Shown here piece after piece: positions 1-64,000 of a stretch of 64,000 nucleotides of DNA (position 1 is its first letter; the number at the start of each line of letters is the position of its first letter). The DNA is taken from contig NZ_KI911782.1 of assembly GCF_000515395.1 (NCBI RefSeq), positions 4,804,070 through 4,868,069 on the forward strand, in the 5' to 3' direction. The notes beneath the pieces were generated by a model. The model was not told the origin of the DNA. It made no database searches and was given only the letters and a program-made list of their open reading frames with translations. The translations under genes and the position numbers were made by a program. This stretch comes from Jiangella gansuensis DSM 44835 (GTDB taxonomy: Bacteria; Actinomycetota; Actinomycetes; Jiangellales; Jiangellaceae).

Positions 1-1721
1 ACCTCTTCGAGATCGATCCGGCCACCGGTGACAGCCGGGAGATCGACCTGCCCGCGGCCTCCAACCCGGAGAACGAGCTGACCTCGGTGTTCGACGTCAA
101 CGTGGCCGGCGACGCCCTCTACGTGCGCATCGGGACCGATATCAAGTACTCCCCGCTCTACGCCTACGACCCCGCCACCGGGGCCTGGGGCGCGTCACTG
201 GACACCGTCGCCGGACTCGAGCTGCCGGCCCCGGGCCCGGGCGGCGAGCTCTATGTGATGCGGAACAACGCCCTCACCGCCTGGGACCCGGCCACGGGGA
301 CCGCCACCGAGACGCCGCTGCGCTACGAAGGCCGCGTCTACAACTACCGGGGCGTGGGCTGGGTGGACCTCGGCGACCCGGAGTGGCCCGGCCTCACGCT
401 GACCGGCTTCTTCTGGCGCGGTGAGCTGTGGAGGTACAACCCGCAGACCGGCCGCGGCGAGGTGGTGCCCACCGCGGTTCCCGGCGAGCCGATCGAGATC
501 GTGTCGCTCGAGCCGGCCAGCGGCGGCGGCGTGTGGGCCGGCGGCTTCCTCGGCGGCTTCGGGCTCGTCGACATCGAGACCGGCACGTCCCGGTTCAATC
601 GCTTCTCCCAGACGGAGTACCTCTACGACGACGGCGAGTCCGTCTTCGTCGGCGCGTATCCCGACGCCCGCGGCTACCGGTACGACCCGGACGCGGCGTT
701 CAACGACCCCGACTACGCGCCCGGCGCGCCCGGCACCCCGGTCAACCCGGTCAAGCTGTGGGACTTCAAGCAGCACACGCAGAACCCGCAGGACCGGGTG
801 TTCGCGATGCTGCCGGTCGGCGACACGGTGCTCGCGGCGACCGGCCCGAAGGGCTCGACGTTCGGTGGCTCGCTGGCGGTCTCGGACCTCGCCACCGGCG
901 AGACGCGCTTCCTCGACGACCTCTCCCCGGACCGGGCGCTGACGTCGCTGGCCGCCGACGACGACGCGACGGTGTACGCGGGCAGCTGGGTCTACGGCGG
1001 CACCGGCAGCCCGGCACCGGTCCAGGACGAGGGCACCGTGCTGGCCTTCGACCCGGCCACCGGGGACGTGCGCTGGCAGACCTCCCCCGTCGAGGGCGCG
1101 CCGAGCTATGTCGCGACGATGTTCGACGCCGCCGGCCGGCTGTGGACGCTGGCCGGGTCCACGCTGGCCGAGATCGACCCCGAGACCGGCGCCGCCCTGC
1201 GCACCGTCCAGCTCGGCGACCCGATCGCACCGGGCCGCAGGACCTGGCCACACCAGGCCGGCATCATCGAGCCGGTGCCCGGGGCCGACGCACTCTACGT
1301 CTCCGTCGGCGGCCGGCTGTACCGGGTCGCGGGTGAGTCCGGCTCCGTCGAGGATCTTGGCGCGTTCCGCTACTCGTCGTTCACGGTCCTCGACGACGGC
1401 ACGCTGGCGATGGCCTCCGGGCCGGAGCTGCTCCGCTGGACCCCGCCGGCACCGGACGTCACGGCGCCGCAGGTCACGGTGGACGTGACCCACGTCGACG
1501 GCGACTGGCGGCCCTACCTCGAGATCACCGCCGACGACGGCGACGGCAGCGGCGTGGCGTCGGTCGAGTACCGCCTGGACGGCGGTGCGTGGACGCCGTA
1601 CTCCGAGCCGGTGCGGCTGCGGCCCGGACGGCACACCGTCGAGGTCCGCGCGGTGGACGTTGCCGGGAACACGACGACGGTGACCGAGCGGATCGTGGCG
1701 CGGCCCGACCCGACCCGGTGA
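1..1721 (+). CDS. Beta-propeller (PQQ/SMP-30-like) protein with C-terminal Ig-like domain, 5'-partial
   Basis: The reading frame is open from base 3, so the start lies left of the window; about 570 residues are visible. The protein is built of repeats around DPATG / DPETG turns followed by aromatic-rich strands, as in PQQ-type or WD-like beta-propellers. The last 90 residues (from about 1456) form a separate module with the D-x-T-A-P-Q-V and Y-R-L-D-G-G-W motifs typical of bacterial Ig-like domains of secreted actinobacterial proteins. It is probably extracellular or surface-bound, but the signal peptide is outside the window. No catalytic residues are recognisable. The substrate is unknown; a binding or scaffold role is possible. 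A hairpin terminator follows directly. Confidence 0.75.
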   Translation, partial: LFEIDPATGDSREIDLPAASNPENELTSVFDVNVAGDALYVRIGTDIKYSPLYAYDPATGAWGASLDTVAGLELPAPGPGGELYVMRNNALTAWDPATGTATETPLRYEGRVYNYRGVGWVDLGDPEWPGLTLTGFFWRGELWRYNPQTGRGEVVPTAVPGEPIEIVSLEPASGGGVWAGGFLGGFGLVDIETGTSRFNRFSQTEYLYDDGESVFVGAYPDARGYRYDPDAAFNDPDYAPGAPGTPVNPVKLWDFKQHTQNPQDRVFAMLPVGDTVLAATGPKGSTFGGSLAVSDLATGETRFLDDLSPDRALTSLAADDDATVYAGSWVYGGTGSPAPVQDEGTVLAFDPATGDVRWQTSPVEGAPSYVATMFDAAGRLWTLAGSTLAEIDPETGAALRTVQLGDPIAPGRRTWPHQAGIIEPVPGADALYVSVGGRLYRVAGESGSVEDLGAFRYSSFTVLDDGTLAMASGPELLRWTPPAPDVTAPQVTVDVTHVDGDWRPYLEITADDGDGSGVASVEYRLDGGAWTPYSEPVRLRPGRHTVEVRAVDVAGNTTTVTERIVARPDPTR

Positions 1722-1727
1722 TCGAAC

Positions 1728-1760
1728 GGGCGCTGCTACCCGCCCGGGGTAGCAGCGCCC
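1728..1760 (+). terminator. Perfect 14-bp hairpin terminator
   Basis: The arms GGGCGCTGCTACCC and GGGTAGCAGCGCCC are exactly complementary around the 5-base loop GCCCG. The hairpin begins 7 bases after the propeller gene's stop codon. There is no T-tract, which is common for actinobacterial terminators. Confidence 0.8.
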
Positions 1761-1824
1761 GGCCGGTCAGGGGAGGCGAGCGGGCGGAAAACCAGGTGCA
1801 CCCTGTCGGTGCCGGTTCGTACTG

Positions 1825-3567
1825 TTGGATCTCGTGCGCGCCCTTCCCTTCGCCGACCCCGGCATCCCTGACACCAGCTCCCGCGGCAGGTTCCTGGCCT
1901 GGCTGGCGCGGGCGCAGTGGCGCACCCTCGTCGTCGGCGCGTTCTTCGGCATCACCTGGATGCTCTCCCAGGCGCTGATGCCGTGGGCCATCGGTCACGG
2001 CATCGACGGCATCATCGCCGACGACACCTCCTCCACCGCTCGCTGGGCCGCGCTGGTCGCCGCGCTGGGCGTCATCCAGGCGCTGGCCGGGGTGGCACGG
2101 CACCGTGCGTCGGTGGCCAACTGGCTGTACGCGGCGTTCCGCGTCATCCAGCTGGTCACCCAGCACACCGCCCGCACCGGGCCGGCCATCCCGAAGACCA
2201 TGCCCACCGGCGAGGTCGCGGCGACGGTCTCCAGCGACTCCATGCACATCGGCCACGCCATGGAGGTCGTGCCCCGCTTCGCCGGTGCCATCGTGTCCTA
2301 CGTCGTCGTGTCCGGCATCGTGCTGACCACATCGGTCCCGCTCGGGCTCATGGTGCTCATCGGCGTGCCGGTCCTGGTGCTCGCCATGGGCCCGCTCATC
2401 CGGCCGTTGCAGGAACGGCAGCGCAAGCAGCGTGAGGCGCTCGGCGACCTCACCGCGCTCGGCGCGGACACCGTGGCCGGGCTGCGGGTGTTGCGCGGCA
2501 TCGGCGGCGAGCGGGTCTTCACCCGCCGGTACACCGAACGGTCCGAGACCGTCCGCGGTGCCGGCGTGAAGCTCGCGAGCACCCAGGCGCTGCTCGACGC
2601 GGTCCTGGTGCTGCTGCCGGGCATCTTCCTGGTGCTGCTCACCTGGGTGGGCGCCCGGCTGGTGCTGGACGGCACCGTCGAGCCCGGCGCGCTGGTCGCC
2701 CTGTACGGGTACGCGTTCTTCCTGCTGATGCCGGTTCGCACCGCCGGTGAGATGGCGTTCGCCGTCACCCGCGCGTTCGTCGCCGCTCGCCGGGTGCTCG
2801 CGGTGCTCGCCGTCGAACGCGAGGTTGTCGACGGCACCGCCGTCGTCACGTCCCCGGCACTGTCCGGCACGACGGACGCGGCGCCGCCCGCTGCGCTGGT
2901 CGACGAGGTCACCGGTCTGCGAGTCGAACCCGGCTCGCTCACCATGCTGGTGTCCGACGAGCCGACGTTCACCGCCGCGCTGGCCGACCGCCTGGGCCGG
3001 CTGGTCCCCGACAGCGGTGTCCGGCTCGGTGGCGTCCCGCTCGACGAGCTCCCGGTCGAGGCGATCCGCCGCCGGGTCGTCGTCAGTGACCCGGAACCGA
3101 CGCTGTTCACCGGCACCCTGCGCGGCGGCCTCGACCCACACGGCCGGCACGACGACGCCGCGCTCACCGCCGCCATGCGGGCCGCGTCGGCCGGCGACGT
3201 CCTCGAGACCCTGCGCGACGGCCTCGACTCCTTGGTCGAGGAGCGCGGCCGGTCGCTGTCGGGTGGTCAGCGCCAGCGCGTGTCGCTGGCGCGGGTGCTG
3301 GTCGGCGACCCCGAGGTGCTGGTGCTGGTCGAACCCACCAGCGCGGTCGACGCGCACACCGAGGCCGCCATCGCCCAGCAGCTGCGCGGCGCCCGGGCCG
3401 GGCGCACCACCGTCGTGGTCACGGCCAGCCCACTGATGCTGGCCGTCGCCGACACCGTCGTCTGGTTCGACGACGGCCGGCCGGCCGCCAGCAGCACCCA
3501 CGACGACCTCATGAGCACCGTCCCCGCCTACCGCCGCACCGTCACCCGAGAGGAGGAGCCCGCATGA
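1825..3567 (+). CDS. ABC exporter half-transporter, subunit with degenerate Walker A and B
   Basis: A fused membrane domain (about residues 30-320, six hydrophobic spans) is followed by an ATPase domain. The ABC signature LSGGQRQR (about 478-485) is intact. The Walker A position reads SDEPTFTAAL (from about 377) with no GxGKST. The Walker B Asp is replaced (LVLVEPTSAVD, Val502-Glu503), the H-loop His is missing (VVVTASP) and the Q-loop is altered. The domain should not bind ATP productively but can donate its signature to a partner. The start is TTG at 1825 or GTG at 1834; neither has a strong ribosome site. It overlaps the next exporter gene by ATGA, so the two probably form a heterodimer. 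The substrate is unknown (drug, lipid or peptide are all possible). Confidence 0.88.
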   Translation: MDLVRALPFADPGIPDTSSRGRFLAWLARAQWRTLVVGAFFGITWMLSQALMPWAIGHGIDGIIADDTSSTARWAALVAALGVIQALAGVARHRASVANWLYAAFRVIQLVTQHTARTGPAIPKTMPTGEVAATVSSDSMHIGHAMEVVPRFAGAIVSYVVVSGIVLTTSVPLGLMVLIGVPVLVLAMGPLIRPLQERQRKQREALGDLTALGADTVAGLRVLRGIGGERVFTRRYTERSETVRGAGVKLASTQALLDAVLVLLPGIFLVLLTWVGARLVLDGTVEPGALVALYGYAFFLLMPVRTAGEMAFAVTRAFVAARRVLAVLAVEREVVDGTAVVTSPALSGTTDAAPPAALVDEVTGLRVEPGSLTMLVSDEPTFTAALADRLGRLVPDSGVRLGGVPLDELPVEAIRRRVVVSDPEPTLFTGTLRGGLDPHGRHDDAALTAAMRAASAGDVLETLRDGLDSLVEERGRSLSGGQRQRVSLARVLVGDPEVLVLVEPTSAVDAHTEAAIAQQLRGARAGRTTVVVTASPLMLAVADTVVWFDDGRPAASSTHDDLMSTVPAYRRTVTREEEPA

Positions 3568-5363
3568 GCACGGCGCCGACCACGGCCCCGACGGCGAGAA
3601 GTGCCTCGACCGCCCTACCGGTCTCGTCGCCCGCCGAGGTGCGCCAGGAGGCTCGCCTCCTGTTCCGCCGGCACCGCAGCGCGCTGTCCATCGCGCTCGG
3701 TGTGCACGTGCTGGCCGCGGCCGCCGGCCTGGCCGGCCCGTTCCTGCTGGGCCGCATGGTCGACGGCGTCACTCAGGGCACCAGCACCGCCCGCATCGAC
3801 GTGCTGGCCGCCACCCTGGCCGGATTCATCATCGTCCAGGCGCTGCTCACCCGGGTTGCCATCAGGCGCTCGCTGGTGCTCGGCGAGCAGGTCTTCGGCG
3901 AGCTGCGCGAGTCGTTCATCGCCCGGGTCCTGCACCTGCCCCTGTCCACGGTCGAGCGGGCCGGCACCGGCGACCTGGTGGCCCGCACCACCGGCGACAT
4001 CGACGCGCTGTCGCGGACCGTGCGTTTCGCGGTGCCGGAGATCCTGGTCGCCCTGGTCACGACGGTGCTGACGCTCGCCGCGGCGGCGATCGCGGGCCCG
4101 CTGGTGGCCGCCGGCGCCATCGTCGGGGCGCCGCTGCTGTTCCTCGGCACCCGCTGGTACCTCAAGCGGGCTCGCGACGGCTACCTGTGGGAGCGCGCGT
4201 CCTACGCGACGCTCAACGGCACGGTCACCGAGACCGTCGACGGCGCCCGCACCATCGAGGCGCTCGGGCTGGCCGGCGTGCGCATCACGCGCATCGACGA
4301 CGACCTGCGCGAGGCGTACGCGGCCGAGCGGCGCACGCTGTACCTGCGCAGCGTCTGGTTTCCGACCGCCGAGATGGCCTACGTGCTGCCCGTCGTGGCG
4401 ACGCTGGCCTGGGGCGCGTGGCTGGCCTCGAACGGGCACGCCACCGTCGGCCAGGTCACCACGGTGGTGCTCTACATGGTGCAGATCGTCGACCCGGTCG
4501 ACCGGCTGGTCTCCTGGCTCGACGAGCTGCAGGTGGGCATGTCCTCGTTCGCGCGGGTGGTCGGCATCGGCAACGTGCCGCCGGATCGGTACCCCACCGG
4601 CGCGCAGCCCGACGGCGACGACATCCGCGCCGCCGACGTCCGCTACGCCTATGTCGAAGGGCAGGACGTGCTCCACGGGGTGTCGCTGGACTTGAAACAC
4701 GGCGAACGGCTGGCCATGGTCGGGCCGTCCGGCGCGGGCAAGTCCACCCTGGGACGGCTGCTGGCCGGCATCCATCCGCCACGCACCGGCCGGGTCGAGG
4801 TCGGCGGCGTCCCGCTGGTCGACCTCGAGGTCGACCAGCTACGCCGCGAGGTCGTCCTGGTCACCCAGGAACACCACGTGTTCGTGGGGACGCTGCGGGA
4901 CAACCTGGCGCTGGCCGCGCCCGACGCGTCCGACGACGAGCTGCGGCGCGCCCTGGCCGCCGTCGACGCCCTGGAGCTCGCCGACGCCCTGCCCGAGGGC
5001 CTCGACACCGTCGTCGGCTCCGGCGGGCATCCGGTCGGACCGGCGTTCGCGCAGCAGCTCGCGCTGGCCCGCATCGTCCTCGCCGACCCGCACACGCTGG
5101 TGCTCGACGAGGCCACGTCGCTTCTGGACCCGCGGGCGGCCCGGCACCTAGAGCGGTCCCTGTCAGCGGTGCTGCACGGACGCACGGTCATCGCAATCGC
5201 GCACCGCCTGCACACCGCACACGACGCGGACCGGGTCGCCGTCGTCGAGGGCGGTCAGATCGCGGAGCTCGGCTCGCACGACGAGCTGGTGGCCGAGGGC
5301 GGCGCCTACGCAGCGCTCTGGGAGTCGTGGCACGGCACCCCCGCCCCGGCCGCCCACAAATGA
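3564..5363 (+). CDS. ABC exporter half-transporter, subunit with intact Walker motifs but lost signature
   Basis: 599 residues: six-span membrane domain, then ATPase domain. Walker A GPSGAGKST (387-395, Lys393), Q-loop (VTQEHH), Walker B LVLDEATS (Asp515-Glu516) and the H-loop (IAIAHRL) are all present. The signature region reads GGHPVGPAFAQQ (about 485-500) instead of LSGGQ. It is therefore the mirror image of its upstream partner: its ATP site would be closed by the partner's intact signature, giving one working and one dead composite site. Translation is probably coupled through the ATGA overlap. The last codons lie inside a copy of a 54-base repeat (5354-5407). Heterodimeric exporters with one degenerate site are known; two complementary losses this complete are more extreme. 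Confidence 0.9.
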   Translation: MSTAPTTAPTARSASTALPVSSPAEVRQEARLLFRRHRSALSIALGVHVLAAAAGLAGPFLLGRMVDGVTQGTSTARIDVLAATLAGFIIVQALLTRVAIRRSLVLGEQVFGELRESFIARVLHLPLSTVERAGTGDLVARTTGDIDALSRTVRFAVPEILVALVTTVLTLAAAAIAGPLVAAGAIVGAPLLFLGTRWYLKRARDGYLWERASYATLNGTVTETVDGARTIEALGLAGVRITRIDDDLREAYAAERRTLYLRSVWFPTAEMAYVLPVVATLAWGAWLASNGHATVGQVTTVVLYMVQIVDPVDRLVSWLDELQVGMSSFARVVGIGNVPPDRYPTGAQPDGDDIRAADVRYAYVEGQDVLHGVSLDLKHGERLAMVGPSGAGKSTLGRLLAGIHPPRTGRVEVGGVPLVDLEVDQLRREVVLVTQEHHVFVGTLRDNLALAAPDASDDELRRALAAVDALELADALPEGLDTVVGSGGHPVGPAFAQQLALARIVLADPHTLVLDEATSLLDPRAARHLERSLSAVLHGRTVIAIAHRLHTAHDADRVAVVEGGQIAELGSHDELVAEGGAYAALWESWHGTPAPAAHK

Positions 5364-5438
5364 TCACGTCCACCATGGGTGTTCCCGCTTCACCAGGAAT
5401 GCTTGCCTGCCGGAGCGGGAGTTCGCCTGCCGCTGGCC
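5354..5438 (+). repeat. Hairpin repeat family, copy 1 (right arm degenerate)
   Basis: The first 54 bases (5354-5407) are identical to 5928-5981. The core contains TTCCCGCTTCACC followed by AGGAATGCTTGCC. In this copy the complementary right arm has decayed to GGAGCGGGAG, leaving about 8 pairs. The repeat covers the last codons and the TGA stop of the exporter gene and may act as its terminator. A third, reverse-oriented relative is at 19843. Confidence 0.8.
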
Positions 5439-5927
5439 GCCTGGCCGCGTGCGACGGTTGCCCGGCTGGAGGGTTGCCGTTGGGGCGCGGCGGACCGATG
5501 GTGCGGTTCGCGCCTTGGTACGCGACATCGCTCCTCGAACCGGGACAAACTGGACTCTCGAGCGATGAGTTCGCGTGCCAAGGCGCCGATATCGCGTGCC
5601 AAGGTGCGCGAGCGACTCCGCCCCAGGGCATGGGACGGCGCCTGCGAGAGTCCCGCGGCCAGTCGGTCACCCCCGCCCGCATGCGTCGTCGCCGGGGTCA
5701 CGTAGCGGGCCTTCGGGTCACGTCCTCGCCTCGAAGGCCGTACCGGACGGCGAGAACGCCAGAGTCCGACCGCGTCGCGTGTGACGTGACCCGAAACGGT
5801 GCCACAGTAGGCGCGGCAACCTGGTCTGCGAGCCACCACCGGGAACGACGATGTGAAGCTCGCCGAGTGTGCGACGAGGCAGGCAATCGGCTCCCCGGAC
5901 GTGACGCCCACGGATGCGTCAGAAGAG
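5408..5927. other. 520-base non-coding stretch between direct repeats, with internal repeats
   Basis: No convincing gene is seen. Open frames here lack family motifs and are by-products of high GC. Internal structure is visible. TCGCGTGCCAAGG occurs twice, 21 bases apart (5571-5583 and 5592-5604). TTCGGGTCACGTC (5712-5724) is the exact reverse complement of GACGTGACCCGAA (5783-5795), with another GGGTCACGT at 5695-5703. Being flanked by two 54-base direct repeats, the segment could be a small non-autonomous element, a duplication or a scar. Confidence 0.45.
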
Positions 5928-5998
5928 CCACAAATGATCACGTCCACCATGGGTGTTCCCGCTTCACCAGGAATGCTTGCCCGGTGAAGCGGGAACTC
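5928..5998 (+). repeat. Hairpin repeat family, copy 2 (complete hairpin)
   Basis: The first 54 bases are identical to copy 1. Here the hairpin is complete: GTTCCCGCTTCACC (5955-5968) pairs perfectly with GGTGAAGCGGGAAC (5983-5996) around the loop AGGAATGCTTGCCC. The copy sits where the N-terminal half of the antitoxin gene just downstream would be expected, so its arrival may have truncated that gene. Confidence 0.85.
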
Positions 5999-6143
5999 AC
6001 CACACCGCTGGAAGCGAACCGCTAGCAGCGCTAGTTGTCCTGACGAAGCCGCCGACGCGGCCCGGACCATCGCCGCCCGGTCCGCGGTCACGGCCGAGGA
6101 CGTCACCGCCGCACTCGACGAGATCCGCGAGGCGCGTGGGTGA
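5999..6143 (+). pseudogene. VapB-like antitoxin remnant (C-terminal part only)
   Basis: In the frame ending at TGA 6141-6143 the sequence reads ...AARTIAARSAVTAEDVTAAL then DEIREARG. This resembles the acidic C-terminal tail of small antitoxins paired with PIN toxins. No start codon or ribbon-helix-helix N-terminus precedes it; the hairpin repeat copy lies there instead. The stop overlaps the toxin's GTG start (GTGA), the normal coupling of intact VapBC pairs. Judged a truncated antitoxin. Confidence 0.5.
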
Positions 6144-6540
6144 TCGTTCTCGACACGTCCGCACTGGTGGAGTTCCTCGTAGGCGCCGATGCCGTCGCAG
6201 AGCGGGTCCGCGCGGCCGTCTCGTCGGCGAGCAACTTGCCGCGCCCCATGCCGTCGACCTCGAGTGCGCGTCGACCCTGCGTGACCTGGTCCGCGGCGGC
6301 AAGCTGCCAGCCGCCGAGGCACGGCGTGCCCTAAACCTGATCGGCCAGATGAATATGCGGCGCTACGAGCACACCGCCCTGTTGCCGCGCATCTGGGAAC
6401 TGCGGGACAACCTGCGGCCCTACGACGCGGCCTACATCGCCCTCGCCGAAACGCTGCAGGCCGACCTCGTCACCGTGGACCGCACACTCGCGGCGGCCCC
6501 CGGCACACGATGCCGGATCCGCGACCTGCGTAGCGCCTGA
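6140..6540 (+). pseudogene. VapC-like PIN-domain toxin, frameshifted
   Basis: From GTG 6140 the frame reads MIVLDTSALVEFLVGADAV, the PIN-domain beginning with the first catalytic Asp (Asp5). After about residue 25 (near 6212-6240) the similarity continues in a different frame: LVGEQLAAPHAVDLECASTL, then RPYDAAYIALAE and LVTVD. These supply the remaining acidic residues of the PIN active site. Restoring one frame needs a one-base insertion (or a two-base deletion), so the gene carries a frameshift unless it is a sequencing error. Intact PIN toxins are RNases. With the antitoxin also truncated, the pair looks inactivated. Confidence 0.7.
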
Positions 6541-6541
6541 G

Positions 6542-8110
6542 TCAGGGGCGGCCGAGGCGGCGCATGACACGCAGGGACCTGGTCATCAGCTCCGCGAACG
6601 TGTCGTAGTCCATGCCCGGCAGCGGGGTGATGCCGTGGCCGCGCTGCACGGCGATGGCCTGTGTCTCGGTGTAGCGCAGGATGCCCTCACGGCCGTGCCG
6701 GCGGCCCAGCCCCGACCACCCCACGCCGCCGATCGGCAGGTCGTGGCTGCCCCACGCGGCGGCGTAGCCCTCGTTGACGTTGACGACGCCGGAGCGCAGC
6801 CGCCGGGCGACGGCCAGTCCGCGGCGCACGTCCCCGGTCCACACGCTGGCGTTGAGCCCGAACGGGGTGTCGTTGGCCAACTCGACGGCCTCGTCGTCGC
6901 TGCCGACGGTGTGGACGGCGACGACGGGGCCGAAGGTCTCGCCGTCGGCGGCCAGCATGCCGGGCCGGACGCCGTCGAGCACCGTGGGCTCGTGGAACCA
7001 GGGACCGAGGTCGGGCCGGGCCCGGCCACCGGCCAGCACCCGGGCGCCCTTGGCGACGGCATCGCCGACGTGCGCGGTGGCCTTGTCGAGCTGGGCCTGC
7101 GACATCAGCGAGCCCATGTCGCGCGAGTAGTCGAACGCCGCGCCGAGCCGCAGCCCGTCGACCCGGGCCAGGAAGCGCTCGAGGAACGGCCCGCGGATGG
7201 GGGCGGCGACGTAGAGGCGCTCCATCGACATGCACAGCTGCCCGGCGTTGGAGAAGCAGGCACGGACGGCGGATTCGGCGGCCCGGTCGAGGTCGGCGTC
7301 GTCGAGGATCAGCATCGGGTTCTTGCCGCCGAGCTCCAGTGACGCGCCGACCAGCCGCTCCCCCAGCCGGGCCGCGACGATCCGGCCGGTGGAGGTGGAA
7401 CCGGTGAAGGAAACGTAGTCGGCGTGTTCGACCACCGCGCCGCCGATGACGGGGCCGTCGCCGGACACGATCTGCCACAGCGCTTCGGGCAATCCGGCCT
7501 CGATGGCGATGGACCGGGCCAGCAGTGCCGTCAGCATGGCTTGCTGGTCCGGCTTGTGCAGCACGGCGTTGCCGGCCGCGAACGCCGGCAGGCAGTCGGA
7601 GATGGCCAGCGTCAGCGGGTAGTTCCACGGCGAGATGACGCCGACGACGCCCTTCGGTCGGTGCGCCTCCACCGCCCGGGTCAGCCCCGGGATCAGCCCG
7701 ACCCGGCGGCGCTCGCGCAACACCTGCGGCCCGCGCGCGGCCACATAACGGGCGGCCAGCGCGACGTCCGCCACCTCTTCGAAGGCGTCGCGGCGGGCCT
7801 TGCCGGCCTCGGCCTGCACGAGGTCGGCGATCTCGGCACGCCGGTCGAGCACGAGGTCGTGGATGCGCCCGATGATGCGGACCCGCTCGACCACCGGCCG
7901 GGCGGCCCAGCCGTGCGCGGCGTCGCGGGCCGCGGCGGCCGCCGTCGCGACGTCCTCGACGGTGGAGACGGGCACTTCGGCGAGCGGTTGGGCGGTGAAC
8001 GGCGCGACGGTGGCGGCCCGTTCGGCCCGCGGCCGGGCGACCACGCCGTCGACCAGTTGGTCGAGGAGATGCTGGTCGACGACGCCGTCGACGCTCACGG
8101 TGCTGCTCAT
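6542..8110 (-). CDS. gabD2: Succinate-semialdehyde dehydrogenase (GabD2-type aldehyde dehydrogenase)
   Basis: 522 residues from ATG 8110; an upstream in-frame GTG at 8140 adds 10 residues but has less support. It is an NAD(P)-dependent aldehyde dehydrogenase. SPWNYPLTLAI lies in the cofactor domain, FTGSTSTGRIV is the nucleotide-binding loop, LELGGKNPML carries the general-base Glu, and NAGQLCMSMERL carries the catalytic Cys. Overall it matches the actinobacterial GabD2 branch, which oxidises succinic semialdehyde to succinate. It is encoded 54 bases downstream of guaB3 on the same strand, but no functional link to purine synthesis is apparent. Confidence 0.85.
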   Translation of the reverse strand: MSSTVSVDGVVDQHLLDQLVDGVVARPRAERAATVAPFTAQPLAEVPVSTVEDVATAAAAARDAAHGWAARPVVERVRIIGRIHDLVLDRRAEIADLVQAEAGKARRDAFEEVADVALAARYVAARGPQVLRERRRVGLIPGLTRAVEAHRPKGVVGVISPWNYPLTLAISDCLPAFAAGNAVLHKPDQQAMLTALLARSIAIEAGLPEALWQIVSGDGPVIGGAVVEHADYVSFTGSTSTGRIVAARLGERLVGASLELGGKNPMLILDDADLDRAAESAVRACFSNAGQLCMSMERLYVAAPIRGPFLERFLARVDGLRLGAAFDYSRDMGSLMSQAQLDKATAHVGDAVAKGARVLAGGRARPDLGPWFHEPTVLDGVRPGMLAADGETFGPVVAVHTVGSDDEAVELANDTPFGLNASVWTGDVRRGLAVARRLRSGVVNVNEGYAAAWGSHDLPIGGVGWSGLGRRHGREGILRYTETQAIAVQRGHGITPLPGMDYDTFAELMTRSLRVMRRLGRP

Positions 8111-8164
8111 CGCGACCAGCCTACGACCTGGACGCGCCACGTGATCGCCGATGCGGGCGGCGGG

Positions 8165-9280
8165 TCAGCGCAGGACGGTGACCTCGACCCGCTGGAACTC
8201 CTTGACCTCGGTGTACCCGGTGGTGGACATGGCACGGCGCAGCGCACCGACGAGGTTCATGGAGCCGTCGGCACGGTACGACGGGCCGCCCAGGATCTCC
8301 GTCAGCGGCCCGATGGTGCCCACCTGGACCCGCTCGCCGCGCGGCAGCTCGGGGTGGTGGGCCTCGGAACCCCAGTGCCAGCCGCGGCCGGGTGCCTCGG
8401 CGGCCTGCGCCAGCGGCGAGCCCACCATGACGGCGTCCGCGCCGCAGGCGATGGCCTTGGCGATGTCGCCGGAGCGGCCGATGGAGCCGTCGGCGATGAC
8501 GTGCACGTACCGGCCGCCGGACTCGTCGAGGTAGTCGCGCCGGGCGGCGGCGACGTCGGCCACGGCCGTCGCCATGGGCACCGTGACACCGAGCACCGAG
8601 CGGGTGGTGTGCGACGACCCGCCGCCGAACCCGACCAGCACCCCGGCCGCACCGGTGCGCATCAGGTGCAGAGCCGCCTGGTAGGTCGCGCAACCGCCCA
8701 CGATGACCGGCACGTCGAGCTCGTAGATGAACTGCTTGAGGTTGAGCGGTTCGGCCCGGCCGGAGACGTGCTCGGCGGAAACCGTGGTGCCGCGGATGAC
8801 CATGATGTCGACACCGGCGTCGAGGACGGCCTGGTGGTAGCGCTTCACCCGGGGCGGCGACAACGCGCCAGCCACCGTCACGCCGGCCTCGCGGATCTCG
8901 CGCAGCCGGTCCCCGATGAGCTCCTCACGCACCGGAGCGGCGTAGATCTCCTGCAGCCGGTTGAGAGCCTTGCCCTCCTCGAGGCCGCTGATCTCCTCGA
9001 GCAGCGGCTCGGGGTCCTCGTAACGGGTCCACAGGCCTTCGAGGTCGAGCACACCCAGACCGCCGGCCTGTCCCAGCGCGATGGCCATGGCCGGCGACAT
9101 GACGGAGTCCATGGGCGCGGCCACGAGCGGGATCTCGAACCGGTAGGCGTCGATCTGCCAGTGCGTCGACACCTCCTCGGGGTCGCGGGTGCGACGCGAC
9201 GGCACGATGGCCACGTCGTCGAAGGCATACGCTTGGCGGCCACGCTTGCCGCGGCCGATCTCGATCTCCGCCACCCGCAC
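8165..9280 (-). CDS. guaB3: GuaB3-type IMP dehydrogenase-related protein
   Basis: 371 residues with the IMPDH/GMP-reductase TIM barrel and no CBS insertion. Barrel landmarks include VIVGGCATY, the phosphate loops GSIGRSGDIAKAI and GADAVMVGSPLA, and a C-terminal GSMNLVGALRRAMSTTGY. Where true IMPDH has the catalytic Cys in GSICTTR, this protein reads GSSHTTR. Classical IMPDH chemistry is therefore doubtful, as in other actinobacterial GuaB3 proteins whose role is not settled. It lies 20 bases downstream of guaB in the conserved guaB-guaB3 order and is probably co-transcribed. Confidence 0.88.
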   Translation of the reverse strand: MRVAEIEIGRGKRGRQAYAFDDVAIVPSRRTRDPEEVSTHWQIDAYRFEIPLVAAPMDSVMSPAMAIALGQAGGLGVLDLEGLWTRYEDPEPLLEEISGLEEGKALNRLQEIYAAPVREELIGDRLREIREAGVTVAGALSPPRVKRYHQAVLDAGVDIMVIRGTTVSAEHVSGRAEPLNLKQFIYELDVPVIVGGCATYQAALHLMRTGAAGVLVGFGGGSSHTTRSVLGVTVPMATAVADVAAARRDYLDESGGRYVHVIADGSIGRSGDIAKAIACGADAVMVGSPLAQAAEAPGRGWHWGSEAHHPELPRGERVQVGTIGPLTEILGGPSYRADGSMNLVGALRRAMSTTGYTEVKEFQRVEVTVLR

Positions 9281-9300
9281 AGGCTATCGGACGGTGGGTT

Positions 9301-10994
<1,694 letters not shown>

Positions 10995-13900
10995 ATGATC
11001 CGTGGATCTGGGCCGAGCCTGTCACTCTTCGTGCTGGGGCCGCTGCGGGCCGAGCGGCACGCCATCGACCTGGACCTGGGCGGACGCCAGCAGCGGGCGG
11101 TGGTCGCCAGGCTGCTGCTCGCCCGAGGTGACGTCGTACCCGTCGGACAGCTCGTCCACGCGTTGTGGGGTGATCGCCCCCCGGCACGCTCGACCGGCGC
11201 CTTGCAGGCGCACATCTCGCACCTGCGGCGAGTGCTCGAGCCCGATCGTGCGGCCCGCGAACGCGACGGAGTCATCACCAGCGCCGGCCCGGGCTACGCA
11301 CTGCGGATACCCGAGGATGCAGTCGATGCATGGCGGTTCGAGCGGCTGGTGGCCGACGCCGTCGGTTCGCCTGATCCGGCGGCGGCGACGCTCACACTCA
11401 GGACCGCGCTGGCACTCTGGCACGGACCGGCCCTCGCCGACTACGCCGAGGAACCCTGGGCCGAGGCCCACGCCCAGCGCCTCACGCATCTGCGCGACGT
11501 AGCCCGGGAGCAGCTCGTTGCGGCGCGCCTGGCGTCCGGCGAGACCGCCGTGCTCATTCCGGAGATCGAGACGCTCGTCACCGAGCAGCCGCTCAGCGAG
11601 GAGCGCTGGCGGCTGCTCGCCCTGGCCTTCTACCGCGCCCATCGTCAGGCGGACGCGCTCGCCACCCTGCGTCGTGCCAGGTCCACGCTCGCCGACGAGC
11701 TGGGTGTCGACCCCGGACCCGCGCTACGGGCGCTCGAAGCCGACCTGCTGCGCCAGTCCCCCACCCTCGATGCCCGACGGCCGCCGGAGACGAAGCCGGA
11801 GCAGGTCACCGTCGCGGCACGGCCGAACCGACCGCGCGTGGACCGGTTCGACGAACTCATCGACCGCGACCGCGAGCTGGCCGAGCTGAGCGCGTGCTTC
11901 GACGAGGCGATCGCAGGACACGCCCGGCTGGTGTTGATCGAGGGCACGACGGGCATCGGCAAGAGCAGGCTGCTCGCGGAGGTCCGCCGTCTCGCCGCCG
12001 AACGTGGCGCCCGGACGCTGGCGGCACGTGGCAGCCAGATGGAGAAGGAGTACGGGTACGGCGTCGTCCGCCAGCTCTTCGAATCGGCGCTCGCCGATCC
12101 TCGGCGACGCGAGCAGGCCCTGTCCGGCGCGGCCGCGTCGGCGCGCGCCGTCTTCGACACGACCACGCCGCACCAGGAACGGCACGACAGCTCCTTCTCG
12201 GTGCTCCACGGTCTGTACAGGTTGACCGTCAACCTGTGCGCCGGCCAGCCGGTCGTACTGGCCGTCGACGACCTGCAATGGTGTGACAACGCCTCGTTGC
12301 GATTCATCGCCTACCTCGTTCGCCGGCTCGAAGGGCTGCCTCTTCTCGTCGTCGCCACGGTGCGGAAGGCCGAGAAGGAGCCGGGTATCGAGCTCCTCGA
12401 CGAGCTGAGCGACGACCTCGTCGCGACACCGATCCGGCCGGGCCCCCTGACCGTGGCCGGTGTCGGTGATCTGGTGTGCCGGCGGCTCGGCGATGCGGCG
12501 GACGATCGCTTCGTGCGTGCCTGTCACGCCACCACGAACGGCAACCCGCTGCTGGTCCGGCAGGTGCTGCGTGCCCTGCAAGCCGACCGGATCCCGCCTG
12601 ATGCCGCGCATACCGACACCGTGACCGCGATCGGCTCCCGCGCGGTGTCGAGCATGGTCCTGCTGCGGCTGCGGCGGCTGCCGGGCTCGCACACCGCGGT
12701 GGCCCAGGCGATCGCGGTTCTCGGCGAAGGAGCAGCCGTGCCGGCCGTCGCCGCTCTGGCCGGCCTGCCGGAAGCCGACGTGGCGGTTTCCATCGCCGCG
12801 CTGGTCCGCGCTGAGCTGGTCCGCGACGCAAACCCGCTGGGCTTCGTCCACCCGGTCATCGGAGAAGCCGTCTACCGCGACGCGTCCTCCGCCCATCGTG
12901 CGCTTCAGCACGAGCACGCAGCCAGAGTCCTCGACGCCATGGGAGCCACGCCCGAGCAACTGGCCGCACACCTGCTGAAGGTGCCGAACCGGGGCGACGC
13001 GTGGGTCGTCGACGTCCTGCGCCGGGCGGCTTCGGAGGCCGCCGAACGGGGCGCACCGGACAGCGCCACGGCCTATCTCGTCCGAGCATTGGCCGAACCG
13101 CCCGGGCGGGACACGAAGCCACACGTGCTCCTGGAGCTCGGCCGGTTCCAGGCCATGCACGACGGTGCCGGCGCCGTCGGTCCGCTCGAACAGGCCTATG
13201 CGACGCTGGAAGATCCCGAGGCGCGGGCAGCCGTCGCGCAGACCCTGACCCGTGCTCTCGTCTTCGTCGGCCCGGCTGGACGGCCGACCTCCTTCGCTCT
13301 GCGAGCCGAGGCCGCCCTGCCACCCGAGCTCGCCGACGCGCGACAGGGTCTCGTGGCACTGCGGAGGATCTCGGGCTTCATGCACGGCCTCGACCGTCGC
13401 GCCTACGCGATGGAGCAGCCGAGGCCGGCCGGCGACGGGCCGGGAGCCCGGATGCTCGCGGCGGATCTCGCCTGGGAGACGCTGATCGCCGGCGACGACC
13501 GTTCGCGCGCGACAGAGCTCGCCCGGTTCGCACTCGCCGACGGTGTCCTGCTCGACCACGACGCCGGACTGACGTGGATCCTCGCGGCGATCGTCCAGGA
13601 CATGTCCGAGGCGGGCGGGACCCACGTCTGGGACGAAGCCCTCGCGGTCGCACACGCTCGAGGCTCGGTCTTCGACGCCCTGGCGGCCCGACTGTGGCGC
13701 GGCTTCCTGCTCTGGCAGCAGGGCGACCTGCGTGAGGCCTATGACTCGTTCGTGTTCAGCACCGAACAGAGCCGTGTGTGGGGGTCGTCCATCGGGCTCC
13801 CGTACAGCGAGACGTTCATGGTGGGTGTCGTCCTGGACCTCGGGGACGTGACGGCGGCGCGAGTCCTTCTCGAGCGGATCCGTGACCATCCTCGCGTCGG

Positions 13901-14459
13901 CGACGGGCTACGCCTGTTCGCCGAGGCCGAGGCCGCCGTGCTGCTCGCCGAGGGCCGCGATGCCGAGGCCCTCGGCGTGCTCGACAGGTCAGCCCACCTG
14001 ATGCCGAGCGTGGTGAATCCGGTGTGGCGGCGATCCCGCGCTCTTTGTGCCAGGGCGCTGGCCGGGCTCGGCCGGACCGCCGAGGCCGAGGCACTCATGG
14101 AGGACGAGCTGACGCGAGCGCGACGGTGGGGCACGCGGCGGCTGATCGGCACGACGCTGCGGCTGCTGGGCGAGGTGCGCGGCGGTGCGGGCGTGCCCGC
14201 CCTACGCGAGGCCGTGTCCGTGCTCGCCGCGTCCGATGCACGGATGGAGCTCGCCCGAGCGCGTCTCTCCCTCGCCACAGCGCTCGGGTCGTCCGCGGAA
14301 ACCGTCCCGCTGCTGGCTTCCGCCCCCTCCGTCACGCCGGCGGAATCGGGTGGTTGGCCACCACCAAGCCCCCGGGATCGACGGCCGCCCGGACGGCTCG
14401 TAGCCGCGGCCATGCCGCCTCGTCATACGCCCGCTGCGCGTCGGACGGGGTCTCGGTGA
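10995..14459 (+). CDS. SARP-family transcriptional regulator with AAA ATPase and TPR-like region
   Basis: 1154 residues. The N-terminus is an OmpR-type winged helix (GGRQQRAVVARLLLARGDVV ... LQAHISHLRRVLEP) followed by the BTAD domain (about 100-250). This is the architecture of antibiotic regulatory proteins such as AfsR. A STAND-type ATPase follows: Walker A EGTTGIGKSRLL (about 317-328) and Walker B VVLAVDDLQW. A long helical tail (about 600-1110) probably forms TPR-like repeats. Such proteins usually activate neighbouring secondary-metabolism genes; no biosynthetic cluster is present, and the adjacent flavin oxidoreductase is the nearest candidate target. The final ~40 residues overlap that gene on the opposite strand by 128 bases and are proline/arginine-rich, unlike the rest. 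Confidence 0.88.
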   Translation: MIRGSGPSLSLFVLGPLRAERHAIDLDLGGRQQRAVVARLLLARGDVVPVGQLVHALWGDRPPARSTGALQAHISHLRRVLEPDRAARERDGVITSAGPGYALRIPEDAVDAWRFERLVADAVGSPDPAAATLTLRTALALWHGPALADYAEEPWAEAHAQRLTHLRDVAREQLVAARLASGETAVLIPEIETLVTEQPLSEERWRLLALAFYRAHRQADALATLRRARSTLADELGVDPGPALRALEADLLRQSPTLDARRPPETKPEQVTVAARPNRPRVDRFDELIDRDRELAELSACFDEAIAGHARLVLIEGTTGIGKSRLLAEVRRLAAERGARTLAARGSQMEKEYGYGVVRQLFESALADPRRREQALSGAAASARAVFDTTTPHQERHDSSFSVLHGLYRLTVNLCAGQPVVLAVDDLQWCDNASLRFIAYLVRRLEGLPLLVVATVRKAEKEPGIELLDELSDDLVATPIRPGPLTVAGVGDLVCRRLGDAADDRFVRACHATTNGNPLLVRQVLRALQADRIPPDAAHTDTVTAIGSRAVSSMVLLRLRRLPGSHTAVAQAIAVLGEGAAVPAVAALAGLPEADVAVSIAALVRAELVRDANPLGFVHPVIGEAVYRDASSAHRALQHEHAARVLDAMGATPEQLAAHLLKVPNRGDAWVVDVLRRAASEAAERGAPDSATAYLVRALAEPPGRDTKPHVLLELGRFQAMHDGAGAVGPLEQAYATLEDPEARAAVAQTLTRALVFVGPAGRPTSFALRAEAALPPELADARQGLVALRRISGFMHGLDRRAYAMEQPRPAGDGPGARMLAADLAWETLIAGDDRSRATELARFALADGVLLDHDAGLTWILAAIVQDMSEAGGTHVWDEALAVAHARGSVFDALAARLWRGFLLWQQGDLREAYDSFVFSTEQSRVWGSSIGLPYSETFMVGVVLDLGDVTAARVLLERIRDHPRVGDGLRLFAEAEAAVLLAEGRDAEALGVLDRSAHLMPSVVNPVWRRSRALCARALAGLGRTAEAEALMEDELTRARRWGTRRLIGTTLRLLGEVRGGAGVPALREAVSVLAASDARMELARARLSLATALGSSAETVPLLASAPSVTPAESGGWPPPSPRDRRPPGRLVAAAMPPRHTPAARRTGSR

Positions 14460-15723
14460 AGTTGAGGTAGGTCGCTCCGCTCGCGTACGGCGACATCGCG
14501 GCCATCAGGTTGCCCGCGTCGATCGTGCCCTGGGCCGCCTGCTCGGGTGTCGCCGCGATGGTGACCCCGAACAGGAGAAACCGGCCGTCGAGCATCGGCA
14601 ATGCACCTGCGCCCGGGTGCGGCCGGGACAACGCACCGCCGAGTTGCCGGAGCTCGGCCATGAGGAGCGTCGAGCCGGAGTCCGGTCCCGCGGCGGCGAG
14701 AAAGGCGTCGACGCCCGCAGCGGGCAGTTCGGCCAGCATCGAACTGTCCGAAACAGCCGGGGTGGGTCCTTCCGGATCCATGTGCAGTCGCACCAGCGAC
14801 GCGGACGGCACGGTCGCGAACGTGTCCAGCTCCGGTCCGAGCGCGCGCAGCGGCTCGAGGATCGCGGCGGCGCGCGCGTCGTCCGCGAGCACGGCGCCGT
14901 TGATCATGGCGAGCTGCCTGCCCCTGACCGGCTCCGGGATCTCGGGGAACGGCGGCAACTGCAGGATGCGGAACGACGTCGTGACGGCGTCCGGCGCCTC
15001 GGCGGCCCACTCCGCCCACCGGGGCAGCACACGCGCGGCCTGCGTCCAGTCGAACACGAGCATGCCCGCGTACGCGGCGGCGATGGGATAGAGCCGGAAC
15101 TCCAGCGCGGTGACGATGCCGAAGTTCCCGCCGCCGCCGCGAAGCGCCCAGAACAGCTCGGTCTCGTGGTCGGCGTCGGCACGTAGGTGGGACCCGTCCG
15201 CTGTCACCAGCTCGACCGCCGTGACGCTGTTGGCCTGCAGGCCCAGTTCGCGTGCGTACCACCCGAGCCCGCCGCCCAGGGAGTACCCGACGATGCCGAC
15301 ATCGGGCGAGGAGCCGTGCAGCGACGCCAGGCCGTACGGCGCGGTGGCGTCGACCGCGTCGAGCCACAGGGCACCCGCGGACACCCGGGCGGTCCGGGCG
15401 TCGGCGTCGACCTCCACTCCGGTCATCCCGGCCGTGCGCAGCAGGACGACGTCATCCAGGTCGCCGGTGAGCGCGCCGGCGTTGTGGCCGGTACCCTGCG
15501 GCGCCACCCGCAGGCCGGCGGCGGCCGCTGCCCGGACGACCGACGCCACCTCGGACGCGTCGGCCGGGTAGGCCACGGCGGCCGGCCGCTGCTGGACGGC
15601 GACGTTCCACGGCATGCGAGCGGCGTCGTAGCCGGGATCGCCGGGCAGATGCACGGCTCCGCCACACGAGTCGCGCAGTGCCGACGCGTCGGTGAGCTTG
15701 GGAAGGGTCGAGTCGGAAGTCAT
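14332..15723 (-). CDS. FAD-linked oxidoreductase, berberine-bridge-enzyme-like
   Basis: 463 residues of the PCMH-type FAD family. The FAD-binding part carries PQGTGHNAG with His80 positioned for covalent 8-alpha attachment. VGIVGYSLGGGLGWYARELG is the second FAD loop; the Cys that gives a bicovalent link in some relatives is absent there, so single attachment is expected. RGGGGNFGIVTALEFRLYP closes the domain. The C-terminal YLNFTETP and YDEAAWPRLRAVRAAVDP match the BBE tail. Such enzymes oxidise alcohols, sugars or amines with O2. There is no signal peptide. It converges with and overlaps the SARP regulator. Confidence 0.88.
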   Translation of the reverse strand: MTSDSTLPKLTDASALRDSCGGAVHLPGDPGYDAARMPWNVAVQQRPAAVAYPADASEVASVVRAAAAAGLRVAPQGTGHNAGALTGDLDDVVLLRTAGMTGVEVDADARTARVSAGALWLDAVDATAPYGLASLHGSSPDVGIVGYSLGGGLGWYARELGLQANSVTAVELVTADGSHLRADADHETELFWALRGGGGNFGIVTALEFRLYPIAAAYAGMLVFDWTQAARVLPRWAEWAAEAPDAVTTSFRILQLPPFPEIPEPVRGRQLAMINGAVLADDARAAAILEPLRALGPELDTFATVPSASLVRLHMDPEGPTPAVSDSSMLAELPAAGVDAFLAAAGPDSGSTLLMAELRQLGGALSRPHPGAGALPMLDGRFLLFGVTIAATPEQAAQGTIDAGNLMAAMSPYASGATYLNFTETPSDAQRAYDEAAWPRLRAVRAAVDPGGLVVANHPIPPA

Positions 15724-15811
15724 GGAGTCCCCCTGGTACGTCGTAGGCCGGCTCCACCATCGACCCCTCCCCTTGGCGGCTACTTGCGACCGACTTGCCG
15801 GCGGTGCCGGG

Positions 15812-16354
15812 TCACCACCGGTGGGCGACGTCGATCACCAGGCGCGACCCGCCGCCGGGCCCGTCCAGCGTGAACACCCGGAAAGGCAGCCGCGCGCGCA
15901 CGCCGAGCCCGATGGTCGTCCGGCCCTCGAAGCTCCCGGCCCAGGCGACCTGCCGGAAGGTGCGCCAGCCGGACACGGAGACGAGCTCGCGCCGGTCGGC
16001 GGGGCGGTACGTCGCGTTGCCGGCGTTGTCGTGGGCCGGCGCGATCGCGACCACTTCCAGGAACGCGCCGCCACGCAACAGCACCGGGCGGCCCGACCCG
16101 TCCATCGTGACCGCCCGGACGTAGCGGACGGCGTAACCGTCGGCGTCGCCGGCGAAGTCGAGGACGAGACGGTCGAAGCAGGCGTGCCGGCCCGCCCGGA
16201 CGTCGGAGAGCGGCGCGGTCTCGGTCGCGCTCGCACGTTCCGGCAGCGACCCCCAGCGAATGCCGCAGTACGGTGCGGCCGAGGCGGCCGGAGCGGTCAA
16301 GAACGCGACCCCGGCGGTCAGTAGTGCGATGACGATGGCGATGGTTCGTCTCAT
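15812..16354 (-). CDS. Secreted AMIN-like domain protein
   Basis: 180 residues. A clear signal peptide (MRRTIAIVIALLTAGVAFL, cleavage after APAASA) is followed by two Cys, possibly paired, and a beta-rich domain. Strands such as FDRLVLDFAGD, GWRTFRQVAWAG and SRLVIDVAHRW resemble the AMIN-like domains of actinobacterial exported proteins, thought to bind cell-wall material. No catalytic residues are seen. It is transcribed divergently from the membrane protein at 16524. Confidence 0.7.
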   Translation of the reverse strand: MRRTIAIVIALLTAGVAFLTAPAASAAPYCGIRWGSLPERASATETAPLSDVRAGRHACFDRLVLDFAGDADGYAVRYVRAVTMDGSGRPVLLRGGAFLEVVAIAPAHDNAGNATYRPADRRELVSVSGWRTFRQVAWAGSFEGRTTIGLGVRARLPFRVFTLDGPGGGSRLVIDVAHRW

Positions 16355-16409
16355 GACGCCCCCCTTGTGCCCGTTGGTGATGACAAGGACGCCCGACCGG
16401 GCACTCGGG

Positions 16410-16466
16410 TTGACACATCAGCCGAAACGTTATAAATAGGGCCGCCGCTACGCAGGCTCGCGTAGC
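16410..16466 (+). promoter_or_regulatory. Consensus-like promoter with adjacent inverted repeat
   Basis: TTGACA (16410-16415) is a perfect -35. TATAAATA (16431-16438) supplies a -10 at a spacing of 15 (TATAAA) or 17 (TAAATA). The inverted repeat GCTACGC / GCGTAGC (16447-16453 and 16460-16466) starts just after it, at the expected transcription start, and looks like an operator. The promoter points to the membrane protein at 16524. Confidence 0.6.
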
Positions 16467-16523
16467 CGCGAATACGCAGCAGGGCCGACGACGGCGACGA
16501 CCGGGGCCCGCGAGGCTGACGGC

Positions 16524-17075
16524 ATGACGATCACCACACGCACTGAGAAGCGCGCGGGCGCTCCGGACTCCCGCCGGCCGTGGCGGTTGAGCGGCCGGCT
16601 GCGCAAGGGCGTCCTCGTCGTACACATCCTGGCGGCGGGCGCATGGGTCGGAATCGACGTCGTCATGGGCGTCTTCGTCTTCACGGCGCTGGCCAGCGAC
16701 TCCGACCAGACGAAGGCGCTGAGCTATCAGGCGCTGGAGGTGTTCGCCGTCTGGCCGATGACGATCGCCGGGATGCTTTGCCTGGCCAGCGGGATCGTGC
16801 TGGGCCTGGGCAGCAAGTACGGGCTGGTGCGGTACTGGTGGGTGGCGCTGAAGCTGATGTTGAACGTGCTGCTGTCGACCCTGGTGCTGGTGGCGCTGCG
16901 GCCGGGCGTGCAGGAGGCGGCGGAGCAGGGCCGGCGGCTGGCGGCAGGCGAGCCGGTGTCGGTGCAGGCGAGCGACCTGGCGTTCCCGCCGATCGTCTCG
17001 CCGACGCTGCTGGTGGTGGCGTTCCTGCTGTCGGTCTACAAGCCCTGGGGCCGCATCCGCCGGTCGCCGCGATGA
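16524..17075 (+). CDS. DUF2269-like integral membrane protein
   Basis: 183 residues with about four hydrophobic spans: near 28-55 (VLVVHILAAGAWVGIDVVMG), 72-95, 103-125 and 158-175. The first span has the H-x-x-A-x-x-x-W pattern common in DUF2269-type proteins. No enzymatic motif is present. The leader is basic and no signal peptidase site is seen. A strong promoter lies upstream. Function unknown. Confidence 0.7.
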   Translation: MTITTRTEKRAGAPDSRRPWRLSGRLRKGVLVVHILAAGAWVGIDVVMGVFVFTALASDSDQTKALSYQALEVFAVWPMTIAGMLCLASGIVLGLGSKYGLVRYWWVALKLMLNVLLSTLVLVALRPGVQEAAEQGRRLAAGEPVSVQASDLAFPPIVSPTLLVVAFLLSVYKPWGRIRRSPR

Positions 17076-17082
17076 GCAGCGG

Positions 17083-17430
17083 TCACTCCGCCGCTGACTG
17101 GTCGAAGACGTGCATGACGTTGCCGGCCGGGTCGGCGAACGTCGCCGTCTGACCGCCGGGCATGTCGATCGCCTCGCCCAGCCAGCGCAGCTCAGAGCGT
17201 TCCTTCATGAACGCCCGGACGTCGTCGACCTCGTAGAACGGGCCGGACTGCCACCGTTCGTCCGCGTCGACCGGCACGTCGAGCATCAGCTGGACGTCGG
17301 TGCCGGGCAGGGCGAACGCGACGGTGGACTCGCCTTCCCGCCAGGCCTCGTCGAGGCCGAGCTGGTCGCGGTAGAAGGCCAGCGCGGGAGCCAGCTCGGG
17401 CACGGAGACATAGAGATACGTGAGCTTCAT
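17083..17430 (-). CDS. VOC (glyoxalase/dioxygenase fold) family protein
   Basis: 115 residues from ATG 17430; a GTG at 17436 is an alternative. The sequence shows the two-module VOC pattern: YLYVSVPELAPALAFYRDQL at the start and ATFADPAGNVMHVFDQ at the end. The family includes glyoxalases, antibiotic-binding proteins and dioxygenases, and the substrate cannot be told here. The divergent TetR gene and the palindromes between them suggest that this gene is the regulator's target, perhaps in detoxification. Confidence 0.85.
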   Translation of the reverse strand: MKLTYLYVSVPELAPALAFYRDQLGLDEAWREGESTVAFALPGTDVQLMLDVPVDADERWQSGPFYEVDDVRAFMKERSELRWLGEAIDMPGGQTATFADPAGNVMHVFDQSAAE

Positions 17431-17438
17431 GCGCACAA

Positions 17439-17473
17439 CGTAACCTCGTTACGGAATACCGTCAACGTGTTAC
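17439..17473. promoter_or_regulatory. Probable TetR operator between the VOC and TetR genes
   Basis: CGTAACCTCGTTACG (17439-17453) is a perfect 6+3+6 palindrome. The neighbouring GTCAACGTGTTAC (about 17461-17473) is an imperfect second copy ending in the same GTTAC half-site. On the minus strand TTGACG (17465-17460) could serve as the -35 of the VOC gene, placing the first palindrome between -35 and -10. Confidence 0.6.
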
Positions 17474-17482
17474 GCTGCAGGC

Positions 17483-17992
17483 ATGCCAGAGTGGGTTCCG
17501 GTCCCGGGTTCGGCGAAGGCCCGCCTCATCGAGGCCGCCCTGCACGAGTTCGAGCAGGCGGGCTACGCGGCAGTCGCCGTCACCGACCTCGCGGCGAAGG
17601 CGGGCGTCACCACCGGGTCGCTGTACCACCACTTCGGCTCGAAGCTGGGCCTCTACACAGTCGTCCGCGACGACGTCGAGAAGCGCATCACCGACCGCAT
17701 GGAAGGCGCAGCCGCCGCGGTCGGCGGCACCGGCCGAACGGCCGTCCGGGCAGCCGTCCTGGTCGCGTTCGACGCCGCGGCCCGGTTCGGCACCTGCCGG
17801 CTGCTCGGCGAGACCACAGCGGCCGACCGCCCCGATCCCATCCGGCTGACGCTGGAGGCGCTGCTCCCCGACGACGCCGGCACCGCCGCCGTCGTGCTGG
17901 CCGCGGCCTGGCGAGCCGCGCTGCTGGAGACCGCCGGCGGCGCACCGGCCGCCGCGGGCCGCCGAGCCCTCGAGTTCCTGCTCAGCGGCTGA
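17483..17992 (+). CDS. TetR-family transcriptional regulator
   Basis: 169 residues. The N-terminal helix-turn-helix reads AKARLIEAALHEFEQAGYAA ... VTDLAAKAGVTTGSLYHHFG, diagnostic of TetR. The C-terminal ligand domain is short and Ala-rich. It is divergent from the VOC gene and the two share a 52-base intergenic region with palindromes, so autoregulation and repression of the VOC gene are likely. The stop overlaps the end of the convergent aminotransferase gene by 11 bases. Confidence 0.9.
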   Translation: MPEWVPVPGSAKARLIEAALHEFEQAGYAAVAVTDLAAKAGVTTGSLYHHFGSKLGLYTVVRDDVEKRITDRMEGAAAAVGGTGRTAVRAAVLVAFDAAARFGTCRLLGETTAADRPDPIRLTLEALLPDDAGTAAVVLAAAWRAALLETAGGAPAAAGRRALEFLLSG

Positions 17993-19169
17993 GGCGGCCC
18001 AGGCGCTCGACGGCCTCCTGCAGGACCTCGTCGCGCTTGCAGAAGGCGAACCGGACCAGCGACCGGGCGGCGTCGGGGTCGTCGTGGAATGCCGAGACCG
18101 GGACGGCGGCGACCCCGGCCAGCTCCGGCAGCCGCTGGCACAGCTCGACGCCGTCGTCGAAGCCGAGCGGTACCGCGTCGGCGACGACGAAGTACGTGCC
18201 GCGCGGCACCGACACCTCGAAGCCGGCCGCCCGCAGCCCGTCGCACAAGAGGTCGCGCTTGGCCCGCAGGTCACCGGCGAGCGTCCGGTAGAAGTCGTCG
18301 CCCAGACCCAGGCCCACCGCCACCGCGGGCTGGAAAGGCCCGGCGTTGACGAACGTCAGGAACTGCTTCACCGCCCGGACGGCCGCGACGAGCTCGGCCG
18401 GGCCGTGCAACCAGCCGACCTTCCAGCCGGTGACCGAGAACGTCTTCCCGGCCGAGGAGATGGTGATGGTCTGCTCGGCCAGGCCGGGCAGCGTGGTCAT
18501 CGGGAGGTGGACGCCGTCGTCGTAGACCTGGTGCTCGTAGACCTCGTCGGTGACGACGACGGCGCCGTGCTCGCGTGCCAGCGCCCCGATCAGCTCGAGC
18601 TCGGTGCGGTCGAACACCTTGCCTGTCGGATTGTGCGGCGTGTTGACCAGGACCACTCGGGTCCGCGGGCCGAACGCGGCCCGTAGCTCCGCCTCGTCGA
18701 GGGCGAAGCCGGGCCAGCGCAGCGTCACGGTCTTGCGGACGGCGCCGGCCAGCGCGATGGACGCGGCGTAGGAGTCGTAGACGGGGTCGAAGGTGACGAC
18801 CTCGTCGCCGGGCTCGCACAACGCCAGGATGGTGGCCGCGATGGCCTCGGTCGCGCCGGCCGTGACCAGCACCTCGGCGTCGGGGTCGACGTCGAGGCCG
18901 TAGAAGCGCTTCTGATGCTGGGCCACCGCTTCGCGCAGCACCGGGACGCCGGGGCCGGGCGGGTACTGGTTCTGACCGCCGTGGATGGCCTCGCTGGCCG
19001 CGTCGAGCAGTTCGCGCGGTCCGTCGGTGTCGGGGAAGCCCTGCCCGAGGTTGATGGCACCGGTCCGGGTGGCCAGCGCGGTGATCTCGGCGAAGATCGT
19101 GGACGTGAACGGGCGCATCCGCTCTACGAGGGCTGGTCGGCGTGGTGGCACGGGTTCACGGTAGCTCAC
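17982..19169 (-). CDS. PLP-dependent class I aminotransferase, candidate KMTB-to-methionine transaminase
   Basis: 395 residues from GTG 19169; GTG 19151 or ATG 19118 are possible shorter starts. Fold-type I signature: INLGQGFPDTDGP, NTPHNPTGKVF (substrate Asn), VVVTDEVYEH (PLP-ring Asp) and SAGKTFSVTGWKVGW with the Schiff-base Lys. This arrangement fits the kynurenine/glutamine/methionine aminotransferase (YbdL-like) branch; actinobacterial relatives are often annotated DapC. It lies back-to-back with acireductone dioxygenase, whose product 4-methylthio-2-oxobutanoate needs exactly such a transamination to become methionine. That role is an inference from position and family. Confidence 0.85.
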   Translation of the reverse strand: MSYREPVPPRRPALVERMRPFTSTIFAEITALATRTGAINLGQGFPDTDGPRELLDAASEAIHGGQNQYPPGPGVPVLREAVAQHQKRFYGLDVDPDAEVLVTAGATEAIAATILALCEPGDEVVTFDPVYDSYAASIALAGAVRKTVTLRWPGFALDEAELRAAFGPRTRVVLVNTPHNPTGKVFDRTELELIGALAREHGAVVVTDEVYEHQVYDDGVHLPMTTLPGLAEQTITISSAGKTFSVTGWKVGWLHGPAELVAAVRAVKQFLTFVNAGPFQPAVAVGLGLGDDFYRTLAGDLRAKRDLLCDGLRAAGFEVSVPRGTYFVVADAVPLGFDDGVELCQRLPELAGVAAVPVSAFHDDPDAARSLVRFAFCKRDEVLQEAVERLGRLSR

Positions 19170-19214
19170 GGCCGTGCCGCACAATGGTGGGTGACATCCC
19201 GCGAGGAGGACACC

Positions 19215-19793
19215 GTGAGCCGCTTGACCGTGTGGAACGACACCGACCCCAGTACCCCCGTGCTCGACACCACCGACGCGGCCGCGATCACCGCCGAACT
19301 GGCCGCCCTGGGCGCCCGGTTCAGCCGCTGGGAGATCCAGGAGCTGCCCGACGACCCCACCCAGGACGACGTGCTGGCTGCGTACCGTTCCGAGATCGAC
19401 GACGTCATCGCCAAGGAGAAGTACACGCTGGTCGACGTGCTGCGGCTGGACCCGGCGCAGGACGACTACGACGAGAAGGCCCCGGCCGCCCGGCAGAAGT
19501 TCCTGCAGGAGCACCAGCACGACGACGACGAGGACCGCTTCTTCGCCTACGGCTCCGGCATCTTCTACCTGCACGCGGGCGGCAAGGTGTTCGCCGCGTT
19601 CTGCGAGGCCGGGGACCTCATCTCCGTCCCGGCCAACACCACGCACTGGTTCGACATGGGTACGAACCCCGAGTACATCTCGGTGCGCTTCTTCCACGAC
19701 GAGGACGGCTGGGTCGGCGACTTCACCGGCAGCGACATCTCCAGCCGGTTCCCCACCTACGACGAGATCGCCGCCACCCCCGTCGGCGGCTGA
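19215..19793 (+). CDS. mtnD: Acireductone dioxygenase
   Basis: 192 residues from GTG 19215, with GAGGAGGA just upstream. Cupin fold. Metal ligands His100, His102, Glu106 (EHQHDDDEDRF) and His144 (TTHWFD) have the same spacing as in characterised enzymes of this family. It oxidises the acireductone of the methionine salvage pathway; the Fe2+ form gives 4-methylthio-2-oxobutanoate plus formate. The gene lies next to the mtnA-K-C-B run, separated from it by a hairpin repeat, and opposite the candidate final aminotransferase. Confidence 0.93.
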   Translation: MSRLTVWNDTDPSTPVLDTTDAAAITAELAALGARFSRWEIQELPDDPTQDDVLAAYRSEIDDVIAKEKYTLVDVLRLDPAQDDYDEKAPAARQKFLQEHQHDDDEDRFFAYGSGIFYLHAGGKVFAAFCEAGDLISVPANTTHWFDMGTNPEYISVRFFHDEDGWVGDFTGSDISSRFPTYDEIAATPVGG

Positions 19794-19842
19794 ACGCGGG
19801 CCATCGCGGCCGCGGATCACGAGGCATACAACACCAGGCGTT

Positions 19843-19882
19843 CTCCCGCCTCACCAGGCAAGCATTCCTGGTGAGGCGGGAG
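19843..19882. repeat. Hairpin repeat family, copy 3 (reverse orientation, perfect 16-bp stem)
   Basis: CTCCCGCCTCACCAGG (19843-19858) pairs perfectly with CCTGGTGAGGCGGGAG (19867-19882) around the loop CAAGCATT. Read on the minus strand, the loop (AATGCTTG), the stem and the flanking CATGG and TGATCACG blocks match copies 1 and 2. It is 49 bases after mtnD and probably terminates it before the transporter operon. Confidence 0.85.
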
Positions 19883-19952
19883 TAGCCATGCCGAACGTGA
19901 TCAATGGGGAGCACCGGGTCAACGCGGTCATTCGGGGCGCCCACCAGAGTGT

Positions 19953-19973
19953 GAGACGGCGGTCTCGTATGAT
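19953..19973 (+). promoter_or_regulatory. Tentative promoter of the nucleoside-import/methionine-salvage operon
   Basis: TATGAT (19968-19973) resembles a -10 box and is preceded by an inverted repeat, GAGAC-GGCG-GTCTC (19953-19966). No good -35 is present, so activator dependence or a wrong call are both possible. The ribosome site GAAGAGGA precedes ATG 20029. No known riboswitch was recognised in this 146-base gap. Confidence 0.3.
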
Positions 19974-20028
19974 GGTCGCTGCCGCGCGCCGTGGCGCTGC
20001 CGCCGATCCGACCCGAAGAGGACACCCC

Positions 20029-21075
20029 ATGCGCATCAGTGCTCGCTCCGCCCTGGCCGGAACCGTCCCCGCGGTGCTGCTCGTCACCATGGCGGCCTGT
20101 TCCTCCGACTCCGGGTCCGGCTCCGGCGACGGTGGCGGCAACGGCGGCGAGATCGTGCTCATCACCCCCACGCCCATCGGCTCGAACAACTTCCTGCAGT
20201 TGGCCCGCGAGGGCGCCGAGGCCGCCGGCGAGGCCAACGACGTCGACGTCGAGGTGTACGAGAGCACCGACCCGGCCAGCATCCAGCAGAACATCGACGC
20301 GGCCGTCCGCGACCGCGTCGACATCGTCGTCGGCGTGTCGTTCAGCGTGCAGGACCAGTTCGCCACCTCCGCGATCGACAACCCCGACCAGCAGTTCCTG
20401 CTCGTCGACGCCTGCCCGGACGAGCAGCCGGCGAACCTCTCCTGCGCGGTCTTCCGCGAGCACGAGGCCAACTATCTGGCCGGCGTCGAGGCAGGCCTGC
20501 TCACCCAGAGCGGCGCGGTCGGGGCCGTCGCCGCCGTCGACGACCCGTTCGTGCACCGCTGGATCGACCCGTTCTTCGCCGGCGCGCAGAGCGTCAACCC
20601 GGCCGTGACCACCACCGTGCAGTACGTCGGTGGCGACAACCCGTTCGGCGACGTCGCCCGGGCCAAGGCTCAGGCCGAGATCATCGCCGGCGGCGGCGCC
20701 GACTACGTGAACGCCGCCGCATCCGGCGGCAACTCCGGGGTGTTCGAGGCCGCGGCCGAGAACGGCATCTTCGCCTTCGGTGTCGACACCAACCAGTGCC
20801 CGCTGTCCCCCGGTGTCATCGTCGACAACTCCCTCAAGCGCGTCGACGTCGCGCTGCAGTCCGCGGTCGAGGAGATCCTCGGCGGCAACGCCGGCGGTTT
20901 CCAGTCGTACGGACTGGCCGAGGACGGTGTCGGTCTGACCGGCCTGCAGGAGGGCGTCGAGGACAGCGAATGCCTCATCGCCGACCACCCGGAGATCCTC
21001 GAGCAGGTGGCGGCGGTCCGCGACCAGATCGTGTCCGGTGAGATCGTCGTCGCGGACCCGGTCGAGGCGGGATGA
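20029..21075 (+). CDS. BMP-family nucleoside-binding lipoprotein of an ABC importer
   Basis: 348 residues. The lipoprotein signal ends in VTMAAC, followed by a Ser/Gly/Asp-rich linker, so it is anchored outside the membrane. The mature part is a periplasmic-binding fold of the basic-membrane-protein (PnrA-like) family: DRVDIVVGVSFSVQDQF, NLSCAVFREHEANYLAGVEA and ADYVNAAASGGNSGVFEA. Relatives bind purine nucleosides. It is the first gene of a nine-gene overlapping run (ATGA with the ATPase) whose enzymes handle a nucleoside-derived thioribose, so 5'-methylthioadenosine is a plausible ligand. Other purine nucleosides cannot be excluded. Confidence 0.85.
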   Translation: MRISARSALAGTVPAVLLVTMAACSSDSGSGSGDGGGNGGEIVLITPTPIGSNNFLQLAREGAEAAGEANDVDVEVYESTDPASIQQNIDAAVRDRVDIVVGVSFSVQDQFATSAIDNPDQQFLLVDACPDEQPANLSCAVFREHEANYLAGVEAGLLTQSGAVGAVAAVDDPFVHRWIDPFFAGAQSVNPAVTTTVQYVGGDNPFGDVARAKAQAEIIAGGGADYVNAAASGGNSGVFEAAAENGIFAFGVDTNQCPLSPGVIVDNSLKRVDVALQSAVEEILGGNAGGFQSYGLAEDGVGLTGLQEGVEDSECLIADHPEILEQVAAVRDQIVSGEIVVADPVEAG

Positions 21076-22631
21076 CCAGTCCCGCCGTCGAGCTGGTCGG
21101 CATCGGCAAGCGGTTTGGCACGGTCGTCGCCAACGACGACGTCCACCTCACGCTGCGCCGCGGCGCCGTGCACGCCGTCATGGGCGAGAACGGGGCCGGC
21201 AAGTCGACCCTGATGTCCGTGCTCTACGGGCTGTACCGGCCCGACAGCGGGCACATCGTGCGCGACGGCCGGCGGGTGGAGTTCACCAGCCCACTCGACG
21301 CCATCGCCGAGAAGCTCGGCATGGTGCACCAGCACTTCCGGCTGTTCGAGTCGATGACGGTCGCCGAGAACGTCGTGCTCGGTCAGGAGCCGCGCCGGTC
21401 CGGCTTCGGCCGGCGCGGCCTGATCGATCGCGACGCCGCCGCGGCCAGGGTGCGTGACCTGGCCGAGCGCTACGGCCTCGTGGTGGACCCGCGGGCCCGG
21501 GTCGGCTCCCTGTCGGCGGGGGCACGGCAACGCGTCGAGATCCTCAAGGCGCTGCACCGCGAGGCGGAGGTGCTCATCCTCGACGAGCCGACCGCGGTGC
21601 TGACGCCGGGCGAGGTGCGCTCGCTGTTCTCCGTCATCCGCCGGGCCGCCGACGACGGCGCCACCGTCGTCCTGGTGACCCACAAGGTCCACGAAGTGCT
21701 CGACGTCAGCGACGAGGTGACGGTGCTGCGCGACGGCAGGGTCACCGCCCACGTGCACACCGCCGACACCACTGCCGGTGAGCTGGTCACGGCCATGACC
21801 GGCCGCGAGGTCGTGCCGGCCCGCAACACCGGCACGGGGGAACCGGGCGAACCGGTGCTCCAGGTCGAGCACCTCGCCGTCAGCGACGGCGAGCGCACCC
21901 TCGTCGACGATGTGTCACTGACGGTGCGCCGCGGCGAGATCGTCGGCATCGCGGGGGTGTCCGGCAACGGCCAGCACGACCTCGTGGCGACGCTGCTCGG
22001 CACGCACCGCGCCGCCGCCGGGACCGTCCGGATCGCCGGTCACGACGGCACCGCCGTGTCGGTGCGCGACCGGCGGGCTCTGGGGGTGGCCGCCATCCCC
22101 GAGGACCGGCGCGGTGAAGGGACCGCCGTCACGCTGTCGGTCGCCGAGAACCTGGCCCTGGGCCACCACCGCACCCCGCCCATCGGCTCCAGCCGTGGAC
22201 TGCGCCGTGGCTGGATGTCCGGCCGGGCCGTCCGCGACTCGGCGCGCCGGCTGATCGCCGAGCACGACATCCGCACCGCCTCCGAGCAGTTGCCCGTGGG
22301 CACGCTGTCCGGCGGCAACGCGCAGAAGCTGGTGGTCGCGCGCGAGCTGGCGCACGAGGCGCCCCTGCTGATCGCCGAGCAGCCCACACAGGGCGTCGAC
22401 ATCGGCGCCATCGAGGCGATCCACCGCCGGCTCATCGAGTACCGCGACGCCGGCAACGGCGTCCTGCTGGTCTCGCACGAGATCAGCGAGCTTCTCGCGC
22501 TGGCCGACCGGATCCTGGTCATGCTGGGCGGCCGGGTCGTCGCGCACTTCGACCGGTCCGAGGCGACCCCGGAGAACATCGGCGCGGCCATGTCCGGCGC
22601 CGCGAGCACCACCTCGGCGGTGACGCCATGA
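21072..22631 (+). CDS. Two-domain ABC importer ATPase (nucleoside/sugar type)
   Basis: 519 residues with two ATPase domains. The first has Walker A GENGAGKST (about 38-46), a divergent signature (SLSAGARQRVEI) and Walker B VLILDEPTAVL. The second has the degenerate P-loop GVSGNGQHD, typical of RbsA-like and BMP-type ATPases, signature LSGGNAQKLVVA and LIAEQPTQGVD. This architecture accompanies BMP binding proteins and two permeases. It powers import by the permeases encoded immediately downstream. ATGA overlaps occur at both ends. Confidence 0.93.
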   Translation: MTSPAVELVGIGKRFGTVVANDDVHLTLRRGAVHAVMGENGAGKSTLMSVLYGLYRPDSGHIVRDGRRVEFTSPLDAIAEKLGMVHQHFRLFESMTVAENVVLGQEPRRSGFGRRGLIDRDAAAARVRDLAERYGLVVDPRARVGSLSAGARQRVEILKALHREAEVLILDEPTAVLTPGEVRSLFSVIRRAADDGATVVLVTHKVHEVLDVSDEVTVLRDGRVTAHVHTADTTAGELVTAMTGREVVPARNTGTGEPGEPVLQVEHLAVSDGERTLVDDVSLTVRRGEIVGIAGVSGNGQHDLVATLLGTHRAAAGTVRIAGHDGTAVSVRDRRALGVAAIPEDRRGEGTAVTLSVAENLALGHHRTPPIGSSRGLRRGWMSGRAVRDSARRLIAEHDIRTASEQLPVGTLSGGNAQKLVVARELAHEAPLLIAEQPTQGVDIGAIEAIHRRLIEYRDAGNGVLLVSHEISELLALADRILVMLGGRVVAHFDRSEATPENIGAAMSGAASTTSAVTP

Positions 22632-23728
22632 CCGGCACGGCCACCACCGATCCGGCCACCGAGCCCGCACCCGCCGGCCGGCCGAGCCTGCTGCGCACCG
22701 CCGTCCGGCACCCCGCTCTCGTGCCCGTCGGCGCCGTCGTCGTGGCCGTCCTGGTCGGCGCCGTCGTCATGCTGGCGTCGGGGATCGACCCGATCCGCGC
22801 CTACACGGCCGTCATCGAGGGCGCGCTGGCCACCGACAACCTCGACTACACGCTCTCGGTGTTCGCGCTGATCTGCGGCATGGCGCTGGTGTTCGCCATC
22901 CCGCTGCGGATGGGCGAATACAACCTCGGCGGCAACGGCCAGGTGGTGCTGGGCGGCATCACCGCCGCCGCGGTGGGGCTGTACGCGCCGCTGCCCGGCG
23001 TGCTGCTGGTGGCCGTAGCGATCCTGGCCGGCGCCGCCGCGGCCGCGGTGTTCGCGGCCATCTCCGCGCCGTTGTCGGAGCGGCTGCGCATCCCGGTCAT
23101 CATCTCCACGCTGTTGCTGTCGCCGATCGCCGTCGCGTTCGGCTCGTACCTGGTCCGGTTCCGGATGACCGACACCGGCTCCGGGGTGTCCCAGACGCCG
23201 CGGCTGCCCGACGCCGCGCACCTGGGGTCGCTGGGCGACCTGCGCTACGCGAACGTCGGGCTGATCCTGGTGCTGCTGGCGCTGCTGGCGTTCTGGCTGG
23301 TCGATTCCCGGACGGCGGTCGGCTACGAGTTGCGTACGCTGGGCGCCAGCCGGCGGTTCGGCGCGTACGGCGGCGTGCACATCGGCCGGCTGAACCTGGG
23401 CGCCATGGCCGCGGCCGGCGCCGTCGCCGGTCTGGTCGGCGCGATCATGGTGCTGTCGCCGCCGTACCGGTTCATCGACGGCGCGCTGACCGCGCCCGGG
23501 TACACGTTCGCCGGGGTGGCCGCGGCGCTGCTGGCCGGTGGCCGCCCCGCGCTGCTGCCGCTGACCGTCGCGGTCTTCACGATCCTGCAGGTCGGCGGCT
23601 CCGGCATGGAACGCGACGCCGACGTGCCGCGGCAGCTGTCCGACGTGCTGCAGGCGGTGGTCATCATCGTCCTTGCGCTGCGGACGGTGGTCGAGGCACG
23701 ACGCGCGCGAGCGGGGAGGTCCGGGTAG
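22628..23728 (+). CDS. ABC importer permease 1 (nucleoside type)
   Basis: 366 residues, about 8-10 membrane spans, of the branched-chain/ribose permease superfamily. Typical features are GLVGAIMVLSPPYRFIDG and the C-terminal GYTFAGVAAALLAGGRPALL stretch of BMP-system permeases. It would pair with permease 2 to make the channel. The gene begins at an ATGA overlap with the ATPase, and permease 2 starts directly after its TAG. Confidence 0.9.
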   Translation: MTGTATTDPATEPAPAGRPSLLRTAVRHPALVPVGAVVVAVLVGAVVMLASGIDPIRAYTAVIEGALATDNLDYTLSVFALICGMALVFAIPLRMGEYNLGGNGQVVLGGITAAAVGLYAPLPGVLLVAVAILAGAAAAAVFAAISAPLSERLRIPVIISTLLLSPIAVAFGSYLVRFRMTDTGSGVSQTPRLPDAAHLGSLGDLRYANVGLILVLLALLAFWLVDSRTAVGYELRTLGASRRFGAYGGVHIGRLNLGAMAAAGAVAGLVGAIMVLSPPYRFIDGALTAPGYTFAGVAAALLAGGRPALLPLTVAVFTILQVGGSGMERDADVPRQLSDVLQAVVIIVLALRTVVEARRARAGRSG

Positions 23729-24631
23729 ATGAACGTCCTGGAATGGGGCTTCGTCGCCGCGGTGCTGACCGCGACGACGCCGGTCCTTCTGGCGGCGCTG
23801 GGCGGTGCACTGTGCGCCCAGGCAGGCGTGTTCAACATCGCGCTCGAGGGCCAGATGCTGTGGGGCGCGTTCGCCGCCGTCGTCGGCTCGCACTACTCCG
23901 GCAACGCGTGGGTGGGTGTCGGTCTGGCGCTGGTCAGCACCGCAGTGTTCTCCGCCATCCTGGCGGTCGGCTCCCCACGGTGGGCGGCCGATCCGATCAT
24001 CCTCGCCATCGGCATCAACCTGCTCGCGGTCGGGCTCACCGGCTACGGCATCCGGGTGCTGTTCGACGTGTCCGGCACGTTCTCGCCCGACGGTCTGCAG
24101 GGTCTGGACCGGATGTCGTTCCTGTCCGATGTCCCGGTGCTGGGCACGGTGCTCGGACGGCAGTCCCCGCTGGTGCTGCTGGCCATCCTGCTGGCGCTGG
24201 GCCTGGCGTTCTGGGTGAACCGCAGCGCCACCGGGCTGCGGTTGCGCGGCGTCGGTGAGCATCCGGAGGCCGCCGGCAGCCTCGGTGTCGACGTCCAGAA
24301 GTACCGCACGACGGTGGTGCTGGCCGCCGGTGGGCTGTGCGGGCTGGCCGGGGCACAGCTCTCGCTGGGCAACGTCACCGTCTTCACCGAGAACATGACG
24401 GCCGGCCGCGGCTGGATCGCCGTCGCGGCGGTGATGCTGGCGGCGAACCGGCCGGCCTGGGTGCTGGCCGCCTGCCTCGGCTTCGGCGCCGCCGAGGCGT
24501 TCGGGTTCCGTCTGCAGGGTGTCGGCGCGCCGCAGCAGCTCGCCGACGCCGCGCCGTACATCGTCACCTTGGTCGTGCTGGTGGCGACCCGGCTGCGCTG
24601 GCTGCGCCGGACCAGGGAGGTGGCCGTATGA
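23729..24631 (+). CDS. ABC importer permease 2 (nucleoside type)
   Basis: 300 residues with about 8 hydrophobic spans. LAALGGALCAQAGVFNIALE and GQMLWGAF form the family's N-terminal hallmark; GVGEHPEAAGSLGVDV is the cytoplasmic coupling loop. Second channel subunit of the importer. Its stop overlaps the ATG of the MtnA-like gene (ATGA), which ties transport directly to the salvage enzymes. Confidence 0.92.
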   Translation: MNVLEWGFVAAVLTATTPVLLAALGGALCAQAGVFNIALEGQMLWGAFAAVVGSHYSGNAWVGVGLALVSTAVFSAILAVGSPRWAADPIILAIGINLLAVGLTGYGIRVLFDVSGTFSPDGLQGLDRMSFLSDVPVLGTVLGRQSPLVLLAILLALGLAFWVNRSATGLRLRGVGEHPEAAGSLGVDVQKYRTTVVLAAGGLCGLAGAQLSLGNVTVFTENMTAGRGWIAVAAVMLAANRPAWVLAACLGFGAAEAFGFRLQGVGAPQQLADAAPYIVTLVVLVATRLRWLRRTREVAV

Positions 24632-25683
24632 CGCTGCCGAACCCGATTCTCGACCGGTCGGTCGTCCTGGCCGACGACGGCGGCAGCGTCGCCGTCCTCG
24701 ACCGCCGGGTGTTCCCGGCCGAGACGTCCTGGGTGACCTGCAGGACGCCGCAGGACGTCGCCGCGGCCATCCGCGACATGGTGACGCAGTCGTCCGGGCC
24801 CGCCTACGCCGCGGCGGCGGGGATGGCGCTGGCCGCGCACCAGGCCGCCGGCCTGCCGCTGGCCGACGCGCGCGATCGGCTGGCCGCGGCCGGTGCGGCG
24901 CTGGCGACCGCCCGGCCCACCAACAGCCATCCCCGCATCGTGGTGGAGGGCATCCTGGCCGCCACGGCAGCGGCCGGTTCCACCGACGAGCTGGTCGAGG
25001 CCGCCGTCGACGCCGCCCGGGCCGCCGACGACGAGTACCGCAGCCGCAGCCGAGCCCTCGGTGCGGCCGCCGCGGACCTGCTGCCCGACGGAGTCCGGGT
25101 GCTGACCCACTGCTGGATGGACGGCTACCTCATCGAGCTGGTCCGCGCGGCGCACGAACGCGGCCGGCGCTATCGCTGGGTGGCCACCGAGACCCGCCCC
25201 TACCTGCAGGGCGCCCGGCTGACCGCGCACACGCTGGCCGAACTGGGCCAGGACGTCACGCTGATCACCGACTCGATGGCCGCCGCCGCGCTGGCGCCGG
25301 ACTCGACGCTGGGCCGCGTCGACGCCCTGGTCACCGCCGCCGACCGGGTCGCCATGGACGGTTCGGTTGCGAACAAAGTCGGAACGCTGGGGCTGGCCGC
25401 CGCGGCCCGGCACTTCGGGGTCCCGTTCTACGCGCTGGTACAGGCGCCGGACCCCACCACCGCCACCGGCGCGGACATCGTCGTCGAGGAGCGCGACCCG
25501 GCCGAGGTGTTCGCCACGCTCGGCCGGCGCACCGCATCGCCGCTGCTTTCCCAGGCGTGGTACCCGGCCTTCGATGTCACACCGCCGGAGCTGGTCACCC
25601 GCATCGTCACCGACCGGGGGCCGTTCGCTCCGGACCGGCTCGCGGACTACTCGACGCACGACCCCACCCCAGGAGAGGCATGA
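24628..25683 (+). CDS. mtnA: MtnA-like S-methyl-5-thioribose-1-phosphate isomerase (divergent)
   Basis: 351 residues of the eIF2B/MtnA fold. The two catalytic residues are in place: Cys162 in VLTHCWMDG and Asp239 in AADRVAMDGSVANKVGT, close to Cys160/Asp240 of the Bacillus enzyme. ATETRPYLQGARLTA is also conserved. The surroundings differ from textbook MtnA (THCNAG and NGDVANKIGT would be expected), so this is an outlying branch and could act on a related 5-deoxy-pentose-1-phosphate. Position between importer, nucleoside hydrolase and MTR kinase favours conversion of methylthioribose-1-phosphate to methylthioribulose-1-phosphate. Confidence 0.8.
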   Translation: MTLPNPILDRSVVLADDGGSVAVLDRRVFPAETSWVTCRTPQDVAAAIRDMVTQSSGPAYAAAAGMALAAHQAAGLPLADARDRLAAAGAALATARPTNSHPRIVVEGILAATAAAGSTDELVEAAVDAARAADDEYRSRSRALGAAAADLLPDGVRVLTHCWMDGYLIELVRAAHERGRRYRWVATETRPYLQGARLTAHTLAELGQDVTLITDSMAAAALAPDSTLGRVDALVTAADRVAMDGSVANKVGTLGLAAAARHFGVPFYALVQAPDPTTATGADIVVEERDPAEVFATLGRRTASPLLSQAWYPAFDVTPPELVTRIVTDRGPFAPDRLADYSTHDPTPGEA

Positions 25684-26660
25684 GCGAGACCCGTCACGTC
25701 ATCTACGACACCGACACCGGCATCGACGACGCGCTGGCACTGCTGTACCTGGCCGGCCGGCCCGACGTGGATCTCGCCGCCATCACCACGGTCTACGGCA
25801 ACACGCCGATCGACGCGGTGGTGCCGAACGTCGGGCACGTGCTCGAGCTCGCCGGGCTGCCGGACGTGCCGGTGGCGGTCGGTGCCGCGGGCCCGATCGT
25901 GGGCGAGGCACGGATCGCCTCGCACGTCCACGGCGTCGACGGGCTCGGCGACGTCGTCGCGGACAAGACCCCGCCGCGGAACATCGTCGACGGCAGCGCC
26001 GCGCAGTACCTCGTCGATCTCGCCCGCGAACGGCCCGGCTATTACGACCTGTTGCCCGTCGGCCCACTCACCAACGTCGGGCTGGCCCTGGAGATCGAGC
26101 CAGAGCTCCTGACGCTGTTCCGCTCGGTCGTGATCATGGGCGGCTCCGGACCGTTCCCGCCGCTGGGCGTGACCCAGATGGTGGACGCGAACATCCACAA
26201 CGACGCCGAGGCCGCCCGCCGGGTGGTGCATGCACCCAGGAACCGGCTGGTCAGCGTGGGCGTGAACGTCACCGCGACGACCGTCGTCGACGAGGCCGCC
26301 GTGGCCCGCCTGCACGCGTCGGGCACCACCTGGGGCGAGTTCTCGGCCGCCGTCCTGGAGTCGTACATGAACTTCTACCAGTACGCCTGGGGACGCCGGG
26401 TGTCCCCCGCGCACGACGGCCTGGCGGCCGGGCTGCTGCTGCAGCCGGACTGGATCACGGCCAGCCGGACCGGCCCGGTGGACATCACCTCCGACGGCTT
26501 CTTCGTCCGGGCGCACCTGATGGAGACCGCCGACGGCGACCCGGTGCCCTGGCTGGCCGAGCCGACGCCGGACACCGTCGTCGTCACCGACGTGAACCGC
26601 GAGGCGTTCCTGGACGACTTCCTCGGCATCCTCACCACCGGGGGCGAGCCGACCCGGTGA
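25680..26660 (+). CDS. Nucleoside hydrolase (IUNH family), candidate MTA-cleaving enzyme
   Basis: 326 residues. The N-terminal Ca2+-binding motif DTDTGIDDA supplies Asp10, Asp12, Asp16 and Asp17. ANIHNDAEAA is the ribose-binding loop and PAHDGLA carries His245/Asp246, the region of the leaving-group acid in this family. It hydrolyses nucleosides to base plus ribose. It has 4-base overlaps with mtnA upstream and mtnK downstream. No MTA phosphorylase or Pfs-type nucleosidase is encoded nearby, so it is well placed to release methylthioribose from MTA. That substrate is inferred; inosine, uridine or 5'-deoxyadenosine are alternatives. Confidence 0.88.
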   Translation: MSETRHVIYDTDTGIDDALALLYLAGRPDVDLAAITTVYGNTPIDAVVPNVGHVLELAGLPDVPVAVGAAGPIVGEARIASHVHGVDGLGDVVADKTPPRNIVDGSAAQYLVDLARERPGYYDLLPVGPLTNVGLALEIEPELLTLFRSVVIMGGSGPFPPLGVTQMVDANIHNDAEAARRVVHAPRNRLVSVGVNVTATTVVDEAAVARLHASGTTWGEFSAAVLESYMNFYQYAWGRRVSPAHDGLAAGLLLQPDWITASRTGPVDITSDGFFVRAHLMETADGDPVPWLAEPTPDTVVVTDVNREAFLDDFLGILTTGGEPTR

Positions 26661-27886
26661 CCGCGACGTATCCGCTGCTCGAGGCCGGCGACGTCGTCGA
26701 CTACCTACGACGGTGCGGTCTCGACCGGCTGCTCGGAGACGGCCGCGCGGAGGTCCGCGACGTCACCGGCGGCAACATGAACCGGGTCTTCGTGGCGCGG
26801 GCCGGCGGCCGCGGCGTCGCGGTCAAGCAGGCACCGCCGTGGGTGCAGGTGGCCGGTCCGGACTGGCCGGCCAGCCCGGACCGCATCGCCGCCGAGGCCC
26901 GCGCGTACGGCTACCTCGCCGGCCTGGTGCCGGACATCGTCCCAGTGGTTCACGCCTTCGACGCGTCGTCGTACGTGCTGGTCATGGAGGACCTGTCGGA
27001 CCTGCGGGTGCTGCGCGACGTGCTGGTCGAGGGCGTGGGTGCGGCGGCTGCCGGTACGGCTGCTCCTGGCGAGCCGGACGCCGTCGGCCTCGGGGAGGCG
27101 GTCGGCCGGTTCGTCGGCGAGCTGACGTTCGCCACCAGCGACCTCACCATGACGGCGGCGGAGCGGGCCGCGCTGACCGCCGCCGCCGTGAACCCGGACC
27201 TGTGCCAGCTCACGCTCGACGTCCTGCTGGACGAGCCGTACCGGCCGCACGAGCACAACCGGTTCGACCCGGCCCTGCGCGCCGACGTCGAGGCGATGTA
27301 CGCCGACGACGCGCTGAAGGTCGCGGTGTCCGAGCTGCGATCGGTGTTCCGCAGCCGGGCGGAGGCGCTGATCCACGGTGACCTGCACACCGGCTCGGTC
27401 ATGGTCGGACGGCGAGACGGCGCGGCCGCGGTGAAGGTGTTCGACCCGGAGTTCTCGTTCGTCGGCCCGATCGGGTTCGACCTGGGCCTGTGGTGGGCGA
27501 ACCTGGCCATCGCCGCCGCGGCGGCCCGGGCGAGCGGCCGCACGGACCTCGCCGACGCCCGGCAGGCCGCGGTGCGGGCCAGCTGGGACGCGTTCGAGCG
27601 GGTGTGGCGCTCGCGCTGGCCGTCGCGCGTGGACACCGCCTTCGCTGACGGCTACCTGGACAGCTGGTTGGCCCGGATCCGCCGCGAGGCCGTCGGTTTC
27701 GCCGGTATCGAGGCGGTGCGCCGGGTGGCCGGGTACTCGCACGCCGCCGACCTGACGACCCTGCCCGACGACGTGCGCGTACCGGCTCAGCGCCGGGTGC
27801 TGCGCGCCGCCGTCCGGTGGATCACCGAGCATGCCGCTGCTACGTCGGCGGCCGACCTTCCCAACGTCCCGACGGAGGAACCGTGA
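26657..27886 (+). CDS. mtnK: S-methyl-5-thioribose kinase
   Basis: 409 residues of the aminoglycoside-phosphotransferase-like kinase fold. Features: N-terminal GGNMNRVFVAR (nucleotide loop), GVAVKQAPPWV with the ATP-contacting Lys, LVMEDLSDL hinge, LIHGDLHTGSVMV catalytic loop and VFDPEFSFVGPIGFDLG with the Mg-binding Asp. The LHTGSV and DPEF motifs are typical of MtnK. It phosphorylates methylthioribose to methylthioribose-1-phosphate. GTGA overlaps at both ends. A paralog is encoded at 36182-37405. Confidence 0.92.
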   Translation: MTATYPLLEAGDVVDYLRRCGLDRLLGDGRAEVRDVTGGNMNRVFVARAGGRGVAVKQAPPWVQVAGPDWPASPDRIAAEARAYGYLAGLVPDIVPVVHAFDASSYVLVMEDLSDLRVLRDVLVEGVGAAAAGTAAPGEPDAVGLGEAVGRFVGELTFATSDLTMTAAERAALTAAAVNPDLCQLTLDVLLDEPYRPHEHNRFDPALRADVEAMYADDALKVAVSELRSVFRSRAEALIHGDLHTGSVMVGRRDGAAAVKVFDPEFSFVGPIGFDLGLWWANLAIAAAAARASGRTDLADARQAAVRASWDAFERVWRSRWPSRVDTAFADGYLDSWLARIRREAVGFAGIEAVRRVAGYSHAADLTTLPDDVRVPAQRRVLRAAVRWITEHAAATSAADLPNVPTEEP

Positions 27887-28599
27887 CCGTATCCATCCGC
27901 GCGCGCACCGTGGTCCTCGACCTGGAGGGCACCACCAGCGCGGCCGGCTTCATCCTCGGCGACCTGTACGACTACGCCCGGCCGCGGCTGCTGGGCTGGC
28001 TGCGCGACCACGCCGACGACGAGGCCGTGTCGGCTGCCCGGGCGCAGACGGTCGCCGACGGCGGGCTTCCCGCCGACGCCAGCGACGAGGACGTCGTCGC
28101 CGTCCTGCACGCCTGGATGAACGACGACGTGAAAGCCACCCCGCTGAAGACCCTGCAGGGCCAGATCTGGGCCGAGGGGTTCGCCCGCGGTGAGATCACC
28201 TCGCACTTCTTCGACGACGTCATCCCGAAGCTCCGGGTCTGGCACGCGGCAGGGGTCGGGCTGGCCGTGTTCTCGTCCGGCTCGGTCACCTCGCAGCGGC
28301 CGTGGTTCGCCCACTCACCCGACGGCGACCTCAGCCCGCTGATCACCGCCTACTTCGACACCGTCAACGCCGGCCCGAAGAAGGTGGCCACGTCGTACGA
28401 CGCGATCGCGGCCGCGTTGGCGGTCCCTGCGGCGGAGCTGGTGTTCTTCTCCGACCACCCGGATGAGCTGACGGCGGCGACGGCGGCCGGCTGGCAGGTG
28501 GTGGCGTTCGCCCGGCCCGGTGAGCCGTGGGGGTCCGCCGACTTCGGCGCGGCGCCGGTCGTAGCGTCGTTCGACGAGGTGGAGGTGACCCTGCCGTGA
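27883..28599 (+). CDS. mtnC: Enolase-phosphatase of methionine salvage
   Basis: 238 residues of the HAD superfamily. Motif I is VVLDLEGTTS (nucleophile Asp), motif II FSSGSVTSQ, the Lys loop lies in GPKKVATSYDAIA and motif III is FFSDHPDEL. The long cap with LQGQIWAEGF is characteristic of MtnC. It converts 2,3-diketo-5-methylthiopentyl-1-phosphate to the acireductone in two steps, feeding mtnD. Overlaps mtnK and mtnB by GTGA. Its presence argues for the full methionine salvage route rather than a shunt ending at an aldolase. Confidence 0.93.
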   Translation: MTVSIRARTVVLDLEGTTSAAGFILGDLYDYARPRLLGWLRDHADDEAVSAARAQTVADGGLPADASDEDVVAVLHAWMNDDVKATPLKTLQGQIWAEGFARGEITSHFFDDVIPKLRVWHAAGVGLAVFSSGSVTSQRPWFAHSPDGDLSPLITAYFDTVNAGPKKVATSYDAIAAALAVPAAELVFFSDHPDELTAATAAGWQVVAFARPGEPWGSADFGAAPVVASFDEVEVTLP

Positions 28600-29255
28600 G
28601 CGAGCCGTTCCTGCCGCCACAGTCCTCCATCGACCGCGCGGGCGCCGAACTGGCGGCCGAGGCGGCCCGGTTCGCCGGGCTGGGCTGGATGCGCGGCACC
28701 TCCGGGAACCTGTCGACGGTGCTGAACCGCGACCCGCTGCGTCTCGCCGTCACCGCGTCCGGCCTGGACAAGGGTGAGCTGACGTACCACGACGTCGTGG
28801 TGGTGGACGCGGACGGCGCGTCGGTGCCCGGCCAGCGGCGCCCGGATGCCGTCCCCTCCGCCGAGGCCGGCCTGCACGCCCGGATCGCCCGCGTGACCGG
28901 CGCCGGCGCGGTCATCCACGTGCACGCCATGGCCGCGGTGCTGGCCGCCGAGTACTGGCCGGAGGGTGTGCTGCTCAAGGACCTCGAGATGCTCAAGGGC
29001 ATCGGGCACCTCGCCCACGACGAGGAGGTCGTCGTCCCGGTCATCCCGAACGGCCAGGACATGGTGGCCGTCGGCGACGCCTTCGAGGCGGCCCACGTTC
29101 CTGGCGTCCCGGGTGTGCTGCTGGCCCGGCACGGCTTCTACGGCTGGGGCGCCGACCTGCGGCAGGCCCGCTGGCACGTGGAGATCCTCGAGTGGCTGCT
29201 GCGGTTTCAGGTGGCGCTGCACACGGGGAATGACTCCGGGGGTGCGCGCACTTAG
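28596..29255 (+). CDS. mtnB: Methylthioribulose-1-phosphate dehydratase
   Basis: 219 residues of the class II aldolase/adducin fold. MRGTSGNLSTVL, TASGLDKGELT, PSAEAGLH, the metal-binding HVH and a late RHGFYGWG match the MtnB pattern. It dehydrates methylthioribulose-1-phosphate. It is the last gene of the overlapping run that begins with the BMP lipoprotein. Aldolases of the DHAP shunt share the fold, but the mtnC neighbour supports MtnB. Confidence 0.9.
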   Translation: MSEPFLPPQSSIDRAGAELAAEAARFAGLGWMRGTSGNLSTVLNRDPLRLAVTASGLDKGELTYHDVVVVDADGASVPGQRRPDAVPSAEAGLHARIARVTGAGAVIHVHAMAAVLAAEYWPEGVLLKDLEMLKGIGHLAHDEEVVVPVIPNGQDMVAVGDAFEAAHVPGVPGVLLARHGFYGWGADLRQARWHVEILEWLLRFQVALHTGNDSGGART

Positions 29256-29376
29256 GATAGGTGGAGCCCCGGAGCATCACTTGTGTTCCGACGTGTCTGC
29301 CCGGTGAGTGGGTAGCTGGTTCGGCGGTCGGCCTTGACCGTCTCCAACGGATCCTTCCTGCTTCGATGGAGACCCC

Positions 29377-30420
29377 GTGGCGACATCCCCGCACCGAACG
29401 CCTCACGCTGCCCGCCGGTCCGCCCGCGCCGCGGCCGTGCTCCTGACCGGCGCTGTGGCTGCCGTCCTGGCCGGCTGCGCCGACGACGGCGACGACGCCG
29501 ACCCCGCTGCCGCGAACGGGGACCCGCCGGGCGGCGCCGCGCTGGCCGAGCCGATCGCCGTCGACAACTGTGGTTTCGAGATCACCGTCGACGAGCCGCC
29601 GCAGCGGGTCGTCACCATCAAGTCGACCTCGACGGAGATGATGCTCGCCCTCGGGCTGGGCGACCGCCTGGTCGGCACCGCATTCGCGGACGGCCCGCTG
29701 CCGGACGAGTACTTCGGCCAGCTGGACGACGTCCCCGTCATCTCCGACAACGTCCCCGGCCAGGAGGCGCTGCTCGACGTCGAGCCCGACTTCGTCTACG
29801 GCGGCTGGGAGAGCAATTTCGCCGTCGACACGGCCGGCGAGCGTTCCTCGCTGGCCGACTTCGGCATCACCACCTACGTGTCCCCGGCGGCCTGCCAGGA
29901 TCCCGCCTACCAGCCGGACCCGATGACGTTCGACGAACTGTTCGCCGAGATCCGCGAAGTGGCGTCGTTCTTCGGCGTCAGCGACCGGGCCGACGAACTG
30001 GTCGCGGAGCAACAGGTGCTGCTGGAGCAGGTGGCCGAGCCGGGGGCCGGGCTGACCGCGCTGTGGTACAGCTCCGGCGAGGACGCGCCGTTCGTCGGCG
30101 GCGACATCGGCGCACCGGCCATGATCATGCGCGAGCTCGGCGTGGAGAACATCTTCGCCGACCTCGACGCCACCTGGTCCAACGTCAGCTGGGAGCAGGT
30201 CATCGACCGCGACCCGGACGTCATCGTCCTGGTCGACGCGGCCTGGAACACCGCCGACAACAAGATCGAGATCCTGGAGAGCAATCCCGCGACCGCCGCG
30301 CTGCCGGCCGTCGCCGAACGGCGCTACCTGCGGCTGCCGTTCCCCGCCTCCGAGGCCGGGATCCGCAACGCGCAGGCCGTCGTCGACCTCGCCGGGCAGC
30401 TGACCGAGCTGGGACTGTGA
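29377..30420 (+). CDS. Metallophore-fold binding lipoprotein, resembling the proposed F420-0 importer component
   Basis: 347 residues from GTG 29377 (GGAG upstream). The lipobox is AAVLAGC. The mature protein is a type III periplasmic-binding fold (BtuF/FhuD-like): PPQRVVTIKSTSTEMMLALG, VPGQEALLDVEPDFVYGGWE and VEQVIDRDPDV-like segments. ITVDEPPQRVV with IKSTSTE and ADGPLPDEY resembles the actinobacterial family proposed to take up F420-0, the tail-less precursor of coenzyme F420. The F420-dependent oxidoreductase just downstream fits. Siderophore or corrinoid uptake cannot be excluded. The 121-base gap from mtnB holds no recognised riboswitch. Confidence 0.75.
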   Translation: MATSPHRTPHAARRSARAAAVLLTGAVAAVLAGCADDGDDADPAAANGDPPGGAALAEPIAVDNCGFEITVDEPPQRVVTIKSTSTEMMLALGLGDRLVGTAFADGPLPDEYFGQLDDVPVISDNVPGQEALLDVEPDFVYGGWESNFAVDTAGERSSLADFGITTYVSPAACQDPAYQPDPMTFDELFAEIREVASFFGVSDRADELVAEQQVLLEQVAEPGAGLTALWYSSGEDAPFVGGDIGAPAMIMRELGVENIFADLDATWSNVSWEQVIDRDPDVIVLVDAAWNTADNKIEILESNPATAALPAVAERRYLRLPFPASEAGIRNAQAVVDLAGQLTELGL

Positions 30421-31495
30421 GCACGACCGCGGATCCCGGGACGACCACGCGGCCGGCACCGCCCGCGTCGTCGTCCTCACGGGGCGCGGCGCGGGTCCGG
30501 ACGGCCGCCTGGACCGCCGGCATGACGGTCCTGCTGATCGCCTCGATCACGCTGGCCGTCGTCATCGGCTCGGCCGACATCCGTCCGCTGGACGTCTGGC
30601 GCTCCATCGGGGACCACCTCGGGCTGACGTCGTCGTCGTTGTCGCAGCTGCGCGACGGGATCGTGTGGGAGCTGCGGCTGCCCCGGGTGCTGACCGCCGC
30701 CGCCGTCGGCGCCGCCCTGGCCCTGTGCGGCGCCGTGATGCAGACGCTGACCCGCAACCCGCTGGCCGACCCGTACCTGCTGGGGCTGTCGTCCGGTGCG
30801 TCGGTCGGCGCCGTGCTGGTGTTGGTGCTGGGCGTCGGCTGGCTGGGGCTGCCGCTGGCCGCGTTCGCCGGCGCGTTGCTGGCGCTGATGGTGACGTTCG
30901 CACTGGCCAACCGGCGCGGTGAGCTGGCGCCCACCCGGACGGTGCTGGCGGGGTTGGCCGTGTCGTACCTGTGCTCGGCGGCGACGTCGTTCGTCATCTT
31001 CTGGTCCGCCACCGGCGACTCCTACCGCGAGATCCTCAGCTGGCTGCTCGGTTCACTGGGCGGGGCGTCGTGGACCGACACCGCCATCGTGACGGTGGCG
31101 GTGCTGGTGGTGAGCACGGCGCTGGTGTCACGCAGCCGGACGCTGGACGCGTTCGCGTTCGGCGACAGCACCGCGGCGACGCTGGGCATCGACGTCAACG
31201 TCACCCGGTGGACACTGCTGACGCTGGTAGCTCTTCTGACCGGTGCCGCGGTCGCGGTCAGCGGTGCCATCGGGTTCGTCGGCCTGATGTTGCCGCACGC
31301 CGTCCGGTTCGTCGTCGGCGCCGGGCACCGCCTGGTGCTGCCGCTGTCGGCGCTGGCCGGCGCCAGCTTCATGATCTGGGCCGACACCCTGGCCCGTACC
31401 CTGTTCGACCCGCGGGAGCTGCCGGTGGGCGTGGTCACCGCGTTCCTCGGCGCACCCGCGTTCGCCGTCCTGCTCCGCCGCCGGAAGGTAGGCCG

Positions 31496-31499
<4 letters not shown>
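30417..31499 (+). CDS. FecCD-type ABC permease (proposed F420-0 importer)
   Basis: 360 residues, about ten membrane spans, after a cytoplasmic Thr/Pro/Ser-rich leader. FecCD hallmarks: RLPRVLTAAAVGAALALCGA, NPLADPYLLGLSSGASVGAV, and GFVGLMLPHAVRFVVGAGHR near the coupling helix. GTGA overlap with the binding protein and ATGA with the ATPase give a three-gene cassette. It is the membrane channel of the importer; the substrate assignment rests on the binding protein and context. Confidence 0.88.
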
Positions 31500-32305
<806 letters not shown>

Positions 32306-32317
32306 CCGCGGGCGCTC

Positions 32318-33313
32318 TCAGGGGGTGAGTTTCGGCAGCACCTCGCGGCCGAACGTGTCGATCCAGGCGCGCTGGTCCGGGCCGGCCTGGTGGAGGTACA
32401 CCTGGGTGGCGCCCAGGTCGAGGTAGCGCTGGATCTCCTGCCGGTGCGCGTCGAGGTCGGCGGAGATGTGCACCCGCCCCTCGAAGTCCTCGGGCCGCAC
32501 CATGCGGGCAAGCTGTTCGAAGTCGTGCGGCGAGCGGATGTCCGCCTTGGAGAAGCGCATGCCGCCGTTCGGCCATTCGGCGACGGCCTGGGCAGCCGCG
32601 TCGTCCGGGTCCGGAGCCCACGACAGATGCACCTGCACGATCTTCGCCAGCTGCGCCGGGTCCTTGCCGACCGACCGGGCGCCCTCGTCGAAGCGGGCGA
32701 ACAGGCCGGCCACCTTCTCCGGCGTGGTGGCCACGGTGATCATGCCGTCGCAGGTGGCGCCGGCGCGGCGAGCGGTGACCGGGCCGGACGTCGCCACGAA
32801 GACGGGCGGCGGCGCGGCCGGCATGGTCCACAGCCGGCTGCGTTCCAGCGTGAAGAACCGGCCGTCGTGGCGGACGTCGCGGCCGGTGAAGAGCTTCTGG
32901 ATGATCTCGATCGCCTCGAACATCCGGGCGATCCGCTGCGGCGCCTCCGGCCAGTACCCGCCCACGACGTGCTCGCTGACGGCCTCGCCGGATCCGATGC
33001 CCAGCCAGTGCCGGCCCGGGTACAGCTGCTCCAGCGTGGCGGCGGCCTGCGCGACCAGCGCCGGGTGCCAGCGAAACGACGGACAGGTGGCGCCCACGCC
33101 GACGCTGCCGCGGGTGCGCTCGGCCATAGCGGTCATGACGTTCCAGACGAAGCCGGCCTGACCCTGATGTGGCGTCCACGGCTGGAAGTGGTCGTCAGCC
33201 ATGACGCCGTCGAACCCGGCTTCCTCGGCCGCGACCGTCAGTGCGACCACCTCCGACGGCGCGAACCGCTCCAGCATCGCCGAGTACCCGACCGGCGCCA
33301 GTCGTGCCGTCAT
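32318..33313 (-). CDS. LLM-class F420-dependent oxidoreductase (glucose-6-phosphate dehydrogenase-like family)
   Basis: 331 residues from ATG 33313 with GAGAGGGA upstream. Luciferase-like TIM barrel. MADDHFQPWTPHQGQAGFVW resembles F420-dependent G6P dehydrogenase, followed by GVGATCPSFRWHP, GRHWLGIGSGEAVSEHVVGG and VATSGPVTARRAG with cofactor/phosphate contacts. The close relation to the FGD-like branch suggests hydride transfer from a sugar phosphate or other alcohol to F420, but the substrate is not certain. It converges on the proposed F420-0 importer, supporting an F420-related locus. Confidence 0.82.
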   Translation of the reverse strand: MTARLAPVGYSAMLERFAPSEVVALTVAAEEAGFDGVMADDHFQPWTPHQGQAGFVWNVMTAMAERTRGSVGVGATCPSFRWHPALVAQAAATLEQLYPGRHWLGIGSGEAVSEHVVGGYWPEAPQRIARMFEAIEIIQKLFTGRDVRHDGRFFTLERSRLWTMPAAPPPVFVATSGPVTARRAGATCDGMITVATTPEKVAGLFARFDEGARSVGKDPAQLAKIVQVHLSWAPDPDDAAAQAVAEWPNGGMRFSKADIRSPHDFEQLARMVRPEDFEGRVHISADLDAHRQEIQRYLDLGATQVYLHQAGPDQRAWIDTFGREVLPKLTP

Positions 33314-33967
33314 GTTTCCCTCTCATCCAGCTCATCGCGCGACGGGACGTCGGCGCTCGCATCGCGATCCCAGCGCGGCGGCCCCGAACGATCTCGGATC
33401 GGAGATGGCGCCATGATGACCTAATCCAACCGCATGCCAACAGTCATCTGTCGAGCGTCCCCAGCGTGGACCCGTATCGAGCCGGCGGCCTTGTACTCGA
33501 TGTCGGCGACAGTCTCGTGTGGGCAGCTGCGGAACACAGTGAGGCGAAGCACTTGGTCTTGACCAGGCCGGGCGCTACGGGATGCTTTGCCCCCTGACCA
33601 CAACACGCTGCGCCACGGCGTGACACCAGATCGGTGCCGCCCAGCAGGTGTTGAGGTCCGGTGCGGTGAGGCCGGGGTTCAGCAGGTCCGGATGCCATTG
33701 CCCGCGGCAGGCTCCGCTTATGCCCAGACCGCGCATGAGCCGATCTACGGTGCAGGTCGCCACCTCCTGGCCGCTCCAGAGCAGCCTGTGGGTCATTTGC
33801 GGCGGCTGTCGAGGCCTTCCGGGCGCCGGTGTCGCGTCGGCCTGGTTCAGCCGGCGCGGCATGGTCTCCGGCCCGCTTCTAGCTGTCGGCCCTCGCCTCG
33901 GCCAGTGCGATGGCCCCCGCCGGGTAGTCGTGCTGATCGCAGCGGGGCCTCCGCAGCGTCCACTTCT
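33314..33967. other. Gene-poor gap of about 650 bases with a transposase remnant
   Basis: Only a decayed IS3-type fragment (next entry) is recognisable. The rest (33314-33574 and 33797-33967) shows lower GC in places (around 33420-33600) than the neighbouring genes. It contains no supported gene, terminator or repeat. Confidence 0.5.
33578..33796 (-). pseudogene. IS3-family transposase (orfB) remnant
   Basis: The minus-strand frame reads ...SGQEVATCTVDRLMRGLG, then ISGACRGQ and LLNPGLTAPDLNTCWAAPIW. This follows the order of the N-terminal part of IS3 orfB (H-x-V-A-R-C-T-V-x-R-L-M-R-x-L-G, then ...APNxLWVADITY). The catalytic DDE core is missing, the start is lost and the linker is shortened. 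No terminal inverted repeats were found. It is an old insertion scar next to the DUF222/HNH gene. Confidence 0.6.
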
Positions 33968-35953
33968 TCACCGCAGAGAGGATCGTCTTGGGCATCTCCT
34001 GGACCAAACCGGAGCGATTCCACACACGTGAAAGCTCACGACGCGGTCAGTACGGTGGCGTGTCGTCCGGATCGGGTGGCTGGCCGGCGCGGTCGCTCTG
34101 GTCGCCGGCGGTGTCATGGTGGTCGGCGTCGTGGGGTGGTTTTGCGGTCGGGCTGGTGGGGCCAACTGGTTCGGGTGGTTTCCGGTAGGTGTGTGCCCGG
34201 TGGGGCTGGTCCACACGGTGGTGCCGTCGGGCTGCTGCTGCACGCGCCAGCGGCCGCGGTGTTTGAGCAGGTGATGGGTCCGGCACAGTGGCTGGCAGTT
34301 GCAGGCGGTGGTGGGGCCGCCGGCGGCGTGGGCGACGACGTGGTCGATGTCGCAACGTGTCGCGGGGTGGTGGCAGCCGGGGGTGCGGCAGGTTCGGTCG
34401 CGCAGGATGACGTGGTCGATGAGTGCTTGGGTGGGTCGGTAGCGGGTGTGGCCGTGGTCGAGGTACCGGCCGCTGGCCGGGTCGGTGCCCACCCACTGCC
34501 AGATCCCGGCCGCGGCCAGATGCCTGCCGATGTGGGCCGGGATCGGGCCGTAGCCGTCCAGGTGCGCAGGTTCGTCGCTGAGCCCGGCCAGTGACCCGAA
34601 CGCGAACGTCACCTGCACCGCCACCGCCCGCCCCTGCGCCGACGCGAGCGGGATCGCCACCCGCCCCCGCGACGAGGAGGAGCCGGCCACCCCCGGCAAC
34701 GACGCGCCAGCCTCGCCCGTGCCTGGTGGTCCCGCGGTGTCCGGCGGCGGAGGCGTAGCCCCGGCACCGGCCGGTGAGAGGTCCAGCCACGTCCCGGGCG
34801 TGTCGTCTCCACGATCGCAGCGGCAGGCACAGCCGAGCCGATGCATCATCCCCGTCGCGGACGTGCCCGGGACCGTGGACACGACCGGATCTGGGCCCCC
34901 ACGCGGGGTCGGGTTCGGGTTCGGGTGTGGGCCGGGGCCGATGTGTTGGATGTCCAGCGCCGCCCACGCCAACGCCGCGAGCGCGTCCGCGCGACACTGC
35001 GCCACCGTACGAACCGGCTGGCGTCCGGCGCCACGGTCACCACGCTTCAGGGTGCCGGCCGCGGCATCCAGGACCGTCTTCACCGCCATCGCATCCTCCG
35101 CCGGCAAGAACGCCTGCAGATACGCCATCGCATCCGCCGCCGGCGTGATCGTCACATCACGACGCTCCCGCGCTTCCCGGCACCGCTGCTCGGTCTGGAC
35201 CGGCGCCAACTCGTGCAACAACTGCTGGGTGCGGCGCCGCAGCGCCACCGAGTCCAACGCCGCCGCCACCGGCAACACCGCCGCGTCCACCCGCCGCCGC
35301 ACCTGCTCGTCCTGTCCACCCAACTCGCCGGTGATCACCTTCGCGCGACGCTCATCGATCAGCCCGCCCGCCAGCGCCTGCTGGGTGGCGGGAAAGTCCT
35401 GCACCAGTTGCACCGCGTGCCCGATCAGGTTCTCCGCCTGCCGGGCCGTCGTCACCGTCCTCGCGGCGACCTCGACCGCGGTGTTCGTGACCGGATTCAC
35501 CGATCGATACCCACACCGTTCGGGTTGCAGTTCCGGGCGGGCGGTCAACTCCGCCAACGCCGCCGCCTGCTGTGCCTGCGCCCAAGAGATCAGCCGGCCC
35601 CACCCCGCCACAGCCTCCACCACGTCATACGTCGACACCGCCCGCACCTGCACCGCCGCCAGGACCTCGGCCAGCTCCGGCCCCGGCGACACACCCTCGA
35701 CCGGCACCCTGCCGTCGACGTCACCGTCGGCGGCGTCGTCGTCAACGGCCGCGTCGTCGTCGAGCAGGGCAATCAGCGCGTCGTCGAGAACCCCGTCCGG
35801 CAACACGCCACCAGCCACATCGGCGTCACCGTCGGGCAGCTCGTCCGGGTCGAAACTCACCCATGCCCCGGTCCGCGGATCGCAGGCCACCAGACCCGCC
35901 GCCGCGGGATCAGCGTCCCGCAACGATCCACCCAGACCACCGTTTCCGAACAT
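33968..35953 (-). CDS. DUF222 / HNH endonuclease-domain protein (13E12-repeat type)
   Basis: 661 residues from ATG 35953; two upstream in-frame ATGs (35986, 36022) are possible. It has an acidic N-terminal stretch, then the helical DUF222 domain (about 90-350, with VSTYDVVEAVAGWGRLISWA), a Pro/Gly-rich linker and a C-terminal HNH module: RDRTCRTPGCHHPATRCDID, H-V-V-x-H, and CRTHHLLKH with zinc-type Cys residues. These proteins are multicopy and variable in actinobacteria; a nuclease role is presumed but unproven. The last ~30 residues (RVVSFHVCGIAPVW...) look foreign and may read into the IS remnant's flank. Confidence 0.85.
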   Translation of the reverse strand: MFGNGGLGGSLRDADPAAAGLVACDPRTGAWVSFDPDELPDGDADVAGGVLPDGVLDDALIALLDDDAAVDDDAADGDVDGRVPVEGVSPGPELAEVLAAVQVRAVSTYDVVEAVAGWGRLISWAQAQQAAALAELTARPELQPERCGYRSVNPVTNTAVEVAARTVTTARQAENLIGHAVQLVQDFPATQQALAGGLIDERRAKVITGELGGQDEQVRRRVDAAVLPVAAALDSVALRRRTQQLLHELAPVQTEQRCREARERRDVTITPAADAMAYLQAFLPAEDAMAVKTVLDAAAGTLKRGDRGAGRQPVRTVAQCRADALAALAWAALDIQHIGPGPHPNPNPTPRGGPDPVVSTVPGTSATGMMHRLGCACRCDRGDDTPGTWLDLSPAGAGATPPPPDTAGPPGTGEAGASLPGVAGSSSSRGRVAIPLASAQGRAVAVQVTFAFGSLAGLSDEPAHLDGYGPIPAHIGRHLAAAGIWQWVGTDPASGRYLDHGHTRYRPTQALIDHVILRDRTCRTPGCHHPATRCDIDHVVAHAAGGPTTACNCQPLCRTHHLLKHRGRWRVQQQPDGTTVWTSPTGHTPTGNHPNQLAPPARPQNHPTTPTTMTPPATRATAPASHPIRTTRHRTDRVVSFHVCGIAPVWSRRCPRRSSLR

Positions 35954-36181
35954 ACGAACGACCCTAACAGCACCCACCGACAACATCTCCGGAGCAAGCT
36001 TCCCCGAACGGAACCAGCGCACTGTGACGCGGCCCGGAACCCACTACCCCAGCCACGCAGCCAGACCGGCCCATCCGATCCCCCGCACCGACACCACCCG
36101 CAGCCCCGGGCTCCACCCGGACGAATCAACCCACCGCGGCGGGTCCTCGACTCCCCGCCCTGGCCACCCGGCCCGGCTGCC

Positions 36182-37405
36182 TCATCGGGTCGCTGTCCCA
36201 CGCAGTACGGCCAGGGCCGCCGCGCTGAGCCGGGCTACGTCGGCGTCGTCGTTGCGGAGGACGGCTAGACCGCGGGCTGCCCGCAGCACACCGCGGGCGG
36301 CGCCTTCGCGCGGGCCCTCGTCGAGCGTCTCGATGTCGCTGACCTTGGCGAAGCCGACGATGCGACGCACGGCTTTCGCGGCGGCGTAGCCGGCGGCGTC
36401 GTGGCGCACTTCGGCGAGCAGTAATTCCAGCATGTCGTCGCCCCAGACCCGTGGGTCCAGGCGCCGCGGCCACAGCGCCCGCAGCTCCGTCTCGAACGCC
36501 CGCCACAGCCGCTCGGGCAGCTCTGCCAGGAGTACCGCCGCTCGCGCGTCGTCGCCCAGAGCCGTGGAACGGGCCGCGGCCAGCAGCAGGTTCGCCCATA
36601 CGGCGCCGAGGTCGAACGCGATGGGCCCGTAGAAGCCGAACTCGCTGTCGAACGCCCGCACCGACGCCGGCAGTCCGTCACCGGCGGCGCGGACGAACAC
36701 CGAACCGGTGTGCAGGTCGCCGTGGATGAGCGCCTGCGCCCGGGTCATGAACGCGAACTTCAGCAGCCCGATCTCGCGCAGCAGCTCGCGGTCGGAGCGC
36801 AGCGCGTCGACGTCGGCCTTGTTGGCCGGCAGCACCCGGTTGTGCTCATGGTCGATGTACGGTTCGGTGAACACGAGATCCTCGGTGATCTCGCACAGTT
36901 CGGGGTTCACCGCCGCCGCGACCACCCGCTTCTGCTCCAGCGGATCCAGTCCGAGCACCGAGGTGCCGAACGCGACCCGGGCGACGTAGCGGCCCAGCTC
37001 CGCGGCGGCGTACTCGTGCGGCCGGCCGGCGTTGAGCTCGCCGCGCCAGACCACGTGGTCGGACAGGTCTTCGATGGCCAGCACGTAGTGGGCCCGGTCG
37101 AAGTGGTACAGCGCCGGGACGTGCCCGGGGTCGATCGCCTGGTGGCGGCCCAGGATGAGCGCCTCGCGGGCTGAGCGCTCCCGTGTCATCGGCCAGGACG
37201 GGTCGGTGCGCACGTGCGGCAACGACTGCTTGAGCACCAGGGACGCGCCGTGGGCGTCACGCACGACGAAGACCAGGTTGAGGTTGCCGTCGCCGACCTC
37301 GACCACCGGCTCCAGCGCGCCGACGTCGACACGTCCGGCCAGCTCCGGCACCGACGCCAGGTACGCCGGGACCGTCTCGGCGCTCAGGTTCTGCCAGTCC
37401 GGCAT
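36182..37405 (-). CDS. mtnK: S-methyl-5-thioribose kinase, second copy
   Basis: 407 residues from ATG 37405, with a strong GGAGGAG six bases upstream. Same fold and motifs as the kinase at 26657: GDGNLNLVFVV, SLVLKQSLPHV, LAIEDLSDH hinge, LIHGDLHTGSVFV catalytic loop and FDSEFGFYGPIAFDLG. It is closer to textbook MtnK (MPDWQNLSAET start, SWPMTRERSARE, YIDHEHNR) than the cluster copy. It stands alone, 7 kb beyond the salvage run. The two kinases may differ in substrate (methylthioribose versus 5-deoxyribose) or regulation. Confidence 0.9.
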   Translation of the reverse strand: MPDWQNLSAETVPAYLASVPELAGRVDVGALEPVVEVGDGNLNLVFVVRDAHGASLVLKQSLPHVRTDPSWPMTRERSAREALILGRHQAIDPGHVPALYHFDRAHYVLAIEDLSDHVVWRGELNAGRPHEYAAAELGRYVARVAFGTSVLGLDPLEQKRVVAAAVNPELCEITEDLVFTEPYIDHEHNRVLPANKADVDALRSDRELLREIGLLKFAFMTRAQALIHGDLHTGSVFVRAAGDGLPASVRAFDSEFGFYGPIAFDLGAVWANLLLAAARSTALGDDARAAVLLAELPERLWRAFETELRALWPRRLDPRVWGDDMLELLLAEVRHDAAGYAAAKAVRRIVGFAKVSDIETLDEGPREGAARGVLRAARGLAVLRNDDADVARLSAAALAVLRGTATR

Positions 37406-37494
37406 GCGGTCTCCTCCTACGCTCGCACCGATCTGCCGTATGACGGTACGACGCCGGCTCGACGGAAGACTCGGCAGTAGGCCACCAAACACCG

Positions 37495-37540
37495 TGACGG
37501 GCGGTCCGGGGGTGTCCCAATTCCGCCGAACCGCCCGTCA
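37495..37540 (-). terminator. Inverted repeat after the sialidase gene
   Basis: TGACGGGCGGT (37495-37505) and ACCGCCCGTCA (37530-37540) are exact complements around a 24-base loop. They lie 33 bases beyond the sialidase stop on the minus strand. Probable terminator. Confidence 0.55.
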
Positions 37541-37573
37541 TCCTGCGTGCCGAGCTGCGCTACACGCGGCCGC

Positions 37574-39466
37574 TCAGCTCCGCGGCTCGCGCCGCGTCTG
37601 GTCCAGTGGCAGGTGCACGAGGGCCGACCCGCCGGGCGCGGCCTCACCGTTGGCCAGCGCCGCGACCTCGGCCGTGGTGGCGGCCCGGTCGAGGAACCAG
37701 ACCTCGTCGACGGCACCGAGGAGCTGGTTGGCTCCGTCCAGTCGCTGCGCGACGTGGAGACCGGCGGTTGCGTCGGCGGTCACCGAGCCGGGGATCGCAG
37801 CGGTGGTGGCCGCGGCCACGCCGTCGACGTAGAGAGTGATCGCGTCCGCGGAGCGCACCAGCGCGACGTGGTGCCAGGCGCCGTCGGCGAACGCGCCGGG
37901 AGCGGCCAGCGAGGTCGACGACAGGTCGGTGTCGATCAACGCGCGGATCCGGCCGGCACCGGGCTCCAGCCGCACCCAGAACTGGTTGCGATTGCCGCCG
38001 ACGCCGAACGCCCACAGCAGCGACTGGTCGGACTGCGCGTCGCTGCGGAACCACGCCGCGGCGGTGAACGGTCCGTCGCCGACATCGAGCCGGGACGTCA
38101 TCGGGACCGCGACATGCTCGCCCGTGGTGAACTCCAGCGCACCGGCGACGACACCGTCGACGGCATCCGGCGTACCCGTCACCACACCGTGCTGGTCGCC
38201 CCCGGACGCATCCGGTGTGATCACCGGCGGCGGGCCGGGTATCACGCGGTCCAGCAGCGGGGTCGGCACGCTCGCGTAGGTGATGCGCTCGTAGGTGCCG
38301 GAGTCGCCGTTCTCGTAGAGCACGCCGAGGGTGCGCCGGTTGGCGTCGACCAGGTCGGAGTACGCGGCCGGCCCGTCGTGCAGGGTCAGGCCGTCGCGCC
38401 AGGTCGCACCGGCGTCAAAGCTGTAGCGCAGGGTGAGGTCCCGCCGGGCGGACGGGTCGGCCGGGCCGGAATACACCAGCCGGTCGTCCTCGCGGGGCAG
38501 GCGCAGCACCGAACCCTGCACCACCGGCGTCACCAGACCCTCCACCAGCTGGTACGGCGCGTCGAAGGACTCGCCGCCGTCGCTGCTGGTGGTGGAGCCG
38601 CGGGTGCCGACGCTGCTGCCGTTCTGGTCACGGGCGTTGAAGTACAGGGTGCCGTCGGCGAGCTCGGTGACGGTGTTCTCGTTCGGGTTGAGCACGCCGT
38701 TGAGCGGGGTGTCGATGCCGCCGATCCGCCAGCTCAGGCCGCCGTCGTCGCTGTAGAGCGAGTGCGCGCCGTAGTACTTGGCCTCCTGGCCGGTGTCGCT
38801 GGAGCCGGGAGCCGGGCTGGTGGAGTGGTTCGCGGGCGCGACGAGCCGGCCGGCGTGCTCACCGTGCTCGAGTGCGATGGCGTGCAGCGGACCGGTGGCG
38901 TACCAGCGCCATTGTGGCAGCTTCGTGTCGGCGGTGATGTCGACCGGCTCGGACCAGCTGACGCCGTCGTCCGTGCTGCGCTGGACGAAGACCCGGCGGC
39001 TCTGCTCGGCCGTGACCTCGCCGCGCATGATCTCCGCCTCTGAGGCGTCGCCGGCGTTGTGCGTGCTGAGCAGCACGATGTCACCGGTGGCCGGGTCGAC
39101 GACCGGTGTGGGGTTGCCGAACACGTTGACGCCGTTGTCGCCGACCACCTGCAACGACCCCCAGGTGCGGCCGCCGTCGGACGAGCGGCGCAGCACGAGG
39201 TCGATGTCGCCGGTGTCGCCGCCACCGGCGACGCGGCCTTCGGCGAAGGCGAGCAGAGTGCCCTCATCGGAGCGGATGATGGCGGGGATACGGAACGTGT
39301 CGTACCCCTCGGTACCTGACTCGAAGACCACTGTCTGGCGGATGCCGCGAGTTTCGGCGGCCCCTGCCGCCGGACCAGCCGCGGCCAGGACGGTGGCTGG
39401 GAGCGCGGCGGCCAGCAGTACAGCGCTGGCTGCCACGATGCTGCGCGGGCGAGCCGATGTCACCAC
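37574..39466 (-). CDS. Secreted exo-alpha-sialidase with C-terminal LamG domain
   Basis: 630 residues from GTG 39466 (AAGGAGG six bases upstream; GTG 39463 also possible). Signal peptide: RPRSIVAASAVLLAAALPA, with A-x-A sites up to AAGAA. The sialidase propeller opens with DTFRIPAIIR, the family's FRIP motif with the first catalytic-triad Arg. It carries Asp boxes SSDGGRTW, STDDGVSW, SDDGGLSW, SSDGGESF and SFDAGATW. Residues from about 455 form a LamG/concanavalin-like domain (FTAAAWFRSD ... GAWHHVALVRSADAITLYVD), probably for carbohydrate binding. It releases terminal sialic acids from host or environmental glycans outside the cell. Divergent from a mutarotase-like gene. Confidence 0.92.
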   Translation of the reverse strand: MVTSARPRSIVAASAVLLAAALPATVLAAAGPAAGAAETRGIRQTVVFESGTEGYDTFRIPAIIRSDEGTLLAFAEGRVAGGGDTGDIDLVLRRSSDGGRTWGSLQVVGDNGVNVFGNPTPVVDPATGDIVLLSTHNAGDASEAEIMRGEVTAEQSRRVFVQRSTDDGVSWSEPVDITADTKLPQWRWYATGPLHAIALEHGEHAGRLVAPANHSTSPAPGSSDTGQEAKYYGAHSLYSDDGGLSWRIGGIDTPLNGVLNPNENTVTELADGTLYFNARDQNGSSVGTRGSTTSSDGGESFDAPYQLVEGLVTPVVQGSVLRLPREDDRLVYSGPADPSARRDLTLRYSFDAGATWRDGLTLHDGPAAYSDLVDANRRTLGVLYENGDSGTYERITYASVPTPLLDRVIPGPPPVITPDASGGDQHGVVTGTPDAVDGVVAGALEFTTGEHVAVPMTSRLDVGDGPFTAAAWFRSDAQSDQSLLWAFGVGGNRNQFWVRLEPGAGRIRALIDTDLSSTSLAAPGAFADGAWHHVALVRSADAITLYVDGVAAATTAAIPGSVTADATAGLHVAQRLDGANQLLGAVDEVWFLDRAATTAEVAALANGEAAPGGSALVHLPLDQTRREPRS

Positions 39467-39514
39467 GAGAATCCTCCTTCGTTGGAGCCGTCCCCGTGGA
39501 AATTCATCCCACAT

Positions 39515-39581
39515 CACATATGGGATATGTGTCAAGAATGTGTCCGTGCCCTTGACTGTCCGGACTCGGACTTGTTCTATA
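39515..39581. promoter_or_regulatory. Divergent promoter region with a 17-bp palindromic operator
   Basis: CACATATGGGATATGTG (39515-39531) is a perfect 7+3+7 palindrome. A minus-strand TTGACA (39535-39530) overlaps its edge and can serve as the sialidase -35. For the plus-strand gene, TTGACT (39552-39557) is followed after 17-18 bases by TTCTATA (39575-39581). A repressor at the palindrome could control both genes. The area is AT-rich against its surroundings. Confidence 0.6.
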
Positions 39582-39614
39582 TCCGACATCCCACTCATCT
39601 CAACGGAGGCCGAC

Positions 39615-40883
39615 ATGACCCAGCTGAGCCGACGACGTACGCTCGCCCTGGGCGCGGCCACCGCCGCGGCAGCCGGCACTGCCTGGGCGGGCGCCACCCT
39701 TCCCGCCGGTGCTTCACCGGCCCAGGCGAATTCCGCGGCCGGCGCCGGAGGCCGGCGCCCGGTCTGGACTCAGCTGCCGGACGTGCCCGCCAACACCACC
39801 GACTGGCACGACGCCATCCCCGTGGGCGAGCCGTACTGGGGCGCGCTCGGACTGGCCGGCCCGCTCGCCGGCGCACACGGCGACCACCTCATCGTCGCCG
39901 GCGGTGCGAACTTCCCCGAGCCCGCCCGCACAGCCACCAGGGCGAACACGCTGGGCAAGGTGTACTGGACCGACGCGTTCATCCTGCATCGCGGCCGCGA
40001 CGGTGAGTACCGCTGGCTCGACACCGACCTGCACCTTCCCGATGCCGTCGGCTACGCCGCCACGATCAGCACCGATGACGGCGTGCTGGTGATCGGCGGC
40101 GAGGGATACCGCGGCGGTCCCGGCGGCACCGCCCAGCGCCCGGTCGAGCTGTTCGCCGACGTCTACTACCTGCGCTGGAACGCCACCGGACGGACGCTCG
40201 AGCGTGAGAACCTCCCCGACCTGCCGCGGCCGATGTCGTACGCCGTCGCTGGAATCGTGGATGACGTCGTCTACGTCGCGGAAGGCGCCGACTTCGTCGC
40301 CCTTGACCTCGCCCGGCCCGATCGCGGCTGGACCACGCTGCCCACCTGGCCGGGCGACCCGCGCACGGTCGCCGTCGGCGCCGCCCAGGACGGCCGGTTC
40401 TACCTGCTCAGCGGGCGCGCCAAGCACGCGGACGGCAGCTGGACGCTCTACCGGGACGCCTACGCCTACGAGCCGCGCCGCCGGACCTGGCGGCGGGTGG
40501 CCGACCTGCCGTGGTGTGTCACGGCCGGGCTGGCCCATCCGGTCGGCCGCACCGGTCTCGTCGTGGCCGGCGGCGACCGGGACGTCGACCGCTGGAACCT
40601 CATCCAGCACCATGCCGCGCTGCGCGACGCCGCACCGGCCGGATCGGCCGAGTGGACCAAGCACAACGACATCGTCAGCTGGATCTACGACCACCACACC
40701 GGCTTCAACGTCGACCTGCTGCGCTACGACACCCGCCGCGACCGCTGGCAGGCCGACGGGCACTTCCCAGGCCCGCCGCCGGCAACGACGCCCGCGGTCG
40801 ACTGGGACGGTGACCTGGTGGTCGTCAGCGGAGAGATCGGCCCCGGGATCCGCACGCCCCGGGTCTGGTCCGTCCGGTTCTAG
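39615..40883 (+). CDS. Tat-exported kelch-repeat protein, N-acetylneuraminate epimerase (NanM)-like
   Basis: 422 residues from ATG 39615 (GGAGG upstream). The Tat-type leader is SRRRTLALGAATAAAAG. The mature protein has kelch propeller blades. WTQLPDVPANTTDWHDA, LIVAGGANFPEPA and VLVIGGEGYRGG recall NanM, which interconverts sialic-acid anomers; GGANFP is a strong family mark. Back-to-back with the sialidase and sharing its control region, it probably processes the released sialic acid outside the cell. No sialic-acid transporter or lyase is in this window. Confidence 0.85.
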   Translation: MTQLSRRRTLALGAATAAAAGTAWAGATLPAGASPAQANSAAGAGGRRPVWTQLPDVPANTTDWHDAIPVGEPYWGALGLAGPLAGAHGDHLIVAGGANFPEPARTATRANTLGKVYWTDAFILHRGRDGEYRWLDTDLHLPDAVGYAATISTDDGVLVIGGEGYRGGPGGTAQRPVELFADVYYLRWNATGRTLERENLPDLPRPMSYAVAGIVDDVVYVAEGADFVALDLARPDRGWTTLPTWPGDPRTVAVGAAQDGRFYLLSGRAKHADGSWTLYRDAYAYEPRRRTWRRVADLPWCVTAGLAHPVGRTGLVVAGGDRDVDRWNLIQHHAALRDAAPAGSAEWTKHNDIVSWIYDHHTGFNVDLLRYDTRRDRWQADGHFPGPPPATTPAVDWDGDLVVVSGEIGPGIRTPRVWSVRF

Positions 40884-40913
40884 CGACCAGGTAGGCCGGC
40901 CCGCGGCCGCCGC

Positions 40914-41558
40914 TCAGCCTTCCCGTCCTTCCCCGTCCGGGTTGAGCGGCGCGCCGTCGCCGTCGGCCGGCAGGTCGCCGCGTTCGACGGACTCGCCGCG
41001 GTCGCTGTCACGCTCCGGCGGGAACAGCTCCTCGAGCTCGTCCGTGGTGGGCGGGTGCGCGTCAGCGACGGCGTCGGCCAGCGCATCGCGGTCCACGACG
41101 TCGACACCGGCGCTGAGAGCGACCGCGGCACCGTCGTGCACGACGACGTACTCGTGCTGATCGCCGCTGACGCGGTACCACCCGATGTCGTCCGCGGTGC
41201 ACTCGACGTCTCCCGAGGCGTCGGCCGAGGCTCCAGCGGTGGCGAGTGGCCGCAGCGGGCAGTCGGTGTCGGTCATGCCGCGCGGGTCGACCGTCAGCAT
41301 CGCCAGGCCGCTGTCGGGCGACACGTACGCGGCGTTGTAGCCGGATTCGCCGTAGGGTCCGATGGACTGCCAGGCCGGCGTGAAGCCGTCCAGCGAGACG
41401 GCATAGATCACCTCCGGCGCGACCCCGATCTCCGCGGCTCGCTCGGCCAGCACGTCGTCCGGCGCAGGGCTCGCCGCCGATTCCTCTCCGCAGGCCGCGG
41501 CCGGCCCGGCAGCGACGAGAAGGACCAACATGTACGCGATACGGCGTCGGGACGTCAC
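40914..41558 (-). CDS. Putative lipoprotein of unknown function
   Basis: 214 residues. The signal MTSRRRIAYMLVLLVAAG ends at the lipobox PAAAC. The mature protein is acidic, with four further features: SIGPYGESGYNAAYVSPDSG, a Cys pair (TDCPL and VECTADD), WYRVSGDQHEYVVVHDGAAV and an unstructured Glu/Asp/Arg/Gly-rich tail. No family was recognised. Convergent with the kelch gene. Confidence 0.65.
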   Translation of the reverse strand: MTSRRRIAYMLVLLVAAGPAAACGEESAASPAPDDVLAERAAEIGVAPEVIYAVSLDGFTPAWQSIGPYGESGYNAAYVSPDSGLAMLTVDPRGMTDTDCPLRPLATAGASADASGDVECTADDIGWYRVSGDQHEYVVVHDGAAVALSAGVDVVDRDALADAVADAHPPTTDELEELFPPERDSDRGESVERGDLPADGDGAPLNPDGEGREG

Positions 41559-41590
41559 GCCCTCATCTTCTCAACGCACCGAAAAAGTGA

Positions 41591-41625
41591 ACGGCCCGGG
41601 CACCCCAGCGGGGCACCCGGGCCGT
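41591..41625 (-). terminator. Intrinsic terminator of groEL
   Basis: ACGGCCCGGG (41591-41600) pairs with CCCGGGCCGT (41616-41625), with an inner CCCC/GGGG stem. Read on the minus strand the hairpin is followed by TCACTTTTTC. It lies 26 bases after the groEL stop. Confidence 0.8.
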
Positions 41626-41650
41626 CGGTGTCGAGCCGGACGAGCCGGAC

Positions 41651-43357
<1,707 letters not shown>

Positions 43358-43381
43358 TCACTCACATGAATGACCGGAGCG

Positions 43382-43681
43382 TCACTTCTGCACGATCGCG
43401 AGCACGTCGCGGCCGGAGAGGATCAGCAGCTCGTCGCCGCCGTACTTCACCTCGGTGCCGCCGTACTTCGAGTAGAGCACCACGTCGCCGACCTTCACGT
43501 CGAGCGGAATGCGCTTCTCGCCGTCCTCGTCCCAACGGCCCTCGCCAACGGCGACGACCTCGCCCTCCTGGGGCTTCTCCTTGGCGGTGTCAGGGATGAC
43601 GAGACCGGACGCCGTGGTCTGCTCCGCCTCCAGCGGCTTGACCACGATGCGGTCCTCGAGTGGCTTGATGGAGACCGACAC
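43382..43681 (-). CDS. groES: Co-chaperonin GroES
   Basis: 99 residues from GTG 43681. [20 protein letters not shown] opens the protein and the mobile loop follows ([19 protein letters not shown]). [20 protein letters not shown] is the conserved core, and it ends in [10 protein letters not shown]. Heptameric lid for GroEL. Two CIRCE sites lie upstream, so expression should be heat-inducible through HrcA. Confidence 0.96.
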
Positions 43682-43773
43682 TTGTCTGACCTCCCCTTTC
43701 GCGGGATGTCACGAATGATTGCTTGTGGACCGGCCGCATGCCGCCGTCGTCGCGGGTGCCGGCGGAAGGACCG

Positions 43774-43800
43774 TTGGCACTCTCATGGTGAAAGTGCCAA
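43774..43800. promoter_or_regulatory. CIRCE element, proximal to groES
   Basis: TTGGCACTC, 9 spacer bases, then AAGTGCCAA: the HrcA-binding inverted repeat with small deviations from the consensus TTAGCACTC-N9-GAGTGCTAA. It lies 93 bases before the groES start. Confidence 0.85.
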
Positions 43801-43820
43801 GACTCAAGGTAGTCCGTTGC

Positions 43821-43847
43821 TTAGCACTCGGTCAAGGCGAGTGCCAA
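43821..43847. promoter_or_regulatory. CIRCE element, distal
   Basis: TTAGCACTC, 9 spacer bases, then GAGTGCCAA: a near-perfect CIRCE, 20 bases from the other copy. Its outer edge is 55 bases from the divergent methyltransferase start, so HrcA could also influence that gene. Confidence 0.92.
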
Positions 43848-43902
43848 GAGCGCACGTGGAGTACGGCGGCCGACGGGCTGGGCGCTGTGCGAAGGTGACC
43901 CG

Positions 43903-45081
43903 GTGGACCTCGACAGCCTGCGCACGCTCGCCTCGCCGGCCGGGTCCGCCCTACTCGCCGACGCGACCGCGGCGTACGGCCGGGAGGACGAGTTCGCGCT
44001 CGGCACTCGGCTGCGCCGCGACCATCCTCCCGAGTTGGTAGCGGCCGCCCTCACCCAGGCCAGGCTGCGCGCCCGCGCGTCGGAGAAGTTCGGCCCCGCG
44101 GACGCCGCACGGATGTTGTTCACCGTCGACGGCTACGAACAGGCCACCCGGGCCGGGGTGGCGCGGCGCCGGGCCGCCCGCATCACGGGCGTGCTCGGAC
44201 CCGGTGCCAGGATCGCCGACCTGTGCTGCGGCATCGGCGGCGACCTCATCGAACTCGCGCGGGCCGGGCTGGACGTCACCGGCGTGGAAGCGGATCCCCT
44301 GACTGTCGCGGTCACGCGCGCCAACGTGGCGGCGCTGGGCCTGACCGCGACGGTCGTCGAAGGTGACGCCGTCGCCCTCGACCGCTCGGGGTTCGACGCC
44401 GTGGTCTGCGATCCGGCCCGCCGCACCGTCCGCGGCCGGGTGTTCGACCCGGACGCCTACCGTCCGCCCTGGTCGTTCGTCCTCGAACTACTCGCGTCGA
44501 CGGCCTGCGTCAAGGTCGCGCCCGGCATCCCGCACGCACGCGTCCCCGCCGGTGTCGAAGCGGAGTGGGTGTCCGAGCGCGGCGAGGTCAAGGAGGCGGC
44601 GCTGTGGTCGGGCGGGTTCGCCGGAGACGGCGAACGGATCCGGCGGCGGGCGACGCTGCTGCCGTCGGGGGCGACCCTCACCGACGCCGACGACCCCGGT
44701 GCCGACGTCCGCGAACCCGGCGATTACCTCTACGAGCCCGACGGCGCGGTGATCCGGGCCGGGCTGGTGACGGCCGTGGCGGACGTCGTCGGCGGCGGCC
44801 TGATCGACTCCACCATCGCGTACGTGACCGCCGACCAGCACGTCCCCACGCCGTTCGCCCGCGCTTACCGCCTCACCGACCGGCTGCCCTACGACGTCAA
44901 GGCGCTGCGCAGGTACGTCCGCGAGCACGGCATCGGCACGCTGACGGTCAAGAAGCGCGGCGTCGACGTGCTGCCGGAGCGGTTGCGGGCGGCGGTCCGG
45001 CCCCGCGGCCGCGCGGCGGCGACGTTCGTCGTCACGCGGGTCGCCGGCCGAGCCGCCGTCCTGGTCGCCGAGCCGGTCTGA
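43903..45081 (+). CDS. SAM-dependent methyltransferase with THUMP-like C-terminal domain
   Basis: 392 residues from GTG 43903. SAM-binding motif I is IADLCCGIGGDLIELA, the acidic ribose contact VTGVEADPLTV, and motif IV VVCDPARRT, where DPAR is typical of this actinobacterial family. The C-terminal part (about 310-392; RLPYDVKALRRYVREHGIGT) resembles a THUMP-like RNA-binding module. A nucleic-acid (probably RNA) methyltransferase is likely but the target is unknown. Divergent from groES across the CIRCE region. Confidence 0.83.
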   Translation: MDLDSLRTLASPAGSALLADATAAYGREDEFALGTRLRRDHPPELVAAALTQARLRARASEKFGPADAARMLFTVDGYEQATRAGVARRRAARITGVLGPGARIADLCCGIGGDLIELARAGLDVTGVEADPLTVAVTRANVAALGLTATVVEGDAVALDRSGFDAVVCDPARRTVRGRVFDPDAYRPPWSFVLELLASTACVKVAPGIPHARVPAGVEAEWVSERGEVKEAALWSGGFAGDGERIRRRATLLPSGATLTDADDPGADVREPGDYLYEPDGAVIRAGLVTAVADVVGGGLIDSTIAYVTADQHVPTPFARAYRLTDRLPYDVKALRRYVREHGIGTLTVKKRGVDVLPERLRAAVRPRGRAAATFVVTRVAGRAAVLVAEPV

Positions 45082-45106
45082 CCCGCACTGCGGCAGACTC
45101 GTACGC

Positions 45107-45574
45107 ATGGCGGGCAGACGGAGCGCGGGCATCGTGCTGTGGCGCAGCGGGCCGTCCGGCGTCGAGGTGCTGCTCGGGCACATGGGCGGCCCGTTCTGGT
45201 CCCGCAAGGACGCCGGCGCCTGGTCCATCCCGAAGGGCGAGTACGACGACGGCGAGGAGCCCGCGGCCGCCGCACGCCGGGAGTTCACCGAGGAGCTCGG
45301 CCTGCCGGTTCCCGACGGCGACCTGGTCGAGCTGGGCACGGTGAAGCAGTCCGGCGGCAAGACGGTGACGGCGTGGGCGCTGGCCGGCGATCTCGACCCG
45401 GCCGACGTGGTGCCGGGGACGTTCGAGATGGAGTGGCCACCGAGGTCCGGGCGGCGCCAGGCCTTCCCCGAGGTCGACCGCGTGGCCTGGTTCGACCTGG
45501 ACACCGCCCGGGAGAAGATCGTCAAGGCCCAGGCGGCGTTCCTCGACGCGCTTCTGGAGACTCGTCCACGCTAG
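45107..45574 (+). CDS. Nudix hydrolase
   Basis: 155 residues from ATG 45107. The Nudix box is complete: Gly of GEYDDGEEP, five residues to Glu, seven to REFTEELGL. The N-terminal SAGIVLWR and WSIPKGEYDDGEEP resemble small actinobacterial NTP-pyrophosphohydrolases of unknown substrate. It starts 25 bases after the methyltransferase stop. Its 3' end overlaps the convergent GDPD gene by 53 bases. Confidence 0.88.
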   Translation: MAGRRSAGIVLWRSGPSGVEVLLGHMGGPFWSRKDAGAWSIPKGEYDDGEEPAAAARREFTEELGLPVPDGDLVELGTVKQSGGKTVTAWALAGDLDPADVVPGTFEMEWPPRSGRRQAFPEVDRVAWFDLDTAREKIVKAQAAFLDALLETRPR

Positions 45575-46277
45575 AGCGCAATCCAGCCACCGCTTCGAGC
45601 ATGCGGTCGACATGGTTGCCGTAGACGGCGTCGACCCCGGTCGGGACCAGCCGGGCCAGCGCCTGCCGGCTGTGCGCGTCCCAGCCGAACGCGTACACGC
45701 CCGCGTCGTGGAACAGCCCCACGTAGAGCTCGGTCCAGTCCAGCCAGTGCAGGTTGACCGCGTCGATGCCGCGCGCCGACAGCGTGGCGGCCCGGTGGCG
45801 GACCCCGTCGGCCATCCGGCTCACTCGCGTCGAGTCGACGAGCCGGACGTCGTCGGCCCGAGCCCGCCAGCTCGTGACGAGGTCGAGGTCCGGATGGCAC
45901 AGCCACAGCCGGCCGGGGACGTCGTCGCCGGCCGCCCGGGCGATCTCGACGATCCGGCCGAACGCCGCCGGGTCCTTCACATCCAGGGAGAGCTCGAACC
46001 CGGTGCCGCACACGGCGTAGAGCTCGTCGAGGGTCATGACGTGCGCGGGCAGGTCCGCCCGGGGCAGCTCGCTCATCGGCCGCCGCCGTGGCCGCCGGCC
46101 GACGACGCCGTCGTGGTCGAGTGCGACCTGCCCGTCGGCGGTCAGCCAGGCATCGCTCTCGAGGCCGGTCGCGCCCTGCCGCAGCGCCACCTCGAACGCC
46201 TCGCGGGTGTTCTCGCGTTCCTGCGCCATCGCGCCGCGGTGGGCGAACGTGATGGGTGGAACCAGCGGGGCGAACAC
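45522..46277 (-). CDS. Glycerophosphodiester phosphodiesterase
   Basis: 251 residues from GTG 46277. GDPD TIM barrel: ITFAHRGAMAQERENT (catalytic HRG and E-N-T), GLESDAWLTADG (metal-binding E-x-D), VALDHDG (His), and late FELSLDVKD and VYAFGWDAHS. It hydrolyses glycerophosphodiesters to glycerol-3-phosphate. No signal peptide, so cytoplasmic. The C-terminal SPEARRGTPPGP lies in the overlap with the Nudix gene. Confidence 0.9.
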   Translation of the reverse strand: MFAPLVPPITFAHRGAMAQERENTREAFEVALRQGATGLESDAWLTADGQVALDHDGVVGRRPRRRPMSELPRADLPAHVMTLDELYAVCGTGFELSLDVKDPAAFGRIVEIARAAGDDVPGRLWLCHPDLDLVTSWRARADDVRLVDSTRVSRMADGVRHRAATLSARGIDAVNLHWLDWTELYVGLFHDAGVYAFGWDAHSRQALARLVPTGVDAVYGNHVDRMLEAVAGLRSSVDESPEARRGTPPGP

Positions 46278-46360
46278 CCGTCGATCATCGCAGGCTGCGC
46301 GGCCCGCGTCTTGTCAGTGCTCGGACCAGGGTGCGAAAATGGATCTTCACCAGCCCACGG

Positions 46361-46400
46361 GTGCGAGTCACGCTCCCCGGCCTCGCGCCGTGACTCCCAC
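46361..46400. other. Inverted repeat in the gap before the carboxylate-amine ligase
   Basis: GTGCGAGTCACG (46361-46372) and CGTGACTCCCAC (46389-46400) pair over 12 positions with one mismatch around a 16-base loop. The rest of the 46278-46506 gap is less GC-rich than the genes and carries no recognised gene. The repeat could be a terminator, attenuator or operator; it lies 107 bases before the ligase start. Confidence 0.4.
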
Positions 46401-46506
46401 TCTCGGCCGAGCGATGCCTCCAGTCAATTCATGCCATCACTTTCTGTCACAAATCACGTGAGACTGGGCATTCCGTAAATGCCGGAAGACATGTCACACT
46501 CCGGGC

Positions 46507-47640
46507 ATGCAGATTCCTTTCACGCCGTCCGATAGCAGCAGTCTGGGTGTCGAATGGGAACTGCAGCTGGTCGACACGCAGACTCGTGAACTCACCTCCG
46601 GCGCGGTCGAGATCCTGGAGGAGCTGCGACCTGCCGGTGCGGACGAACACCCCAAGGCCAAGCACGAACTCCTGCAATCGACCATCGAGGTGGTCACCGG
46701 CGTATGCGGCACGGTCGCCGAGGCCCGCGCCGACCTCACCGAGACCGTGCGCACCGTCGCGACCGCCGCGCAGCGTCGCGGGCTCGGTCTCATGTGCGCC
46801 GGGACCCACCCGATCAGCAACTGGGCGAACCAGAAGATCAGCCCGAAACCGCGGTACGAGCAGCTGGTCGAGAACCTCCAGTGGCTGGCCCGGCGGCTGC
46901 AGATCTTCGGCGTGCACGTCCATGTCGGCGTCCGGGCACCGGCGAAAGTCATCCCGATTGTCAATGCGCTGACCACGTACGTGCCGCACTTCCTGGCCCT
47001 GTCCGCGTCCTCGCCGTACTGGGTCGGGCACGACACCGGACTGGCGTCGTCGCGCAGCAAGGTGTTTGAATCGCTGCCCACCGCCGGGCTGCCCTACCAG
47101 CTGTCCGGCTGGGACCAGTTCGAGAGCTACATGGACACCCTGATCACCACCCAGACCATCGAGTCGGTCCGCGAGGTGTGGTGGGACATCCGCCCGCACC
47201 CGGACTTCGGCACCGTCGAGCTGCGCATCTGCGACGGACTGCCGACGCTGGACGAGGTGTGCACCATCGCAGCGCTCGCCCAGTGCGTCGTCGAGCGGCT
47301 GGACCGGGAACTCGACCGCGGCTACACCCTGCCCAGCCCCAAGAACTGGGTGGTGCGCGAAAACAAGTGGCGGGCGGCCCGGTTCGGCCTGGACGCGGAG
47401 ATCATCGTCGACGATCAGGACACCGTGGTGCCGCTGCGGCAGGCATTACTCGATTTGGCCGACGACCTCATGCCCATTGCCCGTAGACTGTCGTGCGCTG
47501 ACGAGCTTGCGGGCATTGAACGCATTGTCTCGCACGGCGCGAGCTACCAGCGGCAACGGACAACTGCAGAGGCGAACGGCGGTGATTTGACGAAGGTCGT
47601 CGACAGCCTCTTGGAAGAGATGGCGACGGGGTTGACATAA
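46507..47640 (+). CDS. Carboxylate-amine ligase / glutamate-cysteine ligase-like (YbdK, GCS2 family)
   Basis: 377 residues from ATG 46507. LGVEWELQLVD at the N-terminus is the GCS2 metal/ATP motif. The protein continues with HELLQSTIEVVTGVC, GTHPISNW, FGVHVHVGV and VWWDIRPHPDFGTVELRICD. The family condenses an amino group with the gamma-carboxylate of glutamate or a similar acid. It is not next to ergothioneine or mycothiol genes, so the substrate is open. It abuts the M20 amidohydrolase without any gap. Confidence 0.88.
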   Translation: MQIPFTPSDSSSLGVEWELQLVDTQTRELTSGAVEILEELRPAGADEHPKAKHELLQSTIEVVTGVCGTVAEARADLTETVRTVATAAQRRGLGLMCAGTHPISNWANQKISPKPRYEQLVENLQWLARRLQIFGVHVHVGVRAPAKVIPIVNALTTYVPHFLALSASSPYWVGHDTGLASSRSKVFESLPTAGLPYQLSGWDQFESYMDTLITTQTIESVREVWWDIRPHPDFGTVELRICDGLPTLDEVCTIAALAQCVVERLDRELDRGYTLPSPKNWVVRENKWRAARFGLDAEIIVDDQDTVVPLRQALLDLADDLMPIARRLSCADELAGIERIVSHGASYQRQRTTAEANGGDLTKVVDSLLEEMATGLT

Positions 47641-48825
47641 GTGGCCTTTGACTGGCTTGCGAGCTGGCTGGACCTTCACACCGACGAACTGATCGCGCTG
47701 CGGCGCACGGTGCACGCCCGGCCGGAGCTCGGCCTGAACGAGCACCACACCACCGACCTGCTCGTCCGGCAGCTGCGACGGTCCGGACTCGAGCCCCAGG
47801 TGCTGCCCAGCGGCACCGGCGTCGTGGTCGACATCGGTTCCGGGCCACGCACCGTCGCACTGCGCGCGGACATCGACGCGCTGCCGCTCCCGGACCTCAA
47901 GGACGTCCCCTACCGATCCACCGTCGACGGCGTCTGCCACGCCTGCGGGCACGACGCGCACACCGTCATGGCACTCGGCGCCGCGATGGCACTGGCGAAG
48001 GTGCCGCAGCTACCCGGCCGGGTCCGGGTCATCTTCCAACCGGCCGAGGAGATCATGGCCGGCGCCCGCGAGGTGCTCGCGGCCGGTGCCCTCGACGGCG
48101 TCGAGCGGGCCTTCGCGCTGCACTGCGACCCGCGGCTGCCGGTCGGGCAGGTCGGCATCCGTCCAGGACCCATCACCGCCGCCTGCGACCTGGTCGAGGT
48201 GCGCATCGGCGGCCCCGGCGGGCACACCGCCCGGCCCCAGCTGACCGTGGACCTCGTCGACACACTGTCGCGCATCGCCGTCGACACTCCGGCCCTGCTG
48301 GCCCGCCAGATCGACGTCCGGTCCGGGTTCTCCCTGGTGTGGGGCGCCATCCAGGCCGGCGGCCCGCCGAACGCCATCCCGTCCGAGGGGATTCTGCGCG
48401 GCACCGTCCGGGTGCTCGACCACTCCGCCTGGGCCGACGCGGAGAAGGTGGTCCGCGGCATCGTCCACGACATCGCCTCGTCAAGCGGCGCCACCGTAGA
48501 CGTGCACTACGAACGCGGCGTCCCGCCGGTGGTCAACGACGAGTCGTGCGTGCGCCTGCTGCGCAGCGCCGTCACCGCCGAACTGGGCGAGTACGCGCTC
48601 ACCGGCACCGAGACCAGCATGGGCGGCGAGGACTTCGCCTGGTACGGCGAACGGGTTCCGCTGGCGCTGGCCCGCATCGGGGTCCACGGCAGCGGTCTGG
48701 CGAAGATGGGCGACCTGCACCAGGGCGACTTCGACATCGACGAGAAGGCGCTGGCCTACGGCGTGCGGGTCATGGTGAGCACGGCCCTGACCGCGCTGGC
48801 GTCGTCCGCCTCGCCGCGCCCCTGA
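47641..48825 (+). CDS. M20-family amidohydrolase (AmiA/HipO-like)
   Basis: 394 residues from GTG 47641, directly after the previous stop. Metal-binding HACGHDAHTVM, FQPAEEIMAGAREVL (catalytic Glu pair) and HCDP are present. GGHTARPQLTVDLVD opens the dimerisation domain, and GGEDFAWYGERVP carries the last ligands. It hydrolyses N-acyl or amide-linked amino acids. Zero spacing from the amide-forming ligase suggests the two act on a shared gamma-glutamyl-type compound; this is inference. Confidence 0.9.
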   Translation: MAFDWLASWLDLHTDELIALRRTVHARPELGLNEHHTTDLLVRQLRRSGLEPQVLPSGTGVVVDIGSGPRTVALRADIDALPLPDLKDVPYRSTVDGVCHACGHDAHTVMALGAAMALAKVPQLPGRVRVIFQPAEEIMAGAREVLAAGALDGVERAFALHCDPRLPVGQVGIRPGPITAACDLVEVRIGGPGGHTARPQLTVDLVDTLSRIAVDTPALLARQIDVRSGFSLVWGAIQAGGPPNAIPSEGILRGTVRVLDHSAWADAEKVVRGIVHDIASSSGATVDVHYERGVPPVVNDESCVRLLRSAVTAELGEYALTGTETSMGGEDFAWYGERVPLALARIGVHGSGLAKMGDLHQGDFDIDEKALAYGVRVMVSTALTALASSASPRP

Positions 48826-48861
48826 CGCGGCGAGGCGGGACCCCCGGCGCGCCGGTGCCGG

Positions 48862-50490
48862 TCAGCCCCCGCCGCAGCCCTCCCGCTCGACGCCGTCGAT
48901 GGGAACGGGGAGCGTGCCGCCGGCCGGGGCAGCACCGCGCAGCACGTCCACCAGCGCCCGGAACGCCCCCGGGGTGCGGCCGTACAGCGCGATGCGCACC
49001 GGCGCGTCGCTCGCGCCGAGCCCGTAGGGCGTGTCCAGCGCCACCACGACGTCTCCGGAGCCGGGATCGGTACCGCCCAGCAGCCGCACCACCTCGCCAC
49101 CGGCTCCGACCGTCAGCCCGGCCGCTTCGGCCGCCTCGGTGAACCGGGCCCGGTCGGTGTCGGTGCCGCCGGCCACCTGGATCGTCCCGCCCACCAGCGG
49201 GCCCTCGCAGGCGCCGGAAACCACGGTCACGCCGGCCAGGGACTCCTGGTACGACAGGTCGCGGTTCGCGCCGACGGCGTCCGCGGCCGGCGCGGCGCCC
49301 GCGGCGGCTTGGTGCAGCATGAGCGCCACCCCGCGGGTCGCGGCCTCGGCCAGCCGCTCGGCCGGCAGCTCACCGGTGCCGACGGCGTCGACGATGGCCT
49401 GGTGTGCGGCTCGGGTGTCGGCCGGCATGAGCACGACGTCCACACCGGCGGCCAGCGACGCCACCGCCGCGGCACCGGAACCGTAGCCGTCGCTGATGGC
49501 GGCCATGTCCTGCGCGTCGGTGACCACGAGGCCGTCGAACCCCAGCTCGTCGCGCAGCAGGCCGACAACGGCCGGCGACAGCGACGACGGCACACCCGGC
49601 TCGACGGCCGGCACATCGATGTGCGCGACCATGACGGCCTCCGCACCGGCCGACACGGCCGCCTGGAACGGGACGAAGTCGCGGGCGCGCAGCTCGTCGA
49701 GCCCGGCCGTCTGCACGGGGAGTTCCTCGTGGCTGTCGGCCGGCACCGAACCATGGCCCGGGAAGTGCTTCGTCACCGCGACGATGCCCGCCTCGGCGTA
49801 GCCGGCCAGCGACGCCGACACGATCTGCGCCACCAGCGCCGGATCGGAGGAGGCGGAACGACTGCCGATCGTGGGGTCGTCGGGGCCGGTGGTGACGTCC
49901 GCGTCCGGTGCGAACACCATGGTGAGGCCCATCGCCCGCAGCTCCTCGCCGCTGGCCCGCGCCGCGTCGGTGGCCAACGCGGTGTCGCGGGCCGCGCCGA
50001 GCGTCATGTACGCGGGGAACTCGGTGGCCGGTTCCCGGATCCGGGCGACCGTTCCGCCCTCCTGGTCGATCCCGATGATCACCGGATAGTCGCGGTCGCC
50101 GGCCTGCTGGATGGCGGCGGTCGCCTGCATGACCTGGTCCGGCGACTCGATGTTGTCACCCATCAGGATGACCCCGCCCAGGCCCAGCTCCGCGATGAGG
50201 TCGACCGGCGGCTCGAGCCCGGCGTAGCGGGCGACGATGACCTGCCCGGCCTGCCGTTCGACCGGCATGTCGGCGACGATGCGCGCGGCTTCGTCGTACT
50301 CGGCCTGGGTGGGTCCCCAGGCCAGCGGCGGCGGTGTCGTGGGGGTCGGGCTCGGGGTCGAGGTGCCGGTCGGGCTCGGCGGCGGCGCGCTGGTGTCGCC
50401 GTCGGTGGGCTGGGTAGCCGGCCCGGAATCGTCGCCGGAACAGGCCGTCAGTGCGAGGGCGCCGACGAGGAGGAGGAGCAGGTGCCGCAT
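48862..50490 (-). CDS. GH3 lipoprotein, beta-N-acetylglucosaminidase (NagZ-like)
   Basis: 542 residues. The lipoprotein signal is MRHLLLLLVGALALTAC (Cys17), followed by a Pro/Thr/Ser-rich linker. The GH3 barrel has GVILMGDNIESPDQV, IGIDQEGGTVARI, the diagnostic KHFPGHG with catalytic-site His, and LVVTDAQDMAAI with the nucleophile Asp. A second alpha/beta domain follows. Expected role: removal of N-acetylglucosamine from peptidoglycan fragments at the cell surface. Divergent from the P450 gene. Confidence 0.9.
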   Translation of the reverse strand: MRHLLLLLVGALALTACSGDDSGPATQPTDGDTSAPPPSPTGTSTPSPTPTTPPPLAWGPTQAEYDEAARIVADMPVERQAGQVIVARYAGLEPPVDLIAELGLGGVILMGDNIESPDQVMQATAAIQQAGDRDYPVIIGIDQEGGTVARIREPATEFPAYMTLGAARDTALATDAARASGEELRAMGLTMVFAPDADVTTGPDDPTIGSRSASSDPALVAQIVSASLAGYAEAGIVAVTKHFPGHGSVPADSHEELPVQTAGLDELRARDFVPFQAAVSAGAEAVMVAHIDVPAVEPGVPSSLSPAVVGLLRDELGFDGLVVTDAQDMAAISDGYGSGAAAVASLAAGVDVVLMPADTRAAHQAIVDAVGTGELPAERLAEAATRGVALMLHQAAAGAAPAADAVGANRDLSYQESLAGVTVVSGACEGPLVGGTIQVAGGTDTDRARFTEAAEAAGLTVGAGGEVVRLLGGTDPGSGDVVVALDTPYGLGASDAPVRIALYGRTPGAFRALVDVLRGAAPAGGTLPVPIDGVEREGCGGG

Positions 50491-50570
50491 TGGCGCCAGT
50501 CTGCCACGCTCGCCAGGTCGAACGAGGCGCGACGCTGGCGGTCGCCGGCGCGGGCTCGTAGCGTCGGAGC

Positions 50571-51872
50571 ATGCGCCACCGCCAGCTCCCCGTGGTCGGT
50601 GACCTGGTCGCGTTCCAGGCCGACCGGCTGGGGTTCGTCGCCGCCGTCCAGCACGACCAGGGCGACATGGCCTGCTACCGGCTCGGCCCGTACCCGGTGT
50701 GGCAGCTCAACCATCCCGACCACGTGCGCTCGGTGCTGGTGTCGGACGCCGAGCGGTTCCGTAAGGGCATCGTGTTGCAGCGAGCCCGCGTGGTGCTCGG
50801 TGACGGTCTGCTGACCGCCGAAGGTGACGTTCACCGGGAGCACCGCGGAATGGTGCAGCCGGCCTTCCACTCCCGGCGCATCGACGGCTACGCCACGGTC
50901 ATGGCCGACCGCGCCGCGTCCATGTCGGCGTCCTGGCGCCCGGGCGTCCCGGTGGACGTGCACGCCGCCACCGTGCGGATGACCCTCTCGACCGCCGGCG
51001 CCGCCCTGCTCGGCACCGACCTGGACGCCGACGTCGCCACCGTCGAAACCGCGCTCGCCGACCTGCTCAGTGCGTACAAGCTGGCGTTCCTGCCGTTCAA
51101 CGAGCGGCTGCAGGCGCTGCCCGTCGGCCCGTTCCGGCGGCTGCGCCGCGGCCGGGAGGCGCTGCACAGCCTCGTCGACCGGATGGTCACCGAGCGGGAA
51201 CGATCCGCGCACGACGGCGGCGACCTCCTGTCCGCACTGGTCCAGTCCACCCCGGACGGGAACGGGCACACGGCGCGCCGGATGGTGCGCGACCAGGCCG
51301 TCACCCTGCTGCTGGCGGGGCACGAGACGACGGCGAACACGCTCGCGTTCGCGTTCCACCTGCTGGCCCAGCATCCGTCGGTGCAGACCCGGGTGCAGGC
51401 CGAGGTCGACGCGGCGGGTTCGGACGACGACGATTCCGGGCGGTACCCGCTGTGCCGCGCGGTCGTCGCCGAGACGCTGCGGCTGTACCCGCCGTCGTGG
51501 ATGATGGGACGTCAGGCGACCGCCGACCACGAGCTGGGCGGCCACGTCATCGCCGCCGGCGATCTCGTCGTCCTGCCGCAGTGGGTGGTGCACCACGACC
51601 ACCGCTGGTGGGCACGTCCCTACGCGTTCGAACCGCAGCGGTGGCTCGGCGACGGAGATCACGACCGGCCCAGGTGGGCGTTCTTCCCGTTCGGCGCCGG
51701 GCTGCGCCGGTGCATCGGTGAGGGCTTCGCCTGGACGGAGGCGGTGCTGGGGCTGGCCGCCGTCGTCCGGCGCTGGTCGCTGCGCCCGGTCCCCAAGCGG
51801 CCGCTGCGCCTCGACCCGCTGATCACCCTGCGCCCGCGCGGCGGCCTCTGGCTGATCCCCGAATCCCGATGA
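50571..51872 (+). CDS. Cytochrome P450
   Basis: 433 residues from ATG 50571. I-helix LLLAGHETTANTLAF (oxygen-activating AGxET), K-helix AETLRLYPP (ExxR) and heme loop FFPFGAGLRRCIGEGFA with the axial Cys are all intact. The N-terminal RQLPVVGDLVAFQADRLGFV lacks a membrane anchor. No ferredoxin or ferredoxin reductase is nearby and the substrate is unknown. It ends 20 bases before the HAD gene. Confidence 0.94.
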   Translation: MRHRQLPVVGDLVAFQADRLGFVAAVQHDQGDMACYRLGPYPVWQLNHPDHVRSVLVSDAERFRKGIVLQRARVVLGDGLLTAEGDVHREHRGMVQPAFHSRRIDGYATVMADRAASMSASWRPGVPVDVHAATVRMTLSTAGAALLGTDLDADVATVETALADLLSAYKLAFLPFNERLQALPVGPFRRLRRGREALHSLVDRMVTERERSAHDGGDLLSALVQSTPDGNGHTARRMVRDQAVTLLLAGHETTANTLAFAFHLLAQHPSVQTRVQAEVDAAGSDDDDSGRYPLCRAVVAETLRLYPPSWMMGRQATADHELGGHVIAAGDLVVLPQWVVHHDHRWWARPYAFEPQRWLGDGDHDRPRWAFFPFGAGLRRCIGEGFAWTEAVLGLAAVVRRWSLRPVPKRPLRLDPLITLRPRGGLWLIPESR

Positions 51873-51892
51873 GCGGCGACTAGCGTGGCGGC

Positions 51893-52540
51893 ATGGATGC
51901 TGTGATCTTCGACCTCGACGGTGTGCTGGTCGACTCCGAGCAGGCGTGGGACGAGGTACGCCGCGGCGTGGTCGCGACCCACGGAGGCGCCTGGACCGGC
52001 GAGGCCACCCGCGCCATGCAGGGCATGAGCACCCCGGAGTGGGCCAGGTACCTGGTCGAGGAGCTCGCCGCGGACCTCACCGCGGACGAGATCGCCGAGG
52101 TGGTGGTGGCCGAGATGGCCCGCCGGTATGCGGCCGGGCCGCCGGTGCTGCCGGGTGCGGTCGAGGCGGTGCGAGCGGTCGGTGCGGCCCGCCCCGTGGC
52201 CATCGCCAGCTCGTCGCCGCCGGTCCTGATCGGCGCGTTCCTGGAGTTCGCGGAGCTGGACGGGCTGGTCGCGGTGGCGGTCTCCAGCGAGCAGGTGGCT
52301 GCCGGCAAGCCCGCGCCGGACGTGTACCTCGAGGCCGCCCGGCGGCTCGGCGTCGACCCGGCCCGCAGCGCCGCCGTCGAGGATTCCACCAACGGGCTGC
52401 GCGCCGCGCACGCCGCCGGCATGACCGTCGTCGCCGTCCCGAACCCGCACTTCCCGCCCGACCCGGCTGTCCTCGCCGAGACCGCTGCCGCCGTGCTGGA
52501 CGACATCGGTGAGCTGCCCGCCGTCGTCGACCGGCTCTAA
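51893..52540 (+). CDS. HAD-family hydrolase, beta-phosphoglucomutase-like
   Basis: 215 residues. Motif I FDLDGVLVDSE (nucleophile Asp and acid Asp), motif II AIASSSPP, Lys in VAAGKPAPDVYLEAA and motif III VEDSTNGLRAA match the subfamily IA phosphatase/phosphomutase group. Small phosphorylated sugars are the usual substrates. Ends 7 bases from the convergent tsaD gene. Confidence 0.9.
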   Translation: MDAVIFDLDGVLVDSEQAWDEVRRGVVATHGGAWTGEATRAMQGMSTPEWARYLVEELAADLTADEIAEVVVAEMARRYAAGPPVLPGAVEAVRAVGAARPVAIASSSPPVLIGAFLEFAELDGLVAVAVSSEQVAAGKPAPDVYLEAARRLGVDPARSAAVEDSTNGLRAAHAAGMTVVAVPNPHFPPDPAVLAETAAAVLDDIGELPAVVDRL

Positions 52541-52547
52541 GCCGGCT

Positions 52548-53597
52548 TCACGACACCAGGACCTCGGTGACCGGAAGCGACGAGTCGGAGGCGAAGTCCA
52601 GCGACGACGGCGGCAGCCCGCGCTCGACGACGGCAGCGCCCAGAGCCGCGATCATGGCGCCGTTGTCGGTGCACAACGAGAACCGCGGCTGCCGCAGCTC
52701 GATGCCGGCCGCGGCGCACCGTTGCTGGGTCAACTCGCGCAGTCGGGCGTTCGCGGCCACGCCGCCGGCGAGCACCAGCGTGGCGATGCCGCGTTCCTGA
52801 CAGGCGAGCACGGCCTTGCGGGTCAGCACGTCGGCGACGGCCTCCTGGAAACCGGCCGCGACATCGGCGACGGGAACCGCGTCCCCGGCCCGCTCGGCCG
52901 ACTCGACCCACCGCGCGACAGCGGTCTTGAGCCCGGAGAAGGAGAAGTCGTAGCGGTGCCGGTCCAGGTCACGCTGGCTGGTAAGGCCGCGTGGGAACCG
53001 GATCGCCACCGGGTCACCGTCGAGGGCCGCCTTCTGGATGCTCGGACCGCCCGGGTACGGCAGTCCGATGAGCCGGGCCACCTTGTCGAACGCCTCGCCG
53101 GCCGCGTCGTCGAGGGTCTGCCCGAGCAGCTGCGCGGCCGTCGCGATGTCGTCCACCTGCAGGATCTCGGTGTGCCCGCCGGACACCAGCAGCGCCACCA
53201 CGGGCTCGGTCAACGGGCCGTTCTCCAACTGCTCGGCGGCGACGTGCCCGACCAGGTGGTTCACCCCGTACAGCGGCTTGTCCAGGGCCACCGCGAGCGC
53301 CTTCGCCGCCGACACCCCGACCATCAGGGCGCCGGCCAGCCCCGGCCCGGCGGTGACGGCGACGGCGTCGACGTCGGTGAGCTTCGCGCCGGCATCGTTC
53401 AGTGCCCGGTTCAGCGTGGGCACGATGGCCTCGAGGTGTGCCCGGCTCGCCACCTCGGGCACGACGCCGCCGAAGCGGACGTGCTCGTCGACGGAACTGG
53501 CGACGGCGTTGGCCAGCAGTGTGGTGCCGCGCACGAGGCCGACACCGGTCTCGTCGCAGGACGTCTCGATGCCGAGGATCAGGGGCTGGTCGGTCAC
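52548..53597 (-). CDS. tsaD: tRNA threonylcarbamoyladenosine synthase subunit TsaD
   Basis: 349 residues from GTG 53597. ASKHA ATPase fold with [26 protein letters not shown] (metal-binding His pair with HLVGH), [11 protein letters not shown] and [13 protein letters not shown]. It transfers the threonylcarbamoyl group to A37 of ANN-reading tRNAs, working with TsaB and TsaE, both encoded upstream on the same strand. It follows rimI after 9 bases. Confidence 0.97.
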
Positions 53598-53606
53598 GGT
53601 GACCGA

Positions 53607-54074
53607 TTATCCCGGCAGCCGCTTGCGCAGCACGAGCCCGTCCCGGTGTCCGGCGTAGTAATTGCGCCGGACCGCGATGGGCTCGAAGCCGTGCCGCTGG
53701 TAGAAGGCCTGCGCCGGGTCGTTGTCAGCACGCACCTCCAGCAGCAGTTCGGCGGCGCCGCGCCGGCGCGCCTCGGTCTCCAGAGCCTCCAGCAGCCGCG
53801 TCCCGACGCCGGCGCGTTGTGTGGACGGGGCGACGGCGATGGTGAGGACGTCGGCGGGGTCACCGGCCAGGGCCGGCGCCGCCAGCCCGGCATAGCCGAC
53901 CACCTCGTCGCCGGCCTCGGCCACGACGTACCAGCGGGTCTCCGGTACCCCGGCGAGTTCGGACCAGAACTGCTCGGCGCTCCAGGGCGGGTCGCCGGCG
54001 AACAGCTCCTGCTCCAGCGGCGCCACGGTCTCGATGTCCCACCAGCGCATCGGTCGCAGCCGGACGTCGACCAC
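53607..54074 (-). CDS. rimI: Ribosomal-protein-S18-alanine N-acetyltransferase (RimI-type GNAT)
   Basis: 155 residues from GTG 54074, with AGGGGG upstream. GNAT fold: VDVRLRPMRWWDIETV, WYVVAEAGDEVVGYAG, acetyl-CoA loop VAPSTQRAGVGTRLLEAL, ELLLEVRADNDPAQAFYQRH and GFEPIAVRRNYY. The N-x-x-A-x-x-x-Y and RRNYY features mark RimI, whose gene normally sits between tsaB and tsaD as here. Confidence 0.94.
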   Translation of the reverse strand: MVDVRLRPMRWWDIETVAPLEQELFAGDPPWSAEQFWSELAGVPETRWYVVAEAGDEVVGYAGLAAPALAGDPADVLTIAVAPSTQRAGVGTRLLEALETEARRRGAAELLLEVRADNDPAQAFYQRHGFEPIAVRRNYYAGHRDGLVLRKRLPG

Positions 54075-54084
54075 GCGACACCCC

Positions 54085-54741
54085 CTAGGTGAGCACGCTC
54101 TTGCGAGCCGCCGGTGGGGTGGCGTCCGGCCGGCGCAGGTACAGCGGGTCGGGCGGCAGGATCTCAGCGGCCTTCTCGACGACGACGGCGGCGAGGTCGG
54201 CCGCGGCGGGGTACTCCGGCTCCAACGCCCGCTCGAACGCGTCCGGGTACAGCCGCGCGCCGGCACCGGCCGCGGGCAGCACGGCGCCCACTTCGGCGGC
54301 CACGGTGGCGGCAGACCCAACCTGCGGCCCGGCGGTGCGGCAACCGGACGAGTCATAGGCGGCCCAGTACACCTCGCGGCGGCGCGCGTCGGTGGCGACG
54401 ACGAACGCACCGCCCGGCGCTCGGGCGGCGACGGCGCCGTACGCGACGACGTCGAGGCCACAGACCCCGTGCACCGGCAGGCCGAGCACGGCGCCCATGG
54501 TGCGGGCGGCCGCCAGGCCGACCCGCAGCCCGGTGAACGGGCCGGGCCCGACTCCGACGGCGATGTCGGTGAGGTCGCTCCGGCCGGCGCCGGCGTCGGC
54601 GAGCACCGACGTGACCAGAGGCATCAGCAGTTCGGTGTGCCGGCGCGGGTCGACCGTGGTCGCCTGCGCCAGCACCCGCTCGCCGTCGCGCAGCGCGACG
54701 GTCACCGCGGGAGTCGACGTGTCCATGGCCAGCAACAGCAC
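54085..54741 (-). CDS. tsaB: tRNA threonylcarbamoyladenosine synthesis protein TsaB
   Basis: 218 residues from GTG 54741. LLLAMDTSTPAVTVAL, RHTELLMPLV and VGVGPGPFTGLRVGLAAART are family-specific. TsaB is the inactive ASKHA partner that scaffolds TsaD. Followed by rimI after 10 bases. Upstream, a plus-strand VapBC module separates it from tsaE. Confidence 0.95.
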   Translation of the reverse strand: MLLLAMDTSTPAVTVALRDGERVLAQATTVDPRRHTELLMPLVTSVLADAGAGRSDLTDIAVGVGPGPFTGLRVGLAAARTMGAVLGLPVHGVCGLDVVAYGAVAARAPGGAFVVATDARRREVYWAAYDSSGCRTAGPQVGSAATVAAEVGAVLPAAGAGARLYPDAFERALEPEYPAAADLAAVVVEKAAEILPPDPLYLRRPDATPPAARKSVLT

Positions 54742-54843
54742 GCGACTACCCTACGTCGACCCGCCGCTACATCGGCGGCCGCGCCCGCACACACTGATGG
54801 CACGGAAGCAGTGCGGCACGTATCCTGTGCTCAGGAGGTGGCG
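54742..54843 (+). promoter_or_regulatory. Short intergenic region before vapBC
   Basis: Contains TATCCT (about 54819), a possible -10, and AGGAGG eight bases before the antitoxin ATG 54844. It also holds the start region of the divergent tsaB gene, which now needs its own promoter here or further upstream. No clear palindrome was seen. Confidence 0.3.
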
Positions 54844-55077
54844 ATGACGAACGTGACTCTGAAGCTCGACGATGATCTCCTACGACGGGCGCGGATACGT
54901 GCTCTCGAGCAGGGCACGTCGGTCAACGCCGTGATTCGGCAACGCCTCGAGGAATTCGTCGGCGACAAGCCCCGCGACGCCAGCCTGCGGCGCTTCCTCG
55001 AGCTGGCGAGCGGCTCGCACTCAGGAAGCGGCGAAGAGGGCCGGACGTGGCGGCGAGACGACCTCTATGACCGATGA
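54844..55077 (+). CDS. vapB: Ribbon-helix-helix antitoxin (VapB-type)
   Basis: 77 residues. NVTLKLDDDLLRRARIRALE and GTSVNAVIRQRLEEFV form a ribbon-helix-helix DNA-binding N-terminus. The C-terminal SGSGEEGRTWRRDDLYDR is the usual toxin-wrapping tail. It is preceded by AGGAGG and overlaps the toxin gene by 11 bases. The protein should neutralise the PIN toxin and autorepress the pair. Confidence 0.88.
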   Translation: MTNVTLKLDDDLLRRARIRALEQGTSVNAVIRQRLEEFVGDKPRDASLRRFLELASGSHSGSGEEGRTWRRDDLYDR

Positions 55078-55513
55078 CCTGACGGCGGCGCTCGCGGGCC
55101 GCAGCCGCATCTTCGTCGACACCAATGTCCTCGTGTACATCTACGACGCTGACGAGCCACACAAGCAGCGGACGGCCACGAAGGTTTTGGCCGAGATGGG
55201 CGGCGAGCGCGCCGTACTGAGCGCCCAGGTCCTGAACGAGTTCTACGTCACGGTGACCCGCAAGCTGAGGAAGCCGCTCGACGAGCCTCGCGCCCGGGAG
55301 GCGGTCGACGTCCTCAGCCAACTCGACATCGTGCCGATCGACGCCGGTCTCGTGACGGCCGGGGTCGCCCGGTCGCAGCAGTCACAGCTCTCGCTGTGGG
55401 ACTCGCTCGTCGTGGAGGCGGCGAGGCGGGCCGGCTGTACGGCCGTGCTGACGGAGGGTCTGAACGCGGGCGCAGTGTTCGGTGGTGTGCGCGTGATCAA
55501 TCCGTTCGCCTGA
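55067..55513 (+). CDS. vapC: PIN-domain toxin (VapC-type ribonuclease)
   Basis: 148 residues. FVDTNVLVYIYDAD (first Asp), LNEFYVTVTRKL (Glu), LSLWDSLVVEAAR (Asp) and the C-terminal AVLTEGLNAGAV make up the PIN active site; the last acidic position reads Glu. The reading frame is intact, unlike the decayed pair near 6.1 kb. Expected to cleave RNA when the antitoxin is lost. Inserted within the t6A gene block in the opposite direction. Confidence 0.9.
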   Translation: MTDDLTAALAGRSRIFVDTNVLVYIYDADEPHKQRTATKVLAEMGGERAVLSAQVLNEFYVTVTRKLRKPLDEPRAREAVDVLSQLDIVPIDAGLVTAGVARSQQSQLSLWDSLVVEAARRAGCTAVLTEGLNAGAVFGGVRVINPFA

Positions 55514-55524
55514 CCGCCGCGGGG

Positions 55525-56253
55525 TCAGCCGTCGACGACGATGCCGAGTTGGCCGAGGATGGCCGCGGCCTGGGTCGGGCTGATGGTCGCACCGGACAGC
55601 AGGTGGGCGTCCTGCCAGGAGAAGTCGCCGAGGTCGGCGCCACGCAGGTCGGCCCCGTCCAGCTCGGCCGCCCGCAGCAGGGCACCGCGCAGCCGCGACT
55701 CGGTCCACACGGTGTCGCGGAGATCGGCCCCGGACAGCACGGCGTCGTCGAGCCGCAGGCCGTCGAGTTCCTGGCCACGCAGGCTGATGCCGTGCAGCCC
55801 GGCCAGCATGAGGTTGCAGCGGCGGAACGTGCAGCCCAGCCCGCGGGACTCGTCGAACCGGGCCCCGACCAGGCGGCAGCCGGTGAACGCGGCGCCGGCG
55901 ATCATGGTGCCGCGCCAGGCCGTGTTGGCGAGATCGACACCGTCGAAGGTGGCGTCGGAGACGTCGCCGTAGGAGAAGTCGGCGCGGGCGGCCGACCCGC
56001 CGGTGAACGTGGCGCCGTCGAGGACCGCCCGGCGCAGGTTGGCACCGTCGAGCGTGCACGCCTCGAACGTCGCACTCAGCAGCGTGGCGTTGGACAGGTC
56101 TGCCTCGGCGAGGTCGCAGCGGCGGAACACCCGTGGCTGCGGTGCCGGTTCCGCCAGCAGCTCGGACAGGTCCTGCCCGGCCAGATCGGCGTCGAGCAGT
56201 TCGCCACCGGCGGCCAGCCGCTCGGCCACGGCAGCGCCGACGGCGTCGCTCAT
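55525..56253 (-). CDS. Pentapeptide-repeat protein
   Basis: 242 residues from ATG 56253. From about residue 45 the sequence follows the A(D/N)LxX five-residue rhythm (CDLAEADLSNATLLSATFEA ... GADLRDTVW, GADLRGADLGDF), predicting a right-handed quadrilateral beta-helix. The C-terminus SPTQAAAILGQLGIVVDG is a short helical cap. Such proteins can mimic DNA or act as scaffolds. It overlaps tsaE by ATGA, so it is translated with it. It is not part of the usual t6A set; function unknown. Confidence 0.88.
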   Translation of the reverse strand: MSDAVGAAVAERLAAGGELLDADLAGQDLSELLAEPAPQPRVFRRCDLAEADLSNATLLSATFEACTLDGANLRRAVLDGATFTGGSAARADFSYGDVSDATFDGVDLANTAWRGTMIAGAAFTGCRLVGARFDESRGLGCTFRRCNLMLAGLHGISLRGQELDGLRLDDAVLSGADLRDTVWTESRLRGALLRAAELDGADLRGADLGDFSWQDAHLLSGATISPTQAAAILGQLGIVVDG

Positions 56254-56729
56254 GCCGCCACCGCCACGGTGAGCTCCTGCTCGTCCCACCGGTCGCCGAC
56301 GGCGGTCACCCGCACGTGCCGCACCTCGCCCTCGTCGGCGGCGTGTGAGCGATCGATGTGGATCTCCAGGCGGTCACCGGCCAGACCTTCGGCCACGCCT
56401 TCGCCCCACTCGACCAGCGTGACGGCCTCGTCGAGGGTGGCCTCGAGGTCGATGTCCTCCAGCTCGTCCCAGCCACCCAGCCGGTAGGCGTCGACGTGCA
56501 CCAACGGCGGCCCGTCGACCAGCGACGGGTGCACCCGGGCGATGACGAACGTCGGCGACGTGACCGGGCCGCGAACCCCCAACCCGGCGCCGACCCCCTG
56601 GGCCAGCGTCGTCTTTCCGGCGCCGAGATCACCGCCGAGCAGCACGAGATCACCGGCGCGCAGCACAGCGGCCAGCCGCTCGCCCAACGCCGTCATGGTG
56701 TCCGCGTCGGGTACGTCGAGGTGGATCAC
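56250..56729 (-). CDS. tsaE: tRNA threonylcarbamoyladenosine synthesis ATPase TsaE
   Basis: 159 residues from GTG 56729. P-loop GGDLGAGKTTLAQGVGAGLG, then SPTFVIARVH, HVDAYRLGGWDELEDIDLE and VTLVEWGEG are diagnostic. It is the ATPase that resets the TsaBD complex. GTGA overlap with the alpha/beta hydrolase upstream and ATGA overlap with the pentapeptide gene downstream. Confidence 0.95.
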   Translation of the reverse strand: MIHLDVPDADTMTALGERLAAVLRAGDLVLLGGDLGAGKTTLAQGVGAGLGVRGPVTSPTFVIARVHPSLVDGPPLVHVDAYRLGGWDELEDIDLEATLDEAVTLVEWGEGVAEGLAGDRLEIHIDRSHAADEGEVRHVRVTAVGDRWDEQELTVAVAA

Positions 56730-57883
56730 CGGTTTCCCTTCCCACGTTTCGGCCGCTTGGCGGCGGGTGCCGGCCGCTTGACCGCAGCGACCCTGGTGCT
56801 GGTGCGGCGTGGCGCCCCCGCGCCGCGGCGGACCCGGGCGACGAGGTCGCGCAGGCCCTGGGTGACGAGTTCGTGCCGTTCCAGCACGACCATGTGCCCG
56901 GCATCAGTGGCCTCGATGTACTCGACGTCGGTGAGCGACTCGGCGAGCTCGCGGCCGTGCCGCACCGGAGTCATCTGGTCGTGTTCGGCAGCCACCACGA
57001 GAGTCGGGACCTTCGACAACGCCGGCAGGGCACCGGCGGCGCCGAGCTCACCGAAGAGCGGGAAGAACGTCGCGACGACGTCGAACGGCACGGCCGCGTT
57101 CATCATGGCGGTGAACTCGACCAGCCGCGGCGAGCCGCCCTCGGCGAACGCGTACCTGCGGGTGAGCACGTAGGCGAGGTCGCTGCCCATGCGCCGGCCG
57201 TGGTCGACGAGGTGGGGACGGCGCGCCAGCACCGTGACCGCGCCGGGAGCGGCCCGCCCGGCCAGCTTGCCGAGGTATCCGGGCAGGCCCAGACCCGACA
57301 CGTCGAGCTTCTGGCCGCTGGTGGCGATGAGCGCGACACCGACGACGCGGTCGCCGAACAGTTCCGGCCGGGCCTCGGCCAGCGCCTGCAGCGTCATGCC
57401 GCCCATGGAGTGACCGACCAGGATCACCGGCCCGTCCGGCGCGACGGCGTCGATCACCTGCCCGAGGTCGGTGCCCAGCCGCTGGAACGACAACTCGGAG
57501 TCCTCCGGCAACGGGCCGGAGCGGCCGTGCCCACGTTGGTCCCAGAACACCAGCCGGGCGCTGCCGCGCAGGTCGCGACGCTGGAAATGCCAGGCGTCCT
57601 GAGTCAGGGCGAACCCGTGGCAGAACACCAGCGTGAGGCCGTCACCGGCCTCGCCGGCAGCGTCCACCTCGACGTACAGGGCGACGCCGTCGTCGGTGGC
57701 GACGACCCGCGGCTCACCGCGCAGCGTGCCGAACGGCTCCGCCGCATGCGGGTCGTCCTTCTTCAGCGACCGGCCCATGACGTAACGCTCGGCGGCGAAG
57801 CCGACGGCCGCACCCGTGGTGGCCACGCCCAGCCAGGTGCCGATGAGGCCGGCCGCCCGGCCGGCGGCGACGAGCCTGCTCAC
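56726..57883 (-). CDS. Alpha/beta hydrolase with N-terminal membrane anchor
   Basis: 385 residues from GTG 57883. An N-terminal hydrophobic segment (about 8-28) could anchor it. The hydrolase fold has VFCHGFALTQDAW (oxyanion), FWDQRGHGRSG, nucleophile elbow GHSMGG, AAEHDQMTPV (acid) and TDAGHMVVLE (His). The tail is Lys/Arg/Pro-rich. This gene is commonly found between alr and tsaE in actinobacteria; its substrate is unknown. GTGA overlaps at both ends. Confidence 0.9.
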   Translation of the reverse strand: MSRLVAAGRAAGLIGTWLGVATTGAAVGFAAERYVMGRSLKKDDPHAAEPFGTLRGEPRVVATDDGVALYVEVDAAGEAGDGLTLVFCHGFALTQDAWHFQRRDLRGSARLVFWDQRGHGRSGPLPEDSELSFQRLGTDLGQVIDAVAPDGPVILVGHSMGGMTLQALAEARPELFGDRVVGVALIATSGQKLDVSGLGLPGYLGKLAGRAAPGAVTVLARRPHLVDHGRRMGSDLAYVLTRRYAFAEGGSPRLVEFTAMMNAAVPFDVVATFFPLFGELGAAGALPALSKVPTLVVAAEHDQMTPVRHGRELAESLTDVEYIEATDAGHMVVLERHELVTQGLRDLVARVRRGAGAPRRTSTRVAAVKRPAPAAKRPKRGKGNR

Positions 57884-59151
57884 CGGGGCTCCGCGAGGTC
57901 GGCGCCGACGTACACGCGCGGCAGCCGCGGCGCGAACCGGGTGACGATCTCGTACGAGATGGTGCCGCAGGCCCCGGCCCAGTGCTGTGCCGACGGCTCC
58001 CCTGCCGCCGGGTCGCCGAAGAGCACGACCTCGTCACCGGCGCGGGCATCGTCGTCACGCAGGTCGACCACGAACTGGTCCATGCACACCCGGCCGGCCA
58101 CCCGCCGGGTCACCCCGGACACCAGCACTGGAGCACCCACGCCGGCCGAGCCGCCGGAACCGTGCCTCGGCACTCCGTCGGCATAGCCGAGCGGCACCAG
58201 CGCCAGGGTGGACTCACGATCGGTGCGGTACAGGTGGCCGTACGAGACGCCCTGACCGGCCGGGACGCGCTTGACCAACGCCAGCCGGGCCCGCACCGAC
58301 ATCGCCGGGCGCAACCCCACGTCGGCAGGAGTGACCGCCTGGGGCACCGGTGACAGGCCATAGGCGGCCAGGCCGACCCGGACCAGGTCGAAGTGCGCGT
58401 CCGGCATGGTCAGAGCGGCCGCGGAGTTGGCCAGGTGCAGCACCTCCGGCCGGGCACCCTGCCGACGCGCCAGCCCCACCGCCTCGTGGAAGGCCGCGCT
58501 CTGGCTTGCGTTGGCCGGGTGCCCGGGCTCGTCGGCGCAGGCCAGGTGCGACCACAGGCCGACAACCTCCACCAACCCTTCGGCCTGGGCTTTCAGCGCC
58601 GTCTCGACCAGTTCGGGCCAGGCAGTCACCGGAGCACCGGAGCGGCCCAGCCCGGAGTCGAGCTTCAGATGCAGCCGGGCCGTGCGGCCGGTCTCGCGCG
58701 CCGCCGCGGCGATCTCGGTGACCGCCCACGGCGCCGACGCGGAGACGTCGACGTCGGCCGCCAACGCGTCGGCCCACCGCTCGCCCGGTGCCGACAGCCA
58801 CGCCATCAGCCGGCCGGTGACCCCGGCCGCCCGCAGCGCCAGCGCCTCCGCCAGCACCGCGGTGCCCAGCCAGGTGGCCCCGCCGGCCTGGGCGGCCCTG
58901 GCCGCGGGCACCAGGCCGTGCCCGTACGCGTCGGCCTTCACGACCGTCATGACCGCGGCCGGGCCGACCCGCGCGGACAGCTCCGCCACGTTGTCGCGGA
59001 TGGCGGCGAGGTCGACCCGCACCTGAGCGTGCGGCACCGGACCCCGGCCGTACTCGTCGGTCACCACGGCCTCGATTCTGTCAGCCGGCGCCGACAACGG
59101 CCCGCCCAGCCCTGATGGCGAGCCGGCCGGAGTTCGTGCCGCCAGCGACAT
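57880..59151 (-). CDS. alr: Alanine racemase
   Basis: 423 residues. VRVDLAAIRDNVAELSARV leads to VVKADAYGHGLVPAARAA with the PLP-binding Lys. Later come LHLKLDSGLGRSG, SYGHLYRTDRES with the second catalytic Tyr, GYADGVPR and RRVAGRVCMDQFVVDL. It makes D-alanine for peptidoglycan. The first ~35 residues before HAQVRVD are longer than usual, so GTG 59061 (VTDEYGRG) is a possible alternative start. It lies 16 bases downstream of nnr. Confidence 0.95.
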   Translation of the reverse strand: MSLAARTPAGSPSGLGGPLSAPADRIEAVVTDEYGRGPVPHAQVRVDLAAIRDNVAELSARVGPAAVMTVVKADAYGHGLVPAARAAQAGGATWLGTAVLAEALALRAAGVTGRLMAWLSAPGERWADALAADVDVSASAPWAVTEIAAAARETGRTARLHLKLDSGLGRSGAPVTAWPELVETALKAQAEGLVEVVGLWSHLACADEPGHPANASQSAAFHEAVGLARRQGARPEVLHLANSAAALTMPDAHFDLVRVGLAAYGLSPVPQAVTPADVGLRPAMSVRARLALVKRVPAGQGVSYGHLYRTDRESTLALVPLGYADGVPRHGSGGSAGVGAPVLVSGVTRRVAGRVCMDQFVVDLRDDDARAGDEVVLFGDPAAGEPSAQHWAGACGTISYEIVTRFAPRLPRVYVGADLAEPR

Positions 59152-59167
59152 CCGTCAACGACGCCCG

Positions 59168-60604
59168 TCAACGACGCAGGTCCCGGAGTACCGCGGGCAG
59201 CTGCTCCAGGACGTCGCCGGCGCTCGGGTACCCGCTGACCTCGGCGGCGCGCCGGCCGGCCAGGCCGTGCACGTAAGCGGCGGTGCTGCCGGCGTCGAGT
59301 GGGTCCGACCCGGCGGCCAGTAACGATCCGGCCAGCCCCGCCAGCACGTCACCGGTGCCGGCGGCCGCCAGCGCGGCAGTGCCCGTGGGGTTGGCGCGCA
59401 CCCGCCCGTCCGGCGCCACCACGAGCGTCGTCGCGCCCTTGAGCAGGACGGTGGCGTTCCAGCGGTGCGCCGCCTCGCGGGCGTGGTGGAGCCGGCGGGC
59501 CTCCACGACGGCGCGGTCGACCCCGAGCAGGCGGGCCAGCTCTCCGGCATGCGGGGTCAGCAGCGCCGGGCCGGCGAAGCGGTCCGGCAACCACCGCAAC
59601 CCGTCGGCGTCCACCAGCACCGGCAGTCCGGAGTCGAGGGCAGCGGCGACCTCCTCGCCGCGCCCCTCCCCCAGCCCGGAACCGACCGTCCATGCCTGCA
59701 CCCGGCCGGTCTCGGCGACCGAAGGGCCGGCGATGGTCTCCGGCCAGCGCGCCCGCACGGCGGTGGCGACGGCGTCCGGCCCGGCGTAGCGGACCATGCC
59801 GGCACCACCACGCAGCGCGCCGCCGACGGCCAGCAGCGCCGCACCCGGGTACCGATCGGAACCGGCCAGCACGCCGACGACGCCGCGCGAGTACTTGTCC
59901 GACGCTCTGCCGGGGTCGGGCAGCAGCGCCGCGACGTCCACGTCCTCGAGCACGGTCGCCCGCGCCTCCGGCAGGTATGGCGTCAGCCCGATGTCCACGG
60001 CGTGCACCGCACCGGCAGCGGCCGCCGCCGGGTCGACCACCAGCGCCGTCTTCCCGGTGCCGAAGGTCACGGTGACGTCGGCGACCACATGGGCGCCGGG
60101 TGTCTCGCCGGTGTCCGGGTCGACGCCGCTGGGAAGGTCGACCGCGACGACCAGCCCGGCCTCCTCCCGGGCCCTGGAGGCGAGGTCGGCGGCCAGCGGG
60201 TCCAGCCCGCCCCGTCCGCCGATGCCGAGGATGCCGTCGAGCACCAGGTCGGCGCCGGCCAGCGCGGCCCGGACGCCGTCACCGTCGGTGGCGTCGACCA
60301 CCCGGCCGCCGGCGGACCGGAACGCCTCGAGGCCCTCGGCATGGACGCGATCGGGCCGCAGCAGGACCGCGTGCACCTGAGCGCCGCGACGGGCCAGCCG
60401 CGCACCGGCCCACAGCGCGTCGCCGCCGTTGTTGCCGCCACCGGCGAGCACGGCGACGCGAGCGCCGTACGGCCCGCCGAGCATCCGCGCGCAGGCAGCG
60501 ACCAGGCCGGCGACGGCACGCTGCATCAACTCGCCCGCGGGCAGCGTGGCCAGCAGGGCGTCCTCGGCGGCACGGATCTCCTCGACGGTGTGGACGGCCC
60601 TCAC
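59168..60604 (-). CDS. nnr: Bifunctional NAD(P)H-hydrate epimerase / ADP-dependent dehydratase
   Basis: 478 residues. The N-terminal epimerase (YjeF_N, 1-215) has [20 protein letters not shown] and [16 protein letters not shown]. The C-terminal dehydratase (YjeF_C) has [49 protein letters not shown] and [17 protein letters not shown]. It repairs hydrated NADH/NADPH. It overlaps acpS by GTGA and is 16 bases from alr, the usual actinobacterial order. Confidence 0.95.
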
Positions 60605-60969
60605 GCCGGCCCTCCTTCCAGCACGACCATGGCCGACGCGACGCCGGCGTCGTGCGACAGCGACAGGTGCACCGTCCGCACCCCCAGCGCGTCGCAGCGC
60701 GCACGCACCGAGCCGCGCACCTCGAACCAGGGGCGGCCGTCGTCGTCGCTGACTACCTCGGCGTCCTGCCAGAGCAGACCGGACGGCGCGCCGAGCGCCT
60801 TGGCGAGCGCCTCCTTCGCGGCGAACCGGGCCGCCTGCGACGCTATGGAGCGGGCCTGCTCACCGGCGGTGAAGACCCGCCGCGCGAACGCCGGCGTCCG
60901 CTCCAGCGTCTCGGCGAACCGCCGGACGTCGACGACGTCGATTCCCACGCCCACGATCACCCGCACCAC
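60601..60969 (-). CDS. acpS: Holo-[acyl-carrier-protein] synthase
   Basis: 122 residues from GTG 60969; nearby GTG 60966 or 60960 are equally possible. [20 protein letters not shown] carries the Mg-binding Asp and [12 protein letters not shown] the Glu-Lys pair; the C-terminal [18 protein letters not shown] is conserved. It transfers 4'-phosphopantetheine from CoA to acyl carrier proteins. coaA, needed for CoA supply, lies 2.5 kb away. Confidence 0.94.
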
Positions 60970-60998
60970 ACTAGGGGGTTGCAGCGCGGAGGTTCCGC

Positions 60999-61553
60999 AT
61001 GCCGATACCGGACGACCGACCTACACTCGCGCGTATGGGCGAATTGAGTCTCGTGGGCGGAATGGCCGGCGAGCACGTCGTCCTGCGGCCGGTGGGCGCC
61101 GATGACGTCCCGGTTCTGCTGCACATCATCAGCACCCCCGAGGTCAAGCAGTGGTGGGACGCCGCCGACCTCGAGGAGGGCTGGCCGCTGTCGGACGGGT
61201 CGGCCTCCACCAGGTTCACCATCCTGGCCGGCCGCCGCATCGCCGGGCTCATCCAATACTGGGAGAACGACGACCCCCGCGACCGGCACGCCGGCATGGA
61301 GATCTTCCTCGACCCCGACCTGCACGGTCGCGGGTTGGGCCGCGACGCGATGCGCACCCTCGCCCAGCACCTGTTCGACGAGCGCGGCCACCACCGCATC
61401 GTCATCGACCCCGCCGCCACCAACGAGGTCGCCATCCGCTGCTGCGCCGCCGTCGGTTTCCGCCCGGTCGGCATGATGCACCAGCGGGAACGGCACACCA
61501 GCAGCATCCGCGACGGCCTGGTGATGGACCTGCTGTCCTCGGAGTTCGGCTGA
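60999..61553 (+). CDS. GNAT acetyltransferase, AAC(6')-like
   Basis: 184 residues from ATG 60999, supported by GGAGG six bases upstream; ATG 61035 is a weaker start. [52 protein letters not shown], acetyl-CoA loop [18 protein letters not shown] and [19 protein letters not shown] resemble aminoglycoside 6'-acetyltransferase-like proteins. Whether it confers resistance cannot be told from sequence. Convergent with glmS, one base apart. Confidence 0.88.
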
Positions 61554-61554
61554 C

Positions 61555-63402
<1,848 letters not shown>

Positions 63403-63473
63403 GGCGGCCAGAGTAGCCGGAGTCGGCCCCGAGTAGCGCATCGCCCGCACAAGTCGGCCAGAATGAGCCCACC

Positions 63474-64000
63474 ATGCCTGTTGTCCACGACTCCTCGCCG
63501 TTCGTCGACCTGTCCCGCGCGGACTGGGCCCGGCTGCGTGACGAGACCCCGCTGTCGCTCACGGCGGCGGAGCTGGAAGAGCTGCGCGGCCTCGGCGACT
63601 TCGTCGACCTGGACGAGGTTCGCGAGGTCTACCTGCCCCTGTCGCGACTGCTCAACCTGCGGTTGCGAGCCGCCGCCCGGCTGCACGAGGCCACCACGAC
63701 GTTCCTGGGCGGCTTCGCCGAGCGGACACCGTTCGTCATCGGCATCGCCGGATCGGTCGCCGTCGGCAAGTCGACGACGGCCCGCTTGCTGCGGCTGCTG
63801 CTGGCGCGCTGGGCCGAGCACCCGCGGGTCTCGCTGGTCACCACCGACGGGTTCCTGTTGCCGAACGCCGAGCTGTCACAGCGCGGACTGATGCAGCGCA
63901 AGGGCTTCCCGGAGTCCTACGACCGGCGCGCGCTGCTGCGTTTCGTGTCGGCGGTGAAGTCCGGCGAGCCGGTGGTGACGGCGCCGGTGTACTCGCACCT
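63474..64000 (+). CDS. coaA: Pantothenate kinase type I, 3'-partial
   Basis: 175 complete codons are visible from ATG 63474; the gene runs off the right end. [34 protein letters not shown]-loop [30 protein letters not shown] and [14 protein letters not shown] are as in bacterial CoaA. It phosphorylates pantothenate, the first and controlling step of CoA synthesis. Divergent from glmS. Confidence 0.95.

Follow-up and report, generated by a model that had tools for sequence, protein, structure and literature searches.

Organisation of the locus

The window, by which we mean the whole 64,000-nucleotide stretch of Jiangella gansuensis DSM 44835 DNA analysed here, contains a run of nine plus-strand genes (20029–29255) whose open reading frames, frames, starts and stops proved to be as the first-pass annotation had given them: seven junctions are 4-base overlaps and one is an exact abutment (23728/23729). 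The gene families named in that annotation were also borne out by profile scores, with MtnA falling short of one equivalog cut-off. The first four genes encode a BMP/PnrA-type substrate-binding lipoprotein (20029–21075; PF02608, 142.7 bits, cut-off 24.1), a two-domain ABC ATPase (21072–22631; two ABC_tran stretches), permease A (22628–23728; BPD_transp_2, 93.2 bits) and permease B (23729–24631; BPD_transp_2, 117 bits), which together make up the full set of parts expected of a PnrA-like importer. They are followed by a variant MtnA-like methylthioribose-1-phosphate isomerase (24628–25683), a nucleoside hydrolase (NH) with a remodelled 5′ pocket, which we propose to be a 5′-methylthioadenosine (MTA) nucleosidase (25680–26660; IU_nuc_hydro PF01156, 224.2 bits, cut-off 34.2), the methylthioribose kinase MtnK (26657–27886; TIGR01767, 327.7, cut-off 275), the enolase-phosphatase (acireductone synthase) MtnC (27883–28599; TIGR01691, 193, cut-off 128.1) and the methylthioribulose-1-phosphate dehydratase MtnB (28596–29255; TIGR03328, 163.5, cut-off 137.05). 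MtnK, MtnC, MtnB and MtnA were scored against NCBIfam curated cut-offs, and the first three exceed theirs, as aerobic methionine salvage demands.

The MtnA-like protein, of the IF-2B/MtnA-like family, passes the subfamily models PRK05720 (272.8, barely above the cut-off of 271) and TIGR00524 (200.4, cut-off 185.85) and stays under the cut-off of the equivalog TIGR00512 (220.9 against 279). In the alignment it shows QSSGP where RGAP is expected, so that this motif is gone, and seven residues are deleted after the HC motif; a Cys and an Asp, which we take to be catalytic from the roles described for B. subtilis MtnA, are aligned and retained. No other gene of the genome matched MtnA at E 0.001, with scores computed for 21 of the 42 candidates from a first look. 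A second, orphan MtnK is encoded on the minus strand (36182–37435; TIGR01767, 350.5, cut-off 275), and its counterpart in J. endophytica comes after sugar-type ABC genes.

Upstream of the run, the acireductone dioxygenase MtnD is encoded on the plus strand, as had been claimed (19215–19793; ARD PF03079, 95.4, cut-off 27, scanned as 19203–19793; no match among the NCBIfam models), thus placing this step of the salvage pathway near the other genes. Yet a terminator-like 16-bp inverted repeat (19843–19882, plus strand) separates mtnD from the nine-gene run, with the stretch 19831–19895 around it folding at −41.8 kcal/mol, and therefore mtnD may form its own transcript. Control by a known RNA element was considered and rejected: no Rfam element, SAM riboswitch included, was found in window positions 15000–40000 (E up to 1) or, at gathering scores, in six loci. 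Finally, a PLP aminotransferase that could supply the last step of salvage lies on the minus strand (17982–19118); it scores 596.4 with PRK07777 (cut-off 553) and 403.7 with the "methionine aminotransferase" model PRK09082, slightly under the cut-off of 420.

The substrate-binding lipoprotein

The AlphaFold2 model of the lipoprotein (mean pLDDT 88) finds its nearest folds in the nucleoside-bound Lbp, PnrA and BmpD at Z 33–35; RfuA, a riboflavin-binding protein with a BMP fold and thus a non-nucleoside binder, follows at Z 30.6. Using residue roles given in the available text of PMC13325309, we found the Phe pair that stacks on the base (the aromatic cradle) and the ribose-binding Asp/Asp/Lys retained in 20 of 20 cluster BMPs, as is expected of the BMP/PnrA type, whilst a sugar-type (RbsB-like) assignment is contradicted by a Peripla_BP_4 score of 22.9 bits, under the 35.1 needed. 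Cys24 is invariant (15/15 aligned). The protein therefore shares fold, aromatic cradle and ribose-binding residues with PnrA, BmpD and Lbp, but differs from them in a TPxxGxNxFLxL-like loop, in Trp/Tyr for Phe151 and in the absence of GG. Positions flanking the Phe pair and the Asp/Asp/Lys are altered together in the cluster BMPs, and the equivalent of Asn28 in the base-side loop is Leu in all 20. The controls for this comparison came from 19 of 25 loci, duplicates and short rows having been dropped; they are mostly ordinary Streptomyces BMPs and include one sequence (L218) that is apparently misaligned or not a BMP. We thus predict the lipoprotein to be a nucleoside binder of a distinct BMP subfamily. 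The genome holds another BMP transporter, whose ATPase is 47% identical to that of the run.

The nucleoside hydrolase and its 5′ pocket

The NH has all the hallmarks of an IU-type enzyme, with the DTDxGxDD motif, the catalytic His-Asp pair and an NH fold whose predicted model matches plant NRh at Z 38, features that it shares with Group I NHs (RihA, CfNH, plant NRh). Every one of the 15 cluster NHs retains residues D10, D12, D16, D17, H84, N171, H245 and D246. The difference lies at the 5′ end of the substrate: where Group I enzymes grip the 5′-OH with Asn and Glu, as an NH for ordinary ribonucleosides should, the alignment places Gly and Asp (Gly163/Asp169) in all 15 cluster NHs, and in every one the loop that runs from the GG motif to the DAN motif contains no Asn. 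Amongst 45 NHs outside the cluster clade, Asn is present in 38, Glu in 43 and the Gly and Asp pair in none. These counts use 45 of 50 control rows, because five lone NHs from Jiangella fall inside the cluster clade (tree, 100/100); two of the 45 (L178 and L185) were left out of the tree because of their short length, and across all 50 rows the numbers are 38 for Asn and 44 for Glu. In the five in-clade Jiangella proteins, the Glu position is Asp in four and Glu in one, and the Asn position is Gly in two and a gap in three.

The relevance of these positions follows from known structures, which we cite here and below to the extent of the text available to us. In RihA, Asn158 and Glu164 hold the O5′ of the ligand (PMC2898832); the 5′-OH is hydrogen-bonded in 19 of 19 NH complexes, compared with 4 of 45 MTAN and 1 of 21 MTAP complexes, and 5′-deoxyinosine is no substrate of the Crithidia NH (PMC12648331). 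The grip is no absolute bar, since the classical T. vivax NH is reported to hydrolyse 5′-fluoro-5′-deoxyadenosine (PMC7408626). The best reading of the alignment is that the cluster NHs have a 5′ pocket remade to take something other than a hydroxyl, although the Asp in place of Glu retains an acidic side chain that might in principle contact a 5′-OH. In the predicted model, the 5′ loop (residues 151–170) is of low confidence (block means of pLDDT 69 and 60).

The salvage pathway calls for MtnN or MtnP, and a search of the genome for MTAN and MTAP retrieved only two PF01048 proteins, a DeoD-type enzyme and a PUNP, both under the MTAN and MTAP cut-offs: the genome thus appears to encode neither a recognisable MTA nucleosidase nor an MTA phosphorylase. 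The NH of the run is the only PF01156 gene in the genome. MtnN has the PNP fold (PF01048/TIGR01704), so that the likeness of the PF01156 enzyme to it would be one of role only.

Distribution of the run in other genomes

A search for the same gene order elsewhere, as the first-pass annotation had proposed, was performed as a locus survey seeded with MtnK, which covers runs with a nearby MtnK and in which 80 of 477 loci were mapped. Among these 80, at least 14 carry the cluster NH with both permeases, the ATPase, MtnC, MtnB and MtnD (mtnD homologues in 14/14 among the matches listed); they come from at least ten named genera of actinobacteria, plus a MAG. The BMP lipoprotein is present in at least 13 of the 14, a contig end falling inside the permease genes in L062, and MtnA lies between or beside the genes in at least 12. 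In two Acrocarpospora loci (L093 and L108) the run is without MtnA; both genomes encode, at another place, an MtnA homologue that has the canonical CNTG motif, so the pathway may still be complete in them. As the linkage recurs with proteins that are about 50–70% identical between genera, chance is implausible as its cause.

MtnK itself is rare in the phylum: in 396 genomes (four candidates scored per genome) strong matches were obtained only for the window genome and one other (G108), with five further genomes giving matches at E 1e-4 to 1e-6. NH matches better than E 1e-70 occur in 11 of 393 genomes of the class, nine of them Jiangella; in a non-Jiangella genome (G702) the NH stands alone, with no further window gene within about 9 kb on either side. 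The NH is also all that 7 of 12 Jiangella genomes retain of the run, which indicates that this enzyme can serve the cell even where import and salvage are missing.

The aminotransferase gene adjoins this lone NH in all seven mapped Jiangella genomes that are without the rest of the run, and is present in only one of the 14 NH-type loci listed (L049, from J. endophytica); nine other listed loci have a match of 28–32% identity in other layouts. Its presence beside mtnD, as annotated at first, stands, but it is not specific to the system: we rejected it as a core part and treat it as a neighbour with no proven part in the pathway.

A PNP-family enzyme in the same slot in Streptomyces

In at least six Streptomyces loci among the 80 mapped, a BMP importer lies beside mtnA/mtnBCD, and in 6 of 6 of these operons the slot after permease B is taken by a PNP-family protein. 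Its top PDB match is 3mb8, presumably a Toxoplasma protein, and its closest relatives of solved structure include PfPNP entries. PfPNP accepts methylthioinosine and has His7 3 Å from the 5′-OH; the Toxoplasma PNP has negligible methylthioinosine activity (PMC3885546). The His7 position is Val in four and Ile in two of the Streptomyces enzymes, as read by alignment for L225 (gene at 11124–11900 of that locus) and, in the five others, from the matching position. Of the remaining PfPNP pocket residues, by-eye alignment of L225 shows Val66 and Met183 to be kept, Val73 replaced by Leu and Tyr160 by Gln, the Tyr being called critical in the 5′-methylthio pocket of PfPNP (PMC3885546). Two unrelated enzymes that occupy one slot thus both appear to be without the 5′-OH grip of their family, and this fits the expectation for a 5′-methylthio nucleoside.

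Proposed pathway and alternatives

Taken together, we consider it probable that the nine genes form an operon for the uptake and salvage of a 5′-methylthio purine nucleoside, most likely MTA. In this scheme, the lipoprotein would bind extracellular MTA, the ABC permeases and ATPase would carry it inward, and the NH would cleave it to methylthioribose (MTR) plus adenine; MtnK would then phosphorylate MTR, the MtnA variant isomerise the phosphate, MtnB perform the dehydration and MtnC make the acireductone, which the nearby MtnD would oxidise to the keto acid that an aminotransferase would turn into methionine. Co-transcription of the nine genes is presumed, and the NH may act on internally made MTA as well. 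The original proposal of import, hydrolysis and return as methionine of MTA or a close 5′-modified analogue thus finds support, all of it computational: the linkage recurs in at least ten named genera among the listed loci, both the NH clade and its Streptomyces replacement have lost 5′-OH-binding residues, and the genome has no other recognisable MTA-cleaving enzyme. Weighing against this reading are the loss of RGAP from the MtnA variant, the persistence of the NH alone in seven Jiangella genomes, the acidic Asp in its 5′ pocket, the activity reported for the T. vivax NH, the low confidence of the modelled 5′ loop, the 3mb8 match and the Leu and Gln replacements of the Streptomyces enzyme, and the negative Rfam scans.

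An alternative is that the main substrate is 5′-deoxyadenosine, a radical-SAM by-product, or a mixture of 5′-deoxynucleosides that includes MTA, the run being a detoxification and salvage unit. 5′-Deoxyadenosine likewise has no 5′-OH and so fits the pocket changes in the NH, and in the DHAP shunt MtnK and MtnA homologues act on 5-deoxyribose (PMC12632272). That shunt, however, needs an aldolase (ald2), whereas the enzyme in the corresponding place here is no class II aldolase but passes the MtnB dehydratase cut-off, and the presence of MtnC and MtnD makes best sense with a sulphur route to methionine; we regard this substrate as unlikely. Still less do we favour an importer for ordinary purine nucleosides and an NH that acts as a common purine/pyrimidine hydrolase, in which case the mtn genes would simply share the transcript and deal with internal MTA. 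Several BMP proteins of solved structure do bind ordinary nucleosides, the top NCBIfam model for the NH is a uridine hydrolase (although at 150.5, far under its cut-off of 450) and the DeoD-type PNP of the genome might split some MTA; against this stand the altered 5′ positions in 15/15 cluster NHs, the loss of the corresponding His from the unrelated Streptomyces enzyme, the other BMP transporter already present in the genome and the recurrence of the mtn linkage across genera, which make such an arrangement quite improbable. A 5′-methylthio nucleoside with another base (e.g. 5′-methylthioinosine) or a larger microbial 5′-thio analogue is very improbable: the frequent preference of the NH family for inosine or uridine, the kinship of the Streptomyces enzyme with the methylthioinosine-accepting PfPNP and the altered base-side BMP loop would fit, but MTA is the common cellular metabolite (PMC8910321) and no deaminase was noticed in the mapped runs, as queried with the window's own genes.

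Relation to known systems and implications

The run shares the MtnK, MtnA, MtnB, MtnC and MtnD steps and the clustering of genes with classical methionine salvage in Enterobacteria and Bacillus, which splits MTA by MtnN or MtnP; here, an IU-type NH is proposed for this step and a nucleoside importer is built in. The first-pass annotation knew of no described importer joined to methionine salvage, and in this general form the claim does not wholly hold: a sugar-type MTR importer likewise tied genetically to mtn genes, mtrACB, was predicted in Bacillus and Enterobacteria (PMC3228920), a salvage review mentions MTR transporters (PMC6302742), and use of exogenous MTA is described for Rhodospirillum rubrum (PMC4958253) and for E. 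coli strains in which mtnK, mtnA, ald2 and a permease gene form an operon (PMC12632272). From what is available of these sources, mtrACB differs in being a sugar-type importer for free MTR, whereas the run joins a BMP-type nucleoside importer to an enzyme predicted to split off the base; the DHAP shunt of extraintestinal E. coli, which also combines mtnK/mtnA with a transporter gene and uses exogenous MTA and 5′-deoxynucleosides, differs in its aldolase, its single putative permease, the absence of MtnB/C/D and its use of the carbon, as opposed to the proposed return of methionine. J. endophytica holds gene sets of both kinds, sugar-type (mtrACB-like) and BMP-type. What does stand is the narrower claim: our literature searches did not find a description of methionine salvage with a BMP-type nucleoside importer and an NH. 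They also found no dedicated ABC importer for MTA, and we know of no earlier one.

For the origin of the system, we lean towards a scenario in which an MTA nucleosidase of the NH family evolved in Actinobacteria and was joined to a BMP-type MTA importer, is the sole MTA-splitting enzyme in some Jiangella, and has a second origin in Streptomyces through a re-tooled PNP-family enzyme. Were the NH the only enzyme of the cell that splits MTA, its survival alone in some Jiangella would be explained. The run would then hold an ABC importer dedicated to MTA, the first to our knowledge, and, in the calcium-dependent nucleoside hydrolases, which are unrelated to MtnN and MtnP, a third enzyme family at the MTA-splitting step, and methionine salvage would be under-called wherever only MtnN and MtnP are looked for. 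Our findings suggest a specific function for one NH subfamily and one BMP-importer subfamily; if correct, they would provide a genetic marker of bacteria that scavenge the MTA released by others, and predict that MTA is a traded sulphur source among soil actinobacteria.

Organisation and recurrence of the gene run

The window (G000:C1:4804070-4868069) belongs to a one-contig genome of 5,585,780 bases from Jiangella gansuensis, whose strain YIM 002T is described as an actinomycete of desert soil (PMC5292007) and whose nearest named relative by sequence, among the matches listed, is J. endophytica. All nine plus-strand genes of the run (20029-29255) are in frame at the ends proposed in the first-pass annotation, with seven 4-base overlaps between neighbours and one abutting pair, and Pfam and NCBIfam returned the families it had named: a BMP/PnrA-type binding lipoprotein (BMP), an ABC ATPase, two permeases, an MtnA-like isomerase, a nucleoside hydrolase (NH), MtnK, MtnC and MtnB. 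The upstream mtnD is of the ARD type by the same models and is parted from the run by an inverted repeat (19843-19882; stem-loop with a 16-bp stem and 8-base loop) lying between it and the lipoprotein gene, whilst the adjoining aminotransferase is a PLP enzyme scoring near yet under the "methionine aminotransferase" cut-off. The main proposal, that the run would import 5'-methylthioadenosine (MTA) or a close analogue, hydrolyse it and return methionine, holds up as a sequence-based prediction: it is supported by linkage in other genera and by the loss of 5'-OH-binding residues.

We scanned an MtnK alignment against named genomes, which gave at least 477 relatives, and mapped the window proteins on the best 80 loci of these. 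The gene set was indeed found elsewhere: 14 of these 80 loci combine the cluster NH with the ATPase, both permeases, MtnC, MtnB and MtnD (Jiangella endophytica, Cryobacterium, Sphaerisporangium, an actinobacterial MAG, Herbidospora (3), Thermocatellispora, Acrocarpospora (2), Microbispora, Microtetraspora, Planotetraspora and Nonomuraea). Thirteen of the 14 also have BMP, the exception being the MAG contig (L062), whose start falls within the permease genes; MtnA is present in 12. At six Streptomyces loci among the same best 80, BMP and ATPase adjoin mtnA and mtnBCD. The cluster-type BMP was not found in the genomes of five other Streptomyces with mtn genes (L050, L051, L056, L057, L060), where the best BMP match reached E 2e-20 to 9e-27, compared with about 1e-100 for the six. 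The remaining 55 of the 80 loci are arranged differently; in many of them a match to a sugar-type ABC ATPase adjoins MtnK, consistent with mtrACB, a predicted importer of methylthioribose (PMC3228920).

The 5' pocket of the nucleoside hydrolase

In RihA, the ligand O5' is hydrogen-bonded by Asn158 and Glu164 (PMC2898832). We aligned the window NH and 14 cluster orthologues with 50 other actinobacterial NHs: all 15 cluster NHs show Gly and Asp at these positions and no Asn anywhere in the loop that separates the GG and DAN motifs, with the other active-site residues checked being retained. In a tree they form one clade together with five Jiangella NHs (support 100/100, stem 0.81); among the 45 NHs outside it, Asn is found in 38, Glu in 43 and Gly plus Asp in none. 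The 5'-OH is reported to be hydrogen-bonded in 19/19 NH complexes, Crithidia NH does not take 5'-deoxyinosine as a substrate, and MTA nucleosidases (MTAN) and phosphorylases (MTAP) make few hydrogen bonds in binding the sulphur side chain (PMC12648331). A counter-example is the T. vivax NH, for which acceptance of 5'-fluoro-5'-deoxyadenosine is described (PMC7408626). In its AlphaFold2 model (mean pLDDT 85) the window NH adopts the fold of its family, matching plant NRh 6zk1 at Z 38 (rmsd 2.5 over 305 residues); confidence in the 5' loop is low. A lone NH-family member at L278:9299-10252 keeps the DAN motif and comes from a genome of another actinobacterial family; no further window gene matched nearby.

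Exchange of the cleaving enzyme in Streptomyces

The cluster-type NH was not found in any of the six Streptomyces genomes with a BMP operon: one has no NH match and the best matches of the other five (E 9e-34 to 7e-40) fall outside the cluster clade. Directly after permease B, all six operons encode a PF01048 protein; of the three scanned, none passed a specific NCBIfam cut-off. For the one searched, from L225, the nearest solved relatives are 3mb8, which we take to be a Toxoplasma protein, followed by Plasmodium PNP entries. The NH slot at L225:11124-11900 and five more loci is occupied by a PNP-family enzyme near the apicomplexan PNPs. PfPNP is reported to cleave methylthioinosine; its His7 lies 3 Å from the 5'-OH, and His7Ser/Phe exchanges tilt selectivity towards the methylthio compound (PMC3885546). 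Four of the Streptomyces enzymes have Val and two have Ile at the position aligned with His7. Against a methylthio reading count the negligible methylthioinosine activity given for Toxoplasma PNP in the same source and the replacement of the key PfPNP residue Tyr160 by Gln in the Streptomyces protein (alignment read by eye). The slot enzyme is a candidate MTA phosphorylase of the PNP-I family. The same slot is occupied by either an NH or a PF01048 protein, two unrelated nucleoside-splitting enzymes that each lack their own family's 5'-OH-binding residue, and this swap is the strongest argument, short of proof, for a 5'-modified nucleoside as the likely substrate.

The importer lipoprotein

We compared 20 cluster BMPs (window, 13 NH-type loci, six Streptomyces) with 19 control BMPs, using residue roles described in PMC13325309 and PMC7093131. 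Equivalents of BmpA Phe27, Asp98, Phe176, Val224, Asp225 and Lys242 are retained in 20/20, whilst the cluster differs from the controls as a block in Asn28 (Leu in 20/20) and Phe151 (Trp in 14, Tyr in 6); the GG pair is mostly AA or DV. In total, 45 columns set the cluster apart (one residue in at least 90% of cluster BMPs and at most 15% of controls). The window BMP model best matches nucleoside-bound Lbp, PnrA and BmpD (Z 33-35), with the BMP family, including a riboflavin binder, extending down to Z 29 and sugar-binding proteins beginning at Z 22. Alignment and model together support a predicted nucleoside-binding pocket of altered specificity.

Remaining pathway enzymes

Besides its single NH, the window genome encodes two members of PF01048, one a DeoD-type PNP and the other a PUNP, neither of which reaches an MTAN or MTAP cut-off, and the cluster NH is therefore the best candidate for MTA cleavage. 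One MtnA match was found in this genome (21 of 42 candidates scored), making the variant at 24628-25683 the sole candidate isomerase seen: it exhibits QSSGP for the RGAP motif, HCWxD and a 7-residue deletion after the catalytic Cys motif. This variant is shared by the window and 10/10 NH-type loci aligned (two more lie outside the alignment); both Streptomyces MtnAs aligned are canonical. The variant is lacking in Acrocarpospora, whose MtnA lies elsewhere in the genome and carries the canonical CNTG motif; this suggests that the two forms may be interchangeable on methylthioribose-1-phosphate.

Evolution in Jiangella

Across 12 Jiangella genomes, the full run is present in two (window and J. 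endophytica, G402) and the NH alone in seven (L219, L220, L221, L222, L223, L227, L228); no NH match of the cluster kind at E 1e-50 was found in the other three. The neighbours of the full run, the aminotransferase on one side and an iron-siderophore-type binding protein on the other, also border the lone NH in six of the seven genomes; in the seventh it lies at a contig end. The simplest reading is that the import and salvage genes were deleted and the NH kept, as would be expected if the NH were needed for clearing MTA. The 5' loop is further changed in four of five lone-NH Jiangella aligned, and in some it is shortened (DTN or ETN), perhaps reflecting a further change of substrate.

A second MtnK (36182-37435, minus strand) stands alone in the window, whereas in G402 (L044 1936-6886) a binding protein, a sugar-type ABC ATPase and a permease directly precede its counterpart. 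The Streptomyces counterpart of this binding protein is weakly RbsB-like (61.3 against a cut-off of 337), and the G402 genes are likely a methylthioribose importer. From this difference, J. gansuensis has probably lost the methylthioribose importer at this site and retained the nucleoside importer. Adjoining the orphan mtnK is an ORF with a proline/threonine-rich tail (33968-36022, minus strand), presumably HNH-endonuclease-like, which may lie at the edge of a deletion or insertion.

A literature search covering few subscription papers found no description of a BMP importer assembled with an NH-family MTA nucleosidase. The parts of the run are known; what appears to be new is their assembly, in which a putative MTA nucleosidase of the NH family would be supplied by a BMP importer.
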